Of a stretch of DNA of 64,000 bases, positions 1 to 64,000 are shown piece by piece. Source of the stretch: a virus; the IMG/VR virus record IMGVR_UViG_3300028374_000008, positions 1-64,000 of that record. One strand, 5' to 3'. A program made the position numbers and the translations under genes. The number at the start of each line of letters is the position of its first letter. Position 1 is the first letter of the stretch. The notes below the pieces were generated by a model. The model was not told where the DNA came from and did not search any database. It worked only from the letters and a program-made list of their open reading frames with translations.

Positions 1-90
1 CAGGCTCTTCAACCTCTTCAGGCTCTTCAACCTCTTCAGGCTCTTCAACCTCTTCAGGCTCTTCAACCTCTTCAGGCTCTTCAACCTTAG
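1..90. repeat. 18-bp tandem repeat coding for EEPEEV
   Basis: The unit caggctcttcaacctctt repeats head to tail about five times from base 1 and continues off the left edge. On the minus strand it codes for Glu-Glu-Pro-Glu-Glu-Val. The same unit in reverse complement occurs at 24616-24717. Confidence 0.9.
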
Positions 91-337
91 GCTCAGCAGG
101 CTCTTCAACGACAACAGGCTCTTCTGCGACGACACCGTCTCCATACTTTGCAGCGTACTCGGCTGCGGTGAGAACTTCGACGTAGCCTTTGCTCTCGTAT
201 CGGTGGACGTGATCGTGATCACGCGCCCAGTCGGGGAGTCTTTTTATGGACCCTTTTTGACCCGCAGGCTTGAGCTCGAATTTTCCATGAAACATGAAAA
301 TCTGCGTCTGCGAGATGTTGATGATGTAGTTGCTCAT
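1..337 (-). CDS. Acidic repeat protein, C-terminus cut by window edge
   Basis: I do not recognise the family. The start is the ATG at 337, and the frame stays open through the left edge, so at least 112 residues are visible. The first ~70 residues form a normal-looking small domain (MSNYIINISQTQIFMFHGKF...). From about residue 80 the protein becomes a run of EEPEEV units encoded by an 18-bp direct repeat. It is the last visible gene of the leftward virion operon and lies beyond a terminator that follows the capsid gene, so it may be expressed at a lower or separate level. The acidic repeat unit is identical in DNA to one in the plus-strand gene at 24203-24778. A role as a head surface or decoration protein is only a guess from position. 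Confidence 0.7.
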   Translation of the reverse strand, partial: MSNYIINISQTQIFMFHGKFELKPAGQKGSIKRLPDWARDHDHVHRYESKGYVEVLTAAEYAAKYGDGVVAEEPVVVEEPAEPKVEEPEEVEEPEEVEEPEEVEEPEEVEEP

Positions 338-364
338 GATCGAGTCCCGTCGAGAAAGATACAA

Positions 365-391
365 AAAGGGCGGAGGCCAAAACCCCCGCCC
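365..391 (-). terminator. Rho-independent terminator after the capsid gene
   Basis: Read on the minus strand, a hairpin with arms AGGGCGG and CCGCCCT is followed directly by a run of five T. It sits between the stop of the capsid gene at 402 and the start of the acidic gene at 337. This is the only clear terminator in the leftward virion operon. Confidence 0.8.
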
Positions 392-401
392 TAATGGTGT
401 A

Positions 402-1304
402 TCAGGTGATGGTGCACTTCACCAGGGAAGCGGTGTTACCGATTCCGATACCAGGCGCGGCGTACGAGAAGAACTCGATCATGTCCGCTTCCTGTTTGAT
501 GTAGAGCGTTGCGTCCTGAAGAAGGAAGAAGTTCCCCAGGTACTCTTGCGGCCCGAAGACCCAGAACTCATCGTTAGGCAGGATGTCGTTCTTGATGGTC
601 GTGATGACGGGGAACCCGAAGAGAGTGTTCTCCGACTCCACACCTTCGTCGTAGTGCCGCGACGCAATCCGGTCACCAACCGACGTAGCCGGCAGCGCCA
701 GGACGTCGTAGTAGAGTTCCTTCGTCATCAGAATCTTGCCGATCGGAATCCGACGGTTGAGAAGATTCTGGAACGCTTTGACGAACGCCTCAGCTTCAAG
801 ACCAGCATTCGTCACGATCTGCGTGGTTGCCGTCGCAATTGCGTCGATCGTCTCGTAGAACCGGCTATCCTCTTCATCGGCCATGTCCTTGACGGAGTTG
901 TCCGACAGGATCTTGCGGATGTCGTTCTGGTACGTCATCAGCTCGAACTTCGACTTCTGGAATCGCTGTGATTCCGTCTTGCCGAAGTACACGGCGTAGC
1001 GCGGGCCTTTGAACCAGGTTCGAGGGCCAGTGCCTTTGAAAGGGACGAACGTTGCACGGGAATCCGGCTCGATCTCAACGATCTTTTTCGGCAGGTCCGT
1101 GTTTTCGTCGCGATCGATTTCGTCGTCGCTAAGCAACTGCGGCGGAAGAATTTCGCGAGCGAAGGACGACTGACGAAGCTTTGAGCGGATAAAGGCAGAG
1201 CCTTCCTGCTGGGCTTCTTTCACTCGGCCGTCTTCGATTTTACGAAGAAAGCTCGAGTTGATCAGCTGGGCCGTGACCCGCGAGGTCTCGGTGTTATATG
1301 ACAT
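402..1304 (-). CDS. Major capsid protein, HK97-fold type (probable)
   Basis: A 300-aa protein with the look of an HK97-fold major capsid protein. It has a polar N-terminal arm, a central region with FVPFKGTGPRTWF and long helices, and a C-terminal stretch (LQDATLYIKQEADMIEFFSY, then a Gly-rich strand ending in VKCTIT) typical of the last strands of such proteins. Length fits the family. The ATG has AAGGAA upstream. It lies downstream of the prohead protease and scaffold-like genes and directly after a decoration-like gene, which is the usual head-gene order. A terminator follows it. Unlike the upstream internal proteins it has almost no K-x-A motifs. The assignment rests on sequence character and position; no search was possible. 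Confidence 0.75.
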   Translation of the reverse strand: MSYNTETSRVTAQLINSSFLRKIEDGRVKEAQQEGSAFIRSKLRQSSFAREILPPQLLSDDEIDRDENTDLPKKIVEIEPDSRATFVPFKGTGPRTWFKGPRYAVYFGKTESQRFQKSKFELMTYQNDIRKILSDNSVKDMADEEDSRFYETIDAIATATTQIVTNAGLEAEAFVKAFQNLLNRRIPIGKILMTKELYYDVLALPATSVGDRIASRHYDEGVESENTLFGFPVITTIKNDILPNDEFWVFGPQEYLGNFFLLQDATLYIKQEADMIEFFSYAAPGIGIGNTASLVKCTIT

Positions 1305-1371
1305 GACATTCCTTGTGTCGTTGTTTGTAGTTACACGCCTCCGAAGAAGCGCTTACTCACCCCTCGCGGGG

Positions 1372-1911
1372 TTATCCAGCAGCGCCGCCAACAGTAATCG
1401 TCAGCACACCACCTGCATCTTCTTCCTTCCGCACTTCACCGAACTGTCGCAGTCCAGGGTTGTCAGTCGGAATTCGAGCAACAGCACCTGCGTTGGCGGT
1501 GACAGCTTCACCGACAGCGTAGGAGCCTGCATCGAAGTTTGTGGTCTCGAACTGGTAGTGGCCGCGAATAGCGACCAGCTTGTCCGCGATGTACTCAGAA
1601 CCGTCTGAGCCGCCGCCCTGCTTGAGGCCGTCGTACTCGTTATCGGTGTTACCCGAGACAACGAGCCACAGCTGCGGAAGAGTGACAAGCGCCAGAGCGA
1701 GGTCTGCACCGCCGTCGCTCGCGGTGACAGCGCCCGCGAGGTCTGTTCCCGTTGCGCGGTCTACAGCGTCAGCTGCGTTGCCTGTGAGGTAGACAATGTC
1801 TCCCTCAGTAAGCGCGGTGGAAACGCCCGAGTCGGGCACGAAATTGTCTTCGATGGTTGATTCGTCGGGCCACCCGCGAATCACGTCGAATGCTGCGTTG
1901 AGAAGGCTCAT
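1372..1911 (-). CDS. Probable head decoration or minor capsid protein
   Basis: A 179-aa beta-rich, Gly/Ala/Asp-rich protein with no predicted membrane segment. Phrases such as LTEGDIVYLTG and DAGSYAVGEAVTANAGAVAR resemble phage decoration or stabilisation proteins that trimerise on capsids. The ATG has a strong GGAG Shine-Dalgarno. The gene sits immediately upstream of the capsid gene in the same operon with a 67-bp gap that contains a GC-rich hairpin. Function is inferred from gene order and composition. Confidence 0.55.
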   Translation of the reverse strand: MSLLNAAFDVIRGWPDESTIEDNFVPDSGVSTALTEGDIVYLTGNAADAVDRATGTDLAGAVTASDGGADLALALVTLPQLWLVVSGNTDNEYDGLKQGGGSDGSEYIADKLVAIRGHYQFETTNFDAGSYAVGEAVTANAGAVARIPTDNPGLRQFGEVRKEEDAGGVLTITVGGAAG

Positions 1912-1941
1912 GTGTATCTCCTAAACCTTTCGGTTGTGGTG

Positions 1942-2304
1942 TTAGCTCAATGCCCACTGAATGAAGCGAGCGTCTGCAATATCGCCGTTTGACGAAGCAG
2001 TTTTGGTGCGTCGAGGTGTTCCCAGAGCATCTGCCTCTTCAAACGCGGCGAGCTTGTCGAACACAGCTTTGACGTCATCATCGTCGCTAGACGCGATCTT
2101 TTTGAATACGTCCTCGGCCGCAGTGGCGTCGCCCGTTGCGCGCTTGTAGCGCTCTGCGAGCGCAGCGGCTTTGGTCGTGATTTCGGCGTCGCGCGCTTCT
2201 TGCTGTACGCGCTGCTGTTCCGTCGCCGTCTTTTCGAGTTCTTCGATGTAGTCGGCGCTGGCTTCGAGGACAGCCGCAATTTTTTCGAGAGGATGTGCAC
2301 TCAT
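1942..2304 (-). CDS. Small scaffold-like virion protein with K-x-A motifs
   Basis: A 120-aa, highly charged and probably helical protein of no recognised family. It contains at least six K-x-A-small motifs (EKIAA, EKTAT, TKAAA, KKIAS, DKLAA, TKTAS), a density found only in the internal head proteins of this window. Position just upstream of the decoration and capsid genes and the hydrophilic, helical composition would suit a scaffold or core protein that is cut during head maturation. That role is inference. Confidence 0.6.
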   Translation of the reverse strand: MSAHPLEKIAAVLEASADYIEELEKTATEQQRVQQEARDAEITTKAAALAERYKRATGDATAAEDVFKKIASSDDDDVKAVFDKLAAFEEADALGTPRRTKTASSNGDIADARFIQWALS

Positions 2305-2308
2305 GTCG

Positions 2309-2443
2309 TTACCTGTTTACTTTGCGTTTCAGCGTTTCCAGGCCCGTCAAAGCCTCGAGTAATTGCGCTGTCTTGATGGTCTTGTCGACCTGCGCGCGAC
2401 TGCGGCATTGCTCTGCCAGCTTACGAAGTTTCTTAGTGTCCAT
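2309..2443 (-). CDS. 44-aa basic protein
   Basis: A short frame (MDTKKLRKLAEQCRSRAQVD...) begins at the ATG at 2443, overlapping the last codons of the next upstream gene (stop at 2433), and ends just before the ATG at 2304. It fills an otherwise empty gap in a tightly packed operon, which is the main support. It is Lys/Arg-rich, probably one helix, and contains one IKTAQ motif resembling those of its neighbours. No function can be assigned. Confidence 0.5.
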   Translation of the reverse strand: MDTKKLRKLAEQCRSRAQVDKTIKTAQLLEALTGLETLKRKVNR

Positions 2444-2648
2444 GGAGCGACTCCAGCAGCGCAGCTACGTCACTGAGCATCACTTCAGACTCTGAAGTGC
2501 GGAGCTCCTGCGCAGCTTGCTTGAGTCGCTGTGCTGTTTGCGACGTATTTTCGTCAGGCGCATCGTGTGCGCTTGCGAGTTTTGTTTGTTCGCGCTCCTG
2601 CCGTCCTTCGTGGATAGCGGTAGCGACCATGTCGGCAATCGAACCCAT
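2433..2648 (-). CDS. 71-aa hydrophilic virion-operon protein
   Basis: A small Glu/Gln/Ala-rich helical protein. It carries two K-x-A motifs (TKLAS, LKQAA). The start overlaps the stop of the upstream gene by one base (TGATG), so translation is probably coupled. The family is not recognised; context places it among the core or scaffold genes. Confidence 0.6.
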   Translation of the reverse strand: MGSIADMVATAIHEGRQEREQTKLASAHDAPDENTSQTAQRLKQAAQELRTSESEVMLSDVAALLESLHGH

Positions 2649-3298
2649 CAGTAGTACCCCATCTGCGGACGTGAAGGCGGCCGTCCTGAGCCGCCAATAG
2701 AGTTAAGAACGCCACTTGCACGCTCCATGAGCTTAGGCGCTACAGCGCCAGTAGCCATACCCGCGCCAAATGCCAGGTTGCGGTTCTTCTCACCAATTTC
2801 TTGGCCCTGGTAGCGCCCCAGGCCGTATGCCCCGCCACCGATAGCGCCAGCTCCGAGAGCAGCAGGCAGGTAGCCAATACCGCTCCGCCCAGCTTCTTCG
2901 ACGACTTCTTCAGTCGCGTCGTCTGCAGCATTTGCGTTAGGCGGTGCACCCGCCGGCGCCTTCTGCGTGGCATCGTCCGCTTTTCGCGTGGCATCGTCCG
3001 CTTTTCGCGCGGCATCGTCCGCTTTTCGCGCGGCATCATCAGCGGCGTTTGATGCGTCTTGAACTGCTTTTTGCGGTGCAGCTTTAGAGGCAGCAGCCGC
3101 GTCGTCCACACGTTTTACCGCCTGCGCGCCGTCCCCGATGTCACCGAGGAAGCTGCCAGCGCCTCCGCGGGAGGCTTTATTGACGAACCAATTCATACCG
3201 CGCGCAAGAGGGTTAGCCTCTTTCTGCATCAGCGGCGCCCCAACGTCAGCAAAGGCTGCGCGGTAGAGGCTTGCGTAATCGGCGAGAACGTCGGTCAT
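2648..3298 (-). CDS. Internal virion protein with DDA[AT]RKA heptads and a Gly-rich segment
   Basis: 216 aa in three parts. Residues ~1-75 are mixed and include MQKEANP. A central Ala/Lys/Asp tract is made of seven-residue units (DDAARKA, DDATRKA) encoded by 21-bp tandem repeats and probably forms an amphipathic helix. Residues ~145-200 form a Gly/Ala-rich hydrophobic stretch with several G-x3-G spacings, as in membrane-inserting glycine zippers. The same pairing of K-x-A motifs and Gly-zipper segments recurs in neighbouring genes, which suggests an ejected internal protein. No family is recognised. Confidence 0.6.
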   Translation of the reverse strand: MTDVLADYASLYRAAFADVGAPLMQKEANPLARGMNWFVNKASRGGAGSFLGDIGDGAQAVKRVDDAAAASKAAPQKAVQDASNAADDAARKADDAARKADDATRKADDATQKAPAGAPPNANAADDATEEVVEEAGRSGIGYLPAALGAGAIGGGAYGLGRYQGQEIGEKNRNLAFGAGMATGAVAPKLMERASGVLNSIGGSGRPPSRPQMGYY

Positions 3299-3300
3299 GT

Positions 3301-3900
3301 TTACTGCCCGGCCAGGTGTGAGACGACTTCTTCAGCGTCAGCGAATCCCCGCTCGAAGCAGTCATCCGCGTACTCAGCAATCTTCTCCATGGCAGCGACC
3401 ACACCGCGCGCGTCTTCGTCAGCTGCGTGCTTGGTGTTGCGGTACGCAGCTTCTTTCTGCTGACCAACAAGCTGGTTAAGCGCGTTCTCGGCTTCAGCGT
3501 AGCCAAGGTCTGCTGCCAGTTTGACTGACTCATGTGTGGAGCCGCCGCCCTGTTGGGCGTTGGCGACTTTCTGTCGCGGTGCTCCAGCAGCGTACTGATT
3601 GGCCCGCGAAACAAAGCCGTCAAAGACTGCAGCGCCGTAGAGCTGTGCTTCTTTGAGGGTCATCGTCTGCTCAGCGTCAGCGAGATCGCTTGCGACCTTT
3701 TCGAGCGTAGCAGTTGCCGACGCGTCGTTTTGGTTCGAGGCGACTTTGGTCTGCTGAGGGTGCACGCCTTCTAAAGCGCTTTCCAGAGCGGCCCGCTTTT
3801 GGTCGAGGTCGTGCACTGTTGCCGGTGCCGACGCGACTTTGGTCGTCTGTGAGTCAGCAACCCCATTGAGGTCGTTGAGGATGTCTTTGATCGAAGGCAT
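3301..3900 (-). CDS. Scaffold-like protein with eight K-x-A motifs
   Basis: A 199-aa hydrophilic protein, mostly Ala/Glu/Gln/Asp, of no recognised family. K-x-A motifs punctuate it regularly (TKVAS twice, EKVAS, QKVAN, VKLAA, QKEAA, TKHAA, EKIAE), roughly one every 25 residues, the densest example in the window. Such a protein would be cut to small peptides if the motif is a protease site, as happens to scaffolds of several myoviruses. A clear AAGGAA precedes the ATG. It is the gene directly downstream of the protease. Confidence 0.65.
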   Translation of the reverse strand: MPSIKDILNDLNGVADSQTTKVASAPATVHDLDQKRAALESALEGVHPQQTKVASNQNDASATATLEKVASDLADAEQTMTLKEAQLYGAAVFDGFVSRANQYAAGAPRQKVANAQQGGGSTHESVKLAADLGYAEAENALNQLVGQQKEAAYRNTKHAADEDARGVVAAMEKIAEYADDCFERGFADAEEVVSHLAGQ

Positions 3901-3985
3901 GTCTATTCCTTGTTAACGTGGTGATCACGAGATCGGGTCACGGTAGCGCCATATTAAACGACAAGATCTGCAAATCCAAGTCCTT

Positions 3986-5941
3986 TTAGGACAGTATTGA
4001 CTGACCAATCAAGGAGCAAAGATCATCAAGATCTACTTCATCGTAGGACATGGGGTCATGTGACGCCAGTTTAGTTGCGCGTTTGTACAGCTGATTAAGT
4101 AAGTGTCCAACGCCGCCTACACCAGCCGATGTGCCGATGGTAGTGGATATTGGGTTCGCACGTGCGACGTTCCCGAGACCTGCAGGGGCGACGGACCCGT
4201 GGTCTTGTGCGAGTAGTCCCGTCAGGAGAGCGCCGCCTGCAAGAGGCACGACAAGCTCCAACGGTACAGAGCTGCGTTTTTCAATAAACTCTGTATTTAC
4301 AGGGACTTTGATGCCCTGGTCGGTGTCGAGCTTGTCCACGCCTTGGCCTTTTATGAGCCCATATGTGCCGCCCATGGCGCCAAGTGCTGCAGGCGCAGCG
4401 AGCCACGGGTACTTTGAGCTTAAGACTTTGTAGCCGCCGCCCATGATGGCAGACAATCCCGCCAGTTCGGCCATCTGTTTCTTTGTGTTCTCTGTGTCCG
4501 CACGCTCTGCTGCGCGGCGCGTTGTCTGGTACGTACGCCCCGATTTAGGGTCACGCCACTCGAGCACTTGATGTGTCGGGGTGTAGTACGCGCCGTCGGC
4601 AGACATCTCTTCGCCAGGCAAAAGCGCCATGATGTTGGATTTGTCGACCAGCGGGCCTATACTCTCGGGGATGTAGGTACGTGCCAGGTAGTCTTTGTAC
4701 AACGCACGCTTCTCGCGCAGGGGCGCAGCCAGCCGCATGACGTCAGGCGAAACGTACTCTGACGCCACTTTAAAGAAGCCTACGTCTTCTAAGCGTTTGT
4801 AGACGTGAGGCATCTCGGCCATGACCGCGGCCACTTTGCCTTGCGACATCGCTATCCGCTTCTCGACTTCATTGTCTGTGGGAAGTCCATTTTGCGCGGT
4901 CAGGAAGCGGAAAATCTCGACCGTAGTCGGGATCATTCCGAGTGCGTTGAACGAGCTAAAGAGCTGCGGCGATGACACGTGACTGATGGACTGCATCTGC
5001 TCGTGGCTAAGCGTCGGCGTACCGCACAGCCACCCGTTCATCGTACGCAGCAGGTTCTTTGTGTGCTGGTACTCTTCTTCCGACATGGTTACGGAATTGG
5101 TCGTCGGGTTTACCATGTCGCCCGTGATGACCTTGTCGATGTCTGAGACTTTCTGCAGGATCGCGCGCTTCTCGGACAAGTCGTCGACACGCGCACCCAG
5201 CGCGGCACTTGTCTGCAGTGCGTACGGCTCCGCGACCTTTTTCATCGTGTAGCCGATACGGTCTGCTGGCTTGAATACGAAGCTGATGTCAAAGAGATGG
5301 GGTGCGGGGTTCCAGACGTAGTCACGGAAACCGTCAGGGGACAAGCGGTTCATCCCAAACTCAGGGTTCGACCCGTTGACGTGCTCGCAGTACTGCTCTC
5401 GAGTAGGCGCGCGGTTTCCGCACCGGTTGCACACATCGTACTTGATCCGGCAGCCCATCGAGACAGCGGGGAATTCCCCACCATCAATACGGCCTACGAT
5501 GTCCATCGCCTTGGAATTTTCCAGGCTGAGCAGGAGCTCAACGCGGTGCATCTTCCAGTTGTAGAAGGATTTCATGACATCGCCAAAGCCCTTCTTCGGG
5601 TCTTTGTTGATGTGGTGACGGTAGGCCTTTGCGTGCTGCTCAAACGTCTTGTGGTGCTCAGGGAGCGTCTCGCCTGGTGCGACCGCCCACTGCCCTGCAA
5701 TCTTTACAGGCTTTTCCGCGAAGGCGTCGCCGTTGCGGTTTGGCCCGTAGTACTCACTGGCGGACATCGCCAGGACGAGCACAATGGTGCGCCCCTCGAC
5801 AGCATCAATCGTCGAGCAGTAATCCAGTGTGTCCGACGACGCGTATTTGTAGAGTGCACGGTCCCGGGGGTCGATGATTTGACACCGCGCCTCGCCCGTA
5901 CGCTCAAAGTGTTCGTCGAACTGTAGGATCTTTGGGAGCAT
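3986..5941 (-). CDS. Prohead (head maturation) protease with C-terminal extension
   Basis: 651 aa. The N-terminal ~240 residues resemble gp21-type serine proteases of phage heads: an NRNGDAF motif at ~68-74, candidate catalytic histidines at 96-97 and 109-110, and the strand PAVSMG with Ser161 as probable nucleophile. A metal-binding cluster follows (C171-x2-C174, C185-x-H187). Residues ~250-651 are an extension with K-x-A motifs (KKVAE, GKVAA, FKVAS, TKLAS) and Gly/Ala-rich hydrophobic segments, so the enzyme may process itself and its tail may stay in the head. Only the first part matches known proteases in length. Its place between core proteins and the capsid gene is typical. The catalytic residues are assigned by eye. 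Confidence 0.75.
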   Translation of the reverse strand: MLPKILQFDEHFERTGEARCQIIDPRDRALYKYASSDTLDYCSTIDAVEGRTIVLVLAMSASEYYGPNRNGDAFAEKPVKIAGQWAVAPGETLPEHHKTFEQHAKAYRHHINKDPKKGFGDVMKSFYNWKMHRVELLLSLENSKAMDIVGRIDGGEFPAVSMGCRIKYDVCNRCGNRAPTREQYCEHVNGSNPEFGMNRLSPDGFRDYVWNPAPHLFDISFVFKPADRIGYTMKKVAEPYALQTSAALGARVDDLSEKRAILQKVSDIDKVITGDMVNPTTNSVTMSEEEYQHTKNLLRTMNGWLCGTPTLSHEQMQSISHVSSPQLFSSFNALGMIPTTVEIFRFLTAQNGLPTDNEVEKRIAMSQGKVAAVMAEMPHVYKRLEDVGFFKVASEYVSPDVMRLAAPLREKRALYKDYLARTYIPESIGPLVDKSNIMALLPGEEMSADGAYYTPTHQVLEWRDPKSGRTYQTTRRAAERADTENTKKQMAELAGLSAIMGGGYKVLSSKYPWLAAPAALGAMGGTYGLIKGQGVDKLDTDQGIKVPVNTEFIEKRSSVPLELVVPLAGGALLTGLLAQDHGSVAPAGLGNVARANPISTTIGTSAGVGGVGHLLNQLYKRATKLASHDPMSYDEVDLDDLCSLIGQSILS

Positions 5942-5944
5942 GGG

Positions 5945-6148
5945 TTACCCAGGTAGTTGAGCGGCAGGACCGACCATGGAGTAACCTTTTCGTAGGGCGT
6001 TATCTATATGCTTGTACTCGTCTGTGGCCGCATCACTGAGGCCGCCCGCTTCGTACAGCATCTGCGCGCGAGTTTTTGCCTCTTTTGTGCGCTGATGTGT
6101 AGACAGTCCCGCACACCTCATCGCGCGATTGTATCTGTGCTCAAACAT
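5945..6148 (-). CDS. 67-aa miniature paralogue of the upstream gene
   Basis: The protein matches both ends of its upstream neighbour: the N-terminus (YNRAMRCAGL, then RTKEAK.RAQ.L.EAG.LSD) and a later box (Y.MVGPA..LPG), with everything between deleted. The start overlaps the upstream stop (TGATG). Tandem duplication followed by internal loss is the simple explanation. The reading frame is intact and the spacing is normal, so I treat it as a gene rather than debris. Confidence 0.65.
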   Translation of the reverse strand: MFEHRYNRAMRCAGLSTHQRTKEAKTRAQMLYEAGGLSDAATDEYKHIDNALRKGYSMVGPAAQLPG

Positions 6149-7008
6149 CAGTTTGTCCCTTCGTAAGCCATGAGGTTTTGGAGCCGAGATTCCATCGGGA
6201 GGTTGACCGGCGGAAGCTGGTTTAGCGCGTTACGAACAGTGTTGCCCATTGTATCGGCAGGCTGCAACCCGTAGTAGGCGCCGGTGCCCGCGCCGCCAAG
6301 CAAAAGCATGTTGCGAAGCGCGTTTGACGCCTCCGGCGTGGCGTCGGCGAAAGACGGAGCGTCTAAGTCGGGGATGTCGTCCACGACGCTTTCCCGCATC
6401 GTTGGCTCGCCGGGGATGTCGTCCACGACGCTTTCCCGCATCGTTAGCGCGGGCGTTTCGTCTGCGTAGGTTACCTCGGGTATCTCGTCCACGACGCTTT
6501 CCCGCATCGTTAGCGTGGGTCTTCTTTGTTCCATCCGCCGCTGCGACTCCGCTTTTAAACGTGCCTCCTGAGTGGCGTACCGCTTTTCTACAGCCCGGCG
6601 CGGGCCGCCAGGCAGTATTTCCGCGGGGCCGACCATGTTGTACTCCTCGGCGTTAGCACGCTCGATGTTGTGCGGTACGTATGTTGTATCATAAGCGTTG
6701 GCAGCGTAGTAACCACCCTCACCCTCGCGCATTTTACTACGGCCACCGCGCCTCTGACGGTAAAGCTCGGGCGTGTACATCGTGTCGCGCCACGGATCGG
6801 TGAGGTACGGGTCCTTCCAGTACTTGTATCCAGGCCCCGCCTTGTCCTCAGGGGCGGCGACAAAACCGTCCCGAAGGAGGCGGGCAACTGCGTTATCACT
6901 GAGATCCCCTGCCTCAAACAACTCCTGCGCGCGCGACTTCGCTTCTTTCGTGCGAAGAGGCAGCAGTCCCGCACACCTCATCGCCCTGTTGTACCCGTTC
7001 TCAAACAT
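6148..7008 (-). CDS. Internal virion protein with TMRESVVDDIP repeats
   Basis: 286 aa from the ATG at 7008, chosen over 7029 because GAGGAG lies at proper spacing before it. The N-terminus (FENGYNRAMRCAGL, RTKEAKSRAQELFEAG) is shared with the 67-aa downstream paralogue. Residues ~175-225 hold three copies of TMRESVVD[DE]IP, encoded by repeated DNA around 6375-6520. A short Gly-rich hydrophobic segment (LLLGGAGTGAYYGL) lies near residue 245. No family is recognised. Context and composition suggest an internal head protein. Confidence 0.6.
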   Translation of the reverse strand: MFENGYNRAMRCAGLLPLRTKEAKSRAQELFEAGDLSDNAVARLLRDGFVAAPEDKAGPGYKYWKDPYLTDPWRDTMYTPELYRQRRGGRSKMREGEGGYYAANAYDTTYVPHNIERANAEEYNMVGPAEILPGGPRRAVEKRYATQEARLKAESQRRMEQRRPTLTMRESVVDEIPEVTYADETPALTMRESVVDDIPGEPTMRESVVDDIPDLDAPSFADATPEASNALRNMLLLGGAGTGAYYGLQPADTMGNTVRNALNQLPPVNLPMESRLQNLMAYEGTN

Positions 7009-7032
7009 CAGTTGTCTCCTCAGGAACATGCG

Positions 7033-7875
7033 TTACTGCGTCAAAAGCTCTTCGACAACGAACTCGCGGTTAAGCGCACGGATACTCGCGACTTTCTCGG
7101 TCTGCTCTACGCCGTCCAAAAGCTCGTCGAGGTAGCAGGCGGTGGCCAGGTGTGCTGCTTTTTCTCGGTTCAAGACTTGTCCAAGGATGGGCTCTTGGGC
7201 CGACCCCATCTTTTCGCCGCGCCGAAACTGGTCCATCGCAGCGTAGTTTTTCTGGCGCTGTGAGTCGATGGCCTGGTCGTCGATCATCTTTTTGCCGCCG
7301 TACCCCAGAAGGCCCAGCCCGCCTACGCCCACGGCGGTTTGCAGAGCTCGGTTGCGTGCATCTTCGGTGAAGTCGTCACTCAACGCGCTTCCCGCGGCGT
7401 ACCCCGGGACGGCGAGCCCTGTGCCAACAGCGCCTGCCTGGAGCAACTTCTTGCCTGCGTCACGTAAGACAGGGTTTTTGGAGATACCATCTAAGATACC
7501 GCCCATGCCTGCTTCCTTGATACCGTCTACGATCTCTTTGTAGAGAGCGTGCTTGGCGGTCGCGACCTTTTCTTGGCCTTCAAATGCTGGGTGGGACAGC
7601 CTTGCTGCGACTTTGATTTTGTCTGCGAGCGTGAACGCAGTCTTCTTTGGCCGGATGTTCAAGGCCGCGGCGGCCTTGATTCCGTTATGGATGGCGCGCT
7701 GCTCACGCTTACGAATGTGCGCGTGCTTGGCGACGTGTCCCACAGCGTCCGCTACGGAGAAGTCTTGGCGTGCACCAAGGATGTCGAGTAGCGGCGCCGA
7801 CTTTAGGTACGCCACTTTTTGCGTCCCAATAGCACCTTCAAGCGCTTGCCAGAGTAGTTCTTGGTCTACCATCAT
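7033..7875 (-). CDS. Internal virion protein, K-x-A rich with glycine-zipper segment
   Basis: 280 aa, family unknown. K-x-A motifs are frequent (TQKVAY, IKVAA, QEKVA, REKAA, TEKVAS). Residues ~145-200 contain two Gly/Ala hydrophobic stretches (AGAVGTGLAVPGYAAGSAL; VGVGGLGLLGYGGKKM) that could insert in a membrane. The ATG overlaps the previous stop (ATGATG arrangement) with GGAG upstream. This composition fits a protein stored in the head and ejected with the DNA, but that is inference. Confidence 0.6.
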   Translation of the reverse strand: MMVDQELLWQALEGAIGTQKVAYLKSAPLLDILGARQDFSVADAVGHVAKHAHIRKREQRAIHNGIKAAAALNIRPKKTAFTLADKIKVAARLSHPAFEGQEKVATAKHALYKEIVDGIKEAGMGGILDGISKNPVLRDAGKKLLQAGAVGTGLAVPGYAAGSALSDDFTEDARNRALQTAVGVGGLGLLGYGGKKMIDDQAIDSQRQKNYAAMDQFRRGEKMGSAQEPILGQVLNREKAAHLATACYLDELLDGVEQTEKVASIRALNREFVVEELLTQ

Positions 7876-9083
7876 TTCTCTCCTGTCATAGCGCGATTGA
7901 CGCGTGCAAGGTTTCCGAGTGTGCCGTAGTCCGGCCCGTTGGCAGCCATCATGGCTTCACGCAGGAAGTTTTTGACGGCGAATTCATCTGTCGCCACCTC
8001 CGGCGCGAACCGAACCATCGAAGCAAACGCGCGACGAAGCATGTCGAGCTCACTGTCGCTAGCTTCGCGTAAGAGTGGATCACTGTCCAGAGCCCGCTGA
8101 AACATGGCGTCTTGTGAGAACGACATCGTGGCGTTGCGGGCAGCGCCTACTGCTCCGCCCAACGCTTGGCCCAACAAGTCGTTGATCATCGTGGCGGTGT
8201 TCGAGCCTGCCGTTGACGCGAGGGACTGGACGTATTTGTCTTGGGCCTGCGTTCGGGTGTTGACGCCAAACAGCTCTTTTTCAGCCATGTAGGACAGCGG
8301 CTCGTCTACTGCAGCGATGCCTGTCGCGGCCGCCAAGCCCCCAAGACCTGTTAGCGCTGCTTTGCCCGGCGCAAACTCGTCTGCACTGCGCATTAGCTTG
8401 TCGCCTTGGAGCGTGTAGTCAGCGCCCTGTCCAAACATCTGCTTGGCGGTGTCTATAATGGAGCCTGTATCGAAGTCACGCAGCGCGGTTGCTTTGGGAT
8501 CGCTACCATGCGCCATCAGCTCTTCGAGCACCTTGCTGCCTACCGGCTTGTTGCTCTGGCGGGTGACAAAGTTCTTGAGAAGACCACTTAGCGCGTCGAC
8601 AGCGCCTCCGGTTACTTTACCGACGGGGGCACCTATGCCCGCCACCTTTTGGCGCCGACGAACGAATGTGTTGAACGGGTCAGACATGGGCGTTTCTCCT
8701 CGCATTTGTGCTTCGTTGAGCGGGCCAAGTACACGGTTGTGCTTGAACGCCCGGTCTGCGCCGGCGACGTATCCGCCGCCGCTTATAACGGCGGCCAGAC
8801 CCAGCGGCGTGAATAGGGAGCTAAGCACAGGAGACTCGTCCATGTACTCAGCAATTCTGGGGTCGCCGGGCTTTAAAGTCCCTTTAACAGCTTTGCCTAC
8901 TGGGGTAACAGCATCGCGTATGCTTTTTAAAAGCTTGGGGTTGCGCACATTCTCCGCGCGCTGGCGCATTTGGCCGGCTAAGAACCCGTGGCCTTCCTCC
9001 GCAAGCTGCTCCGCGACGTCGTCGAAACGCCCGGACACCAGGTCTCGGCCCGCCCCCGCAAACTTGTACGCGTCATCATGCAT
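7872..9083 (-). CDS. Internal virion protein, possible ejection protein
   Basis: 403 aa from the ATG at 9083 (MHDDAYKFAG), which overlaps the previous stop by 8 bases; an in-frame ATG at 9161 would give an 86-base overlap and is less likely. The protein mixes Ala/Gly-rich hydrophobic stretches (near residues 95-115 and 240-265) with helical charged regions. K-x-A-like motifs include YKFAG and QKVAG. No enzyme motif is visible. It belongs to the block of six or seven similar genes between the large structural protein and the protease. Confidence 0.6.
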   Translation of the reverse strand: MHDDAYKFAGAGRDLVSGRFDDVAEQLAEEGHGFLAGQMRQRAENVRNPKLLKSIRDAVTPVGKAVKGTLKPGDPRIAEYMDESPVLSSLFTPLGLAAVISGGGYVAGADRAFKHNRVLGPLNEAQMRGETPMSDPFNTFVRRRQKVAGIGAPVGKVTGGAVDALSGLLKNFVTRQSNKPVGSKVLEELMAHGSDPKATALRDFDTGSIIDTAKQMFGQGADYTLQGDKLMRSADEFAPGKAALTGLGGLAAATGIAAVDEPLSYMAEKELFGVNTRTQAQDKYVQSLASTAGSNTATMINDLLGQALGGAVGAARNATMSFSQDAMFQRALDSDPLLREASDSELDMLRRAFASMVRFAPEVATDEFAVKNFLREAMMAANGPDYGTLGNLARVNRAMTGEK

Positions 9084-9891
9084 CAAGTTGCAAGCCCCGA
9101 GTGTACTGGTTATGCCACTCGAGGCCGCGACCAACGTCACAGGCAGTTTGGTATGCTGCAACAGCTTCCTTGAAAAGCGCGTGTTCCCGCCGCTCGATGA
9201 CGAACTCCGTCGGATTTTCCCAGGCTTCGGCGGTCTTCTCTTGAGGCAGCCGCATCAGCTCACGCAGCTTCTCAATGGTGTGCTCAGCGTGTTTACCGAG
9301 TAAACCGTAGGCGTCGCGTGCAAACTCGTCGAACTCGATTGCGTCGGTGTACCGGAACTGTTCACGTAACGCAGCGACCTTGTCGTTGTAGTTGAGGTAC
9401 GCCTCGTGGAGCCGCGTCTCGAGCTCGTCTGTTGTCTTGGCTACTTTGTCTGCCGCGGCCATGACGTGGCGTGCCGCAACCTTTTCTTGCTGAGGTTCCT
9501 CTACATGAGGCACCGCTTCACTCGCTACTTTCTGGACACGCTCGCGTACCTGGTCCCAACGCTCATCAGGGAGCTCAGTGAAGAGCACCGCTGCCGTCTT
9601 CTCTAGCGGCGAATTTTTGTCCACCGTCGCGGGGCTTGCAAACAGGCAATCCAGAACGCCAGTAGGGTCAACTACGTCGAACTCAACGTAACGGTGCTCC
9701 GCCATCTTCTCGAACAGCTCGAGGTGGGCGTGCACGTTGGTTGCCTCGACAAGCCGACGTGTTTCGTTGGCGTTTAGACTTAAGTCCTGCGCGACCTTGA
9801 CGACCCCTGCGTCTAAGGCGCACCGCTTTTCGATGAAGTCTGAAATGATGGCTTTAGCCATGCTTTGGTACTGTCGATCGTTGTAGCTCAT
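9076..9891 (-). CDS. Helical virion protein dense in K-x-A motifs
   Basis: 271 aa, almost entirely charged helix, possibly coiled coil. Motifs include VKVAQ, EKMAE, EKTAA, QKVAS, EKVAA, DKVAK, DKVAA, EKTAE and FKEAV. No membrane segment or catalytic motif is visible. The start overlaps the preceding stop as ATGA, with GAAGG upstream. Composition and motif density resemble the 199-aa scaffold-like gene next to the protease, so a core or scaffold role subject to proteolysis is plausible. Confidence 0.6.
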   Translation of the reverse strand: MSYNDRQYQSMAKAIISDFIEKRCALDAGVVKVAQDLSLNANETRRLVEATNVHAHLELFEKMAEHRYVEFDVVDPTGVLDCLFASPATVDKNSPLEKTAAVLFTELPDERWDQVRERVQKVASEAVPHVEEPQQEKVAARHVMAAADKVAKTTDELETRLHEAYLNYNDKVAALREQFRYTDAIEFDEFARDAYGLLGKHAEHTIEKLRELMRLPQEKTAEAWENPTEFVIERREHALFKEAVAAYQTACDVGRGLEWHNQYTRGLQLDA

Positions 9892-10616
9892 GGCGTGCTG
9901 CCTTCGTCAGGATGAATGATGTCGTCGTCGTTGATCTCGCCCTTTGATGCGGTGCTGTTAACCATCTCAAGCCGGATTTTAAGCTCTTCGCGGTGGCTTT
10001 GGTTGGATTCGAGCACGTCGGGAAGCGTACGTATTGCGCCGATCAGTGTCGAGCTCCACTGCCGTGCTTCTTTCGTGAAGTCACTATCCAAGCGGCTTCC
10101 GAACGGTACCTTGGAGAACCGATAACTCTGTCCAATCAACTCTTTAAGGGCAGCATCAGGGGGCACTTCGTAATCTGTACGAGCAAACGTTGCGGACAGA
10201 TAGTGAATACCCATCTCAACGGCAGCCGTCATGACTTCGCGCCCGAATGTGTCGCCGCTGGGGTCGTCGGGGTAGCTCCGTACGTACGCTTCTAAGTCGA
10301 GACGGTCTTTGAATTCGTCGGGGTCAAAGAAGACGTGTGTGTAGATGCGGACAACATCTGTTCGGATCGACAATACGCTTTCAATCTCTTCAGCGCGTGC
10401 GCGCGCAAGAATAAACGCCTCGAGAATGGAACGCTTGTAGTGATTCTTGAAGATCGAGTATGCGTACAAAACGTCCGCGGGGACAGAGGTGTCGCCGCGT
10501 AAAACAGACGCCATTGCAAACAAGACGGGGTCGTCAGACGAGAACGTGTCGGACTCGACTGCCTCTTGCAGCGCCTCGAACTTGTGCCGAGGATTTGGTG
10601 GTGCACCAAAATCCAC
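9888..10616 (-). CDS. 242-aa virion-operon protein, unknown
   Basis: It starts with GTG at 10616, preceded by GGGGAG. The protein is globular-looking and mixed (LFAMASVLRGDTSVPADVLY, HVFFDPDEFKDRLDLEAYV) and lacks both the K-x-A motifs and the Gly-rich hydrophobic stretches of its neighbours, so it may not belong to the same class. It is translationally coupled to the next gene. It could be a neck, completion or small-terminase-like protein, but nothing in the sequence decides this. Confidence 0.55.
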   Translation of the reverse strand: MDFGAPPNPRHKFEALQEAVESDTFSSDDPVLFAMASVLRGDTSVPADVLYAYSIFKNHYKRSILEAFILARARAEEIESVLSIRTDVVRIYTHVFFDPDEFKDRLDLEAYVRSYPDDPSGDTFGREVMTAAVEMGIHYLSATFARTDYEVPPDAALKELIGQSYRFSKVPFGSRLDSDFTKEARQWSSTLIGAIRTLPDVLESNQSHREELKIRLEMVNSTASKGEINDDDIIHPDEGSTP

Positions 10617-10619
10617 GTC

Positions 10620-13217
10620 TTAGCTCCCCTCAGATACAAAGCCACTCAGAGACTGCAGCGCACCGCCAAGGTCAGAGAACAGCGTTTCGAGCTGGTTACG
10701 AATCTCAGTGTACGCCGCGTCCCCCACTTGGCTGCGCATGTCTGTGCCCTTCATACGCACCTCGGTGAGCATACGCCCAACAGAGTCCAGCGCGTCACGA
10801 AGCATCGGCATCTGCGCCGTGATGGCGTTGTCGAAGGGGTTTTCTTTTGCAAGCGACGCCATCGCAGCCGCGTCAAACAGCTCTGGGTCCTCAAGCTGCA
10901 TGGCGGACTCCATCATGCCGGGCTGCTCTACGGGCATGGCTTCACCGGGAGGCGGCGCAGCACCGGGAGGCGGCGCAGCACCGGGAGGCGGCGCAGCACC
11001 GGGAGGCGGTCCCATGAGCTCAGGGGGCAACATCGGAGGCGGAGCACCCATCGACGCTGCAATCTCGTTTGCACGCCCGGCGACCATTTGAATGGCGCTA
11101 AGCTGTGTCTGTAGATTTTCCTGCTGTGAGGCCATTTGCTGCATGAGCTCATCTGTTTCCATCATGAGCATGTCTGCAACTTCAGAGGCAGCAATCTCCA
11201 CTGGAGTAGGCTCCGGTGGGGGAGGCGGTGCCATGCCCATGCCCCCGCCCTGCAACATAGCAGGGTCAACAGGCTGACCTGTGGCTGGGTCAATCATCTG
11301 TCCCGTCTGAACGTCGATAAGCAGCCCCGTTTGCGGGTCGTAAGGCATGCCCGTAGCAGGGTCGATGGGCAGCCCCGTTTGCGGGTCAATCTGTTCTTGC
11401 GGCGGTGCTCCACCCTGCGGCGGTGCGCCACCCTGCGGCGGGGGCGCTTGTCCTGCCGGAGGCGCCATCATGCCAGGGCCCTGGGCAAGCTTCGTGGCGC
11501 GGTGTGTGAATGTACGCATGGCCTGGCTCGACACAGCGTACCGGGTCGACTTACCGTCAGCCTGTGCCTGTTTCACCATCTCAAGCGCGCCGGGAGACTC
11601 AGCGTCGTAGACGTCGATGAGGTGTTTTACTGCGGCCATTTTGGACGTCAAAAGCTGGCCGTTGCAGTAGAACTCACCTGCGCCCGCCGACTTCATCTGG
11701 ATTCGCGGAGCACCCGAGAGTGTCAGCGCGTCGTAGTACATCGACATGATCGCTTCAGGATCTTTTAAGATCTCATTTGGCGAACGCACCGCTGCTGCCG
11801 CAATGAAGCGGTAGTTCTCTGGGATGAGGATGACAGTCTCGACGCCGAACGGCTCAGATTGCTTACGCTCAGCCTGCGTCTGGAATTCGTGCGGGACATA
11901 CTCCGCGTTGTCGCGCCCGTGTGGTCCGCGTTTGCCTGTGAACAGGCGCGGCGCCGAGATGGGGCTGTTTTTGTGCTGGATGAGAAGCACGCGGTTACCC
12001 GAGTAGGTCTCCCCGTAAACGTGCCGGTCCCCGTCCTTGGTCTTGACCAGGTCGATCTTGATGGGCTCAAACGCCACCATGTTCTTGTGGTCAGGATTGA
12101 AGAAGAAGCCGCGCTGTCCGTTGCGGGGTGTTCCCTGCTGGGGCTTGGTGACGTACTTCTCAAGTTTCTCGGGGGTTTCTTGCGCGTCGAGGTGTTGCGC
12201 GGAGAACCCTTTCTTGGACAGCACCATCTCGCCGTCTTCGGTGAGCACCATGCGACACGTTTCGTTGTACTCTTCGTACTTGCCGTAGCTGTTGCCTGGA
12301 CGCGGGTTCTTGTCGTAGCGCAGGTCGTCGGAAGTCAGAACGCGTGTGAAGACGAGTGACTTGCGTACCTTACCGTCGGTGAAGAAGACGTTGTAGAAGC
12401 CAACAGAGCTCGGAACCTCAAGCTCCAACGGGCGCTCTGTCGACACCATCAGTGCAGGGTCAGGGCGCTGGTCGTTGATAGCGAAGCCTTCCGATGCGAT
12501 CGCTGCCTGCGCTTCAGGGGTGCGGTCACCGAAGAATGCACGCGTCTCTGCGACGGGCGTCTCCATCGTGATGAAGGTCACTTCAGCCGTCGAGGACGCT
12601 TGTTTGACAGTTTCAGGGTGCGGGATAAGCGCAGCTTTGAGCGTGTTTACCCCGTAAACACTGAACGCGTGTTTCGCCAGAAGCGGATTCGCTTCCATCG
12701 TTTTGACAAACGCTTGTTTGACGCGGTTGTGCGCGCAGTCCAGGTACGTCGGGAGCTGTAGCCCTGCACTCGCGTAGCTGTAGCGCCCCGTGGTTGGGGG
12801 CACAACGACGTTACGGATGTCCAAATCAGACGTCGCGTAGTCAGATGGCTTGACCGGACTGCCAAGCTTCGACGCGTCCATACGGTCGAGTTCGGCCAGG
12901 TAGTCAGGCGTAAGGGGCAGCATCATGTCGAGCGACTTCACGTACATCGTGTCGAACGGCATGATTTCGTTGTCGCTTAGGACAACGGGAATGTGCACCT
13001 CGTCATCGCCACGCATGACGATGAAGGTGCCGGTGGCCGAATTGGATTCGGAGTCGAGATCGAGGATTTTGAGTGTGGCGACCTCGTCTGCGATTTCCGG
13101 GTTTTTCGTGATGAGCTGGTTCATAGCGAGGTCTTGAAACGCCGCTTCGAAAAGCTCTTCAGGAGACCCGCCGCCTTCGCTCATCATAGACTGCGTACGT
13201 GGCGACAAAGCAGACAT
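10620..13217 (-). CDS. Large structural protein with DPQTG and PPPGAA repeats
   Basis: 865 aa. Residues ~1-560 look globular. Around 565-660 there is a Pro/Gln/Gly-rich region followed by repeated D-P-[QA]-T-G units (IDPQTGLPIDPATGMPYDPQ and onward). After a helix come four near-perfect PPPGAA units encoded by an 18-bp repeat (about 10946-11015), then a final helical domain. K-x-A motifs are spread through it (VKQAF, VKQAS, VKQAQ, TKLAQ). A good Shine-Dalgarno (GAGGAA) precedes the ATG. The low-complexity linkers suggest a flexible, multi-domain virion component. The family is not recognised. Confidence 0.65.
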   Translation of the reverse strand: MSALSPRTQSMMSEGGGSPEELFEAAFQDLAMNQLITKNPEIADEVATLKILDLDSESNSATGTFIVMRGDDEVHIPVVLSDNEIMPFDTMYVKSLDMMLPLTPDYLAELDRMDASKLGSPVKPSDYATSDLDIRNVVVPPTTGRYSYASAGLQLPTYLDCAHNRVKQAFVKTMEANPLLAKHAFSVYGVNTLKAALIPHPETVKQASSTAEVTFITMETPVAETRAFFGDRTPEAQAAIASEGFAINDQRPDPALMVSTERPLELEVPSSVGFYNVFFTDGKVRKSLVFTRVLTSDDLRYDKNPRPGNSYGKYEEYNETCRMVLTEDGEMVLSKKGFSAQHLDAQETPEKLEKYVTKPQQGTPRNGQRGFFFNPDHKNMVAFEPIKIDLVKTKDGDRHVYGETYSGNRVLLIQHKNSPISAPRLFTGKRGPHGRDNAEYVPHEFQTQAERKQSEPFGVETVILIPENYRFIAAAAVRSPNEILKDPEAIMSMYYDALTLSGAPRIQMKSAGAGEFYCNGQLLTSKMAAVKHLIDVYDAESPGALEMVKQAQADGKSTRYAVSSQAMRTFTHRATKLAQGPGMMAPPAGQAPPPQGGAPPQGGAPPQEQIDPQTGLPIDPATGMPYDPQTGLLIDVQTGQMIDPATGQPVDPAMLQGGGMGMAPPPPPEPTPVEIAASEVADMLMMETDELMQQMASQQENLQTQLSAIQMVAGRANEIAASMGAPPPMLPPELMGPPPGAAPPPGAAPPPGAAPPPGEAMPVEQPGMMESAMQLEDPELFDAAAMASLAKENPFDNAITAQMPMLRDALDSVGRMLTEVRMKGTDMRSQVGDAAYTEIRNQLETLFSDLGGALQSLSGFVSEGS

Positions 13218-13229
13218 AGCGTTCCTCGT

Positions 13230-13640
13230 TCAGCTCAGAATTTCTCGTATCGCCGGTACCGCTTGCAGAAGGGCTTCGACGCCGACGTCTTTGACGGCAC
13301 TACGTGCTTGTGCAGCGCGTGCCTCTGGCGGTGCTTGTCTGACAGCCCGAAGACCGCCTGACATTTTATCTCCCACCAACGGCGCGCCAGTCATGACGTT
13401 GAGTAGGTCCAGAATCTTAAGCAGCTGACGCCGCTGTTCTGGGTCTTCGATGAACACTTGGGCCCCAAGAGTAGCAGGTACTTGTGCTGCTACGGTCATT
13501 CGGTTCAGCGCACGGATGATGCGCAGTAAGTCACCGTACGCACCGGATGCTGCTTGTGGTACGCGTCCGCGTTGCTGTTCCTGACCCGCCTGCAGCAGTG
13601 CTTGGAGGATCTCTTGCTGGTCTTGGGACCCAAAGTTCAT
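13230..13640 (-). CDS. 136-aa helical protein, unknown
   Basis: Leu/Ala/Gln-rich with a probable helical bundle (EILQALLQAGQEQQRG, LLKILDLLNVMTGAPL). No membrane segment, metal site or K-x-A cluster is visible. It sits between two large virion genes with 12- and 7-base gaps. Small size and position would fit a chaperone or connector for one of its neighbours, but there is no direct evidence. Confidence 0.55.
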   Translation of the reverse strand: MNFGSQDQQEILQALLQAGQEQQRGRVPQAASGAYGDLLRIIRALNRMTVAAQVPATLGAQVFIEDPEQRRQLLKILDLLNVMTGAPLVGDKMSGGLRAVRQAPPEARAAQARSAVKDVGVEALLQAVPAIREILS

Positions 13641-13647
13641 GTTTGAA

Positions 13648-14748
13648 TTACCCGGTTAGCCGGCCGATTTGCGCGAGCAAGTCAGAAGCGGTCTGGTCGA
13701 CTGGGCGGTAAGCTTCTGCAACTTTCTGCAAAAACTCTTCACGCTCGAACGGCTCTTTCGACATGCACGCTTTCACGGCAGCGACTTTCTCGTTCTTGGG
13801 CATGTTCTTGGGCAGACGAGGTGCAATCTCGTGTGCGGTGCGCGAGAAGAAGTCTTCCCACGAAGCCTGCTTCGACGCTTCGGCCACCGAGTTCGAGCTG
13901 GCGCCGCTGTGGCTAGGCTGGTCTGGGTGATCGACTTCTTCACCGACGTTGGCTGCGCCTGTCTCGTTGAGGTTGGCGTTGCCTTGCCCGACGTTCGCGT
14001 ACCCTTCCGGGCGACGCTTAGCGTCCATGGCCGCCTCGGAGTTAGCCGAGTCGTTCATGAGGTTCTGCTGTTCCGGGTCGTCGCCCATGATGGTCGACGG
14101 GCCGCCACCACCTCCACCTTCTCCGCCCATCGCGAGCTTACGCAGCGCGTTGGCGATTCCGGCGGACTTTTGACGTGCCGAAGATGGTGACGTCTGCGTC
14201 GACGCCGCCACAGCGGAGTTGCTTCCAGCGCCGCCATGCGACGGGGCTTTCGGGTGTGCCATTTCTTGGCCGACTCGAGCGGTGTCGTCTTCGCCGATGT
14301 TGGTGTTTCCACCCTGACCGACAAGCGCGTAGTTCTCGGGGCGGTCATCGAGCATCGCCTCAGCGTTGGCCGAGTCGCTCAGAAGGTTTTTCTGGCCGGG
14401 CTTGCCGTCCATGATTGTCGAGGGACCCGACTCCATGGCGAGCTTCATGACGCCTTCGACCATGTCGCCGTAGGCAAGTCGCGCGTTCTGTCCGATGGAC
14501 GCGCCCTGATTGACCGACGCAAATTTGCCGGTCGACTTGAGCTGGCGATCGAACTGCACCAGGTGCTGGGCGACCTTGATGGTGTCTTCCCATGGTACTG
14601 CGTCGGCCGATGGCTCAATGCTAATTTCATATGATGCGACGGCGCATGCCTGCTTGAGCATGTCATGCGTAGGAATTTTGGTAACTCCGCTACGCTGCAG
14701 GTATTCACCAACGCCGCGGGCGAAGGATTGACGAGTGATATTAGGCAC
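13648..14748 (-). CDS. Virion protein with an internal ~80-aa duplication
   Basis: 366 aa. Two homologous segments (about residues 103-183 and 204-292) share the order KLAM, GPSTIM, P.Q.NL..DSAN.EA, RPE.YA.VGQG, VG.E..HP..PSH.GA.SNS. The duplicates are separated by a Gly-rich linker. K-x-A motifs (LKQAC, IKVAQ, MKLAM, RKLAM, SKQAS, EKVAA, QKVAE) are spread along the chain. The gene follows the RNAP beta' gene after a 71-base gap. Family unknown; an internal head protein is the best guess. Confidence 0.6.
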   Translation of the reverse strand: MPNITRQSFARGVGEYLQRSGVTKIPTHDMLKQACAVASYEISIEPSADAVPWEDTIKVAQHLVQFDRQLKSTGKFASVNQGASIGQNARLAYGDMVEGVMKLAMESGPSTIMDGKPGQKNLLSDSANAEAMLDDRPENYALVGQGGNTNIGEDDTARVGQEMAHPKAPSHGGAGSNSAVAASTQTSPSSARQKSAGIANALRKLAMGGEGGGGGGPSTIMGDDPEQQNLMNDSANSEAAMDAKRRPEGYANVGQGNANLNETGAANVGEEVDHPDQPSHSGASSNSVAEASKQASWEDFFSRTAHEIAPRLPKNMPKNEKVAAVKACMSKEPFEREEFLQKVAEAYRPVDQTASDLLAQIGRLTG

Positions 14749-14819
14749 GGTTGCTCCTTGAGAGATCCTCGAAGTACGCGTGAAGTATAAGATCTGCGTT
14801 GATCTAAAACAACAACGTT

Positions 14820-17800
14820 TTAGCGCGCAGGTCGGGTGTTGGCAACCCCGGAGGGTGCTTGCTGCTGTTGTTGTTGTTGTTGCTGCGTTCGGCGGCGTCT
14901 CAGTTCGTCGTAGTATTGCTGCGCGCTCGTACGCGCTGACTGTAGGTCAGAGTACTGCTCCATGACAGGACTAGACTGCCAACCCCGTGAGTAGGCAGAC
15001 CGTAGACGGTCTGAAACGGCGTGGTCTCCTGCGTCTTGAGGCGGCGTGTAGTTCGGGTCGAGACCACGCCCGATTGCTTTACCTCCCGCGATGACGGGCG
15101 AGGCAAACGCGACGCCGCCAAGGTTGAACGGGCTGGCCGCGGCCCACCCAAGAACGTCACCGACAGCACCGCCTACGTTCTCGTAGCGCGACTCGTTCTC
15201 GCCGACAGGTTCCGTTGCGGCGTAATAAAGAGCCTGGGCGGGCGCGACGAACGTGTAGTACTTGGCCGCCGCTTCCATTGCAGCGGGCGCAGCCAGTTCC
15301 TTTAGCGATCCCTTACCTGCGCGCCAACGTTTGTAAGATCGCAGCGTATCCGGGTCGATCGCGAAGTCTCCCGCCATAACACCGCCACGTCCAAGTATAC
15401 CGCCTGTACGGTAGCGCTGGCGAAGTACCTCTAACGGGTCCTCGCCAAAGACCATGTCTTTTGCGAAGCGGCCAATAGGGCGCCCGCGTCGCTGCGCCTG
15501 CATGTAGTCTTCGTACATCTGCGGCGTAATGCGCTGCCCCAACCCCGGTTTAATGGCGTCAAACTCTTTGGGATCGAAATCAGGAATGGCCTCGCCTTTG
15601 TACTGGCGACGTAGGCCCGGACGACTCTCGTCGAGCTTGCGTATGAAAGCGTCGCCTTCAGAGGTCATGATGCCGCGGTCCGTTAGCCCAGCGTCTTCTA
15701 AGTCCAATCCGCCCATACGATCGGCCGCGCGGCGAAGCTCAACTGCGCGCGAGTCGACGCCGCCGCTGGGCGAGATAATCTTAAACGTGTCGTCATCAAG
15801 CGCTTTTCGGAGTTTGTTTGCGCCAGATACACCCGCACCGCGCCCGAACATTACACGTTTAAGCGTGCTCAGCGATGCCTGCTTTGCCTCCATGGGCACG
15901 CCGTCGACCAGAGCTGCAGCGTCCAGGGCAGACTCCTCTGGAGCAGGCGGGGGCGGGGCAGGCGCTGCTTTTGGTTTCGGGGCTTCGGCCACTTCTGCGT
16001 CCGGGTTGTCGACGAAGAACTGTACGATAGATTCGAGCAGGCCTGGCTCTCCTTCGTCTTCTCGCCGCTGCTGCGCGTCGCGACGCAGCTCACGTGTGGG
16101 CCGGTTAATAGGCGCGGTCAGCGTGTCGACAACGAATTGGTCAACTTCGGATGCGTACTTGCCCTGCTGCCCCGTCGCGAACGGGCGTCCCTCGATGTAG
16201 GCAGGTACCGGAGACGTCGACGAAACATCTGTCGTCATGCCAAAGCCGGCCCCGTCGACGAGCGTCTTACGCAGGTACCGGTGGGACAGTCGGCTCATCC
16301 AGTCGTCACTCAACAGAGGCGTCTGGATCATCGACTTCATGATTGGCTCAATGCGCGGCCCTTTGGTTGCTACCTCTACTTCTTTAACGTTTTGGCGCTT
16401 GAGCTCAGATATTACGCTCTGCGTGACGCGGGTGCCTTCTGTGTAGTGAAGTACAGGGGCGGCGAGCGTCTTACCCTGTGCTTGTCCGACGGGGATACGT
16501 TTAGGTGACTTGCCGAACGCTCCCTTTATTTTGTTGAACTCAACAACGTCGCCTGGAATGAACTGGCCTGAGTCGTCGTCTTCGACCCGAACGTAGTTCA
16601 TCGCCTTACGGGACAGGAGCTCCGTGTGACGCCGGTCAATGTCGACGCCCTGACGCCGGTAGAGCTTGGTGAGCGAGTCCGACAGGTAGCGTCTACCTTC
16701 GCCGATGCCTTTGTGCCGTACGACGGCGTCGGGCATGGGCGTGCCATCGGTGAGCGCGTCGCCTGCTTCAACTCGGTCGCCGACCTTTACAATGGGGTCG
16801 AGTTTGGGCGGCGTGTAGTAGCGCTTGCCAGCAAGCGTAATGTAGTGGCCGCCCTGCGGCGCCTTAACGATGCTCTCGATTTTGCCGTCTTTTTCCGCGA
16901 TAGCGGCTTTGTCCGTAAACGACTTTGGCACTTCGGTGAGCGTCTTAAAACCCGACAGCCCACGGAGCTTGTTGTCGTCGCCGCCTGCCAGTCGGACGCC
17001 GTGTTTTGCGTTCAGGACGAACTGTGTAAGCGGCTCCGTCAGAGCCTGCGCACTGCGAGAGCCGACGTTTGTCCCGACAGGGTAGGGCTTGCCCCACTCG
17101 TTTAGGCCCATGCATTTACGGCATACACCGTCCTTGGCTTCACACGTAGAGGGCGAGCGCACGAGTATGCGGTCGACCCCCTTCTTGTTGAGCGTGTTGA
17201 CGACGTCTGGTGTGACGAGCTCGTTCCGGGGCAGGCCTGATTCTGAGCGTGCCAAAAAGCGGTCGGCAATCTGGTCATCGGTGTCGAGCATGATGCCTGA
17301 GCGTGTGCCGCAATCTTCCTGCGTAACGACCAGGTCTTCCATATTCGACACGACCACCTTTGCAGCGGCGCCCGGCTCGACGACCGACCCCGTGGACGCA
17401 ATCGCGTTACGACGTGATTCGACGCCCGTCACCCACGCATCAGCAGGGTTAAGGCCTTGCGCATATGATTTGGTGACGAGCCACGGCGTGACCTCGCCGT
17501 GTGCGGTCGCCACCACAGGGGAAGCCACAGTCTTCATCAACTGCGGAATGGAGCCCCGGCCTCCTGACCTGGCCATGATGGTCATGTCAGAGGGGTGATT
17601 TTTTGTGATGTCTACAAACTTGTTCTGCGTGTCGAGCAAGATGCCGCGCTTTTCTTCGTCGGACTTGGCCGCCTTCATTTTACGCAGCGCGTCCTGCATG
17701 ACAGGGTCACGGTTTTTGTAGTCAGGCGCGATGTCATCAAGCCCCACAGAGATACCTTCCCAGGTAGCTACCTGGTCCCCCACACGCTTGATCTCTTGAA

Positions 17801-17945
17801 TTGCCTTTACGTACTCACGGGGGTTGCTCTTGGCGTATGTGGTCATCGCCTTGCGCAGCTTTCCCTTTGTGATGGGGCCGTCAATGGTGACGCCCGAAGG
17901 AAGCGCGTCCTGCATGAGCATTTGCCCAAACGTCAAATCAACCAT
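14820..17945 (-). CDS. RNA polymerase beta' subunit, C-terminal part, with virion-type tail
   Basis: 1041 aa from the ATG at 17945, which overlaps the upstream stop by 8 bases; an in-frame start at 18014 would overlap far more. It continues beta' where the upstream chain stops. The bridge helix is MARSGGRGSIPQLMK. The trigger-loop region runs from HGEVTPWL through GLNPADAWVTGVESRRN to LVVTQEDCGT. All four Cys of the second beta' zinc site are present (EDCGT, then C-x6-C-x2-C in STCEAKDGVCRKC). VGSRSAQALTEPLTQ matches the late conserved helix. By hand alignment the catalytic-type trigger-loop His is replaced. From about residue 670 the protein is not polymerase: a Pro-rich linker, AKQAS, helical parts, a Gly/Ala hydrophobic stretch and a poly-Gln C-terminus. 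Confidence 0.9.
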   Translation of the reverse strand: MVDLTFGQMLMQDALPSGVTIDGPITKGKLRKAMTTYAKSNPREYVKAIQEIKRVGDQVATWEGISVGLDDIAPDYKNRDPVMQDALRKMKAAKSDEEKRGILLDTQNKFVDITKNHPSDMTIMARSGGRGSIPQLMKTVASPVVATAHGEVTPWLVTKSYAQGLNPADAWVTGVESRRNAIASTGSVVEPGAAAKVVVSNMEDLVVTQEDCGTRSGIMLDTDDQIADRFLARSESGLPRNELVTPDVVNTLNKKGVDRILVRSPSTCEAKDGVCRKCMGLNEWGKPYPVGTNVGSRSAQALTEPLTQFVLNAKHGVRLAGGDDNKLRGLSGFKTLTEVPKSFTDKAAIAEKDGKIESIVKAPQGGHYITLAGKRYYTPPKLDPIVKVGDRVEAGDALTDGTPMPDAVVRHKGIGEGRRYLSDSLTKLYRRQGVDIDRRHTELLSRKAMNYVRVEDDDSGQFIPGDVVEFNKIKGAFGKSPKRIPVGQAQGKTLAAPVLHYTEGTRVTQSVISELKRQNVKEVEVATKGPRIEPIMKSMIQTPLLSDDWMSRLSHRYLRKTLVDGAGFGMTTDVSSTSPVPAYIEGRPFATGQQGKYASEVDQFVVDTLTAPINRPTRELRRDAQQRREDEGEPGLLESIVQFFVDNPDAEVAEAPKPKAAPAPPPPAPEESALDAAALVDGVPMEAKQASLSTLKRVMFGRGAGVSGANKLRKALDDDTFKIISPSGGVDSRAVELRRAADRMGGLDLEDAGLTDRGIMTSEGDAFIRKLDESRPGLRRQYKGEAIPDFDPKEFDAIKPGLGQRITPQMYEDYMQAQRRGRPIGRFAKDMVFGEDPLEVLRQRYRTGGILGRGGVMAGDFAIDPDTLRSYKRWRAGKGSLKELAAPAAMEAAAKYYTFVAPAQALYYAATEPVGENESRYENVGGAVGDVLGWAAASPFNLGGVAFASPVIAGGKAIGRGLDPNYTPPQDAGDHAVSDRLRSAYSRGWQSSPVMEQYSDLQSARTSAQQYYDELRRRRTQQQQQQQQQAPSGVANTRPAR

Positions 17946-18495
17946 ACCCGCCCCCTGCGCCCATTCGACTGTACCGATTTGCGCCGTATGCAAAGCCCGG
18001 AGCGGCCAGTGCACCTGCGGTAAGCGGCGCGTCCACTACGTCGAACGCTTGCATCGCTTTGCCTCCCGCTGTTGTCGGCTTCGCCGTTTGATCCGCAAGA
18101 CGCGTCGCTCTGAAGTACTGTCGGGAGCTTTTGCCAGCGTTGTTTACGGCACGCGCACCGGCAGCTACCCCTTTCCCGGTTGTTTTAGCTCCCCAACCAA
18201 GCGCTTTGCCGACGCCTTTTGCTGCAGCGCCTATTCCCTGCGCGACCGCTCCCATGACAGCCGCTTCTTTGATGATCTCTTCTTCTGTCATGTAGGCCAG
18301 ACGGTGCGTTACAGCAGCAGTCTTGACCCCTTGCATGGGCATGTGCACGTTCTGCTGTGCAATACTTTGCGACTCTAGAGACGCAGCAGGGCCCCAGTAA
18401 ACCGGCTCTTCGTACGACGGCACGATGCGCCTGGCGTCACGAATATTCGTGCTCGCGTTTTGTACCGCTTCAATAAAATCGGAAGTACTTTTCAT
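17938..18495 (-). CDS. 185-aa Gly/Ala-rich protein between the two RNAP genes
   Basis: The family is not recognised. The N-terminal ~60 residues are polar. Then come VKTAA and IKEAA motifs and a long Gly/Ala segment (residues ~75-115, with GIGAAAKGVGKALGWGAK) that could form an amphipathic or membrane-active helix. It is coupled to both RNAP genes by short overlaps (ATGA at the start, 8 bases at the end). Its composition matches the internal virion proteins downstream rather than any RNAP subunit, so I infer a partner that stores or ejects the polymerase. Confidence 0.6.
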   Translation of the reverse strand: MKSTSDFIEAVQNASTNIRDARRIVPSYEEPVYWGPAASLESQSIAQQNVHMPMQGVKTAAVTHRLAYMTEEEIIKEAAVMGAVAQGIGAAAKGVGKALGWGAKTTGKGVAAGARAVNNAGKSSRQYFRATRLADQTAKPTTAGGKAMQAFDVVDAPLTAGALAAPGFAYGANRYSRMGAGGGYG

Positions 18496-21400
18496 GACTT
18501 GCCTTTGATCTTAACACGCGAGTTCATTTTTATCTCCCCACGCTTGTACGCAGCGAGCGCATCAGCCTTCGTCGCGAATGTTTTCGTCTTGCCCGTAGCG
18601 CTGTCCTTGGTGGCCATGTAGGCGCCAATGAGCGCCTCATGTGCGGGGAAGACCATTAGATCATCTTTTGAGCGGTCACCAAACAAAAGATTGGAGAGCG
18701 TAATGGATTTGGCCTCGTTCTTGGCGGCGTCACTCACCGGCGTGTGGAGCTGGACAGTATCGCCATCATAGTCAGCATTCATTCCACTTTCAGCAAACGG
18801 GTTGAGCCGAATTGTCTTACCCGGCACAAGCTTAGGGTACGCAGCGACCATGTTAAAGCGGTGCAGCGACGGTGCCCGGTTGAACAGGACAGGCCGGTCT
18901 TGGATCTCAATGTCGAGCTCACGCTTGGCTGCAGGCGCTTGGTCTTTGTAGAGCTGACGCGCTTCGGTCGCAGAGTAGCCGTTCTTGATGAGGCGCTTCA
19001 CGATGAAGGGCTCGTACATGCGCCAACCCATCTGCTCCGGCACACCAAGCTCGTCCAGCCCCAGCGTGTGGTCGGGTGCGATGGTTGCACGCCCTGACAG
19101 GTCTTGGCGCTTCTTGAGCATACGTGAGTGGAAGAACCCGCCTTTGGGTGACCCGGTGCCGGTGATTTGGCGCAAGTGACCTTTGACGCCCCGGCCTTTG
19201 TTCTGCGGGCTGACGGGATCGTTGGTCCCAAATAGCGCCCCAACGGTGTCGTGCAAGTGGCGCCGCTGCAGCTTCATCTCATCAGGGTAGCGCAGTTCTT
19301 CGGGCGTCTCTTTGATGGACTCATTGGCGAGCATGACGTCGCGATAGAGATAGTTGGCGTCAGACACCAGCGTCGTACCATCTGGGTTGGGCGTGATAGG
19401 ACGCACTTTAGGGGGCGTGACGGGCAGCTTTGTAAGTACGTACGCGTCGCCTGGGCGCATCTGTTCTTTGCTAAGCGCCCGGATGTACTTCAGCTTCTTG
19501 ACGGCAGTGTTCCGTGCTGAGCCGCTCCGGGACCGAACCTGCTCTTGGAGATCTTTCTCGAGCTTGTTTAGGTCGAGGTTGTTGAGCATACGCTTGACCT
19601 CTGCGGCGCCCTTGTCGTCGCGGAAATCTTGGAACTCAGACTTTGTCATGCCCAAGAGACGCCGGGCAGGCTCGACAAACACAGGGTTTACGACGGGCTC
19701 TGCTAGGTCAATCTTTGAGTACTTGTCCCCGTCTAAGCCGCCTGTCGCGGCCGGGTCAAAAAGTCCGCCTTTCTCGGGCGCAATCGTGGGCACACCGTCA
19801 ATCTTTTTGGGCTTTACCAGCAAGGCGTTATTGATGGTGCGCTCTGCCATGTCGTCGATGTCACGATCTGTCAGCGGCGCCAAGGTGCGCTTGGTTCCAT
19901 CTTTGTTGACCTTGATGCCTGCGCCGTGGAGCGTCTTGGTAAACTTGTCGTACGCGAAGTTTGTAGACGGAGTGGGCGCAGGCAGGCCAAGCTGTAATCG
20001 ACGCCAGTACTCATCGTTCTTTTGGCCTTTGATCGACGTCACATCAGACAAGATGTTTCGAGCGTTGTGCGCGATGAGCGCATTGAACTCCATCTTACCT
20101 ATAGATTTGGCGCCCTCATCGCCGCCCTTTGTAGGCTGCATGTTGGCGTCGTAGCCAGGACCGATGCCGCGCGCGGCGTAGTTGGTGTCCGTCGACTTGA
20201 ACAGCTTGTAGACGTACTGGCGTCCGACGTGGATGTTGGGGATTTTCTTGTCTGAGAGTGGGTCGTAGACAGTCTCCTTGTCTTTGACCCCATGCTGCTT
20301 CATCAAGTCTTTGGCCCACTGAACGTTGTCGTGGTCGGCAAACTGGTCAATGACGACGGGCTTGCCTGTTTTCTCCGCTACTTTTCCTACCGCGGTTTCT
20401 AGGATCTGATTAGGGTTGATTCGAGTGATGATGCCCGCGGACGTCATCAGGATGTCGAGGGGCTTTTCCTTCTCGTCGCGCACCATCTGGTCGTCGGGGA
20501 CGATTTTGGAGACGACGCCTTTGGCCCCGTACCGGTTCGCTAGCTTGTCGCCCACGCGCATGGGCTCGTCGGTACGGATGGTGACGAGTACTTGGCTACT
20601 CGTGATAGCGACGTCTTCGACTGTGCCTGGGTTGTGGTGGTCCCACGTCACGGCGGCGTCGCGGTACGGCTTGACCAGGGACTTGTGAAGGCGCCCAAGC
20701 ATCTGTTGCTTGGAACTGGCCTGCGAAGACTTCATGGCGGCGATGACAATCTCGCCGTTGTTGATGCGCTGGCCTTTCTTGATGACGCCTTTGCGGTCCA
20801 GCCGGTTGTACTCCGCTTTCGAGTAACGCGACCCGAAGTAGGCTTTGTGCTTGTCACGGTCGAGAACAGTCGACGGGTCGATGTCGATCTTCTCTTTGTA
20901 CATGTGCATCGACGTCATCTTCGACGCAGCGCCCTCCGAGATAACGACAGCGTCGTTTGAGTTCAGCCCGTTGTACGGCATGTACCCCACCGACATGTTC
21001 TTCCCCAACGCGAGTTTACCGTTACGGGTGAAGTTGTTGTCTGCCAGCACCTGGTTCTTTTTGACGCGGTCACCCTTCTTTACTTTGAGCTCGTCGTTCA
21101 GGTACGTCTTCGACATCAACGGAAACATCTGCGAGTAGGGGACTTTGTGAAGCTCCGCGTCGTCCGCGGCTTGTTTCATCATGCGGCCGGGCTCGTCTGG
21201 GTCATACGAAGAGAGCCCCATTCCCTCGTATATTTTCATGAGCGTTTCTTTGTCGACCGCTTTGTCCTTGTAAGGACGTGCACGTAGCCGCAGTACCTCG
21301 CCGCGGTGGTCCTCTGTTATGCGCGCCATAAGCTCACGCGCCAACCCTTGCCCGCGGTTGTCTGGATTTACCCAGACGCCGCTGATCCAAGGCCCATCGC

Positions 21401-23279
21401 CCTCTGTAGAGGTAGGTTTTAGCGACGCATACGCTACGTTTTTTCCATCTATGTGCGCATCGTACCTACGCATGAGTTCTTCGTCGTCGTCAGACCCGTG
21501 GTCATCAAATACGCTGTACGTTACTTCTGATGCGCTTTTCATCCGGTCCGGCCGAATGTAAACGAAGTCTCCGTCGATCTTGTCGATGGTGCCGTCGACA
21601 GGTGAGATTGGAACAGTCATCTCACCGAATTCTTGTTCAACGGTACGATCGTCCCCCGCCCAGCTACGCACTTGGACGTACGGCTCTTCACGCTCTTTAA
21701 GGGGCAGCGCCTGGGTCTGCATCTTCGAGCCCATGATGTTTCGGTTGCCCTGCGCCGACTCCAAAAACGGCACCAGATTCGTAGTAGGCGAGTACATCGA
21801 CGCGGAGGTGGGGATGCTGTAATCGACCTCAGTAGGCTTCACCGATACAACTTTGCCGCGACGCATGGCGTCGACGTACTTACTTCCCGTCAGCTTTTGG
21901 TTAGGGAACGCAATCGTCTTGTCTTCCAACTCGTCTGCCCGCTTGTACTCAACCTGGCCTGTTCGCCGGTTCTTAAGCGGCGCATACATATTGCCGTCGT
22001 CATCGCGCGCCGTGTGCAGCGCCGTGCGGACATCGATACCTGCTTTGCCTGACTCGGGCGTACGGACAGGGTCAATCATTCCGAAGTGGGAGTAGTGGAC
22101 ATCGCGCGCTTCGTCGGGGACGGCCAGGGTCGAGGAGATGCCGCCCTCACCCAGCGACGTCACTTTGACGGACTGGTCGATAATCTCCATCGGGTTGATC
22201 TGCATAGGCGTAGCAGACAGGGCCGACGTCGTGAGGAAGTTGTGCACGGACTTTGAGAACGGCGCGTTGGGCAGCACGTCGCCTACTTTGAGCGCGTCCT
22301 TTGTCTTGGACCGGTTCATTTTTCGTCGGACTTTGGAGCGCACGTCGCGTGCTGCGTCTTTCTCGATGCGCTCTTTGAAGAACGACTCAACGGTATGCAG
22401 CGTCTTAAATGCAGTGGAGTCGCGGTCGTCCTGCTCTTCTTTGTCGTTGTAAACGTTGAGAAGCTTCTGGCTTGCACGCAGGAGCGCCTTGGGCTGGACC
22501 GTGTCGAACTTTTGGCCCAGCGTCATCTGCGTAACGTTGGCGTCCATGCTCGTCGTTTTGTACGACTCTTTGATGGCCTCAATGCGCTCTTCGTGGGACA
22601 GCCCTGTCTTACGTGCAAAAGACGGGATGACCTTTTCGTAGAGCTTTCGGATGTGTTTGTTTTCTTTGCCCGACGAGTACGACTTGTTGATCTTTGTGAC
22701 GTCCGCATTCCACATGCGGGTCATCTTGGAGTCGCTCACGCCAAGGGCAGACAAGACCGCGTACAGCGGAATGCGTGTCGTGCCGTACTGCATGAAGAAC
22801 ACGCCGCGCTCAGGGTCCATCTCCAGGCGGAAGTTGCGTCCTTTGGAGAGGTTAAATGACGCCTCGAGCTGGCCATTTTCGCGTTGGCGTGTGTAGACGC
22901 CGGGCTTGATTCGGACCTGGTTTGCGACCGTGTAGTCGTTACCTCCCATTACAAATGTGTGCCGCTCCGTAAAGTAAGGTAGGTGCACGAGTGTACGCTT
23001 TGATCGGTCGAGGATCTTACCTGACTTCTTGTCCTTGAGAGTCACGGTGCCCTTCAAAGGCTCCACCAGCGTACGGCCTTCCATGAGCGCCAGCTTCTGC
23101 TCAGACGGAGAAAAGACAGTCGGCTTGTAATCGAAGTCTTCAACGTCGAGTTCGTAGTCGTCCGTCGACAGCGAGGGGATGACGTTCCGGATACCGTCCA
23201 TTGCGTGTTGCCGGATGCGCTCGCGGCGGTCTTCTGCGCGGGTCATCAGCTCATACAGGCGTGGTTTGTCGTCAGCCAT
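18492..23279 (-). CDS. RNA polymerase beta fused to beta' N-terminal part, with GNAT insertion
   Basis: 1595 aa in one frame. Beta signatures in order: TFVMGGNDYTVANQVRIKPG, LGEGGISSTLAVPDEARDVH, MIDPVRTPESG, GKNMSVGYMPYNGLNSNDA, RVGDKLANRYGAKGVVSKI and INPNQILETAVG. Beta' signatures follow: LSGRATIAPDHTLGLDELGV, DRPVLFNRAPSLHR and the catalytic triad motif NADYDGD at about 1501-1507. The chain ends ~90 residues later, before the bridge helix, which is on the next large gene. The first beta' zinc finger appears absent. Residues ~580-705 are an extra domain of GNAT acetyltransferase type (GVWVNPDNRGQGLARELMAR, then KIYEGMGL), bracketed by MKSAS and MKQAA. Alpha and omega are not in the window. 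AAGGAA precedes the ATG. Confidence 0.93.
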   Translation of the reverse strand: MADDKPRLYELMTRAEDRRERIRQHAMDGIRNVIPSLSTDDYELDVEDFDYKPTVFSPSEQKLALMEGRTLVEPLKGTVTLKDKKSGKILDRSKRTLVHLPYFTERHTFVMGGNDYTVANQVRIKPGVYTRQRENGQLEASFNLSKGRNFRLEMDPERGVFFMQYGTTRIPLYAVLSALGVSDSKMTRMWNADVTKINKSYSSGKENKHIRKLYEKVIPSFARKTGLSHEERIEAIKESYKTTSMDANVTQMTLGQKFDTVQPKALLRASQKLLNVYNDKEEQDDRDSTAFKTLHTVESFFKERIEKDAARDVRSKVRRKMNRSKTKDALKVGDVLPNAPFSKSVHNFLTTSALSATPMQINPMEIIDQSVKVTSLGEGGISSTLAVPDEARDVHYSHFGMIDPVRTPESGKAGIDVRTALHTARDDDGNMYAPLKNRRTGQVEYKRADELEDKTIAFPNQKLTGSKYVDAMRRGKVVSVKPTEVDYSIPTSASMYSPTTNLVPFLESAQGNRNIMGSKMQTQALPLKEREEPYVQVRSWAGDDRTVEQEFGEMTVPISPVDGTIDKIDGDFVYIRPDRMKSASEVTYSVFDDHGSDDDEELMRRYDAHIDGKNVAYASLKPTSTEGDGPWISGVWVNPDNRGQGLARELMARITEDHRGEVLRLRARPYKDKAVDKETLMKIYEGMGLSSYDPDEPGRMMKQAADDAELHKVPYSQMFPLMSKTYLNDELKVKKGDRVKKNQVLADNNFTRNGKLALGKNMSVGYMPYNGLNSNDAVVISEGAASKMTSMHMYKEKIDIDPSTVLDRDKHKAYFGSRYSKAEYNRLDRKGVIKKGQRINNGEIVIAAMKSSQASSKQQMLGRLHKSLVKPYRDAAVTWDHHNPGTVEDVAITSSQVLVTIRTDEPMRVGDKLANRYGAKGVVSKIVPDDQMVRDEKEKPLDILMTSAGIITRINPNQILETAVGKVAEKTGKPVVIDQFADHDNVQWAKDLMKQHGVKDKETVYDPLSDKKIPNIHVGRQYVYKLFKSTDTNYAARGIGPGYDANMQPTKGGDEGAKSIGKMEFNALIAHNARNILSDVTSIKGQKNDEYWRRLQLGLPAPTPSTNFAYDKFTKTLHGAGIKVNKDGTKRTLAPLTDRDIDDMAERTINNALLVKPKKIDGVPTIAPEKGGLFDPAATGGLDGDKYSKIDLAEPVVNPVFVEPARRLLGMTKSEFQDFRDDKGAAEVKRMLNNLDLNKLEKDLQEQVRSRSGSARNTAVKKLKYIRALSKEQMRPGDAYVLTKLPVTPPKVRPITPNPDGTTLVSDANYLYRDVMLANESIKETPEELRYPDEMKLQRRHLHDTVGALFGTNDPVSPQNKGRGVKGHLRQITGTGSPKGGFFHSRMLKKRQDLSGRATIAPDHTLGLDELGVPEQMGWRMYEPFIVKRLIKNGYSATEARQLYKDQAPAAKRELDIEIQDRPVLFNRAPSLHRFNMVAAYPKLVPGKTIRLNPFAESGMNADYDGDTVQLHTPVSDAAKNEAKSITLSNLLFGDRSKDDLMVFPAHEALIGAYMATKDSATGKTKTFATKADALAAYKRGEIKMNSRVKIKGKS

Positions 23280-23349
23280 ACCGTTCCTTATCCGTCAATT
23301 GTCGCGCCCAAGTCTACACCCAGCGCTGCCAAACTGCCACCCGATCCGT

Positions 23350-23357
23350 GGTATAAG
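23350..23357 (+). promoter_or_regulatory. Candidate phage promoter, GGTATAAG
   Basis: GGTATAAG lies 82 bases before the ATG at 23440. The same octamer precedes the genes at 24203 and 44251. Here and at 24116 it is followed by similar downstream words (catgtcc, attcaag). No -35-like TTGACA lies at normal spacing, so it may serve the phage RNAP rather than the host sigma-70 enzyme. That reading is inference. Confidence 0.45.
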
Positions 23358-23439
23358 TGTGTGCAACACACTCCCCTTGCTCGCATGTCCCAATGCGCAA
23401 GCGGGAGTTTTATTCATTCAAGGGACAACGGAGAAAGCG

Positions 23440-24039
23440 ATGTTCGGTAAGAACAAGGAAACAGTCGCGCCGCAAAACGGCTGGCACCGTCTGGTGCAAC
23501 GTCTGCGTATGAAAGTCCAAGAGCTGTGCGTGCAGCTCGAAGACGCATACGAAGCCCACGCACAGGACGTCGCGGCCAGGGAGGACGCGCTCAACAGCTT
23601 GAAAGTAACCGCACTGCGCATGCGGCAACGCCTGCGCGAGTACAAAGAAGAGGTCGAAGCCCACGCTTCCGACAAGAAGCTCCTTCTGGAGCGAGCAGGG
23701 CGCATTGCTCTGCTAGAACAAAAGCTGCTTCGCCTGCAAAAGGCGATTGCAGCGCGCGACGCCTGGGAGGGTTGCGACGTAGCAACCCCGGCAGGCAGGG
23801 GCACGTGCGTCGGAGTAGGCGCGACCGTGGACGTGCTGCTCGAAGCAGGGCACGTATGGCGCGGAACGTGCTTCGACGAGCTCAAACGCTTGACGGCACC
23901 CGATGCAGACCGCGCACGCGAGCTGCGTCTCCTCCTCGAGGAGCTTCGTGAAGACGGCGCAATCGAGGACCAGCCCATAACGGGCGACGTCGAGCTTCTT
24001 TATTATGGCGAGCAGGCAACGCCAGAGGAGATAAACTAG
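23440..24039 (+). CDS. 199-aa coiled-coil protein with a TP-x-GRG-x-C domain
   Basis: The start is the ATG at 23440, preceded by GGAG; the same frame is open further upstream but crosses the promoter. Residues ~10-110 are a long charged coiled coil. Residues ~115-165 form a small domain (ATPAGRGTCVGVGATVDVLL, then RGTCFDELKRL) that has a counterpart in the next plus-strand gene. It is transcribed away from the RNAP operon and ends shortly before a weak terminator. No family is recognised. Confidence 0.7.
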   Translation: MFGKNKETVAPQNGWHRLVQRLRMKVQELCVQLEDAYEAHAQDVAAREDALNSLKVTALRMRQRLREYKEEVEAHASDKKLLLERAGRIALLEQKLLRLQKAIAARDAWEGCDVATPAGRGTCVGVGATVDVLLEAGHVWRGTCFDELKRLTAPDADRARELRLLLEELREDGAIEDQPITGDVELLYYGEQATPEEIN

Positions 24040-24065
24040 TGGATTTCACCGAAATCACTGATCTC

Positions 24066-24094
24066 AGGCCGCCCCCCAATACGGCCTTAATTTC
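24066..24094 (+). terminator. Weak terminator between the two small plus-strand genes
   Basis: Inverted repeat AGGCCG / CGGCCT with a ten-base loop, followed by TTAATTTC. It lies 26 bases after the stop at 24039 and 22 bases before the next promoter-like octamer. The stem is short and the T run broken, so termination may be partial. Confidence 0.5.
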
Positions 24095-24115
24095 AAAAAA
24101 CCGCACCCCAAATGC

Positions 24116-24123
24116 GGTATAAG
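24116..24123 (+). promoter_or_regulatory. Candidate phage promoter, GGTATAAG
   Basis: The octamer lies 79 bases before the gene at 24203. The leader repeats words found after the 23350 site (acatgtcc, attcaag, ggag), which suggests the two leaders are related by duplication. It follows a terminator, as expected for an independent transcription unit. Confidence 0.5.
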
Positions 24124-24202
24124 AACACGCAACGAGACATGTAGCACTGCCCCTCCAGGCCTACATGTCCAACAATTCAAGAGGGATTAAAGGAGAGTTC
24201 CT

Positions 24203-24778
24203 ATGGGAATTCGTAACGCGCTTATTCGAAAGCTTACCAAAAAAGTAACTGGAGCGGACGCTGTCCGAGCGATCGGGCACGCCGTGAAGGGGGCGGCTAT
24301 GAACGCCCCCCCTGCCGTGAAGGGCGCTGGCGCACTCGCAGCGCTAGGCGGCGCTGTGTACGGAGCTTCCTCCGTACGGAACGCTTACAAACTAAACGCG
24401 GAATGGGTAAACCAAGAGGTGGATACACCTCTTGGTCGCGGCGTCTGCACTTCCGTGCAGGGCTGGGACAACGGAGGGTGCATCCTCCGTTGCCAGGTAG
24501 CACGTGGCGGAAGTGCAGACATCTACCTGTTCCGCACAGAACAGCTCACGCCCGTGCGTGAGCTACCAGAAGTCCCGGAGCTCACGCAGCCTTCGGCTGA
24601 AGAGCCGAAGGCTGAGGTTGAAGAGCCTGAAGAGGTTGAAGAGCCTGAAGAGGTTGAAGAGCCTGAAGAGCCTGAAGAGGTTGAAGAGCCTGAAGAGGTT
24701 GAAGAGCCTGAAGAGCCGAGGGCCCGCGCTTCCCGCCGTAAGGCGGAGAAGGCGGACGACGTGAAGGATGCGTCGTAA
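24203..24778 (+). CDS. 191-aa protein with TP-x-GRG-x-C domain and EEPEEV tail
   Basis: The ATG at 24203 has AAAGGAGAG upstream. Residues ~30-65 are Ala/Gly-rich (VKGAGALAALGGAVYGAS), possibly membrane-inserting. Residues ~70-120 are a small beta-type domain (DTPLGRGVCTSVQGWDNGG, then YLFRTEQL) that parallels the previous gene. From ~130 on the chain is acidic repeats (EEPEEV) encoded by 18-bp units, ending in a basic tail. The same units appear at the left edge of the window on the other strand. It stands alone between its own promoter and a strong terminator. A virion role is likely from composition, but not shown. Confidence 0.7.
   Translation: MGIRNALIRKLTKKVTGADAVRAIGHAVKGAAMNAPPAVKGAGALAALGGAVYGASSVRNAYKLNAEWVNQEVDTPLGRGVCTSVQGWDNGGCILRCQVARGGSADIYLFRTEQLTPVRELPEVPELTQPSAEEPKAEVEEPEEVEEPEEVEEPEEPEEVEEPEEVEEPEEPRARASRRKAEKADDVKDAS
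24616..24717. repeat. 18-bp tandem repeat coding for EEPEEV (second locus)
   Basis: About five copies of gttgaagagcctgaagag, one expanded by nine bases, in the 3' part of the gene at 24203. This is the exact reverse complement phase of the repeat at 1-90, so two unlinked genes on opposite strands share it at DNA level. Confidence 0.9.
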
Positions 24779-24792
24779 GCCGTAAGCAGCAC

Positions 24793-24828
24793 AGCCTCTC
24801 CCCACTTCCGGGGAGAGGCTTTCTTTTT
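24793..24828 (+). terminator. Strong rho-independent terminator
   Basis: An 11-bp perfect stem (AGCCTCTCCCC / GGGGAGAGGCT) with a six-base loop is followed by TTCTTTTT. It lies 14 bases after the stop at 24778 and just before the 3' end of the convergent minus-strand gene at 24831. Confidence 0.9.
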
Positions 24829-24830
24829 GC

Positions 24831-25208
24831 TCACATCGTATCTTCAAAGGACGCAACCCCTTTGGGGTCTTTGTTCTTGTCCTTGTCTTTGTCTTTTTTA
24901 GGTGTCTTGTCGATCCAGGCAAGCGTCACGGTGGTGAGTCCGTCTTTGTCGTGTGCCCACTTCTCTTGTCGGACCATCTTTTTCCCCATCAAGACGGCCG
25001 TCATGATCTCTTCAAGCGACGACACGTCTGACGCCTGAGTGAGGTCAAACATCTCGTAACGCGCGTTGATGTGAAAGCCCTCAAACATGTCTGCGTCTTC
25101 CTCGACCTTCTGGCCAGGGTGAGAGCGCAGCTGTTTTTTGACGCGAGCGTCGACGGGGCTTTGCGGTGCTTCAGGGCTATTGAAGTGTACGTTGTCTCGA
25201 AATCCCAT
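24831..25208 (-). CDS. 125-aa protein downstream of the portal, unknown
   Basis: Hydrophilic, ending in a Lys/Asp-rich tail with DKDKDKNKDPKG. The middle (HINARYEMFDLTQASDVSSL) looks like a small folded domain. It follows the portal gene by nine bases and shares its operon, so a head-assembly role is plausible. No family is recognised. Confidence 0.6.
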   Translation of the reverse strand: MGFRDNVHFNSPEAPQSPVDARVKKQLRSHPGQKVEEDADMFEGFHINARYEMFDLTQASDVSSLEEIMTAVLMGKKMVRQEKWAHDKDGLTTVTLAWIDKTPKKDKDKDKNKDPKGVASFEDTM

Positions 25209-25217
25209 AGTGGTCCT

Positions 25218-26933
25218 TTATTGTACGGGCTGCCCAGACTGTTGCTGCGCCAGCTCGAGGCGTTGAATGACGACGGAGTAGAAGACAAAGTCTTCGTTTT
25301 GCATCTGCGCCAGCATACTGCGGCGCTCGCCGTATGGCATCTGCATAAGCTGCTCGACCTGCATGTCCGCGTCGGCAATCATCTTCTGCTGATCGTATCC
25401 GTAACCCTGGCCGTGCCCGGCTTCCTGCGCGGCCTGCTCAGCGATCGAGGTCTGAATCTTCTGCATCTCTCGGTCCTGCTTGAGCTGCATACGCATCTGG
25501 TTAAGCGCTTCTTGCTGTATTTGGTCTTGCTCTTCGTCGTAGTCGAGGTCGAGGGTCTCCGAGATGGTGCGTCGTGACATCAAGTTGTAGGAGGCGTCGG
25601 CCTGGAGCATCATCTGCTTCTGCTGGATGTCGTCGATAAACTTGAAGTTGGTGATGTCTGCTTCGACGGTGTCCCACCCCATGTAGCCAGCAATCGAGTC
25701 GCACATCCACTGCAACACATCTTTGATGTCTGCGGTGTGTGAGCGGAGCTGGTTCTCGAGCATCCGAAGAGTCACCGAAGATCCGGTATAAGAAAGTCCG
25801 CCGTACAAAAACTCTCGTGGCACTCCAAGCCCTGCGATGATGTTGTCCTCTGCTTCTTTGATCTCCCCAAGCGTCATCAGCGTTCGGCCCTGGCCGCCCA
25901 TCTGTGTTACGCCAAGTGCAACAGGCGCGAACATGATGTGGAGCGGGTCTTGGCGCCAACGTTTGATCGATTTGCGCGTCTCTTTGACCCACTGCGCATA
26001 CGAGATTGTAATCGCAGGGTCACTCGAGCCAGACGTCTGCGCAGGATGCAGAACCCGCATAGGAACAAGGTGGTCCATCGCGATGGCTTCGTTTGCCTTG
26101 CGTAATATCTCGGCGTAGTAGAACTGTTTCATCACCGCCATCAGAGACGGGAACCCCCACGCACTGGCAACACCTGCTGGGGCATGCGTCTTCATGTGGA
26201 AGATTTTCCCCTCGTCGAACTCGAACGTGGCGTCGTCTTGGAGTGCTGCGCGGATAAACCCTTTGGGCGTATCGTTGAGCATCGTAACGTCTCCCTCGCG
26301 GATGCGTTCTTTGAGCGCCGCAGGGATGTTGTAGTGATATATGATGCGCCCGGTGATGGGGTTTTCCTGCAGGTCAATCTGCTTCGGGTCCCACCGGATG
26401 ATGTTGATACGGTCCGGGTCGTAAATCTTAACGTCTACGACATCGTCGAGCTTTGTAGCCGACGTCTGACCGCAGTTCTTACATGAGAATTTGATGCTGG
26501 GATTGTTTTTGTCTTTAGCCTGAAACGAGTACTCGCCGATGCGCCGGATGTCCCACTGCGACCCGCAGTTTGAGCACGGGACCAAACGCTTGAACGGGAA
26601 GTACATCGACGAGAAGCTGTTGCCGTAGAGCTTGCGGTCCCGGGAGAGCGCTTTTAGCAGGGATGCGCCATGCATCGATTTGTTAATCAGGTCGTCGTAC
26701 TTGCCGCGCAGAACATCGTTTGGTGTGGTGAACGTTATGTCCGTGATAACGTAGTCGCCCATCTTCTCGAGCGCCTGCATGATGTGCGGAGAGTTGTAAT
26801 AAACGTACTCAATCCACCGGAACAAATCCTTGAGCTTTCGCGGCATGAACCCCGTCAAGTAATTGAACATAGGGTTCGGGTGCGAATTTGACCCACCGAA
26901 TAGGTCGGTAGGCTCTCGTACAATCGAACTCAT
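25218..26933 (-). CDS. Portal protein
   Basis: 571 aa with portal-like features: an N-terminal region starting LFGGSNSHPNPMFNYLTG, a central core with GKIFHMKTHAPAG and a channel region (EIKEAEDNIIAGLGVPREFL, then YGGLSYTGSS) typical of phage portals, and a long Gln/Met-rich helical C-terminus. Two CxxC pairs (120/123 and 151/154) form a zinc-ribbon-like insertion unusual for portals. It is separated from the terminase by 16 kb, whereas these genes are commonly adjacent. It starts 72 bases from the divergent helicase gene, so promoters for both must lie in that short gap. Confidence 0.85.
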   Translation of the reverse strand: MSSIVREPTDLFGGSNSHPNPMFNYLTGFMPRKLKDLFRWIEYVYYNSPHIMQALEKMGDYVITDITFTTPNDVLRGKYDDLINKSMHGASLLKALSRDRKLYGNSFSSMYFPFKRLVPCSNCGSQWDIRRIGEYSFQAKDKNNPSIKFSCKNCGQTSATKLDDVVDVKIYDPDRINIIRWDPKQIDLQENPITGRIIYHYNIPAALKERIREGDVTMLNDTPKGFIRAALQDDATFEFDEGKIFHMKTHAPAGVASAWGFPSLMAVMKQFYYAEILRKANEAIAMDHLVPMRVLHPAQTSGSSDPAITISYAQWVKETRKSIKRWRQDPLHIMFAPVALGVTQMGGQGRTLMTLGEIKEAEDNIIAGLGVPREFLYGGLSYTGSSVTLRMLENQLRSHTADIKDVLQWMCDSIAGYMGWDTVEADITNFKFIDDIQQKQMMLQADASYNLMSRRTISETLDLDYDEEQDQIQQEALNQMRMQLKQDREMQKIQTSIAEQAAQEAGHGQGYGYDQQKMIADADMQVEQLMQMPYGERRSMLAQMQNEDFVFYSVVIQRLELAQQQSGQPVQ

Positions 26934-27004
26934 TAGGCACTCCTCGCGTAGTCTTTGCCGTATCTCAATGTACTACCCAACCCGAACAACCTAAAGGACG
27001 CATC

Positions 27005-29185
27005 ATGGTTGATGACATCACCGTGCAATTCGCACACGACTGGGGCACGCCTGTGTTCCTGGTTAAAAACGACGATCCAGAACTCGCCCGCATCATCGGC
27101 TTTCGGAAGAAGGGGCGTACGGGCTTGGCTACCTTTCCAGCTTTCTTCCCGTTTGTCGACCGCGTGGTCGACGACCTGCGTCTGGTCTACAAAGACCGGC
27201 TGCAGTGGACAGACGAGGCGCAAACTTTTTTAGACGAGCTCCCTGCTCTACGCAAAGCGTGGCAGGCGCGTAGCATGCCGAAAGGCTTCTTGTACGTCAC
27301 AGACCCCTTTGATCATCAGATAGAAGGCGTCGAGCGTGCCTTCCACGAGTACCGCACCGCACTCTTCTTTGACTGCGGCTTAGGTAAAACCAAGACGGCC
27401 ATCGACCTTATCCGGGCCATCAAACAGGCTGAGCCAGGCGCTACTGTACTCGTAACCTGTCCCCCGACACTGCCGCACAACTGGCGCCGTGAAATCGACA
27501 AGCACGCAGGAGGGGAGCTCAGCGTCATGACGCTGGCGAACACCGACAACTCAGCGCTTCCGGTACAAACGCGTCACGACATGTACACCGGAACACGTGA
27601 CCCGGACACCGACCCTGACTCGTGGGTTTACCAGGTAAACAAAGACCTGCTCTACACCCCACTCGACGTCGAGCCTGTGTGCGCTACGTCAAAAGAGCTG
27701 CTTAAGCTTGAGCGCGCCTACCTCGACAATGTCTGTGCCGATGGTGACGTCAAAGAACGAACCTCGATTCGAGGTAAGATGGGACGTCGCGCCAAAAAGA
27801 TCGGCGTCGAACTTACGCCGTATGCGCGCATGCTTGCCCCGAAGACGCCACCGGCAAACGCACACGACGTCGTTATCGTGAGCCACTCGCTGCTATGGAA
27901 CGACGTGGACTACCTGGCAAATACAGTGAGCGCCAACGCTGTCATCGTCGATGAGTCACACGCTTTTCGGACCAAGTCATCCAACCGCTCCAAGGCGCTC
28001 CTGCGTGTCGCAAAGCACGCTAAGCGTCGCCACCTGTTGTCAGGCACGCCCACGCTTGGTGACCCGATGCACCTGTTCGTGCAGCTCTTCATTTTGGCGC
28101 CCTGGCTCACCGACGCGTGGTACCGCTTCCGTAAACGCTACGTCGTCCTAAAAGAGACAACGACGGGGCCGCGCACGTTCGACATGCCCGTGGGCTACAA
28201 AAGCATGAGCCTCCTAAACGAGATCGTGAACGAAGTAGCTGTCCGTAAGAAAGCCAGTGAATGCTTGGATCTACCTCCCGTACGCATCGTGGATCATTAC
28301 GTTGACGTGGGCCCAAAAACGCGTGAGGTCTACAACGATTTCATCCGAAACTGGGGCACCGAGATGGGCGACCAGCAAATGCGCGTTGCGCACGCGGCGG
28401 ACCGTCTGACCAAACTTTTCCAGACGTTGTCCGGGTTCTTCATCAACTCAAACAAGAACTACGAGCTGTGCAACGACTGTCCGCATCTGATGAATTGCGT
28501 CGCAAACCGAATTGCGCCGTACACCCCGGAGTGCAAGGTAGAACAGGCGGAACCGCCTAAGGAGACAGTTCGTATCGGCGAGACAGACAGGCGCGACTCA
28601 TGTCTGGAATTGGTGGACTCCATCATGGCGGGCGCCACCAACAAGGTCATCATCTGGTGCGCGTACACCGAAGAGCTCGACATGATTGAGGAGGGAATTC
28701 AGGCACACAACAACACATGCTCCGAGGAAGATAAGTGGGGCTACGTCCGAGTCGACGGCGCAACCAAAGACAAAATCGCAGCCGAAGACGCGTTCCAGGC
28801 AGACGACGACAACTGCCGGATCTACCTGAGCCAGATCGCAACAGGTATCGGCATCACACTAACTGCTGCCAACTACATGATTTACTACTCTGTGACGTTT
28901 GATTTGGAGCATTACGAGCAGTCATCCAAGCGCGCTGACCGTATCGGGCAGACACGTCCGCTGACCATCTACCACATGATTACGGAGGGCTCCGTAAATG
29001 AGTATATCTTCCGTTCCTTACGGAAGAAAGTTGACATATCTGCTACACTGACCGACCACATTCGGTGTGCTACATGTGAGCGTGAGCCAGTGTGTGCGGC
29101 GGCTAATATAAAGCCGTTCGACGAGGACTGTGTGTACTCGGACACGGACTCACGTGTGACGACGCAACCCAAACTACTTCGATAG
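27005..29185 (+). CDS. SNF2/SF2-family helicase
   Basis: 726 aa. After an N-terminal ~100-residue domain come helicase motifs in order: DHQ (~103), Walker A with GLGKTKTA (~125-132), VLVTCPP, Walker B IVDESHAF (~315), LLSGTP, and in the second lobe an arginine-finger block ADRIGQTRP (~645). These are SNF2-type. A Cys cluster CNDCPHLMNC near residue 490 and CATCEREPVC near the C-terminus are additions not needed by the family; similar clusters occur in neighbouring proteins. AAAGGA precedes the ATG. It opens the rightward replication and recombination block, so a role in remodelling replicating or recombining DNA is likely. Confidence 0.9.
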   Translation: MVDDITVQFAHDWGTPVFLVKNDDPELARIIGFRKKGRTGLATFPAFFPFVDRVVDDLRLVYKDRLQWTDEAQTFLDELPALRKAWQARSMPKGFLYVTDPFDHQIEGVERAFHEYRTALFFDCGLGKTKTAIDLIRAIKQAEPGATVLVTCPPTLPHNWRREIDKHAGGELSVMTLANTDNSALPVQTRHDMYTGTRDPDTDPDSWVYQVNKDLLYTPLDVEPVCATSKELLKLERAYLDNVCADGDVKERTSIRGKMGRRAKKIGVELTPYARMLAPKTPPANAHDVVIVSHSLLWNDVDYLANTVSANAVIVDESHAFRTKSSNRSKALLRVAKHAKRRHLLSGTPTLGDPMHLFVQLFILAPWLTDAWYRFRKRYVVLKETTTGPRTFDMPVGYKSMSLLNEIVNEVAVRKKASECLDLPPVRIVDHYVDVGPKTREVYNDFIRNWGTEMGDQQMRVAHAADRLTKLFQTLSGFFINSNKNYELCNDCPHLMNCVANRIAPYTPECKVEQAEPPKETVRIGETDRRDSCLELVDSIMAGATNKVIIWCAYTEELDMIEEGIQAHNNTCSEEDKWGYVRVDGATKDKIAAEDAFQADDDNCRIYLSQIATGIGITLTAANYMIYYSVTFDLEHYEQSSKRADRIGQTRPLTIYHMITEGSVNEYIFRSLRKKVDISATLTDHIRCATCEREPVCAAANIKPFDEDCVYSDTDSRVTTQPKLLR

Positions 29186-29194
29186 GCCCCTACC

Positions 29195-29833
29195 ATGGCA
29201 TTCAAACTACAAGCACAACTCGTTTTCGCTGCTCAAGACCTAGAGGAGCTCATCGCAGACAAAGTTGCCGAGTCTGGCTATGTGATGACTGACCTGGAGT
29301 GGACCGATGACACCGACGCGACGGTTCACGTCCGCCCCATGACACAAGAAGAGAGGGAAGAACACGGCTTGAAGACGCCGCCAGCGACTGCGGACATCAT
29401 CGCTATCGTAAACGCACGTTTTGAGGAGTTGTTTGAAGCCCTTTTCTCCGTCGACATGGCGCTACAAGACAAAGTGGCCACGCTTACAGAGACGGTACGA
29501 AACATGCCGCAACAAGTGGTACAAGATGTCCCGCCTACTCCACTTAGCCCGAGTGTGCCACCCCGTGATGTATCGACGGATGCGCTAAGTGTGGGCAACG
29601 AACTCAACGGCGGGCACGTTGCGGCAACGTCTATCAAAGACTTGCTCGAGCAGAACAGTGAGATGTCCGGCACCGCGCGTCAAAGCGCTATCGACAAGGC
29701 CAAATCACGTCAGCGTATCCAAGAGATTAGAAGTGAGCAGGGCAGTCTTGAAGACGCGCCTGTCGTGTCTCTTGTCTCAGAAGACGGAGAACGCTTTCTT
29801 GGCCCAAACGAATCGTACGAATACCCCGACTAA
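29195..29833 (+). CDS. 212-aa protein, unknown
   Basis: Acidic; the N-terminal ~60 residues look folded (EWTDDTDATVHVRPMTQEER), then helical (FEELFEALFSVDMALQDKVA), with a Pro-rich linker near 115-130 and a C-terminal helix. No catalytic motif is seen. It starts nine bases after the helicase stop and is followed by a nuclease, so it probably works with one of them. Confidence 0.6.
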   Translation: MAFKLQAQLVFAAQDLEELIADKVAESGYVMTDLEWTDDTDATVHVRPMTQEEREEHGLKTPPATADIIAIVNARFEELFEALFSVDMALQDKVATLTETVRNMPQQVVQDVPPTPLSPSVPPRDVSTDALSVGNELNGGHVAATSIKDLLEQNSEMSGTARQSAIDKAKSRQRIQEIRSEQGSLEDAPVVSLVSEDGERFLGPNESYEYPD

Positions 29834-29851
29834 CTACCCCCGGAGGCCTGC

Positions 29852-30760
29852 ATGACAAAAGGATTAGAAGGTGCTGACTTAGAAGACATCGACGAGGTGG
29901 AACAAGCGTCGTCGATCTACGACCTGCCCAAAGACCACTTCTCACACTCACAGATAAACCTGTGGTTCATCTGTGGGCACCGGTACTACCTCAAGTACGT
30001 ACAGGGGGAGCGGCGTCCAGGGTCGTCAAACATGGTGCATGGACAGATCGTCCACCGCGCTGTCGAGGCGATGAACAACTACAAGATCGAGAACACGTGG
30101 GACATCCCGCCCGAGGAGCTTGGAAACGACGTTATCTCCGATGCTCTGGCGGAGGACCGGACAAAGGACATTGAAGTTTGGGACCCAAAAATCCCGGACT
30201 CAAAGTCTCTGGAGAAGGGCGCACGCTTGATGTCGGGGCTGTACTACAAAGAACGTCTCCCCGAGACGCGTCCCCGCGTTACCGAGCTGAAAGTAGAGAC
30301 TCTGGTACGTAACTCCATCAACATGCTGGGGTACATCGACTTGGTCGAAGACTCCCCCATGGCGCCTGTCGAAGGCGTGCCTGTTAAGACCGTCGACGAC
30401 ATTCGCCGCACGGACTTCATCACAGACTTGAAGAACACCGGGCGTACGTACGGTAAACAACGCGTCGCCAACTCCCTGCAGCTCACGCTGTACTCTGCTG
30501 TGACGGGGGCGGAACACGTTGCCTACGATCTGCTCGTACAGACCAAGAAGCCCAAGTTTGTGCGACAGGAATCGTGGCGTCCGCAGTCTGAACGTGAACA
30601 CGCGCTCGACGTTGTTGAAGACGTCGCTGCTGCGATCACCAAAGGCGTCTTCCCCAAAACCGACCCCGAGTCGTGGGCATGCTCTGAGAAGTGGTGCCCC
30701 TACTGGAGCCAGTGCCGGGGCAAGCGCACTACAACTCACCACGTCAAAGGTATGGACTGA
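29852..30760 (+). CDS. PD-(D/E)XK nuclease, Cas4/AddB-like with Cys cluster
   Basis: 302 aa. FSHSQINLWFICGHRYYLKY at the N-terminus is the usual opening of RecB/Cas4-type nucleases and contains one Cys. HGQIVHRAVEAM supplies the conserved His. The active site is ITDLKNTGR (D-x-K), followed by the QL.LY motif. At the C-terminus CSEKWCPYWSQC completes a four-Cys set as in Fe-S Cas4/AddB nucleases. Strong GGAGG before the ATG. A second nuclease of this kind is at 33699. A role in resecting or processing DNA ends for recombination is likely. Confidence 0.85.
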   Translation: MTKGLEGADLEDIDEVEQASSIYDLPKDHFSHSQINLWFICGHRYYLKYVQGERRPGSSNMVHGQIVHRAVEAMNNYKIENTWDIPPEELGNDVISDALAEDRTKDIEVWDPKIPDSKSLEKGARLMSGLYYKERLPETRPRVTELKVETLVRNSINMLGYIDLVEDSPMAPVEGVPVKTVDDIRRTDFITDLKNTGRTYGKQRVANSLQLTLYSAVTGAEHVAYDLLVQTKKPKFVRQESWRPQSEREHALDVVEDVAAAITKGVFPKTDPESWACSEKWCPYWSQCRGKRTTTHHVKGMD

Positions 30761-30978
30761 TGGAAAAGTACGGAGTCGACGAAGAACCCCAAGACAAGAC
30801 CGCCTCGCAGGGATGTCCTGTGTGCGGAGAGGAGCTCATTTATGCAGGCTCTATTCGACGATGCCCAACGCATGGCACCCGACCATTCGAGGTGGATGCG
30901 CCAGCAAGCCCAGGACCCGAAGGTGACGCCGACAACGGCGTGGCTGGGGGTGGTGGTCAAGGCAACGCGGACGACTGA
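30760..30978 (+). CDS. 72-aa zinc-ribbon protein
   Basis: The ATG overlaps the nuclease stop (TGATG). CPVCGEELIYAGSIRRCPTHG gives a C-x2-C...C-x2-H metal site, followed by an acidic, Gly-rich disordered tail. It overlaps the next gene by 137 bases in a different frame, which is unusual here; either both are real or the next gene starts later. Small zinc ribbons of this kind are often adaptors or DNA-binding proteins. Confidence 0.6.
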   Translation: MEKYGVDEEPQDKTASQGCPVCGEELIYAGSIRRCPTHGTRPFEVDAPASPGPEGDADNGVAGGGGQGNADD

Positions 30979-31468
30979 GGACCCGCGTAAAAAGGCATTC
31001 GTGCCCGTGATGCGTATCGACGAGGCGGAGTACCGCGTCGTAAATGAGATCAAGCGCCTGACTGTGAAGTCAGGCGTTTTTCTTTGGGACCTAAACGACC
31101 AGAAACGCTACCAGTGGCTCACCTCATCGGGCAAACCCATGCGGGTGTCCAACGCAGCGTATGAGCTGCCTGCGTTGCTCATACCGGACCCGGATGTAGC
31201 ACCCGTGTGCTGTGACAACGTATGTGACACGTGCCCGTTGTGGTTACCGTGTCGCAACTCAAATGCCATGCGCACCGCACATCTGTACGGCGTCAGCCTA
31301 TCGACATTTCATTTCACAAAACGAGGGAGGTATCCCGACACCAAAACATGGAAGGCGCCTGGCGAGGAGATAACCGGGCTGGGCATGAAGTACTTCGGCC
31401 CTCCCCGCGTCATCGATTCCGGCGTCGTCTTCCAGTACGTACCGCAATTCATCAAGGATGATACTTAA
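30842..31468 (+). CDS. 208-aa Cys-rich protein, unknown
   Basis: The start is uncertain. The ATG at 30842 has GAGGAG upstream but makes a 137-base overlap with the zinc-ribbon gene; in-frame ATGs at 30872 and 30896 are alternatives. The protein has a central region (RIDEAEYRVVNEIKRLTVKS) and a Cys cluster CCDNVCDTCPLWLPC near residue 120-135, a variant of the C-x2-C-P-x(n)-C motif seen in neighbouring proteins. No family is recognised; it may bind metal or an Fe-S centre. Confidence 0.6.
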   Translation: MQALFDDAQRMAPDHSRWMRQQAQDPKVTPTTAWLGVVVKATRTTEDPRKKAFVPVMRIDEAEYRVVNEIKRLTVKSGVFLWDLNDQKRYQWLTSSGKPMRVSNAAYELPALLIPDPDVAPVCCDNVCDTCPLWLPCRNSNAMRTAHLYGVSLSTFHFTKRGRYPDTKTWKAPGEEITGLGMKYFGPPRVIDSGVVFQYVPQFIKDDT

Positions 31469-31478
31469 CGAGACCAGC

Positions 31479-31625
31479 ATGTACTTCTACTTCCGGGCAC
31501 GACGCTTCATTCGCAATATAATTTGGCACGCAAAGCAAATTGTTCCTTGCGATGAAGAGCCCGAGGAGTCGGCCCAGGACGATCCTATAAACATCGTCTT
31601 CCTGGATGTATGGAGAAACAAATGA
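31479..31625 (+). CDS. 48-aa protein coupled to the ParB-like gene
   Basis: A short frame (MYFYFRARRFIRNIIWHAKQ...) runs from the ATG at 31479 to a TGA that overlaps the next start (ATGA at 31622). Aromatic and basic at the N-terminus, acidic afterwards. It fills the gap between two genes exactly, which supports it. No function can be given. Confidence 0.45.
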   Translation: MYFYFRARRFIRNIIWHAKQIVPCDEEPEESAQDDPINIVFLDVWRNK

Positions 31626-32611
31626 AACTAATCGACATCGAAGACATTTTCGTCCCCGATGACAACGTCCGTTCCGAAAACCCGGAGACAGATGAAGACC
31701 TTGAATCACTGAAAGCGTCCATCCACGCGACGCGCCAGATGGCCGGCGGTGAGCCCTTGAAAGCGCTGCTGCAACCCATCTCTGTACGCAATGCAACGCC
31801 GGACGATGACACCGACAAAAAGTACGTCCTACGATACGGGTTCCGGCGGTTCCACGCCTTCCTGTCCATCTTCCAGGACTCGCCGACCAAGAACATCTGG
31901 GCGCGGCGTATCCCGGGTATCGTCGACGTCTTCATTGACGACGAGCAGACTGGCGCAGAGCTGCATTACCGCATCATCGAAAACCTTCAGCGCAAGGACA
32001 TGAACATCCTGGACGAGGCCCGAGCGATTGAGAAGCTCATGAAGGTCACCAAGTCCAACCAGTCACAGGTCGCCAAGCTTCTTGGGCAGACCAAGGGCTG
32101 GGTGTCGCAGCGTCTCAAGCTGTTGAAGATGGCGCCAGAAGTCCAGACCAAGATCGAAGAAGGAGAGCTTGGGCAGGGCAAGGCTCGTGAGATCGCACGG
32201 ATCTCTGACCACGACAAACAACGCGAGGTCTTAGAAGAGCTCGAAGGAGAGGACAAACCCACCGTCAAAGACGTCAAGAAAAAGGTCCGAAAGGCCAAGC
32301 GAGAGGAGCGCAAAGAAGACACCGAAGACACCGACACCGAAGACACCGAGGAGCTCACACACGAAGAGAAAGTCGAAGCCGTCAAGAAACGCGCGGAGTC
32401 CAACGACACCCCACCTGGGCCTCCTGAGCCCGACCCCGTCATCGAACGCGTGACCACGGAAATGGCAGCGCTACAGAAGCGCGTGAAGTCCGCCAAGAGC
32501 AAGGACGAGCGCGAGAAAGCGATCTTCTATTCGGGCGCAGAGCAAGCTCTTCGCTACGCAAATGGAGAGATCAAAACCGTCCGGTTTGATAGCCGGATGT
32601 TTGAGGATTGA
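31622..32611 (+). CDS. ParB-like DNA-binding protein
   Basis: 329 aa from the ATG at 31622, which has GGAG six bases upstream and overlaps the previous stop; the ATG at 31610 is in frame but has no such site. The N-terminal ParB/sulfiredoxin-type domain includes the IENLQRKDMNILDEARAIE box. A helix-turn-helix follows (SQVAKLLGQTKGWVSQRLKL). The C-terminal third is a long charged linker and coiled coil. No ParA is nearby, so it more likely acts in replication, transcription or DNA condensation than in segregation. A candidate promoter lies at its 3' end. Confidence 0.85.
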   Translation: MKLIDIEDIFVPDDNVRSENPETDEDLESLKASIHATRQMAGGEPLKALLQPISVRNATPDDDTDKKYVLRYGFRRFHAFLSIFQDSPTKNIWARRIPGIVDVFIDDEQTGAELHYRIIENLQRKDMNILDEARAIEKLMKVTKSNQSQVAKLLGQTKGWVSQRLKLLKMAPEVQTKIEEGELGQGKAREIARISDHDKQREVLEELEGEDKPTVKDVKKKVRKAKREERKEDTEDTDTEDTEELTHEEKVEAVKKRAESNDTPPGPPEPDPVIERVTTEMAALQKRVKSAKSKDEREKAIFYSGAEQALRYANGEIKTVRFDSRMFED

Positions 32612-32637
32612 CGACCAAAACACCTGCCTGATATACC
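32608..32637 (+). promoter_or_regulatory. Candidate sigma-70-type promoter
   Basis: TTGACG and TATACC separated by 18 bases, at the end of the ParB-like gene and 131 bases before the next start. The intervening region has no gene. This would let the host polymerase transcribe the replication genes early. Only consensus similarity supports it. Confidence 0.45.
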
Positions 32638-32767
32638 TCAAAGGCACCCTGCACACATGGCGTAGGCAGGCTCCAAACAAGGGGAATCGGGCTATAGGTA
32701 CGTTCTACGTATCGTGGTGCTTTTGTGTGTCCCTACAACCAAAAAACAAGACCAACAAGGAAATGAA

Positions 32768-33628
32768 ATGGCAACAGATTTGAAAGAATTGCTCGAGATT
32801 GTGCCTTCCCTCGACCAGGCCCCTGAAGAAACACAGCAAGCGTACATCACCATGTACGACGCGATGACCAAGCCTCCCAAGGGCATGGACCCAGAGAACT
32901 GGCGGTGGTCGCCGGACGTGGTCAAGATTCGTCACCGCATGACCTCGGACAGCGCCATGCCAGAAGAGGCCGCTATCGGCGACGTCTGGTCCGCCAACCG
33001 CGTGCTTTGGTCCGCTAAAGAAGACGGCAAAGAAAAGCCGTTTCGGTTCGTCCCGTTCAAGCGCTGGCTCTCGCACGCACGCTTTGTGAAGGGCTCGACA
33101 CGCCCCGATTGCACGTCGATGGACGCCAAGACGGGCTTTGGTGACAACGGCACCGGCACCGGCGAAGGCCCGCATGATTGCAACACGTGCCCGCAGCGCC
33201 CGTGGGCCGACGGCAAGAAAACAGACTGCATGCGTAGCCAGAACTACTACGTGTTCGACTTGGACAACACATGCATCCGCATGATCAATTTCTCCAAGTC
33301 TAACTACAAAGCGGGCTCGGTCATCGTAGACGTTTCGTCGACGAAGAATGCGATCTGGGACACGGTCTTTGGTGTGACGACCAAGATTCAGTCCGCCAAG
33401 GACTACGAGTACCCTGTCTACGTACTCCGTGAAGTCGAATCGCAGCAGGACCCGTGGGTCGCTGAGTTCTGCGACCACGCCTACGACATGCTCTCTGCAC
33501 GGCGCGACGAAGCTGTTGCGCGAATGAAGCAACGTGCGTTGGCTGCTGAAGAGGCTCTTCAAGGTCCCGCACCCGCACTCGAAGATCTCGAGGATGCAGA
33601 AGAGGTCGACGGTTTCGACGACATGTAA
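32768..33628 (+). CDS. 286-aa Cys-cluster protein, possible ssDNA-binding role
   Basis: The ATG at 32768 follows AAGGAAATGAA; an in-frame start 18 codons earlier lacks a site. The chain has an N-terminal helix region, then FVPFKRWLSHARFVKG, a metal-type cluster CNTCPQRPWADGKKTDC (~140-160), and a beta-rich part with YYVFDLDNTCIRMINFSKSN. The C-terminal tail is strongly acidic, a feature of single-strand-binding proteins. It is a stand-alone unit ending at a strong terminator, placed between replication genes, so it may be abundantly made. No family match can be claimed. Confidence 0.6.
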   Translation: MATDLKELLEIVPSLDQAPEETQQAYITMYDAMTKPPKGMDPENWRWSPDVVKIRHRMTSDSAMPEEAAIGDVWSANRVLWSAKEDGKEKPFRFVPFKRWLSHARFVKGSTRPDCTSMDAKTGFGDNGTGTGEGPHDCNTCPQRPWADGKKTDCMRSQNYYVFDLDNTCIRMINFSKSNYKAGSVIVDVSSTKNAIWDTVFGVTTKIQSAKDYEYPVYVLREVESQQDPWVAEFCDHAYDMLSARRDEAVARMKQRALAAEEALQGPAPALEDLEDAEEVDGFDDM

Positions 33629-33638
33629 GACACTGCTC

Positions 33639-33676
33639 TGCCGGGGCCCCTATTAATGGGTCCCGGCATTTTCTTT
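33639..33676 (+). terminator. Strong rho-independent terminator
   Basis: Stem TGCCGGGGCCC / GGGTCCCGGCA with one G-T pair and an eight-base loop, followed by TTTTCTTT. It starts 10 bases after the stop at 33628 and ends 22 bases before the next start. Confidence 0.9.
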
Positions 33677-33698
33677 ACCTCACACACAGAACAATATT

Positions 33699-34475
33699 AT
33701 GTCTTACGCCCCCTGGAGCATCTCGAAAGCAGACGTCGCTCTCGCGTGTAATCTGCGGTTCAAATTACGGTACGACGTTGGCGAGAAAGGCCAGGCCATC
33801 ACCAGTGGCGCAGGACGCATTGGCTCCGCTGCACACATCGTTTTAGAGACGATGCTCGAAGGCGGTAGCTTCGAAGCTGGCTTTAAGAAGGGCGTGATGA
33901 AAGCCGCCCTGACGCACAAAGAAACCTACGAACTCAAAACGTATCGAGAGCCCGTCGACCGGTTCATGAAGAAGTACGGCGACTGGAAGTCTCGGTACAA
34001 CGTCTTAGAAGAGCACGTTGAGAAGCAGGTCTCGATCAATAAGGACCTCGACATCATCGGCTACTGGGACAAGCCCGGCTACTTTCGCGGCGTCTTCGAC
34101 TTGGGTGTCTTAGTTGAGCGCGCGGGCAAGAAGTACCTCATCGTCATCGACCACAAGTCCGGTGACCCCAAGCCCATAGAGAACTACACCAAGCAGCTCC
34201 ACTCCTACATGGTGTGTGCACTGAGTCTGTACCCCGACATTGCCGGGGCGCAGGCGGCTATTCATTGGCTACGTGCACAGGAAGATCTCGACCAAAAACC
34301 GATTGAGTGGACTCAAATGTACTCTGCAGAAACCATCCAGAATAAACTCGTCCCCTGGCTTCACGACTATTTGGGAGAAGCCCAGGAACGCGGCGACGCC
34401 GCTCCTGAAGCGAATGAAGGGTGGTACTGCACATTCTGTGAATACCAGTATAAATGCCCAAAGAAAGGGGCTTAG
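33699..34475 (+). CDS. Second PD-(D/E)XK nuclease with Cys cluster
   Basis: 258 aa. SISKADVALACNLRFKLRYD opens the domain with one Cys. GSAAHIVLETML gives the conserved His. FRGVFDLGV and VIDHKSGDPKP supply the active-site acidic residues and Lys. QLHSYMVCAL is the QL.Y motif. The C-terminus WYCTFCEYQYKCPKKG adds three Cys, so a 4Fe-4S centre as in Cas4/AddB is likely. It follows a terminator with no obvious Shine-Dalgarno. It is diverged from the nuclease at 29852, so the two probably have separate substrates. Confidence 0.85.
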   Translation: MSYAPWSISKADVALACNLRFKLRYDVGEKGQAITSGAGRIGSAAHIVLETMLEGGSFEAGFKKGVMKAALTHKETYELKTYREPVDRFMKKYGDWKSRYNVLEEHVEKQVSINKDLDIIGYWDKPGYFRGVFDLGVLVERAGKKYLIVIDHKSGDPKPIENYTKQLHSYMVCALSLYPDIAGAQAAIHWLRAQEDLDQKPIEWTQMYSAETIQNKLVPWLHDYLGEAQERGDAAPEANEGWYCTFCEYQYKCPKKGA

Positions 34476-34493
34476 CGTTGCAAGGAGGCGTAC

Positions 34494-37400
34494 GTGAAAA
34501 AGGTAACACTCACCACCAAGGAGAAGTCCCGGCTACTGCACGACGCTGGGATTGAGCAGGTATTCGACTTATGCCAAGAGCACAAGCCCGGACACCAATG
34601 GCGCATGTCGGGCCAGAAAATTCAGGGGCAGTGCCTCTTTCCTAACCACAAAGATTCAAACCCATCTTTTGCGCTGTTGTTCGTGGGAAACCGCGTCGTC
34701 GGAAAGTGCTTAAGCTGCGGGCAGATAGTCTCCGACGGCTTCAAAATCCTGGCGCTCATCACAGGCGTAAAAGATGAGCTTCGTCTGCTGCACGACGTGC
34801 TGGGCACCCGGATGCGGGTTAAGTTCGACGACTCAGTCGAAGACGCGCTGGTTCTTGAAGACCAGTTCCAGACCGTCAAAAAGGCGATGCTCCACGCCAG
34901 CACCCAGGTGCTGCACAACGCCATGCACAGCCACGACGATGAGTGGGGCTATGCTCAGGACGCCGTTCAGTACTTTCAAAAGCGCGGCATCATGCCGCAG
35001 GCGCTGCCGCTTCTCGACGTGGGGATCTACCCCAACATGCGTCACTTCCATGACTTCAGCTCAACCCGTTACCCCGAAGCGATGATGCATTGGGAGTCCT
35101 ACTTTGGCCCCACGGTCTTTGACCGGCAGCCTCAAGCCAAAGGTAAGTTCGGCGGGTGGATGCTCTTTGGTTACCGCTTGGACCGCTCACGTATCGGACG
35201 CTTCAAGCTGCGCAACCCGAACAACAAAGACGACCAGGTAACGCTTGGGGCAGACCGTACCGAGACGTTGGGCTTCTTTGGGATGCATGCTGTGTCGTAC
35301 TCCGAGGACGCCAAAACAGGCGTCGTAGTCGAAGGTGAGTTCGACCAGATAGCCCTGTTTCAAGACCAGAAGTTCAACGGACGCACCCGTCAGCCCGTCA
35401 TCGTTGCATGCGGCGGAAGTGGCAAGGTCACGGACTTAGACGTCATGGCAGACATTGGCGTGGAGAACGTCATCATCGCTGCTGACAATGACAAGGGCGG
35501 GTTCACCGCCACAGAGTCGATTCTAAAGCGCGCATCCCAAGATGAGATCACGGACATACGTGTCTACGACTGGTCGGACAAACTGCGCGCTGCGGGCATC
35601 AAAGACCCTGACGAGGCTATCCGCAAGAACATGGCACAGGAATTTGTGTCGTCTCTGTATAGCGCAGCCTTCACGCTCACGGTTCCACTGTGGGCAGTCG
35701 AGGCGACCAAGCGTGTCCTTAGCGGTGTGAGTGACCCTGACGCCGCACAGGTAGCTCGTGCGGCACACCCCTACGCAAACATCCTGGCAGACCCCGCGAG
35801 CAAAGAAGAGTTCTGCATCAAGATCTCGACCACGTTCGACGTCGACCAGGGCATCATCAACAAGCGCATCGGACAGGCAAACTCTGACGTCCAACTCATC
35901 TACAACATTGAGGCATTGCTTAAGCGCACCTGCACGCCTCTGTACCGCTCCGGCACGCACACCATTACGGTGTACGCGCACGACTCACGGCGCGTCTGCG
36001 AAGTCGACACGGGCACCATGCGCAAGCACTTGAGCTCGTGGCGGTTTGTCTTTGGTACGACGGTGTGGGACTTCATCGAGGATCGCTTAGGCATCCCGAC
36101 GTGGGTCCGTATTGACACAGGTAAGAAGCAACCCACCGAACGATCACGCGCAGTACAAAAGCGCATGATTGAAGAGGCATTCGACGACGCCGTCCAGATG
36201 TTCACCGCGACGGTACGCTCTCGAGAGGACCTTATCGTCTGCCGGCAGGGCGTTCACTGGGCGAACGCAGACGACAACTCGCGTGACGACGCACTCATCC
36301 CAGATGACGTACCACGGCAACGTGTTTACGTCGTAAACGGCGACCGTGTTTACCGGGGAGAAGAAGACCCCGTTACAGGCTACGCACACTACACAGAGCT
36401 GGCACGCCCCCGGGAAGGCGCCTACGTCTTCGACCTCGAACCACAGCCGTGGTCAAAGGCGATTACCCGGCCGCAGGACATGGACAACGGAGGCAAGCTC
36501 ACGCACAAAGAGTGTTTTGAGATGCGCCATAAGATGCTCGACTGCTGGAAGTTTAAAGCACAAGAGCCCACGCAGACCTTCCTCGCTGCCCAGCTTGATG
36601 TCCTGCTGCCCTGCTTAGCGTTTGAGTATCTGCCGTTCATCTTCTTCACTGCTCAGACGCAGTCCGGTAAGTCCACGCTTCTTAAAGGACTGATCGGCGG
36701 GGCAGACCCAAAAGAGATTGGGACGGTGGAAGGCGCGTTTGTCTCCGAAGACTACACGTCTGCAGGCGTAATGCAGCACGCTACAGGTGTTGCACTGCCG
36801 ATGTGCCTGGACGAATTTGAAGACCCTGCATCATGCGACAGCCCTCGTAAGGCGACCGCTGTGCGTGGTCTTTTGGAGATGTCACGTAACGCGTCTACCG
36901 GGTCCATGCAGTTGCGCGGCACCCGCGACGGTGAGGGCCGCGAGGCCATGCGCCGGTTCATGTTGATCACCGCAGGGATTGCGCCGTTCCAACAAGGCCA
37001 AGACCTAAACCGTTGGTTCACCATTGAGCTCGAAAACGTCGAAGGCAAAGACGCTCCCGAGATTGTCATTGCGCAGACGTACTCCCAGGACCAAATCGAG
37101 GAGTTGCGCATGTCCACGACACTCAACAGCCTGCGCGACATATTTAAGATGCGTAAGCGGGGCGCGGCGTACCGCAAGGAAGCACTCAAAGGTAAAAATA
37201 ACGGGGGCAAGCTCGAGGTTACGCAGACGCGATTTGCTAAAGCGATGGAGTCTGTTCTTGCCGCGCTTGATATGGCGGAGTACCCCGACGTCTGGGGCTT
37301 TGCGCAGGAGTTTTTGAACCTGAACGAAGACTACGTCACTCGGGCATCCTCCACCGAGGAAGAGCTCATGTACGGTGCGGTGATGGACACGCCATGCTTT

Positions 37401-37793
37401 ACTGTGGGCACGGAGAAGGCACGCTACAGCCTCGTCCAGATGCTGGTCGACCCTGACCGGCGCCCGTTCATCAACTCAAACGGCTACGGGGTGTTCCACG
37501 TCCCCGGCGAAGAGATCGTTGTCATCTGGCCGCAGCAAGTTCTGCGTCTCTTGAACGAGAGCGCGAAGTTTCGTCGTACCCAGTCGGCTCACCAGGTCTC
37601 AGATATGTTGGCGCGTAATCCTCAAGTACACCACAACCCGGCGTTTCTTGAGGCTAAGCCTAGTTTGATGCAATACTTACGCGATTTCATGTCTAACGTA
37701 GACGCCAACCGGTTGCTGTACGTGAAGTGGTCAGACTTGCCGTTCACACAGCCTAATCTGATCAACTACTCCTCGGAGAAGTTCGATGAATAA
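34494..37793 (+). CDS. Primase-helicase
   Basis: 1099 aa, GTG start at 34494 behind AAGGAGG. A CHC2-type zinc site opens the protein (C47, H52, C72, C75). A Toprim domain follows, with VVEGEFDQIALF (~277-290) and IIAADNDKGG (~328-337). After a long middle region there is an ATPase domain with Walker A AQTQSGKST (~720-728) and Walker B CLDEFED (~772). The ATPase resembles SF3/AAA+ rather than the RecA-type helicase of T7 gp4. The gene directly precedes the DNA polymerase, forming the replisome core. The exact helicase class is my reading and not certain. Confidence 0.85.
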   Translation: MKKVTLTTKEKSRLLHDAGIEQVFDLCQEHKPGHQWRMSGQKIQGQCLFPNHKDSNPSFALLFVGNRVVGKCLSCGQIVSDGFKILALITGVKDELRLLHDVLGTRMRVKFDDSVEDALVLEDQFQTVKKAMLHASTQVLHNAMHSHDDEWGYAQDAVQYFQKRGIMPQALPLLDVGIYPNMRHFHDFSSTRYPEAMMHWESYFGPTVFDRQPQAKGKFGGWMLFGYRLDRSRIGRFKLRNPNNKDDQVTLGADRTETLGFFGMHAVSYSEDAKTGVVVEGEFDQIALFQDQKFNGRTRQPVIVACGGSGKVTDLDVMADIGVENVIIAADNDKGGFTATESILKRASQDEITDIRVYDWSDKLRAAGIKDPDEAIRKNMAQEFVSSLYSAAFTLTVPLWAVEATKRVLSGVSDPDAAQVARAAHPYANILADPASKEEFCIKISTTFDVDQGIINKRIGQANSDVQLIYNIEALLKRTCTPLYRSGTHTITVYAHDSRRVCEVDTGTMRKHLSSWRFVFGTTVWDFIEDRLGIPTWVRIDTGKKQPTERSRAVQKRMIEEAFDDAVQMFTATVRSREDLIVCRQGVHWANADDNSRDDALIPDDVPRQRVYVVNGDRVYRGEEDPVTGYAHYTELARPREGAYVFDLEPQPWSKAITRPQDMDNGGKLTHKECFEMRHKMLDCWKFKAQEPTQTFLAAQLDVLLPCLAFEYLPFIFFTAQTQSGKSTLLKGLIGGADPKEIGTVEGAFVSEDYTSAGVMQHATGVALPMCLDEFEDPASCDSPRKATAVRGLLEMSRNASTGSMQLRGTRDGEGREAMRRFMLITAGIAPFQQGQDLNRWFTIELENVEGKDAPEIVIAQTYSQDQIEELRMSTTLNSLRDIFKMRKRGAAYRKEALKGKNNGGKLEVTQTRFAKAMESVLAALDMAEYPDVWGFAQEFLNLNEDYVTRASSTEEELMYGAVMDTPCFTVGTEKARYSLVQMLVDPDRRPFINSNGYGVFHVPGEEIVVIWPQQVLRLLNESAKFRRTQSAHQVSDMLARNPQVHHNPAFLEAKPSLMQYLRDFMSNVDANRLLYVKWSDLPFTQPNLINYSSEKFDE

Positions 37794-37995
37794 CGACGAC
37801 ACCAAACTACAGAAGCAGTTCCTCTCCTCGTTTAGCGACTTAGACGACTTCGAAGGCGTCCACGTCAAGGGAGGGGAACTGACTGTCTGGGTACGTGACA
37901 CAAAGACGGCAGACAAAATTACAACCCGCATCGCCGATGACGAGAACCTCCAACAACTTTTCCAACCCGACAACTTAGTCTTCAAATATGGCTGA
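37786..37995 (+). CDS. 69-aa protein between primase-helicase and polymerase
   Basis: Overlaps both neighbours by 8 bases, so it is translated as part of the replisome operon. Acidic N-terminus (MNNDDTKLQKQFLSSFSDLD), then a compact region with GGELTVWVRDTKTADKI. No family is recognised. Size and context suit a small accessory of the polymerase or primase. Confidence 0.65.
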   Translation: MNNDDTKLQKQFLSSFSDLDDFEGVHVKGGELTVWVRDTKTADKITTRIADDENLQQLFQPDNLVFKYG

Positions 37996-40900
37996 TACCG
38001 AAACGATTTCCCCTCCCAGCTGGAAGCGTGCAAAGAAAGCCCACAGCTGCGTTGGATGTCCTTTCCAACGTTCGCAGTGCATGCTCTCCGGCCTCTATAA
38101 CCCCAACGCAACACTCACCATCGTCGCTGAAGCACCCGCTCCTGACACCATGTCCGCACGGCTGCCGTTCCAAGACAGAGAGGCGGCTGTCATCCGAGAG
38201 ATTATTCGTAAGGTCCGTGTCCAACACGGCTTGCCTGTTCAGTACAACGCAGCATACGTCGTCGGCGCCGCCCACCAGCGTGCGCCAAAGAAAGCAATCG
38301 TCACGCAGTGCTTCCCCTACTTAGAAGAAAAGCTTGGTGAGCACCGCAAGTACTACGACCACTTCAAACCTGACTGTGACAACATGCACGTCATCGTCAC
38401 GCTCGGTAAAACGGCCACGCAAGCGTTCTTACCTCGCATGGGGTCGCTTAAAAGCGCACGGGGCAAAGCCATTGAGATAACGGTGGGGGACCGGGACTTC
38501 ATCATCATCCCGACGTACGGCCCGCTTCAGCTTCTGTACACGCCGGGCCTGTCCCGTACGATCAAGCGTGACATCCACAAGGCGTGGCGCCTGTCCCGTC
38601 AATCGTCTCTGGACGCGCGAGCGCCTCTTGAGGAGCTCACCGCTGAGTATGTGTACCCCAAGACCCTCGAGGAGGTCGAAGCAGTCTGTACGGAGATTCT
38701 GTCGTACACAGACCCGGATAAACGTCCCGACCCAGACGACTGGCCCATCGCAGTCGACATCGAGACCAACACACTTCATCCCTACCAGCCCGACGCGCGT
38801 GTAAACGTTGTGTCGATTGCGTGGGACGATGGTCTTGCGACGTCCATCCTGCTCGACCACCCCGACGTTGCGTACGACACCGCGCAAGCGTGGCCGCACG
38901 TCGCCAAAGTCTTGGCCTCGAACAAGCCAAAGGTCTTCCACAACGGCCGCTTCGACATTCAGTTCCTGGAGCACCGCTTAGGTCACAAGGTCAACAACCT
39001 GTGGTGGGACACCATGTTGGCGGAGCACTTCTTGGACGAGGACAAGAAAGGGGAGTACAGCCTCAAAGTTCTGGCAGGGCACTACACTGAGGAGTACGCA
39101 GGCTACGAGAACATCTTGCAGCAAGCGTTCTTTGATGACGAGCTTGAGCGTCGCCGCGCCGACTTACCCGAAGGGCAAACCGCCCCTGACTGCGAGCAGT
39201 CCTGGGCACTCATGGCGTTCTTCCCTGGGCTAGACTACAAACCGTCATTTCTGCAGGTCGATGAGGACGAGGATTTAGAGCTCAAGAAAGAGCTTTTCAA
39301 CCTCGACAAGGACTACCTCAACGCCCACGTCAACAACTACAGCAAGGGCAAAACCAGTGCGCGCGGCAAGATTAACCGCCGGTGCGACAAGCACGACTTA
39401 GAACGTCCTGACACGGTAGACGACCTCGACTTCCAGCGCGTCGGGGACAACGGCTTTGAGCACATTCCAACGCCGGTGCTGTTGCGTTACGCAGCGGTCG
39501 ACGCCGACATCACGCGTCAGATTGTACGGTCGCAGCGCCAGCGCATGGTCTTGGCGGACGTTGAGGAGCAGACGGTGTTCCGAGACGGTAAGCGCACGAT
39601 GACTGAGCTGTACGTGCCAGGGACAATGGCCCTGTCTCGCATGGAGTACAAAGGCACACGGATGAACATTGAGCTCATCGAGACGTACCGCGAAGAAGCG
39701 GCAGTGCTCGAGGACAAAGCGCTGGCTGCGCTGCGTCAGTTGATCTGCCAACCTGAGTTCAACCCAAACTCGACCAACGACTTAGCGCAGGTCGTTGAGT
39801 ACGCTCTCGACATCCCAAGAGGCGATCTACAGTACACCGACGAAGGGTCTATCAGCGTGACCAAGGATTGGTACAACGCCATGGCCACGAAGTTTGAAGG
39901 CTCGTACACCGGCGAGTTCATGTACTACCTGCAGGTCTTTAAAGCGGCAGCCAAAACACGATCGTCGTTCCTAAAGAAGTTCGTTGAGATGGCCAAGCTC
40001 GACGGACGCATCCACACACGTTTCAACCTAAACGGTACAGCGACGGGACGTCTGTCGTCTGCTGGGCCCAACCTGCAAAACGTGCCACTGTACATGTGCC
40101 GCTTCCAGCCTCCGCCTGGCATTGAGCTTGGCCACTCCGGCATGAACATCAAAGCAGCCTTTATCCCGTCGACAGACGACAAGGTGTTCTTCCAGCTCGA
40201 CATTGCTGCTGCTGAGATTCGAGTGCTGTGTGCCTACGCTCGCGACCCCAAGCTGATTAAGGCGTTGCGTGAAGGCCTGGACGTCCACTCCTTTGTGGCG
40301 TCCGAGATCTTCGATATTCCGTATGACGAGGTCTACGCCAACAAGGACATCGACCCCGAGATGAAGCTCAAGCGTACGGCCACCAAGCGTGTGGTCTTCG
40401 GGATGATTTACGGGGCGGGGCCATACAAGATCGCCGAGCAAATCTACGGTGCGCTGGCACCAGAGGACTCGGACGAGTTTCACAAGCAGGTGGGTTTTGC
40501 CAAAGAAGTGATGAGCCTTTTGTTTGACCGGTTCTCCGGCATCCAGAAGTACATCGACGAGACGCATCGCACCGTAGACAGCCGCGGCTTCGTGACCACC
40601 TACTTTGGGCGGTACCGACGCTTCCCGCTCAAAGACACGTCGTGGAAGCTTGCACGACGTGCTGAGCGCATGGCGGTTAACTTCAAGATCCAGTCCACGG
40701 CGTCGGACATCGTGCTGTCGCAGTTGTGCGAGGTCGAAGAACACATCCACGAAATAGGAGGAGACTTACTGCTGACCGTCCACGACTCCGTGGCCGGCGA
40801 GATTGACCGTGACCGCGTCCCTGAGATGCGAGCGTTCTTTGACCACTACATTGTAGAGCGGGTCAAAGAGCGGTTCCCCTGGCTGCCTGTGCCGTTCAAG

Positions 40901-41038
40901 TACGACCTTGAGGTAGGCCCAAGCTACGGAGAGCTCGTGGCTTACGAAGTTCTAGAAAAAGGCCCCGACGCGGTACCCGACGGCATGCGGCCCAAGATTG
41001 ATGACTACATGTCCCGTGCGGGGCTCACATATTTTTAA
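37988..41038 (+). CDS. Uracil-DNA-glycosylase-like domain fused to family A DNA polymerase
   Basis: 1016 aa. Residues ~1-215 resemble family 4 uracil-DNA glycosylases: a Cys motif CVGCPFQRSQC, TIVAEAPAPDTMSARLPFQD and VTLGKTATQAFL. A 3'-5' exonuclease follows (DIETNT at ~257, FHNGRFD, YAAVDADI). The polymerase domain has motif A FFQLDIAAAEIRVL (~735), motif B KRVVFGMIYG (~800) and motif C LTVHDSVAGE (~930), where the usual HDE is HDS. A ~100-residue segment between the exonuclease motifs is extra. The fusion would couple uracil or damaged-base recognition to synthesis. Whether the glycosylase part is active cannot be told from sequence alone. Confidence 0.9.
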   Translation: MADTETISPPSWKRAKKAHSCVGCPFQRSQCMLSGLYNPNATLTIVAEAPAPDTMSARLPFQDREAAVIREIIRKVRVQHGLPVQYNAAYVVGAAHQRAPKKAIVTQCFPYLEEKLGEHRKYYDHFKPDCDNMHVIVTLGKTATQAFLPRMGSLKSARGKAIEITVGDRDFIIIPTYGPLQLLYTPGLSRTIKRDIHKAWRLSRQSSLDARAPLEELTAEYVYPKTLEEVEAVCTEILSYTDPDKRPDPDDWPIAVDIETNTLHPYQPDARVNVVSIAWDDGLATSILLDHPDVAYDTAQAWPHVAKVLASNKPKVFHNGRFDIQFLEHRLGHKVNNLWWDTMLAEHFLDEDKKGEYSLKVLAGHYTEEYAGYENILQQAFFDDELERRRADLPEGQTAPDCEQSWALMAFFPGLDYKPSFLQVDEDEDLELKKELFNLDKDYLNAHVNNYSKGKTSARGKINRRCDKHDLERPDTVDDLDFQRVGDNGFEHIPTPVLLRYAAVDADITRQIVRSQRQRMVLADVEEQTVFRDGKRTMTELYVPGTMALSRMEYKGTRMNIELIETYREEAAVLEDKALAALRQLICQPEFNPNSTNDLAQVVEYALDIPRGDLQYTDEGSISVTKDWYNAMATKFEGSYTGEFMYYLQVFKAAAKTRSSFLKKFVEMAKLDGRIHTRFNLNGTATGRLSSAGPNLQNVPLYMCRFQPPPGIELGHSGMNIKAAFIPSTDDKVFFQLDIAAAEIRVLCAYARDPKLIKALREGLDVHSFVASEIFDIPYDEVYANKDIDPEMKLKRTATKRVVFGMIYGAGPYKIAEQIYGALAPEDSDEFHKQVGFAKEVMSLLFDRFSGIQKYIDETHRTVDSRGFVTTYFGRYRRFPLKDTSWKLARRAERMAVNFKIQSTASDIVLSQLCEVEEHIHEIGGDLLLTVHDSVAGEIDRDRVPEMRAFFDHYIVERVKERFPWLPVPFKYDLEVGPSYGELVAYEVLEKGPDAVPDGMRPKIDDYMSRAGLTYF

Positions 41039-41053
41039 CACGTAGGAGTGCAC

Positions 41054-41365
41054 ATGATTGACGATAAGCACCTGCTCATACTGGCGTTCTCCACACCGGG
41101 GCGCTACCTCATGGGGTTGTCCAAGGTCTCCGCCGATGCGTACAACGCCGACTCTATGGTCACGCTGTATAGCCCAGTGCACATGACGTACATGGACGAT
41201 CGCATCACGATTCAGCCCATTTCGTTCATGAAAGTATTTCTGGCTTCGATGGATGCTTACGCAGGCATGGGCGATGCCGATAAGCAGGCGGAGGACGCGT
41301 ACGCCTCGTGGTACCAACTTCGCAAAAATCCTCCGAAATTTGAGGTAGAAGAAGATGTATCTTAA
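41054..41365 (+). CDS. 103-aa protein after the polymerase, unknown
   Basis: The ATG at 41054 has AGGAG five bases upstream. Mixed small protein (LLILAFSTPGRYLMGLSKVS; an acidic C-terminus). It is the last gene of the rightward replication block, before the structured non-coding region. No family is recognised. Confidence 0.65.
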   Translation: MIDDKHLLILAFSTPGRYLMGLSKVSADAYNADSMVTLYSPVHMTYMDDRITIQPISFMKVFLASMDAYAGMGDADKQAEDAYASWYQLRKNPPKFEVEEDVS

Positions 41366-41402
41366 CCCAGTCATGCTCAGGCACTGACACGGGTTGCAGC
41401 AA

Positions 41403-41510
41403 TAGAACACCACGGCACCGGTGTTAGTAGGCGTTACGCCTACGCTTTTCACCGCCTGGCCCAGCGCTCGCGAGAGACCCTGGGAGGCGTAGTGGAAAAG
41501 GGCCAGGCGC
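41403..41510 (+). repeat. Structured direct repeat, copy 1
   Basis: First copy of a ~107-base unit. The first ~40 bases are identical to copy 2 at 41639-41744. Later parts differ at stem positions while keeping the stems, which is a sign of selection on RNA structure. Copies are offset by 236 bases. Confidence 0.85.
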
Positions 41511-41638
41511 CTGAACGGCGCCATCTCCTCTTATACACTCCTGCAGTTTGGAGGGTTCCTGGAAGTGATGAAATCCAGAAGCTCCGAGCTCGAGACGGGG
41601 GGGAGTAGAAATAGTATTGCTGATGCACAGTATGAACG

Positions 41639-41744
41639 TAGAACACCACGGCACCGGTGTTAGTAGGCGTTACGCCTACGTTTTTCACCGCCTGGCCAGG
41701 AGCTTGCGAGAGTCCCTGGGAGGCGTAGTGTAAAGGGCCAGGCG
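41639..41744 (+). repeat. Structured direct repeat, copy 2
   Basis: Second copy. It keeps the three hairpins of copy 1, including the long-range GGCC-type closing stem, with changes inside the inner hairpin arms. In both copies the segment CACCGCCTGGCC can pair either with AGGCGTAGTG or with GGCCAGGCG, so two mutually exclusive folds are possible. Confidence 0.85.
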
Positions 41745-42035
41745 CTCTTCGAGCGCTCCTCCGCCGCCGGCCATCGTATCCTCATCCGAGGACTCGATAC
41801 ATTCGTCCATGGAAAGAACGTGATATTACGCGAATCTTTTCAGAAGGAGCCCGGGCGGCCGAGAAATAGTACGTTCACGTAGTAAGTTCCTAGACGCTTT
41901 CGTGAAAGCGAGACAGCGTTACGCTGTCGTTTCTTACTTCACCAGCTTTGATCATAAGTCCTGGCTGACTTATGATCATGCGCACGTAGTAGGAACTTTC
42001 CCTCACACGAGCTAGTCGTGTCTCCTGGCTCAGTC

Positions 42036-42152
42036 AGTAGGGACTTCACGCTCAACGCCTCAAACCCGAGCTTGCCCTGGCGCCTGTTCGCTACGCTCAC
42101 GTCAGCCTGTGCAAGATCGGTTTGCGGATGTAGTAGGGACTTCACGCTCAAC
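42036..42152 (+). repeat. 21-base direct repeat pair
   Basis: agtagggacttcacgctcaa plus one more base occurs at 42036-42056 and again at 42132-42152. Each copy is followed by a hairpin-forming segment. The leading tagtagg word recurs elsewhere in the non-coding region. Confidence 0.8.
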
Positions 42153-42208
42153 AAGCAATTCACACTGACGTTTCCAGTGTGAATCGCATGTAGTAGGCTT
42201 ACTAAGTT

Positions 42209-42297
42209 GCACCACCAGAGACGGGTCTGTAACACCCCCCGACCCGTTGACCAGCGTTACAGGCATGGTCACGCTACGTCTCTGGTGGTGCTTTTTT
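42209..42297 (+). terminator. Long-stem terminator enclosing pseudoknot-like pairings
   Basis: Fifteen perfectly paired bases (GCACCACCAGAGACG, 42209-42223; partner 42277-42291) followed by six T. The ~53-base loop is itself structured: ACGGGTC/GACCCGT, CTGTAAC/GTTACAG, GACCA/TGGTC and AGCGT/ACGCT interleave, so at least one pseudoknot can form. Confidence 0.75.
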
Positions 42298-42634
42298 CTT
42301 TCCTTTTTTACCTCGAACAGACGGTAGGATCTCCGAGTAGGCGCTACGCCTACGCACGCCGCACACCCTTTCTTCGAAAGGATGGATGCACCTGATCCCA
42401 CGCCGAGAAGGATATGGAGACGCAATCCCCCAGCTCCCTGGCGGCCCAGTTGTAAAATAGTGTTCAGAGGTTTACCACGTAAACAGACGACGTCGCGCGC
42501 GTCGTAGTAGGCGTTACGCCTACGCTTTTACCGCGCGCAGCACCTCCGTTGGAGGTGCTGATCAGATGCGCCTACACGCACTAAGTCGTGCATACGCGTA
42601 TTTTTAACTGCCCCGGGCCCCGCATAAATAGTGT
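42298..42634. other. Remaining non-coding region with hairpins and AAATAGT boxes
   Basis: 337 bases with no gene. It holds two more GTAGGCG-[TC]TA-CGCCTAC hairpins (42337-42353 and 42507-42523), the hairpin AGCACCTCC/GGAGGTGCT (about 42539), a GC palindrome CCCCGGGCCCCG, and the word AAATAGT at about 42456 and 42627, also seen at about 41609 and 41864. It may be a second RNA, a set of promoters, or an origin-like region. It lies just past the 3' end of the terminase gene. Confidence 0.6.
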
Positions 42635-44239
42635 TTACGTGCCTGTCATATTGATGGGGTAGAACTCCATCGTTCCCTTCGCCACTTCCATACCCACGCG
42701 ACCAAACACCTGCGCGTGAAGCGCATCGTCGGGGACAGACGGGAAGTGGCGCCACACACGACGTCCGTCCCCTTTTTTGGTGACCTCTTCGTACTCAGCA
42801 AGGATGTCGTCTATCGCGGGCTTCATCTGCGTGGGGTGTGCGAAAAAGACGTTCCCGTTTTTGTAGTCAAGCATCATGGCATCAATGGCCGCTGTGCGGT
42901 CCACGCTGTAGCGGTCTTTGCCGTTCCAGCGGATGTGCTGTGAGATAGAACCGTACTGGGCTTGCATGACTTTGTGTGAGCCCAGCCCTTCCACCAACAT
43001 GGCGTTTGCGACCGCGCCTCCACCTGCATCACCGCAAACCAGGTCGACCCCGTAGTCTTTGCATATGCTTATGATTTCTCGCACATCCGCCACCGCGTTC
43101 GCCGTCGGGAAGATGTGGTAGTACAACGTCTTCATGCGCCCGTCTGGCATCAATCCCCAGATGTGAATCACGGTACGCGACGCGTACTCCGACGACCCGC
43201 CGCCGGACCAGTCTACCCCTGCAACAATCTTTGAGACTTTCCGGAACATCTTCTTGTCCGGCTTGCGCTTGATCTTGTAGTCCCGGCACAGATTCTCCAG
43301 GTCTTCTTGAGACACCATGCGCGTACCGATGGCATCGGATACACCTAAGACCTCGTTTTTAAACTTCGACTCAGAGTACGTGTCGTACTTGTAGAGCACT
43401 CGACTCCAGCGTTTCTCAGACTCATTGTTGAGCGGCATGATGAGCTGAGAGACATGGAACCCGCGGATGTATGCGCCGGGGTTCATGGAGTACCAGATCC
43501 CTTTACGGGGATTTAAGTTCTTGCCGCACTTAACGCAGATGATACCCGTCTTGCCGATGTGACGATCGTCGATGACGTAGTTGTATTTGTTGCACCCCTC
43601 ACACTTCATCAACCACTCGTCCTGAGTGGAATGCTGCCACAAGTACTCGATGGTGTTCTCCATCGACTTGGGCGTTCCGAAGTACCACGTCCACCCGTAC
43701 TCGGACTCCGCCATACACTCGTTCACGACGGGGACGACGGCATCGTAGATGATGTCCTGAATCTCATCCCAGACGAGCTGGTCAGCCGAAACACCACGCA
43801 CCCGGTCAGGATCGTCTGATGCGTAGCTTAGGACCACTTCGGCACCGTTTGAGAAGTGCTTCATCCCAACGTTCATCGGGATGGATGGGTCCGTAAAGTT
43901 GTTGCGGATGTGTGGTGAGTACGTGATCCCCTTCTGCAAACGGGAGTGGGAGAAGCGTGCCGTCTGTCCCTGCGACGGGGACACGAACAACGTACGAAAG
44001 TGCGGTATCGCAATGGAGTTTGTCAGGATCATATTGTTGCCAGTCGTAGACTTGGCAACCTGACGCCCGCACTTCATCAGCAGAGCCTGCCAGTTCCCAT
44101 CGTAAATGGGACGGTAGAACTCGTAGTTTTGAAAGCTAAACGGCTCGCCTTCGAGGTGTATTAACGCTTCAGTGAGCTGCGATCTGGTATAAGAACCTAG
44201 ATCGTTTGGGTCAGCTTTGCGGTTAACATTTAACAGCAC
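42635..44239 (-). CDS. terL: Terminase large subunit
   Basis: 534 aa, GTG start at 44239 (no ATG occurs before the ATPase motif). The ATPase has Walker A CGRQVAKST (57-65) and Walker B QLVWDEI (154-160). The nuclease domain has VAGVDWSGGGSS (Asp343) and VCGDAGGG (Asp404). Two CxxC pairs (213/216 and 235/238) form a zinc-ribbon insertion between the two domains. It packages DNA into the prohead through the portal. It stands alone, convergent with the replication block and divergent from the next gene. A candidate rightward promoter (44186) lies inside its first codons. Confidence 0.92.
   Translation of the reverse strand: MLLNVNRKADPNDLGSYTRSQLTEALIHLEGEPFSFQNYEFYRPIYDGNWQALLMKCGRQVAKSTTGNNMILTNSIAIPHFRTLFVSPSQGQTARFSHSRLQKGITYSPHIRNNFTDPSIPMNVGMKHFSNGAEVVLSYASDDPDRVRGVSADQLVWDEIQDIIYDAVVPVVNECMAESEYGWTWYFGTPKSMENTIEYLWQHSTQDEWLMKCEGCNKYNYVIDDRHIGKTGIICVKCGKNLNPRKGIWYSMNPGAYIRGFHVSQLIMPLNNESEKRWSRVLYKYDTYSESKFKNEVLGVSDAIGTRMVSQEDLENLCRDYKIKRKPDKKMFRKVSKIVAGVDWSGGGSSEYASRTVIHIWGLMPDGRMKTLYYHIFPTANAVADVREIISICKDYGVDLVCGDAGGGAVANAMLVEGLGSHKVMQAQYGSISQHIRWNGKDRYSVDRTAAIDAMMLDYKNGNVFFAHPTQMKPAIDDILAEYEEVTKKGDGRRVWRHFPSVPDDALHAQVFGRVGMEVAKGTMEFYPINMTGT
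44186..44193 (+). promoter_or_regulatory. Candidate phage promoter, GGTATAAG
   Basis: Third GGTATAAG that precedes a plus-strand gene, 58 bases before the ATG at 44251. It overlaps the 5' coding part of the divergent terminase gene, so transcription from it would be antisense to the start of terL. Confidence 0.45.
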
Positions 44240-44250
44240 CGGAGATACCT

Positions 44251-44376
44251 ATGAATTGGTTTTTCTCAGCAATCATGACCGTTGTAGTGTGGTCGGCGAT
44301 GATCGCCTTCGCACTCGCTCACCCTGTACTTGGCGGTCTTTTCATCCTCGGCGCAGTGCTGGTCGCTGCCCGATAA
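44251..44376 (+). CDS. 41-aa membrane protein
   Basis: MNWFFSAIMTVVVWSAMIAF followed by a second hydrophobic stretch ending in AAR. Nearly the whole chain is hydrophobic, giving one long or two short membrane helices around an H-P turn. CCGGAG lies at good spacing upstream, behind a candidate promoter. It could be holin-like or an inhibitor, but it is too short to classify. Confidence 0.6.
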   Translation: MNWFFSAIMTVVVWSAMIAFALAHPVLGGLFILGAVLVAAR

Positions 44377-44420
44377 CTGGCGCTTCATGCGCCCTTCCTC
44401 CACTACGGAGATGTTACAGC

Positions 44421-45737
44421 ATGTCTGATAACGCACAAAATGTCACCTCGTATGCCGATAAGATCGGCCTGGAACCCGTTAGCTTGAGCGTCGCACGCGG
44501 CGTTGCACAACTGTGTTGGTACGACCGGCACGTCCCGATGTTCATCTCAGAGTCGGGTATCGGCAAGACGGCGCTCATGAAGTCGCTCGGCCGTGCCCAC
44601 GATATGGACGTCATCATCTACTCACTGGCCCACTGTGAGCCAAGCGACATCACCGGCCCCATGTGGCCGACCAAAGACGGCACCGCATTCACCAACCTGC
44701 GTGACGAGCGCGTCCCCATTGAAGGCGAAGACGACCGGGCGCTGGCGTTTTGCGACGAGCCAAACCGCGCCGATATGACGACGCTCAACGCTGTCTTCCC
44801 TCTGTGGACAGAGCGGCGGCTGGGCTCGCACAAGATTGGTGAAAACGTTGTCGTCGCGGCAGCTATGAATCCACCTGAGGGGGATTACGCAGTTACCTCA
44901 CAGTTCTCCACTGACCCGGCCATGCGCCGGCGTACGTGTCAGATCTACGTTATCTTCAACCTCAACGAGTGGGCACGCCACGCCAAAAATCCTGGCCAGG
45001 CAGCAGAGATCGACCACTTCCCTCGGCTCGACAACAAAGAGCGGTTCGCCAATCGTGACCCGTACCGTCCGATGCACCATGCAGTCATCGAGTTTGTTGA
45101 GGCGCATGCAGACCTCGCGCTCGACGTGAAGTCGCGTCAGGCAGGTAAGGTGTACGCAAACCCCGCGTCCTGGGAGCAGGTCTCCGACACGTTCCACACC
45201 ATTGAGGAGCTTGAGCTCGACACCGATTCCGCGTACGTCGAGCGCGTGGTGAAGACCAAGATCGCAGGCCACATCGGCGCAGCACTCTCCAACGATGTCT
45301 GGGCGTACTACCGGAAGCACGCAGACGTCATCGACCCGCGCGAAGTCTTGCTCGAGTACAAAACAGGCGCGCCTATCCACGAGAAAATCCACCGCATGAT
45401 TCAGCGTGGACACGTCGGCCAGCTCGCTTCGTTGACCAATGTCATGGCGTCGGTGTGGGTCAGCACGCCCGACATGGACGACAAGGTCGTCGCCAAGTGT
45501 CTGGGTCTGTTCTTGTCTGAGGTACCCATGCAGGTAGCCTCGCAGGTCATCGAGCATCTCACCGCACACGACGCTGAGTCATCCGCGGGCGGCGCCTCTG
45601 TGACGTCTGAACGCCTGGCCAAATTGTCGTTGTATTTGTCGTCAGACGACAACTTCAAGAAGTACCGTCGTCACCGAAACGAGACCGTCACTGAGAACGC
45701 GGCAGCTGCGAAAGCAGCTCAGAGCGATGCTAGCTGA
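44421..45737 (+). CDS. MoxR/CobS-type AAA+ ATPase
   Basis: 438 aa from the ATG at 44421 behind ACGGAG. Walker A SGIGKTAL (~44-51), Walker B LAFCDEPNRAD (~107-117), and sensor 1 VVAAAMNPPEGDY (~148-160). MoxR-class ATPases work with VWA-domain partners to remodel proteins or insert metals. Such a partner is encoded at 47421, separated only by two minus-strand genes. The two together resemble the CobS/CobT-like pairs annotated in some phages. The substrate is unknown. Confidence 0.88.
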   Translation: MSDNAQNVTSYADKIGLEPVSLSVARGVAQLCWYDRHVPMFISESGIGKTALMKSLGRAHDMDVIIYSLAHCEPSDITGPMWPTKDGTAFTNLRDERVPIEGEDDRALAFCDEPNRADMTTLNAVFPLWTERRLGSHKIGENVVVAAAMNPPEGDYAVTSQFSTDPAMRRRTCQIYVIFNLNEWARHAKNPGQAAEIDHFPRLDNKERFANRDPYRPMHHAVIEFVEAHADLALDVKSRQAGKVYANPASWEQVSDTFHTIEELELDTDSAYVERVVKTKIAGHIGAALSNDVWAYYRKHADVIDPREVLLEYKTGAPIHEKIHRMIQRGHVGQLASLTNVMASVWVSTPDMDDKVVAKCLGLFLSEVPMQVASQVIEHLTAHDAESSAGGASVTSERLAKLSLYLSSDDNFKKYRRHRNETVTENAAAAKAAQSDAS

Positions 45738-46390
45738 CGCTCTCTCTTCGCTTTCATCTCTTCGACGTAGAGCTCTATCCCTGCCATCAACGCGAGTTGT
45801 ATGCCGGTAGGGCTCTCGTCGAATGGGGTGTCAGCGAGCTTGTCTTGGTCAAGCCTACCCCACCCCTTTTTTACCTTCTGAACAACGTCCTTATCCACAC
45901 GCGTCAGCTCGTGCAGGCGCTCTTCACAGAACTCTAAGCTCGGAGGCACACAGCACATACCGTCGTGCATGCACGAGGCCGCCGCGTAGCCTGCAGGTTC
46001 GTAGTCGAGGTACTCGTCCGGGGTGCCCTCATCGAACATGTCCTGTGTCAACTCGTTGATCTCGTTGACTGCCCACGCGATGTAGTCGGGTGATGCTTGT
46101 TGGTAGGCGTCTGGGATAACCGGGGTGCCGTTGAACGCTAAGACTGTGTTCTCAAAGACCGACGCGTCGGTGAACGCGCTGGCCTGTTCCCGTATCGTAA
46201 TCGCTGCGTGCAGTGCGTCCCACGCCGCGGGCGCCATCTCAATCCCCATCTCCACGAAGTCGAGCTCGAGTGTCTCCGGCTCGGTGTCGTGTAGCTCATC
46301 GCTGTAGAGCGCACGTGCTGCGAGGTAGCGTATCGACGCACATGTGTCGTCGTCACCTAACAGCTTCTTTGCCTGGTCTTTGGAGATCAC
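45719..46390 (-). CDS. 223-aa acidic protein, unknown
   Basis: GTG start overlapping the upstream stop (GTGA), so it is coupled to the gene at 46387. It overlaps the end of the ATPase gene by 19 bases tail to tail. Mostly helical and acidic, with a Cys-rich spot SCMHDGMCCVPPSLEFC near residue 140. No family is recognised. Confidence 0.6.
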   Translation of the reverse strand: MISKDQAKKLLGDDDTCASIRYLAARALYSDELHDTEPETLELDFVEMGIEMAPAAWDALHAAITIREQASAFTDASVFENTVLAFNGTPVIPDAYQQASPDYIAWAVNEINELTQDMFDEGTPDEYLDYEPAGYAAASCMHDGMCCVPPSLEFCEERLHELTRVDKDVVQKVKKGWGRLDQDKLADTPFDESPTGIQLALMAGIELYVEEMKAKRERQLASL

Positions 46391-47409
46391 AGGTACGGCT
46401 TCAGTTGTGTGTAGAGCATCTTCTGCAGGTCGCCCGGCAGCGTCTCAATGAGCGCCTTGAACTGCGCAGGGTCGATGTCATCGCCGACTTTGCAGTGATC
46501 TAAGACATCTTCTCCCAAGACGTCCTCGACTTCAGGCGCCATAGCCATGAGCTCTTTCATTGGCACGTCGTGCCCTGCGAGCTGGATGGTGCGTGTGCTG
46601 GCGATCTTGTCCATGTTGAACACTGTCTCGACCGGGTTAAGCAATGTCCGGTCGTAACGCGGCCAGAACTCTGCCTGCTGGTCGAGGTCCTCGAGCATCC
46701 CTGCCAGCTTAATGAGCTGGTCACGGTCTTTGATGACGCCGCCACGTGGGAAGTTGTTCTCGATGGCCCACGCAAACTTCTGGAAGTCTGCAGCGCTCTC
46801 CACAGTCGGAGCGGCGCCAATGCGGGCTTCCACCCAATCAAGTAAGACGCCTGCATCGCAGGGGGTAAGACCTGCAAATTTGTAGATGTCTTTGGGCAGC
46901 TGGTCTTCGTCGAGACCAAATGACGCTGCCTTCTCTACAAGCCTGGACGCCGCTTGGGTAAGTGTCGGCGCCATGAGCTTGTTCTTTTGCTCCAACAGAG
47001 CATGCGCGGACACGTCCACATCGCTCGCCTCTTTAACGAGAAGCGCGCCGTATTGTGGTAGAAGAAAGTGTTCAGCATCAGGCTGCTGGTCGGGTAACAT
47101 TTCCGCCGCAGTCTTCTTTGGGTGCATCTCTTTTGCATCCAGTCCGAACATCTCCAGAGCGTTGTCGATGCGTTGCATCACGTTCTGGGGAACATGTGAA
47201 GCCTGCTTGGTCGCGTACGCCTTCGAAAGTAGACTGTGCTCCGGCGTGTGCACAGGAAAACGACGTACTTCGGGAAACGCGAATGCGGTGCCGGGCAGTC
47301 CCGGATCGTCCACAGATGCAGTCTTCACCTGCTGAATTGTTGTTGGATACTCACGAGCTATTTGCTGCAGAAGCAAGTGCTTCGTATCCGTAAACTGGTC
47401 AACTAACAT
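46387..47409 (-). CDS. Virion-type protein dense in K-x-A motifs, away from the virion operon
   Basis: 340 aa. It has about nine K-x-A motifs (VKTAS, TKQAS, KKTAA, VKEAS, EKAAS, YKFAG, QKFAW, IKLAG, DKIAS), the same signature as the internal head proteins 20-40 kb away, so it is probably packaged and processed as well. No membrane segment or enzyme motif is seen. Its ATG lies only 11 bases from the divergent ATG of the metallopeptidase/VWA gene. The pair of minus genes is inserted between the ATPase and its VWA partner. Confidence 0.65.
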   Translation of the reverse strand: MLVDQFTDTKHLLLQQIAREYPTTIQQVKTASVDDPGLPGTAFAFPEVRRFPVHTPEHSLLSKAYATKQASHVPQNVMQRIDNALEMFGLDAKEMHPKKTAAEMLPDQQPDAEHFLLPQYGALLVKEASDVDVSAHALLEQKNKLMAPTLTQAASRLVEKAASFGLDEDQLPKDIYKFAGLTPCDAGVLLDWVEARIGAAPTVESAADFQKFAWAIENNFPRGGVIKDRDQLIKLAGMLEDLDQQAEFWPRYDRTLLNPVETVFNMDKIASTRTIQLAGHDVPMKELMAMAPEVEDVLGEDVLDHCKVGDDIDPAQFKALIETLPGDLQKMLYTQLKPYL

Positions 47410-47420
47410 AAGGAACCACC

Positions 47421-49190
47421 ATGCGAGTGGATGTAGAGGGCAATGCCCTGGAACCAGACGAAACCGTATCAGAAGAGCCCACAGACGAGAAGGATCAAGA
47501 CGATTACGTTGTCTTTGACCCCCAGCAAGATGCGCTGGGCAAATGGCTGGCGACGTTTACACACAACGACTTCGCCCGGGATAACCCGGACATGTCGGTG
47601 TACGCACGCATCATCCGGCAGCTCCGTATCGAACAGATGCCCGACAAGATGATGGCTGTGACCATCAAAAACGGGCGCCACACCCTCATGTACAACAACG
47701 AGTGGGCTGCCCAGTCCACGTTCCTCGAAGTCGTGGCGACGTTCGCGCACGAGGCGTTTCACATTCTCAACCGCGACATCCCTACGATGCTGCGCTACCT
47801 GTCCGGGTTCCCCGCCGACATGCGTGGTTTCATCCACAGCCTCTACAACGTGGCGATGGACGCCGCGAACAACTGGCTGCTTGTCCAGAAGATGAGCCAC
47901 ATGAAGTACGGCTCAACAGGCCACTGGGTGCTGCCTGAGCCGATGGGCTTTCCCGGTAACCTGGACACCGACATCTATCAGCAGATGTTGTTGGAGCGTG
48001 CCGACCAGCTCAAGCAACTGATGGACGAGATTGACGAGCAGATGGCGAAGTCCGGTGGACAGGGTCAACAGCCTCAACCAGGCCAAGGCCAGCCAGAAGA
48101 CGGCCAGCCAGGTGAAGGAGAAGGTCAAGGCCAAGACCAGCCAGAAGACGGCGAGCCAGGTGAAGGAGAAGGTCAAGGCCAAGACCAGCCAGGAGACGGC
48201 GAGCCAGGTGAAGGAGAAGGTCAAGGCGACGGCGGAGGTCCCGGGCAAGGACAGCCGCAGCCCGGTGGGCCAGGCGGAGGTGACCCCATGGACAACATCG
48301 ACTGGGATAAGTACGGCCCGGTCGTTGAAGCCGTGATGAAGCTGCGTGCACAGGAAAAGCACGACTGGTTCGATGAAAAACTCAACCAGATGGCGCCGGA
48401 AGAGCTTGAGGCGCGGGCAGCCAACGCCGAGTCACAAGCACGTATGATCTCCATCAAAGCGCTTAAGGACCACAAGAAGCAGATCGGCAACCTGCCCGCG
48501 CACCTCGATCACCGTCTGAAAACACTCCTCGAAGAGGAAGCGGTTCCGTGGACAGCGATCCTGTCCAAGCTCATCGCAGCGCAGATGCTTGCGCGGCGTC
48601 GTGCCACGATGACCCGCCCTGCCAAGCGTCGCTTCATTCTCTTCACCGAGGACGAGCAGGGTAACTACGTACGACGTGACATGCCTGCGCCGGCTTACCC
48701 AGGCTCCAAGCGTGAGCGTGAATTCGTCATCCTGTTCGCGATTGACACCTCCGGGTCGATGTCTGACCAGGAAGTCATGGAGGGCCTGTCTGAGATTCAA
48801 GGGCTCTTAAAGCGCGCCCCGCACTCCCACTGTATTGTCCTACAGTGCGACACGCACATCTCCGCAGCGCATGTGCTTGGTCCTGACATGGACGTTGAGA
48901 AGTACGTTGAGGACATCGGACGTACATCCGGCGGCGGCACGCACTTCCTTGAGCCGTTCCGGCTTGCGCGTGCACTGGGCGGGCGGAGTAAAATGCCGCA
49001 GCTCCCCGAGGGGGCGCGCGAGATTCTTAAGCCGTACAAAAAAGCGGACCTCGTCGTCTATCACACCGACACCTACGGCGCGACGCCTGAGATGGACTTG
49101 CACCCTGGGTGCCCGACTCTCTGGACTGTGCCACGTGGCGGTAGCGTCTCCTTCAACCCCGCGTTTGGCCATGTCATCGTTCGAGAGTGA
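47421..49190 (+). CDS. Metallopeptidase-like and VWA-domain protein (CobT/DUF2201-like)
   Basis: 589 aa. The N-terminal domain has HEAFH (110-114), a zinc-peptidase motif within FAHEAFHILNRDIP. The centre (~210-290) is a disordered Gly/Gln/Glu/Pro linker made by 48-bp tandem repeats. The C-terminal VWA domain has the MIDAS motif DTSGSMS (~442-448) and the loop GGGTHF (~503). This layout is that of DUF2201-type proteins, partners of MoxR ATPases. With the ATPase at 44421 it forms a likely two-part chaperone or protease machine. AGGA precedes the ATG. Confidence 0.85.
   Translation: MRVDVEGNALEPDETVSEEPTDEKDQDDYVVFDPQQDALGKWLATFTHNDFARDNPDMSVYARIIRQLRIEQMPDKMMAVTIKNGRHTLMYNNEWAAQSTFLEVVATFAHEAFHILNRDIPTMLRYLSGFPADMRGFIHSLYNVAMDAANNWLLVQKMSHMKYGSTGHWVLPEPMGFPGNLDTDIYQQMLLERADQLKQLMDEIDEQMAKSGGQGQQPQPGQGQPEDGQPGEGEGQGQDQPEDGEPGEGEGQGQDQPGDGEPGEGEGQGDGGGPGQGQPQPGGPGGGDPMDNIDWDKYGPVVEAVMKLRAQEKHDWFDEKLNQMAPEELEARAANAESQARMISIKALKDHKKQIGNLPAHLDHRLKTLLEEEAVPWTAILSKLIAAQMLARRRATMTRPAKRRFILFTEDEQGNYVRRDMPAPAYPGSKREREFVILFAIDTSGSMSDQEVMEGLSEIQGLLKRAPHSHCIVLQCDTHISAAHVLGPDMDVEKYVEDIGRTSGGGTHFLEPFRLARALGGRSKMPQLPEGAREILKPYKKADLVVYHTDTYGATPEMDLHPGCPTLWTVPRGGSVSFNPAFGHVIVRE
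48091..48230. repeat. 48-bp tandem repeats in the VWA gene linker
   Basis: Near-perfect units beginning ggtgaaggagaaggtcaagg occur at 48111, 48159 and 48207. They code for repeated Gly-Glu-Gly-Gln-Gly-Gln-Asp-Gln-Pro type segments. Length variation by slippage would change linker length without breaking the frame. Confidence 0.9.
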
Positions 49191-49413
49191 CCATGCGTCG
49201 TGGGGCGTGTCCGTTAGGTGGCGTACGCACAACGGGGCGCTGCACTGGCTTACCCTTTATCACCTAAACAGCACGTGGTGGCTTACCCATGCCATCACGG
49301 GCAACACTTGGACGAGTAAAGCAGACAACGAACTTCAATTCACTGACGTAAAGGATGCGCATGCCGCGTTTTGTGCGTGTATGCGCGCCCTTTGCACGAC
49401 CCCCTCACTGTGA
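49171..49413 (+). CDS. 80-aa protein overlapping the VWA gene
   Basis: Starts at the ATG at 49171, 20 bases inside the VWA gene, and runs to a stop 6 bases before the next gene. The sequence (WGVSVRWRTHNGALHWLTLY, TGNTWTSKADNELQ) looks like a small beta domain, and the frame fills the gap fully. There is no clear Shine-Dalgarno, so translation would rely on coupling. Confidence 0.5.
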   Translation: MSSFESDHASWGVSVRWRTHNGALHWLTLYHLNSTWWLTHAITGNTWTSKADNELQFTDVKDAHAAFCACMRALCTTPSL

Positions 49414-49419
49414 GGATGT

Positions 49420-50148
49420 ATGTACAAACTACGAGCCCACCGAGGCGACCAAGGCCTCCGTACACCGTTTCCCTTGATGTACTTTTTCACCCCCAAAGAA
49501 GCTCCAGAGTTTCGCAAAGCGTTTGAGACGTTCATTGGTTTCCCTGCACGCCACGCTCAGTCCATTAAGTGGGACGAGCTGCGTGTGCACCAGGTCGACG
49601 GAAAGACTCTTCCTGAGACCAAGACAGTCTTGGACATTATCCCTGACTTACTCGACCCGCGCCTCAAGTGGTCGGTGGCAATACCCATCTTGGCAGTGTC
49701 GCAATGGGGCAAGCTCTTCACGCCCAACGACGCAGACGTTGCAGGTCTTCAAGCACAGAACGCAGAGCTTGAAGACGCCGACGCCCGGACGTGCGCGAAG
49801 TTTCTCGTGTCACGTAGCTGGGGCAACTACAAAGCCACACGCGGACAACCCCAGCCGCGCCCGGCCTACCCGATGACAGCCTACCTCGTTGATCGGGACG
49901 GCGTGCATGCTCCGCTGTGCAACGCATGTCCCCGTGTGCTTCTGCACGAGGCAGGCCAGTGCCAGATCGGTGACAACATATGCTTTGCTCACCTGCAAAA
50001 CTTTGCGGCGGACAACACCTTCTACAAGAAACTCTCAAAATACCAAGACCTCGAAGGAGACGAAGACGATGGCGTACAAAAAGGGAATGCTGGACAACCT
50101 CAAGACCCCGAAGATACCGGCACACCTGAGCCTCCCCAAGCCGATTGA
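49420..50148 (+). CDS. 242-aa Cys-cluster protein before the reverse transcriptase
   Basis: The family is not recognised. A folded N-terminal part (PLMYFFTPKEAPEFRKAFET, AIPILAVSQWGKLF) is followed by a cluster LCNACPRVLLHEAGQCQIGD at ~165-185, a C-x2-C-P-x(n)-C motif with a further C and H nearby. The last ~40 residues are acidic and overlap the reverse transcriptase start by 80 bases. The overlap and shared strand indicate a joint operon. Confidence 0.65.
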   Translation: MYKLRAHRGDQGLRTPFPLMYFFTPKEAPEFRKAFETFIGFPARHAQSIKWDELRVHQVDGKTLPETKTVLDIIPDLLDPRLKWSVAIPILAVSQWGKLFTPNDADVAGLQAQNAELEDADARTCAKFLVSRSWGNYKATRGQPQPRPAYPMTAYLVDRDGVHAPLCNACPRVLLHEAGQCQIGDNICFAHLQNFAADNTFYKKLSKYQDLEGDEDDGVQKGNAGQPQDPEDTGTPEPPQAD

Positions 50149-51136
50149 CGACGTGTCTTTGGCGTTCAGCCTCGGCATCCAAAACAAGACGATGTGGTGG
50201 CTCGTTCACATCAACGACTACACGCTCATCCAGGCAGGATCAGGGGCCTACACCTTGTTCGACATCCCCAAAAAGAGCGGAGGAAAACGCACCATCCACG
50301 CGCCGCACCCGCGCTTAAAAGAGGTGCAGAAGGCTATCCTCGTCACGTACCTCGAGCCCTTCCCGGTGCCCGAGCATGTCGGGGCGTTTGTGAAAGGGCG
50401 CGGACTCAACCACACCAGCGAACAACACGTCGGGGCGAAGTACCAGATCACACTGGACCTAAAAGACTTCTTCACGACGACACGGCGCCAGTGGGTGCGC
50501 GATGTGCTCTACAAGGTAGGCTACAACCGTGACGTGGTGCGGCCTTTGGCCTCGCTTATGACGGTACCCATCGCTCTTAAAAATGGACATAAAGTAGGCG
50601 TCGTTCCGCAGGGTGGTCCTACCTCAGGCATGATTGCCAACCTGGTTGCTATGGACCGGCTAGACACTCCCATCCACAACTTCTTGGAGACGAGCGTTGG
50701 GACGGACAACTTTGTCTACACCCGGTACGCTGATGACCTTGTCGTGTCCTTTTTCGTTAACCTAGACGACGCGCGTATCAAGCAGATCACAGACGACCTG
50801 TTCGACATCATCACGACGTCTGGGTACGCGGTGAACTTCAAGAAGGTTCGTCACACCAAAGAAGGTGCGCCGATGAAGGTCTTGGGGCACACCGTCAACG
50901 TGAAGGTCAACGTTCCTCAGGAAGTTTACCGGCGGCTACGCGCCATCGCACACAACTGTGCGACCCACGGACTGGAGACGCAGTACCAACGATATGGCGC
51001 GGGCGATGTCGCTCAACTCATCAACAAACTACGCGGAGAAATTACTTACTGGAGCTCTGTAAACCCGGAGCGTATGTCAGATATCGTCGTTGATTTCCAA
51101 CACGCATTGGAGAACCGATGCAGTACTACACCTTAA
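50069..51136 (+). CDS. Reverse transcriptase, retron-like or unknown-group type
   Basis: 355 aa from the ATG at 50069, behind AAGGAG. RT motifs in order: IPKKSGGKRTIHAPHPRL (RT1), VGAFVKGRGL (RT2), TLDLKDFF (RT3), VPQGGPTSGMIANL (RT4), YTRYADDLVVSF (RT5 with the catalytic YADD) and VLGHTVNVKVNVPQEVYRR (RT7). The order and RT4 resemble retron RTs, but the retron NAxxH is TSEQH here and VTG is VLG. No endonuclease or maturase domain is present, so it is not an intact group II intron. Coding sequence occupies the upstream side where a retron RNA would normally lie. Confidence 0.88.
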   Translation: MAYKKGMLDNLKTPKIPAHLSLPKPIDDVSLAFSLGIQNKTMWWLVHINDYTLIQAGSGAYTLFDIPKKSGGKRTIHAPHPRLKEVQKAILVTYLEPFPVPEHVGAFVKGRGLNHTSEQHVGAKYQITLDLKDFFTTTRRQWVRDVLYKVGYNRDVVRPLASLMTVPIALKNGHKVGVVPQGGPTSGMIANLVAMDRLDTPIHNFLETSVGTDNFVYTRYADDLVVSFFVNLDDARIKQITDDLFDIITTSGYAVNFKKVRHTKEGAPMKVLGHTVNVKVNVPQEVYRRLRAIAHNCATHGLETQYQRYGAGDVAQLINKLRGEITYWSSVNPERMSDIVVDFQHALENRCSTTP

Positions 51137-52707
51137 CGCATGTTCGGAGCGCCAACACACGTACCGCGTGTAAAAATGTGGTCGTGCTTTCTTCCCCCAA
51201 ACACACACCTATTACCTGCCAGGACATTGACGTTGTGCTACGCAAAGTAGGCGCGCATGACTACTGGGAGCACCCTTGGGCAAGCGTAACCGTTGACGCG
51301 TCTGTCCTGAGAAGCAACACGCAGGGGTACCGAGTTGCGTCCTCTGAGCCCCGCCACACCGCTGTAGTGGCGCCCAGCGTCGACGTGTTTACGGACGTAG
51401 ACATGACGACGCCTCTGACAGGCTTTCGGCTCGGCTTCCACGTCAAGGGAGCTGAGTCGATAAGCTGGCCCTTTGAAGAGCTGCGTTCAGAGTGTCACCT
51501 CGTGTGGGCGCTTACGTCGTCCGTATGTAAGACCTGCAAAATGAACAACCAGTTGGCGTGCCGGTGGGCGCTCTTCACGAAAAAACTTCGTGGGATGGGT
51601 GTCACAAAAGCCCACGAGCAGTTTTATGCGTGGTCTTCGCTGCATTTTCAGCAGAAGAATCTGCGCGATCCTGCACCTATTGTCCCTGTTGAAGGTCTTC
51701 CCCTTAACGCTGAGACGTGTATTGGACGCCGCGCATGGAACCTGGCGTACGACGAGACGATGGTAAAGCGGGCAGGGGACGTGGGCACGTATGAGTACAT
51801 TTCGGCGTATTACACCAGCGCGTGGAGCGCAACGAACACGCGCTGGAAAACCGACACGGGTGCGTGCAGCGTCATCAAGCATGACCCCGACACTATTCAA
51901 AGACGCGTCCGGGCCAAGTCCAACCAGGCGTCTAACGCAGCGACTGCGCGGGAGCGGCGTTCCGATATTTGCGGCACGAAAGAGGAGGCGTGCTATCTCG
52001 AAGACAGGTGTTCGCTGTGGCGTCGTCAAAACTCATGCGTACGTATGCAATCCGAGAGTGACTTTTCGGCGTATGCGGAGCAGCACTTCGACGAAAACCC
52101 AGAGGAGCTGGCGCCTCCTCAGATGCTCTACTTGTCGTCTTTGGTAGCAGGTCGTGAGTTTGACCTCATTGACGAGCGCACGGAGCACGTCCGTGGAAGC
52201 ACGATGGGTGGCGCGGCGAAGCAGTCGCGTTACGCGTCGTCTCTTTTTTGGAGCATCCTAACGGACTCAGGACGCCGGACGCTGCGGTTTCATTCGTGGC
52301 TTGAGCTTACGCAGCACATCCGCCGGTATGCTCCCTGGGAGTTGTCGTTCTTTGAAGATGCGAAGAAGAAGGCGGATGCGTTGGTGTGCGACGTAAACCC
52401 GGAGTCGTTGCGTCTTTCTACGCTGCGCCTTTCGGGGCGTGTGCGCGTGCGCTCAGGGTTTGGCTACAGCTCGTATAGTCCCATTGGCATATGTGTCTAC
52501 CCGCTGCCTGCGTATCCCGAAGACCCCAACTATGTATGGTCGTTTAAGCCAAGCATGCGGTTTGAGGATGGCTCATCGCGCTCTCCGCACACCGTTCGGT
52601 CTTACATGTACGGCTACAAGTTCTTAGGGCTAACGCCGCCGCACCTCTTCACGCCTAAGCCAGGCTCTCCCCTAAAGGTTTACACCTACGATGTGGGCGG
52701 CGAGTAG
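51118..52707 (+). CDS. 529-aa Cys-containing protein after the reverse transcriptase
   Basis: The ATG at 51118 overlaps the RT end by 19 bases and has GGAG upstream, so the two are co-translated. I do not recognise the family. Two Cys clusters are visible: CKTCKMNNQLAC (~135-147) and a later group in SDICGTKEEACYLEDRCSLW (~285-310). The rest is Trp/Tyr/Arg-rich, which suits a nucleic-acid-binding protein. It is the strongest candidate for a functional partner of the RT. It ends 22 bases inside the tail of the convergent virion gene. Confidence 0.65.
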   Translation: MQYYTLTHVRSANTRTACKNVVVLSSPKHTPITCQDIDVVLRKVGAHDYWEHPWASVTVDASVLRSNTQGYRVASSEPRHTAVVAPSVDVFTDVDMTTPLTGFRLGFHVKGAESISWPFEELRSECHLVWALTSSVCKTCKMNNQLACRWALFTKKLRGMGVTKAHEQFYAWSSLHFQQKNLRDPAPIVPVEGLPLNAETCIGRRAWNLAYDETMVKRAGDVGTYEYISAYYTSAWSATNTRWKTDTGACSVIKHDPDTIQRRVRAKSNQASNAATARERRSDICGTKEEACYLEDRCSLWRRQNSCVRMQSESDFSAYAEQHFDENPEELAPPQMLYLSSLVAGREFDLIDERTEHVRGSTMGGAAKQSRYASSLFWSILTDSGRRTLRFHSWLELTQHIRRYAPWELSFFEDAKKKADALVCDVNPESLRLSTLRLSGRVRVRSGFGYSSYSPIGICVYPLPAYPEDPNYVWSFKPSMRFEDGSSRSPHTVRSYMYGYKFLGLTPPHLFTPKPGSPLKVYTYDVGGE

Positions 52708-53735
52708 GCCGGGCACAGGTCCACAACTTCAGCCAGCAAGCGCGTCTCTTCGCGCTCCAAGGATTCTTGGACCTGCTGGGAATCAGAGAGCTCTCGCGTG
52801 CACGTTTCAAGTGCCGTGAGAGCCTCATTTTTAGCTGTGGTAGCTGCGTCGCGTATCGTTGTCTGCGCGGAGATCTGCGTGGTCACGGCTGCGATCTCTG
52901 CAGTGATTGTAGAGATGCTGTTACTCAAAGTGACAACCGCATCCTCAAAGCCGCCGGTGTCGTAGTACTCGACGTACAGTGCGCCGGTGGGGTTTAGAAG
53001 CTCATCGTCAACGGTGTCACGTGGCACACCCGCGGCGAATGATACGCGCTGGTTGTTCCATGTGCTGATGGCCGCAACGATGTCTGCTGCAAGGCTTGTC
53101 GACGCAGACTGTATGGCAGTCAAAGCGTTGAGCCCAGCAGTCAGTGCTGTCTTGCTGCGATCGAGCGCACTGAGCGTCGTGTTGGCGTCAGCCTCGGTTG
53201 CGGCGGCGTCGTCGTAGGTGTCTTGGAGTTCGTCACACGACGCCTGCTTCTCGGTGACCGTTGTGTCCTGTGCGGTGCGCTCGTCGCGTTTTTCTGTGTA
53301 CGCAGAGATCGCTGGCGTGAGTATGCCGATGTCTGCAGCAGGGAACGACAGATTCTCTGCTGGGTCGGACAAGAACACGTCAATGAAGGCCTGGTAGTCG
53401 ACGACCAGGGCGTTGACGCGCTCCTGCAAGAAGTCCTTCCCTGCGATAGCAGTGTTGATGTTTTCGTAGCGGTTGATGACCGTCGAGGAACGGAAGAATG
53501 ACGCTTCGTTCGTGACCGCCAGAGCCCGGCTTGTTGCGAGCACTGCCAGGTCCGCGGGCGTTGCCACCCGTGCCAAGATGTCTTGCTTAGGATCGTCTTC
53601 GTCGATGATCTCTAATACAAACGCGCCAAAGTCTGGCAAGTCGCCGCGGTCCGTGACCGTAGATGTAACAACATACTCGACGGTGACGCCGTCGATCTCT
53701 GCCGTGCGTAGCTGTGTTGCCAGCGTAGGTGCCAT
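52686..53735 (-). CDS. Virion protein with long coiled coil
   Basis: 349 aa. The first ~130 residues are beta-type. Residues ~130-340 are Ala/Thr/Asp-rich helices with heptad character (DELQDTYDDAAATEADANTT), interrupted by a short globular piece (ISTWNNQRVSFAAGVPRDTV). The start overlaps the upstream stop (TAATG). A tail or fibre-associated role is likely from context. Confidence 0.6.
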   Translation of the reverse strand: MAPTLATQLRTAEIDGVTVEYVVTSTVTDRGDLPDFGAFVLEIIDEDDPKQDILARVATPADLAVLATSRALAVTNEASFFRSSTVINRYENINTAIAGKDFLQERVNALVVDYQAFIDVFLSDPAENLSFPAADIGILTPAISAYTEKRDERTAQDTTVTEKQASCDELQDTYDDAAATEADANTTLSALDRSKTALTAGLNALTAIQSASTSLAADIVAAISTWNNQRVSFAAGVPRDTVDDELLNPTGALYVEYYDTGGFEDAVVTLSNSISTITAEIAAVTTQISAQTTIRDAATTAKNEALTALETCTRELSDSQQVQESLEREETRLLAEVVDLCPAYSPPTS

Positions 53736-54094
53736 TAGGAGTACGTATTCGTGTTGGAACCAAGGAACGTAGTGAGGCCCGCGTTGTACTCTGTGACGAG
53801 CGTTGTCAAAGCCGCGTCCACATTCGTGCGCGCAGTATCGCCGTCTGTAATAGAGTCGTAGCGCCCCGTGACTTCTGACTGGCGGTAGAACGCTGTGCCG
53901 TCTGTGCGCGTCGTCGGGTAGATCAAGTCGCCGGGTGTAATGGTCCGTATAAACGTGTTGTCTGAGAAGCGCAGAAGGAAGACTTCTTCCGGCATATCGG
54001 TGGCAGTATCAACGGTCCATGTTACCGTGTAGACGGTGTTCCCGTCGCCGTCGGTCTCCGTACCGCCTTCGTCTGTGACTTCAATGGACGCCAT
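53735..54094 (-). CDS. 119-aa virion protein, unknown
   Basis: Starts at the ATG at 54094 behind GAGG; an upstream in-frame start at 54148 would collide with the resolvase start. Beta-rich, Thr/Asp-rich (NTVYTVTWTVDTATDMPEEV). Residues ~70-115 (TAFYRQSEVTGRYDSITDGD) resemble the corresponding part of the next gene (FFRSSTVINRYENINTAIAG), so the two may be distant paralogues. Confidence 0.6.
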   Translation of the reverse strand: MASIEVTDEGGTETDGDGNTVYTVTWTVDTATDMPEEVFLLRFSDNTFIRTITPGDLIYPTTRTDGTAFYRQSEVTGRYDSITDGDTARTNVDAALTTLVTEYNAGLTTFLGSNTNTYS

Positions 54095-54147
54095 TTCAAC
54101 CTCGTTGTGTGCGCGATCACTATACTGAAACCCTACGGCACTGCGCA

Positions 54148-54663
54148 ATGAACTTCATCGGCATTGACCAATCTATGCGGCACACAGGTGTGTGTTTACT
54201 GAGTAAACACGACGAACCAAAGCTGTGGCTCATCGAGCCTGAGCATAAAGGGCCCGTGCTGCTGGGTTACATTTTCGACCGCATCGCTGGCATCCTTGAT
54301 GTTACAACACCTGTGGCTGCTGCCGTAGAGGGCGGATCATTTGGCAGCCGAGGTCGGTTGTTTGACTTAGGTGAGGTCCACGGCGTGGTGATGTTGGCTC
54401 TGCTCCAGGCCCGCACAAGCATTGTTGATGTTGCCCCGTCGCAGCTAAAGAAATTCCAGACGGGCAAGTCTGGTGCACGCAAAGAGTGGATGGTCGAAGC
54501 CGCCAACGACTTTCTTGGCTACGAGATAGACGACGACAACCTGGCTGATGCGGTGGGCCTTGCGCGCATCGCTCGAGCCGTCCACCTACAGGACGCTACG
54601 ACGCGCGCCGAAGCCGAGGTCGTACACAAACTTACAAACTCTGATCGGTACTACAAACTATGA
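54148..54663 (+). CDS. RuvC-like Holliday junction resolvase
   Basis: 171 aa from the ATG at 54148. RNase H-fold nuclease: FIGIDQSMRHTGV (first Asp, ~6), AAVEGGSFGSRG (Glu, ~61) and DDDNLADAVGLARIA (last acidic pair, ~130). This pattern fits RuvC-type resolvases, which cut branched DNA before packaging. It leads a three-gene plus-strand cluster set within minus-strand virion genes. A weak TATACT-like box lies 25 bases upstream. Confidence 0.8.
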   Translation: MNFIGIDQSMRHTGVCLLSKHDEPKLWLIEPEHKGPVLLGYIFDRIAGILDVTTPVAAAVEGGSFGSRGRLFDLGEVHGVVMLALLQARTSIVDVAPSQLKKFQTGKSGARKEWMVEAANDFLGYEIDDDNLADAVGLARIARAVHLQDATTRAEAEVVHKLTNSDRYYKL

Positions 54664-54959
54664 AACCTGAACAACGTATTGGACTTACGCCCATTCACGT
54701 ACGCTTGGCAGCGTCGATGCTCACCAAAGGCGAGGGCCACCACCCGTGTGAACGCCTTGGGTACACTACCGCACTTGTTGAAACCGTTGAGGATTGGCAC
54801 AACCGCGCGCTCGATGACCAGCCCGCTGCGTACTTCATGGAGATGCGGGTTAATTTCTACTCAGGGACACGTCGTGTACGCTGGGTAGACTTCAAGCTCA
54901 GCATGACGGGCGGGGGCGGTCAGCCTGCGTTCACAGTCCACGAGGCCGACGATGAGTAA
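54660..54959 (+). CDS. 99-aa protein, unknown
   Basis: Start overlaps the resolvase stop (ATGA). Small mixed protein (RLGYTTALVETVEDWHNRAL, FYSGTRRVRWVDFKLSMTGG). No family is recognised. Coupled translation suggests a role with the resolvase. Confidence 0.6.
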   Translation: MKPEQRIGLTPIHVRLAASMLTKGEGHHPCERLGYTTALVETVEDWHNRALDDQPAAYFMEMRVNFYSGTRRVRWVDFKLSMTGGGGQPAFTVHEADDE

Positions 54960-55341
54960 CTACCAGCCCTACCGCAACTTCATAGAATTTCGGTACGCCT
55001 ACGGGCGCGTGCTAATTCTTCGTGATGCGCTGCCCACAGGGAGACAGCTCAGCACGGCGTGCCGAGCGCTGTGCGCGGTGTTCGGTCAACACACAAAGCG
55101 CATCAACGAAGACAACCCCATCATCAGTGTCGGCAAGCCTGGTATCAGTGTCTTAAAGAAGAAGTGGTTGTTCTTGGAGATTTACGATGCTGCGGGCTTG
55201 GACGACGAGTTCAAAGAGACAATCCTGCGCGGCATACCGCGGCCTATGCTAGACGCTGTTTACGCCTCAGGAATCATGCTCGCTGACGACATCAAGCTCT
55301 TTCCACCTGTCGTAGATCACGCCAGCGACACGCTCGTCTGA
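54952..55341 (+). CDS. 129-aa protein, unknown
   Basis: Overlaps the previous gene by 8 bases. Basic, Ala/Leu-rich start (RYAYGRVLILRDALPTGRQL), with no visible motif. Its 3' end overlaps the convergent gene at 55267 by 75 bases, an unusually long tail-to-tail overlap. Confidence 0.55.
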   Translation: MSNYQPYRNFIEFRYAYGRVLILRDALPTGRQLSTACRALCAVFGQHTKRINEDNPIISVGKPGISVLKKKWLFLEIYDAAGLDDEFKETILRGIPRPMLDAVYASGIMLADDIKLFPPVVDHASDTLV

Positions 55342-55722
55342 CCACCCCCACAGAAGATAGTTCGACACTGTGAGGACAGCGGTTGTGCTTTGGAGTCCGC
55401 GGCCATCTCTTTTGTATGCCTCGACTTCCAGTTCAACGCGGCCGCGGCGCGTGATGTATTTCCACACAAACTTCCACAGCCCCATGCGGTCACGCTGCTC
55501 AACGTGTACTTGCTCGTGTCGGTAGACGCGGTCACCTGGCTCTGCAAGGCCATCAGGCGGCGAGTAGATCGTGCGGGTAAAGACCGACACCGTATGGAAC
55601 GTGCGGCGGTACTTCTTCCACCACGTACACGCGACGAGTGCCGCGCCGTAGTAGAATATGCCAAGCCAAAGCCAGTCCAGCGCCTTGTATTTTCCGTGTG
55701 GGCGTACGTCTAATTCACTCAT
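55267..55722 (-). CDS. Membrane-anchored HExxH protein
   Basis: 151 aa from the ATG at 55722, which overlaps the previous stop (ATGA). A hydrophobic segment LDWLWLGIFYYGAALVACTW lies near the N-terminus. Residues ~75-90 contain RHEQVHVEQRDRMG with a zinc-peptidase-type HEQVH, followed by a basic amphipathic stretch. It could be a small membrane protease or a degenerate one. It lies in a run of three membrane proteins, consistent with a lysis or envelope module. Confidence 0.6.
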   Translation of the reverse strand: MSELDVRPHGKYKALDWLWLGIFYYGAALVACTWWKKYRRTFHTVSVFTRTIYSPPDGLAEPGDRVYRHEQVHVEQRDRMGLWKFVWKYITRRGRVELEVEAYKRDGRGLQSTTAVLTVSNYLLWGWSDERVAGVIYDRWKELDVVSEHDS

Positions 55723-56186
55723 GGCTTCACCATCCAACCACCGATAAACCCGGCGGCAGCGCCTGTGATGAGCGCCGCGACAAGCCAGGGTAGTCCGCCT
55801 CCAAACACGGACATCGCTTTGGCTTCTTCGGCTTCCTTGACAGCGTCTAAGTACTTGGGAAAGATCTCGTCGGCACGCTTCTCCATCTTGTCGGCGCGTT
55901 TCTTCTGTGCAAGCCGTGCCTGCTCCTCGAGCTCAAACGATTCTTGCAGATACTCCAGCGACACCTGCAGGGCTGGCACCGCCCGGTGCAGCCAGACGTA
56001 CTGGTTGCGCAGCTCGAGGTAGACTTTGAAGTTGTCCTTGTCGAGGCACTTACGCTCCGGGGCACAGTCTGTGAAGACAGGCCGCTCTACGAACTCAAAC
56101 TCCGCAGTGTCTGAGCTGTCTTGTGCCAACGTAACGGAAGGAGCCAGCGCGATGAGCACGGCGAAGAAGACGATAAGTTGTCGCAT
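55719..56186 (-). CDS. Exported coiled-coil protein with C-terminal membrane helix, spanin-like
   Basis: 155 aa from the ATG at 56186. A typical signal peptide (MRQLIVFFAVLIALAPSVTL, cleavage probably after TLA) is followed by a soluble region with two Cys (FTDCAPERKCLDKD), a coiled coil (~85-120), and a C-terminal hydrophobic segment LPWLVAALITGAAAGFIGGW. The topology would span the periplasm, as spanins do, but the order of anchors is unusual. A lysis role is inference. Confidence 0.6.
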   Translation of the reverse strand: MRQLIVFFAVLIALAPSVTLAQDSSDTAEFEFVERPVFTDCAPERKCLDKDNFKVYLELRNQYVWLHRAVPALQVSLEYLQESFELEEQARLAQKKRADKMEKRADEIFPKYLDAVKEAEEAKAMSVFGGGLPWLVAALITGAAAGFIGGWMVKP

Positions 56187-56202
56187 GGTGTGCCTGTAGG
56201 GG

Positions 56203-56595
56203 CTAATTGATTTCGCTCTCCAAACGCTCGAGCTCGTCCCACGAGTCGGCGCCTTTGATGGCCGCGACGATAGATTGGCGTCGCTCCTTCGCTTCGTTGA
56301 GCTCAGCTTGGATCTTTGCAGCTTCCTTGGACGCTTCGATTGCTTCTTTGTGTAGCCGCTCCGACTCTTCCTGGCTGGCGGCGCTCTCTGCTTTGAGCTG
56401 GGCTTGCTTGGCGGCGTCTTCTGCGGTGCGGCCTTTGGCTTTAAGGCGCGCCTCTTTTTTAGCTGCCACAACCCACACGATGACAATCACAAGGAACAGC
56501 ACGGCCAAGACAATCGCCCACCACCACCGGATGTACCACGGTGATTTGGCGTCGCCGATGACCTTACGTCGTATGTCTAAGAAAATGGGTTCCAT
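56203..56595 (-). CDS. Membrane protein with long coiled coil, spanin- or lysis-type
   Basis: 130 aa. One membrane helix (WWWAIVLAVLFLVIVIVWVV, residues ~24-44) is followed by a charged coiled coil to the end (KLKAESAASQ, EAAKIQAELNEAKERR). The N-in anchor plus periplasmic coil is the layout of an inner-membrane spanin. The gene shares a TAATG overlap with the fibre gene upstream and precedes an exported partner. Confidence 0.6.
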   Translation of the reverse strand: MEPIFLDIRRKVIGDAKSPWYIRWWWAIVLAVLFLVIVIVWVVAAKKEARLKAKGRTAEDAAKQAQLKAESAASQEESERLHKEAIEASKEAAKIQAELNEAKERRQSIVAAIKGADSWDELERLESEIN

Positions 56596-58982
56596 TATAG
56601 ACCCGAGTCTCCAAGAGGCGTCGCGAGCAGGCGGTACACGTTTAACTGGTCGGACGCTGTCAGACGGCGGAACAGCTGGTCGTGGCGATACACTCGTAGC
56701 AGCGAGATGCGGCCGGTGCCACCGCTGAAGCCCGTGAGAATAAAGAAATCGCCATTACGTTCAATACGCGGGTTGGTGTACCCCGAGGCGATGGCGAACG
56801 CTGCGCGGAACCCAAAGTTACGCTTACCGTATAGCTGGATGCTATTCGCTGGGTCGACGTACGCGACGTAGTCCTGGTCCACGGCCAACCCGTTCGGGAC
56901 AGACGCGCCGGGCGCTGGAGTAGGCACTGCCTGAAGTAGACCTGTGAGAGAACTCTCGGTTGTCTCCTCGCCGCTCCACTTGTTCAGGACCAGCACGTAC
57001 CCCAAGTCTGCTCCGTCGCTCACCTGAAGCCACAGGTGCTGCGGGTCACATTTCATAGCCCGGTTTGTGAAAACGTCGGTGGTACCTGTGAAAGCGTAGT
57101 CCCATGAGGACGAAGAGCCGGCGCCTTTGTTTGCGAGTGCGCGGACGTTGAACGACCCTGTCCCAGCAGGTCCCGCTACGTACACGTAGAACCCGTCGGT
57201 ACATACGGAGATAAGTGCGGCGCCATGCGCGTACGCCCAATCGTCAGTCGCGGACCCTGCAGTCATGTCTAAACGGCTCACGGTCCCGTCCAACAAGACC
57301 AAGAACAAGTACTCGTCGTCCATGCACATATCGCGCACGTCAGAGCCTGATGTGTACGTCCACACGGATGCGCCAGTCGACGCGTTGTAAAGCTCTACGT
57401 CTGTACCGTCCGCCACAGCAAAGTAGGCGCCGTTTGTGCACAGCGAAGAATCCGGAGCGGCAGCGACCGCCGTCGCGTATGTTTGCTCAACAACGCTTAG
57501 GTTAGTGAGGTCACGCCGCTCGGCGGTCGAACCGCCGTCATCGTACAGCAAGTACACGTAGCGACCGTCTGTACACGCGTTTAAGCTAACGACTGCTGCG
57601 CCGAAAGACTCCGTGCGTTCAAACATGTAGAACGAGATATCCGTCGGCTCCAGCGTCTTAACGAGCAGAACTTCTTTGTTCGTCGTGCCCGCGATGAACT
57701 CGTGGACCGAGCTGGCGACCGCCGTGTTGTCTTGCAGCGTAGAAATAGCTGCAGCGTTTGTTGTGATTTCGGTGTCAACAGCCTCGTTAAACTCTTGCTG
57801 CGACTCTAACGCTGTGCTGATTGTAACAAAAGGAGTTGCGTCGATGCCGAGACGTTTGGCCCCTTCATCAACACCTGACGCCGGCGGCGCCGCAATCGGC
57901 CGTTCGTAGTCCGCACGAATGCTGTTCGCCGTCGCTTCCAAGATACCGAAGTTTGCAAGTCGGATGTCCGTCACAGGAAACGATTTAATCAGCACGCTCC
58001 CGTCTGCCAGCGTGAAAGAATCGTCAACGACACGCCCAACGACCACGCAGTCCGGCGCCTTCTCAGGCTCTGCCGACAGGTTCACCAGGCTTGCGCCCGG
58101 GATGAGATGCTCGTTGGAGTTTTCTTCGACAGACTCCCGTCGGTTCTGGACCGTTGAGTACCAGATGGCGAGCGTGTCCCCTTCGTTGAGTTCGTTGTCT
58201 GACGTTGCAGCAAAGAACGCTGCCAAGGCGGTATCTGTAATTTCGTGGAACAGACCGTCCCCGCCTGAGGTGAGCGTCGTCGGCCCGAGGTCGACCATCG
58301 CCCCGTCTGTGCCAGTCGTTGCGCTGACCAAAACATTGACGGTGCCGTCCGCGTTGATGGCGTCGACGATGTCTTGCGTCGTGTGGCCCAGGCCCGAGTC
58401 GTACTGGACCACGATCTCATGTAAGCCAGGCTGTACAGCTTCGTTGCTTACGACCTCGCCATTTAGGTCGATGTTAATCGCGCCGGCACCGGACAAGTCG
58501 ACAGTCTCCACAGACAGATTAAAGCTGCCGTCAAAATCAAAGACGACGGCTGTCACCGTAAAGTCGTTGACGCCTACGGTACCCAACGTTGCGGTAGCGT
58601 AACGCGTCGGGAAGCGTGTGCCGCCTCCCTCGTTGGAGTCTCCGCGTGCCTCGCCGGGCGTCGTACCCGGCACTGCAATGAGCGACGCGCCAGAGGACAG
58701 CGCAAGTGCTCCCGTACCGCCGCTGGCAGTGACTCCTCCCCAGGCGATGGATCCGCCGCTTGAGAGCTGGAAGAACAGTGAGCGGTCGTTGTCACGCAGC
58801 CACCGTGCTTCGTTTGATTCAATGCGCAGCGCCTCAGAGCGTGCACGCAGCACCTCGTCCGGGCGGGACAGTGTCGCCTGGTCCGCCTGCTCCCCGTTTT
58901 GGATGGGCGAGATTGAGTCGGTAGAGGCTTCGCCCGAGTCATTGCCCGACGGCGTAGTCTGGAAGTCGATTACTTTAGTCAT
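56595..58982 (-). CDS. Large virion protein with beta-propeller-like C-terminal half
   Basis: 795 aa. The first ~370 residues are beta-rich with SSGGSIAWGGVTASGGTGAL. From ~410 to 740 blocks recur with the pattern of a repeated blade (CTDGRYVYLLYD, CTNGAYFAVADG, CMDDEYLFLVLL, CTDGFYVYVAGP, CDPQHLWLQVSD), about 35-50 residues apart. These suggest a propeller domain for host or receptor binding. AAGGA lies before the ATG. It is probably a tail or fibre component; no named family is claimed. Confidence 0.65.
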   Translation of the reverse strand: MTKVIDFQTTPSGNDSGEASTDSISPIQNGEQADQATLSRPDEVLRARSEALRIESNEARWLRDNDRSLFFQLSSGGSIAWGGVTASGGTGALALSSGASLIAVPGTTPGEARGDSNEGGGTRFPTRYATATLGTVGVNDFTVTAVVFDFDGSFNLSVETVDLSGAGAINIDLNGEVVSNEAVQPGLHEIVVQYDSGLGHTTQDIVDAINADGTVNVLVSATTGTDGAMVDLGPTTLTSGGDGLFHEITDTALAAFFAATSDNELNEGDTLAIWYSTVQNRRESVEENSNEHLIPGASLVNLSAEPEKAPDCVVVGRVVDDSFTLADGSVLIKSFPVTDIRLANFGILEATANSIRADYERPIAAPPASGVDEGAKRLGIDATPFVTISTALESQQEFNEAVDTEITTNAAAISTLQDNTAVASSVHEFIAGTTNKEVLLVKTLEPTDISFYMFERTESFGAAVVSLNACTDGRYVYLLYDDGGSTAERRDLTNLSVVEQTYATAVAAAPDSSLCTNGAYFAVADGTDVELYNASTGASVWTYTSGSDVRDMCMDDEYLFLVLLDGTVSRLDMTAGSATDDWAYAHGAALISVCTDGFYVYVAGPAGTGSFNVRALANKGAGSSSSWDYAFTGTTDVFTNRAMKCDPQHLWLQVSDGADLGYVLVLNKWSGEETTESSLTGLLQAVPTPAPGASVPNGLAVDQDYVAYVDPANSIQLYGKRNFGFRAAFAIASGYTNPRIERNGDFFILTGFSGGTGRISLLRVYRHDQLFRRLTASDQLNVYRLLATPLGDSGL

Positions 58983-58995
58983 CTTGAAATCCTTA

Positions 58996-59520
58996 TCAGA
59001 CGATGGAGTACTGCACGTCCCACACGTAGCTTATGGCGAGGTCGGCGGTTTTGGTGATGGCGGGGTAGACCTGTCGGCACACAAGTAGTTCGTTGGCTGC
59101 GCCTGCCAGGCCATCGGATACTGTGTAGATGCCCGCTGCGCGGAGGGTAGACCCGTTTGCTTCGCCAGTCCCTACCTCTGCGCGGAACTGCACCAGCCCT
59201 GAGATGCCGCCCAAGTCAATGTCCACATCAGCTGCGCGGTCGAACACGTAGTCTTTGACTACCGTACCCGTAGGGCCGGTGTCGCTGGCCGACGCGCCTG
59301 ACGCAAAGGGCGTAGCGCTTGCTTCAATCTGCATGCTGTTAAACGCCAGCTCCGTGACGTCTGCCACCGCAGCTTTCTGCGTAATCAGGGCAGCAAGCAC
59401 TTCCAGGTGCACGGTCGTGATCTGATTTTTCTTTGCGGAGACACAGGTCTTCTCTCCGGTCGACGTGTTTACCACGTAAACCTTTAGGAAGCCTTGCATA
59501 AGTGCGTTTTCAGATTTCAT
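58996..59520 (-). CDS. 174-aa tail-associated protein
   Basis: Beta-rich protein (GFLKVYVVNTSTGEKTCVSA; DYVFDRAADVDIDLGG; LRAAGIYTVSDGLAGAANEL) ending in a strand-rich segment. Located between the LamG-type protein and the propeller protein in one minus-strand operon, so a tail or fibre connector is likely. Confidence 0.6.
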   Translation of the reverse strand: MKSENALMQGFLKVYVVNTSTGEKTCVSAKKNQITTVHLEVLAALITQKAAVADVTELAFNSMQIEASATPFASGASASDTGPTGTVVKDYVFDRAADVDIDLGGISGLVQFRAEVGTGEANGSTLRAAGIYTVSDGLAGAANELLVCRQVYPAITKTADLAISYVWDVQYSIV

Positions 59521-59602
59521 GGGCTGCTCACAGTTTCGCCAGGTGTGTAATCTACCGAGCGGCGAATGTTTTTACCATGCGTGATCGCGTGTAACCACTG
59601 TA

Positions 59603-59757
59603 TCACGTACCGCCGTTGTAGAGTGCGAGAACGTCGGCAGGTGTAGAATGCGCATCTGTAAACGTAACCTCGTCAATCCTACCAACCCAAAGCTGCGCGG
59701 CGATTGCTGCCTCGCGCCAGGCGAGCAGGAGTTGTTCGGTCGTGTAGGTCAAAACGG
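59603..59757 (-). other. -1 frame extension after a G7 run (frameshift or decayed domain end)
   Basis: The 1231-aa gene stops at 59749 just after a run of seven G. A -1 shift on this run keeps the frame open to a TGA at 59603-59605, adding about 50 residues that include TTEQLLLAWREAAIAAQLW and then GRIDEVTFTDAHSTPADVLA followed by LYNGG. That last part is the usual end of a LamG/concanavalin domain. It has no good start of its own. It may be a programmed frameshift product, a homopolymer sequencing error, or the remnant of a lost domain. Confidence 0.55.
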
Positions 59758-62700
59758 ACCCCCCCACTCAGACTCAAGGAAGCCCCAAACCTCGTCGCGC
59801 TGCGCCTCGGTGAGCGTGCCATCGTAGACGACCAGCTCGTGGATATAGCCCGTCCACGGAGTCGCGTTGTATCCGGCGCCCACAAACACGCGGGTAGGCG
59901 ACGGGCCTTCCGGCAATCCGTCGCCCCCGGCAATCGTCGAGTCAACCCGCGTCCGGGCATCATATAGCCCGGTCACAGACGTGGTCCCGTGAATCGCAGT
60001 CAGCATATTTCTTGCGTTGTTCGAGAATGAGCCGCCCGCGAAAAACTCGACCCCCGACACGCGATCTATCGCAGAGACGAATCCGGTGGTCGCGGTCGCG
60101 GAGCCCGCATACATCTCGAATGTTGAGTCCGACGCAGAGTCGCTGCCTCCGTCCATCATAACAACACCCTGGTACAGCACCCCCGCGGTGTGTTCTGCCA
60201 CGGCGAAAACTGTAATCCCGGTCGAAAAATCCGGAGAAAACGCCGACGATAGCTTGTCGTCGGCCCCGTCGTATTGGACAGCGGCGACACCAGCGACCGT
60301 TGTTTTCGTCGGTCGCGCGGACCCTGAGCCTGCGACCGCCAACCCGCTGTGTCGGTCGGTCCAGCTGTCGACCGGGTCACTGTCGGCCAGCGCGGCGAGG
60401 CTTTTCGCAGACCAGTCCCACGACGTGACGCCAGCGAATTCAGGCGCAAACAACACTGGCGCCTGCAGAAACACCTGGTTGTTTGTGCTTTGAAGCGTCA
60501 CAAGAACAGGCCAGCTTGTGATGTAATTACCTGAGGACGTCTTCTCGACGACAGGGTTTGCGCCTCCGACGGCCGTATGTGTGAACGACGTTCGAGGCGC
60601 CGAGAAGTAGTACTCAACGCCAGTCTCAGATGTGAGTGCGGGGGCAGCGCCTGTGACAACACCGACCAGCGTTGCCTTCCCGCCACTGCTAACGTCGACG
60701 ATGCGGAAACGTCGCGGCGTGCCCTGCACCTTAATGACGACTTCGTGGCGGAAATCGAACTGATTGAGCTCAACGTCAAACGTCGCGGTGTCACCTACGA
60801 TGTTTACAGAGCCACCAAAGGTCGGTGCGACGCGCTGCAGTACCGACGGTGTACCCGCGATGTAGCCCACCGACACGCCTTCAACCGTTGCGCCCGTGTT
60901 AAATGACGTCACCTTTGCGGCCAGAAGCCGTCCGTGTGTGAGTACGGCCTTCTGGTTAGTGCCAGGCGCCAACGTGAACATCTCACCCGTGGCAACGAAT
61001 GATGCGCCCGCCCACGCGTACAATTCTACTTGTGCACGTGGGTCGACGCCGCCGCTTTCCTGGTACATGAACACCAGTGTTTCGACTTCACCGGAGTCCG
61101 GAAGCTCTGTGACCGTACCAAAGTCGTCTTTCCGGACAGTGGTGTACCACGCAAGCTGCGGGCCCGAGTACGTGTAGTACGTCCCAATCTCGGTACCGCC
61201 ACCTACTTCAAACGCGCTGTCTACCTCCGACATAAGCTCGGCGTCTAAGTCAGGTTTGCCGACGATGAGGAGCTCGTCGTCGCCGACACCAACCTCGTCT
61301 TGAAACTGCCCGGCTGCGTCGACAAGCAGGTACGTGTAGGCGGACCTGCCTTCAAGCAACACGTCGCGGATGTCGCGTTGAGCACGTGGGAACTCAATGT
61401 CGGGGTAGGCGGCGAAGTCGTAGCTGACGTTGAAGATGTGGTTCTTCAATAGCCGGCTCATGTAATTGTAGCCGGGACTATGCGTCAGCGCCGGGCGGCC
61501 TTCGATGGACCACTCCGCGCCGACTAAGCCGGTTGCCGATGGTTCCAAGAAAAACGACGGGGTTGTACCGTCTAAGTTGTCTACGAGGACCCGATTACTT
61601 GCCAGCACGCCGGTGACAACGTAGTCGCCTGTCGGTATGGCCGACGCAGATACGACGCGTATGACCGTGCCAATGTCCGCCCGCGTAAACGACGGTCCAA
61701 ACGTAATAACAAATTCGTTTGAGCCCAGCGTGACAACACTCAGCTTAAAGGAGTAGTTACTCGCCAAAAATCCGGAGATGTCCAACGGCGACGACGTGCC
61801 GTCCGTGATGGAGAAGTTGTCACGGTCTACCGCGGACACGATCTCATATTCTGTGCCCGCAATGGTGATCGTTTTTGTCTCATCAGATGTCCGGACGACG
61901 TCACCTACGACCTCTAACTGCGCCGTGACGCTTAAGTTGTAGAACAGAGACTTACCTGTGCGCCGCGCCGGCACGGTTCCGTAGCTGTCTCCGCCTACGG
62001 TGTAGAATAAGTCGCCCACTTTAAAGCGTGGGTTGCCTACCCGGTTCTCGTACAACGTTGTGTCGACGCTACGCCGTTGCGCCGTCTCTCCCGGCCAGAG
62101 CTCATCCGGGATGACTTCGGTGTAGTACCAGGTCGGGTTTGAGATGTAGTCGTCGACCTCAAACACAATCGATAACGGCTGGAACGCTTCGAGCGTGTCC
62201 CCTACAGAGAGCGCGGGGTCGATGGACCCGGCAGGCAGTCTGTACACTTCGATGTCTGTTACGACGATGTCCGCAGCGCCGCCCGTTGTGATGGACGCAA
62301 TGACTTCGCCGTCCTGACGCGCAACGGGTATGCCGCTGATAACGTTAAGCGCCGACTCAATACGCCGAAGCGACGGGCCCAAGATGAAGTAGCGAAAGAT
62401 GCCCTGCAGAAGCGCGCGATACGATTCCGTACTTGGCTCGTACCGGTTCAACAGATACCCGAAGGACAGCCACAAGTTCTCTCGGTCAAAGAGCGCGTCG
62501 GGTATCCAGTAAGAGAGCTGTGTCACCCGTGACGGTGACTGGTGCGTCCACTGCAACGTGTCATCGTCTACAGGGTCGAACACCGTCTCTTCGGTAAACG
62601 TGACCTGCAGCCCTGAGTCAACGGTTTCAATGGTGTAGAGCAGCTCACGGTCTTGACGTGTGGGGTCAACGAACAAGATCTGTGTACCGACATCGAACTG

Positions 62701-63444
62701 CGTAAAGTACTCCGTGTCGCGTACTTCCCACCGCACGCCCGTCGCTGCGCTTACGTATGAACCATCGAGCACCACCGTGCGCGCGTCGACAACGCTCAAA
62801 ATCTCACGTTCAAGTGTCGCCCCGCTGTCGGGATGTGACAGTACACGACCAACGTCATCGGCAGTGAAGGCGGCGCGTGCGGACACAAACGAGTTGCTTG
62901 CGGGGAACGTTCCATCGGTCCCACTTCTAACAACTCCGCGTGTAACAAACACGTCAGCGGTGGGCGTTACCTTTCCGTCCCCAGCATTCCGAAACACCGT
63001 AGGGACAATGTCTATCTCGCGCGACGCGACACCGTTCGTTGTGTTGAACGGGTCAGCGAAGAAGCGCAGCTCGTCGGCGTCGGCGTCGATATCGAAGTCG
63101 ATGTCGACCTCAAGCGACACCGTTGGGTCGTAGACGCGGTTGAGCAGGAACATCGCTTCACGCAGCTTGTCGTCGAGCGCTAAGTTCCACGTCTGGGACT
63201 CAAGGTCATACCGGACCTGGTCTTGGCGCACCGTCAGCAAGTACCAGTACTCTTTGTTGAACAGCGGGACGTCGTCTAAGTTTGCGTTCAGAACCTGGGT
63301 AACCATGTCCAGGTACGCCTGTCCCAACTGAACTTCCGTGGCGGCATAAAGCCCGTTCAAGATGTCCCGGTCAGCAAAGAATCGCTGCCAGAAATCTGAT
63401 AAGCCAGTCAGAAGTGTTTGTGCCTGGTTGGTCAGCACGGCCAT
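59749..63444 (-). CDS. Large tail protein with C-terminal LamG-like domain
   Basis: 1231 aa, start overlapping the upstream stop (TAATG). The N-terminal part (FWQRFFADRDILNGLYAATE, LFNKEYWYLL) is helical; the middle ~800 residues are beta-rich repeats. The last ~220 residues resemble a LamG/concanavalin-type lectin domain (AAVQYDGADDKLSSAF, WTGYIHELVVYDGTLTEAQR, VWGFLESEWGG). Such domains often bind cell-surface sugars. The gene follows a baseplate-like gene, so this is probably a baseplate or tail-tip adhesin. It ends at a G7 run discussed separately. Confidence 0.7.
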   Translation of the reverse strand: MAVLTNQAQTLLTGLSDFWQRFFADRDILNGLYAATEVQLGQAYLDMVTQVLNANLDDVPLFNKEYWYLLTVRQDQVRYDLESQTWNLALDDKLREAMFLLNRVYDPTVSLEVDIDFDIDADADELRFFADPFNTTNGVASREIDIVPTVFRNAGDGKVTPTADVFVTRGVVRSGTDGTFPASNSFVSARAAFTADDVGRVLSHPDSGATLEREILSVVDARTVVLDGSYVSAATGVRWEVRDTEYFTQFDVGTQILFVDPTRQDRELLYTIETVDSGLQVTFTEETVFDPVDDDTLQWTHQSPSRVTQLSYWIPDALFDRENLWLSFGYLLNRYEPSTESYRALLQGIFRYFILGPSLRRIESALNVISGIPVARQDGEVIASITTGGAADIVVTDIEVYRLPAGSIDPALSVGDTLEAFQPLSIVFEVDDYISNPTWYYTEVIPDELWPGETAQRRSVDTTLYENRVGNPRFKVGDLFYTVGGDSYGTVPARRTGKSLFYNLSVTAQLEVVGDVVRTSDETKTITIAGTEYEIVSAVDRDNFSITDGTSSPLDISGFLASNYSFKLSVVTLGSNEFVITFGPSFTRADIGTVIRVVSASAIPTGDYVVTGVLASNRVLVDNLDGTTPSFFLEPSATGLVGAEWSIEGRPALTHSPGYNYMSRLLKNHIFNVSYDFAAYPDIEFPRAQRDIRDVLLEGRSAYTYLLVDAAGQFQDEVGVGDDELLIVGKPDLDAELMSEVDSAFEVGGGTEIGTYYTYSGPQLAWYTTVRKDDFGTVTELPDSGEVETLVFMYQESGGVDPRAQVELYAWAGASFVATGEMFTLAPGTNQKAVLTHGRLLAAKVTSFNTGATVEGVSVGYIAGTPSVLQRVAPTFGGSVNIVGDTATFDVELNQFDFRHEVVIKVQGTPRRFRIVDVSSGGKATLVGVVTGAAPALTSETGVEYYFSAPRTSFTHTAVGGANPVVEKTSSGNYITSWPVLVTLQSTNNQVFLQAPVLFAPEFAGVTSWDWSAKSLAALADSDPVDSWTDRHSGLAVAGSGSARPTKTTVAGVAAVQYDGADDKLSSAFSPDFSTGITVFAVAEHTAGVLYQGVVMMDGGSDSASDSTFEMYAGSATATTGFVSAIDRVSGVEFFAGGSFSNNARNMLTAIHGTTSVTGLYDARTRVDSTIAGGDGLPEGPSPTRVFVGAGYNATPWTGYIHELVVYDGTLTEAQRDEVWGFLESEWGGPF

Positions 63445-64000
63445 TAGGACACCTGAGTCAGAGTGATCAAATCTATGGACGAGAGGTAGCGCACATTAGG
63501 GTCAACGACGCCGAGTGTGAGCGGATCTTCTAAGCGGTCAATGGCATCGGGCAACGCCAACTTGTCGCGCGAGATTTCGACTGCGTCTGTTGTCTCATAC
63601 GTAATCAAGCGTCCGTCTGGCGCGTAGAAATCATACGTGACCGTAATCGGCAGCTCGACGTAGCCCACCTCGGCAGAGTTCTGGCTCTGGAACGCGGTCA
63701 CGATGTCTGAGACGTGGATGGTATCGTCGGCGGGGAAGGCGTTGATGTAGTTAATCAACCCAAGCTTGGCGACCTCTGCGTCGAAGAACGCGTTTGCGTT
63801 ATCTCGCAAAGCATACCGGATCTCAAAGCTTAAGTACGCAGGGTGGAGCCCACGAAGAAGCGTGTTTGCGCACGCCACACGTTCGTTGTCGTCTTCGACA
63901 AACGTGTTGATGACGTCAAACTGTGACAGCGTGTCGTACACGACGCGTAGCGTTTTGTTGTTGTACTTGGTGTCCCACACCAGTTCCCACTCAAGATTTA
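63444..64000 (-). CDS. Baseplate- or tail-type protein, N-terminus beyond window edge
   Basis: At least 185 aa. The frame is open through the right edge (…ELVWDTKYNNKTLRVVYD), so the true start lies outside; a GTG at 63980 is an unlikely internal start. Sequence features such as NTLLRGLHPAYLSFEIRYAL and VELPITVTYDFYAPDGRLIT are consistent with a tail or baseplate component. Its stop overlaps the start of the LamG-type gene. Confidence 0.6.
   Translation of the reverse strand, partial: NLEWELVWDTKYNNKTLRVVYDTLSQFDVINTFVEDDNERVACANTLLRGLHPAYLSFEIRYALRDNANAFFDAEVAKLGLINYINAFPADDTIHVSDIVTAFQSQNSAEVGYVELPITVTYDFYAPDGRLITYETTDAVEISRDKLALPDAIDRLEDPLTLGVVDPNVRYLSSIDLITLTQVS

What the first reader, a model, noticed from the sequence alone, without database searches (positions are those of the whole stretch)
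21150..21550. GNAT acetyltransferase domain inserted inside RNA polymerase beta
Between about residues 580 and 705 of beta lies sequence typical of GNAT enzymes (VNPDNRGQGLARELM, then KIYEGMGL). Flanking beta motifs resume normally on both sides. An acetyltransferase embedded in a phage RNAP could modify host RNAP, sigma or nucleoid proteins on injection. I know of no described example.
Basis: partly seen in the sequence, partly recalled or inferred. Interest (0 to 1): 0.85.

Follow-up and report, generated by a model that had tools for sequence, protein, structure and literature searches.

The report
Swappable enzyme cassette inside phage RNA polymerase
This phage carries a small acetyl-transferring enzyme inside its own RNA polymerase, at a spot where related phages carry other enzymes or just a short linker, and probable cutting sites on both sides suggest the enzyme is snipped free inside the virus particle and injected into the host with the polymerase.

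Summary
A complete, compact GNAT domain (about 121 residues) sits in frame in the beta part of a beta/beta' fusion, exactly where cellular beta has a hairpin turn (T. thermophilus 615|616). AlphaFold2 gives a confident GNAT fold on flexible tethers.

The comparison adds more. Of 185 distinct phage beta sequences, 86 have a tight turn, 80 a short linker, and 17 a domain at this same site: GNAT (two kinds), InPase pyrophosphatase, a SLOG-like domain, or two- and three-domain strings. Gains and losses recur on the tree. GNAT and InPase are typical of virion-borne "polyvalent" effector proteins.

Nearly every linker and every insert end carries K-x-[AGS]. K-x-A is enriched about twofold in this phage's virion block and in phage Arash, not in its replication genes, and is invariant near the capsid protein N-terminus (15/15 phages plus Arash), so it is probably the head-maturation-protease site. 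In Arash, published mass spectrometry found beta to be the most-detected virion protein.

Best reading: the virion RNA polymerase doubles as a carrier of interchangeable, protease-excised effectors. Enzyme activity, cleavage and target are untested; acetylation of host RNAP is not shown.

The parts
18492..23279 (-). RNA polymerase beta fused to the N-terminal part of beta' (1595 aa), carrying the cassette
   Evidence: Pfam Rpb2_3, Rpb2_6, Rpb1_1, Rpb1_2; PDB beta and beta' matches
21168..21530 (-). GNAT cassette, residues 584-704 between the two predicted cuts
   Evidence: Pfam, alignment with relatives, AlphaFold2 and Foldseek; GC3 0.60 against 0.73 in the flanks
21528..21539 (-). N-side motif K581-S-A-S, predicted head-protease cut after A583
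   Evidence: motif statistics; coordinates; cleavage is inferred
21165..21176 (-). C-side motif K702-Q-A-A, predicted head-protease cut after A704
   Evidence: motif statistics; coordinates; cleavage is inferred
21339..21356 (-). GNAT motif A, R642-G-Q-G-L-A647 (acyl-CoA pyrophosphate loop)
   Evidence: R642 and G645 conserved in all four cassette GNATs; role from general GNAT knowledge
21228..21230 (-). Y684, candidate general acid of the GNAT
   Evidence: conserved in window, L025 and L026; role from general GNAT knowledge
14820..18014 (-). C-terminal part of beta' with a fused C-terminal extension; G-K-Y-A-S (16149-16163) stands where other beta' proteins end, K-Q-A-S at 15873-15884
   Evidence: Pfam Rpb1_5; comparison with L025, L001, L005, L041, L047, L079, L034; coordinates
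17938..18495 (-). Small ORF between the two beta' pieces, with two K-x-A motifs; weakly conserved in L025 and L001
3986..5941 (-). Head maturation protease, the proposed cutter
   Evidence: phrog_18299 head maturation protease, E 3e-8; 36% identity to Arash gp222
402..1304 (-). Major capsid protein; its only K-x-A (K29-E-A, 1209-1220) is the reference cleavage-site candidate
   Evidence: phrog_2522; motif kept in 15 of 15 orthologues
25218..26933 (-). Portal protein, upstream neighbour of the polymerase as in phage Arash
   Evidence: 29% identity, E 1e-89 to Arash gp204 portal

Best explanation
The insert is a complete compact GNAT acetyltransferase carried as an effector cassette in a surface hairpin of the beta subunit of a virion-packaged, multi-subunit phage RNA polymerase. 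Proposed steps: (1) the polymerase is made with the GNAT folded as an independent domain on two flexible tethers; (2) it is packaged in the head; (3) the head maturation protease cuts after the K-x-A motifs on either side (A583|S584 and A704|A705), so that beta is nicked at a loop that tolerates it and the GNAT is released; (4) polymerase and GNAT enter the host with the DNA; (5) the GNAT acetylates a host molecule early in infection, most likely a defence or host-takeover target. Shown by sequence and model: the domain, its fold, its intact motifs, the slot, its turnover and the motif pattern. Supported from a related isolate: step 2. Inferred: steps 3 to 5.
For: GNAT by Pfam and fold. Same GNAT type at the same site in L025 and L026, with Arg/Gly of motif A and the Tyr kept. 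Seventeen relatives carry a domain at this one site, mostly polyvalent-type domains (InPase PF18823, GNAT); InPase cassettes match minor-head, virion-structural and DarB-like antirestriction PHROGs. Repeated gain and loss on the beta tree. Strict motif K-x-[AGS]-[AS] in 75 of 80 linkers and 0 of 86 tight turns; K-x-[AGS] at both ends of 17 of 17 inserts and between domains of multi-domain inserts. K-x-A enriched in virion genes (102 against 53), not in replication genes, and in Arash (46 against 21); invariant in the capsid protein N-terminus; Ser 3.8-fold enriched after it in both phages; same motif at the beta' C-terminal fusion. Protease gene present. Beta is the most-detected virion protein in Arash, beta' the fifth.
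Against: No cleavage, activity or virion data for this phage; the Arash beta has neither cassette nor motif at the site, and its authors allow that enzymes could be carry-over in the preparation. K-x-A also occurs inside folded parts (several in conserved beta, some inside InPase cassettes), so the motif alone is not sufficient for cutting. The motif was defined after looking at the linkers, although the capsid protein and Arash are separate checks. In SPN3US most head proteins are not cut and known cuts remove terminal propeptides. Substrate unknown.
Confidence: 0.55

Rival explanations
1. The GNAT stays attached to the polymerase and works in place, acetylating the polymerase itself, a sigma or other factor, or proteins on the transcribed DNA.
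For: It is in frame in beta and modelled as a domain tethered next to the enzyme. Eukaryotic and bacterial GNATs do modify transcription proteins (general knowledge).
Against: Other phages put unrelated enzymes in the same place, which argues against a polymerase-specific job; probable cut sites lie on both sides; many sister phages lack it.
Confidence: 0.2
2. The K-x-A motifs are not cut sites but packaging signals or just favoured linker sequence; the cassette is injected as part of intact beta.
For: Capsid-targeting sequences in other phages sit next to cut sites, so the two are hard to tell apart (general knowledge, T4). Some K-x-A lie in folded regions.
Against: Invariance at the capsid protein N-terminus, where a head protein is normally trimmed; Ser preferred after the motif, as for the SPN3US protease; motif at each domain boundary of multi-domain inserts and at the beta' C-terminal fusion.
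Confidence: 0.15
3. Neutral or selfish insertion: the loop tolerates foreign domains and they drift in and out without serving the phage.
For: Frequent gain and loss; lower GC3 of the insert (0.60 against 0.73).
Against: Intact motifs over large divergence, constraint of the same order as beta between window and L025 (pN/pS 0.43, dS saturated), and bias of the contents towards effector-type domains.
Confidence: 0.08
4. Assembly chimera or sequencing error.
For: The window is a metagenomic virus record.
Against: Open frame throughout, and independent contigs carry the same GNAT type at the same site.
Confidence: 0.01

Closest known systems
Polyvalent proteins of phages and conjugative elements (Iyer et al. 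2017, PMC5512222), including N4-like virion RNA polymerases fused to effector domains
   Same: Multi-domain proteins mixing GNAT, InPase, ART and other effector domains, encoded among virion genes and thought to be injected; N4-like virion RNAPs are fused to ART, metallopeptidase, lysozyme or PBECR domains.
   Different: There the polymerase is the single-subunit N4 type and domains are strung along a giant protein. Here the carrier is a multi-subunit beta with one internal slot, and the separators look like sites for the head maturation protease rather than a built-in metallopeptidase.
RNAP-encoding Caudovirales (mReC, Weinheimer and Aylward 2020, PMC7481178) and phage Arash (PMC10585845)
   Same: Multi-subunit beta and beta' of a phage lineage; Arash shares gene order, capsid protein, portal and protease homologues and has beta in its particles.
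   Different: Neither paper reports inserted domains (the Arash beta has none). Membership of the window in mReC was not tested by phylogeny here.
AcrVA5, a 92-96 residue GNAT anti-CRISPR
   Same: Compact GNAT of similar size from mobile elements; Foldseek TM 0.75 by its length.
   Different: About 20% identity in the structural alignment, not found by sequence, free-standing; no evidence for the same target.
T4 Alt, P1 DarA and DdrB, SPN3US ejection proteins
   Same: Proteins packaged in the head, in several cases processed by proteolysis, and delivered with the DNA.
   Different: Those are separate proteins or terminal propeptides, not an internal excised domain of a polymerase.

Membership tests
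GNAT superfamily | Sequence profile match above curated cut-off | tested here: met
   PF00583 30.8 bits against 20.7 in the whole protein; PF13508 30.3 against 27 for the isolated region
GNAT superfamily | Motif A R/Q-x-x-G-x-G/A | tested here: met
   R642-G-Q-G-L-A647; Arg and Gly kept in L025, L026 and L075
GNAT superfamily | GNAT fold | tested here: met
   AlphaFold2 pLDDT 79; Foldseek probability 1.00 to many GNATs
GNAT superfamily | Acetyl-CoA binding and transfer | not testable with these tools
   needs the purified protein
Phage polyvalent effector proteins | Two or more unrelated effector domains of the catalogued kinds in one phage protein | tested here: met
   GNAT in the window; InPase PF18823, P-loop and other domains in relatives at the same site
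Phage polyvalent effector proteins | Encoded among virion genes | tested here: met
   next to portal, in one block with head protease and capsid protein
Phage polyvalent effector proteins | Packaged in the virion and delivered to the host | tested here: inconclusive
   shown by mass spectrometry only for the relative Arash, which lacks the cassette
Head-maturation-protease substrates | Carries the motif seen at the capsid protein N-terminus | tested here: met
   K-x-A on both sides of the cassette and invariant in capsid proteins
Head-maturation-protease substrates | Cut by the protease | not testable with these tools
   needs protease assay or virion proteomics
mReC RNA polymerase clade | Falls in the mReC branch of the RNAP tree | not tested
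   no tree with the published mReC and cellular set was built
AcrVA5 anti-CRISPR family | Detectable sequence homology to AcrVA5 | tested here: not met
   AcrVA5 is not among the PDB sequence matches at E up to 1; fold similarity only

The most novel reading that the evidence does not exclude
A lineage of phages uses its virion RNA polymerase as a general carrier: a fixed loop of beta is a plug-in slot for interchangeable effector enzymes, and the head maturation protease treats the polymerase as a polyprotein, cutting each effector free at K-x-A sites. One essential virion enzyme would thus deliver a quickly changing set of anti-host functions at the moment of injection.
Probability: 0.5. Interest if true: 0.9.

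Novelty: new variant of a known kind. Interest (0 to 1): 0.8.

Why it matters
As far as I could find, it would be the first multi-subunit RNA polymerase known to carry swappable host-attack enzymes. It also gives a predictable place to look for new anti-defence proteins: read the same loop of beta in each phage of this group. The contents (GNATs, pyrophosphatases, a SLOG-like domain, unnamed domains) can be listed and tested one by one, and the proposed cleavage rule can be tested directly by proteomics.

Tried and rejected
Assembly error: rejected because relatives carry the same insert. Intein: rejected; inteins do occur in this part of beta in other phages (L010, L017, L023, L114), but downstream of the slot, and the window insert has the GNAT profile. 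Cellular origin of the slot: none of the 80 best GTDB hits has a match long enough to hold the GNAT. A GNAT-only search of viral contigs found just the two beta loci and a phage-record search one non-significant hit, so no free-standing parent of the cassette was found. A selection test with dS was limited by saturation. PADLOC gave nothing for the cassettes tried. Chance K/A/S-rich linkers: rejected because composition-preserving shuffles do not give the motif and the reversed motif is not enriched. A first sampling of relatives suggested that the insert was unique to the window; wider scans corrected this. One search failed on wrong coordinates and was repeated; one search failed on a short search term and was repeated.

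Full report
What is there. The ORF 18492-23279 on the minus strand encodes 1595 residues: RNA polymerase beta followed by the N-terminal part of beta', up to and beyond the NADYDGD motif. The rest of beta' lies in 14820-18014, after a small ORF (17938-18495). Between beta residues 581 and 705 Pfam finds Acetyltransf_1 (30.8 bits against a cut-off of 20.7; 35.6 bits with the region alone) and Acetyltransf_7. In the PDB comparison the beta match is interrupted exactly there: T. thermophilus beta residue 615 pairs with query 577 and residue 616 with query 706.

Fold and integrity. AlphaFold2 with only three sequences gave pLDDT 79 and pTM 0.72, with four strands, a helix, a strand, a helix and a last strand. 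Foldseek against the PDB returned GNATs at probability 1.00, among them the small anti-CRISPR AcrVA5 (TM 0.75 by its length) and many protein-modifying and toxin GNATs. In a larger model of beta 360-1000 built on 60 sequences (pLDDT 89.6) the GNAT is well predicted and replaces the turn between two strands (residues 572-577 and 711-714), with lower confidence at the two tethers. The acyl-CoA loop RGQGLA and the Tyr of KIYEGMGL are present; Arg642 and Gly645 are kept in all four cassette GNATs and the Tyr in three.

Relatives. IMG/VR scans gave about 300 beta loci, many of them the same contigs found twice. L025 (65-73% identical beta, sister in the tree with SH-aLRT 95) has an orthologous GNAT at 47% identity. 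Its third codon positions are far more diverged (28% identical) than its amino acids; pN/pS is 0.43 against 0.35 and 0.29 for the flanks and lies inside the 0.16-0.61 range of beta windows of the same length. dS is saturated, so this is suggestive only. L026, with a more distant beta, has the same GNAT type (35% identity). L075 has a different GNAT. L001, the next relative, has only a 25-residue linker with two such motifs, possibly a deletion scar. The insert has lower GC3 than its flanks (0.60 against 0.73), which fits acquisition from elsewhere.

A slot with changing contents. After removing duplicates, 185 beta sequences other than the window could be read through the site. Of these, 86 have a tight turn like the cellular enzymes (up to 3 extra residues), 80 have a 4-60 residue linker, 17 have a domain insert (about 130 residues or more), and 2 have inteins a little further on. 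By Pfam the inserts are GNAT (L025, L026, L075) and InPase (above cut-off in L034, L079, L093, L105, L106, L078, L029 and L096; below cut-off in L031 and L077; L058, L104 and L257 by resemblance to these). L027 carries a domain that I read as SLOG-like (it matches a PHROG of unknown function). L093 has a ParB-like stretch (my reading) before the InPase, and L077 has three units: an ADP-ribosyltransferase-like stretch (my reading, no profile match), an InPase and a P-loop kinase-like domain. On the beta tree the presence of an insert changes at least seven times, and filled and empty sites can be sisters (L026 and L048).

The flanking motif. The strict form K-x-[AGS]-[AS] is in 75 of 80 linkers and in 0 of 86 tight turns (which are short, so little is expected there). 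All 17 inserts have K-x-[AGS] within the first six residues of the segment and again 4 to 11 residues before its end. Against shuffles that keep composition the strict form has z 19 in linkers and 11 in inserts, while A-x-K is flat. In multi-domain inserts the motif also stands between domains (L077, L093, L096). Filled sites have two copies where empty sisters have one, for example L048 PDAKHASVVEGTK against L026 TEKHSSA[GNAT]ASAKHASVLEGTK.

Why it is probably a head-protease site. In the window's virion block K-x-A occurs 102 times against 53 expected (z 7.5) and K-x-[AS][AS] 44 against 14; the replication genes (z 1.3 and -1.0) and the reversed motif are flat. The major capsid protein has exactly one, at residue 29, and a K-x-A is kept near this place in 15 of 15 orthologues, window included. 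The isolate Arash shows the same enrichment (46 against 21) and the same capsid motif. In both phages Ser follows the motif 3.8-fold above background. A head maturation protease gene is present (3986-5941) and matches Arash gp222. The published SPN3US protease has the same kind of rule: three residues, A-X-E, with Ser preferred after the cut. Finally, in the window, L025 and L001 extra sequence is fused to the C-terminus of beta', and the junction reads GKYA followed by A or S exactly where other beta' proteins end: the same motif at a second fusion in the same enzyme.

Is the polymerase in the virion? For this uncultured phage it is unknown. In Arash, which shares the gene order and has homologues of beta, beta', portal, protease and capsid protein, mass spectrometry of particles found beta to be the most-detected protein (3516 spectra) and beta' the fifth (1210). 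The authors name early transcription or carry-over as possible reasons. Arash itself has no cassette.

How it most likely works. Put together: the polymerase is packaged, the head protease cuts at the two K-x-A sites, GNAT and nicked polymerase enter the host, and the GNAT acetylates a host target. Packaging is supported by a relative, cutting by the motif statistics, and the effector role by the company the domain keeps: InPase and other polyvalent-protein domains, with InPase cassettes matching minor-head and DarB-like antirestriction families (PMC5512222). The substrate is open; nothing here favours host RNAP over a defence protein.

Novelty. Virion RNAP fused to effector domains is known for the single-subunit N4-like enzymes (PMC5512222). 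I found no report of an effector inside a multi-subunit beta, of a fixed slot with exchange, or of flanking maturation-protease sites (open-access papers only). I therefore rate it a new variant of a known kind, with high interest.

Noticed in passing
window 49889-51136 (+): Phage-encoded reverse transcriptase (Pfam RVT_1 E 8e-21; best PADLOC model RT_XIII E 4e-64), of a type used in anti-phage defence. Partner genes were not looked for.
   Followed up: partly
window 14820-15870 (-); L025 8150-9284; L001 16909-18403: A C-terminal extension of about 350-450 residues is fused to beta' only in the window, L025 and L001; the other four relatives checked end at the beta' core. It has no Pfam match and may be an internal virion protein.
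   Followed up: partly
window 46387-47409 (-): A lone minus-strand gene among replication genes has nine K-x-A motifs in 340 residues, as many as the head proteins, so it may be a packaged internal protein.
   Followed up: no
window 37988-41038 (+): DNA polymerase A with an N-terminal uracil-DNA-glycosylase-superfamily domain in one protein.
   Followed up: no
L010, L017, L023, L114 (beta): Intein-like inserts in beta of more distant relatives at a shared point just downstream of the cassette slot; L018 has a second intein-like start followed by endonuclease-like sequence with stops.
   Followed up: no
window 1-364 (-) and 24203-24778 (+): Two proteins end in long repeats of the type EEPEEVEEPEE.
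   Followed up: no
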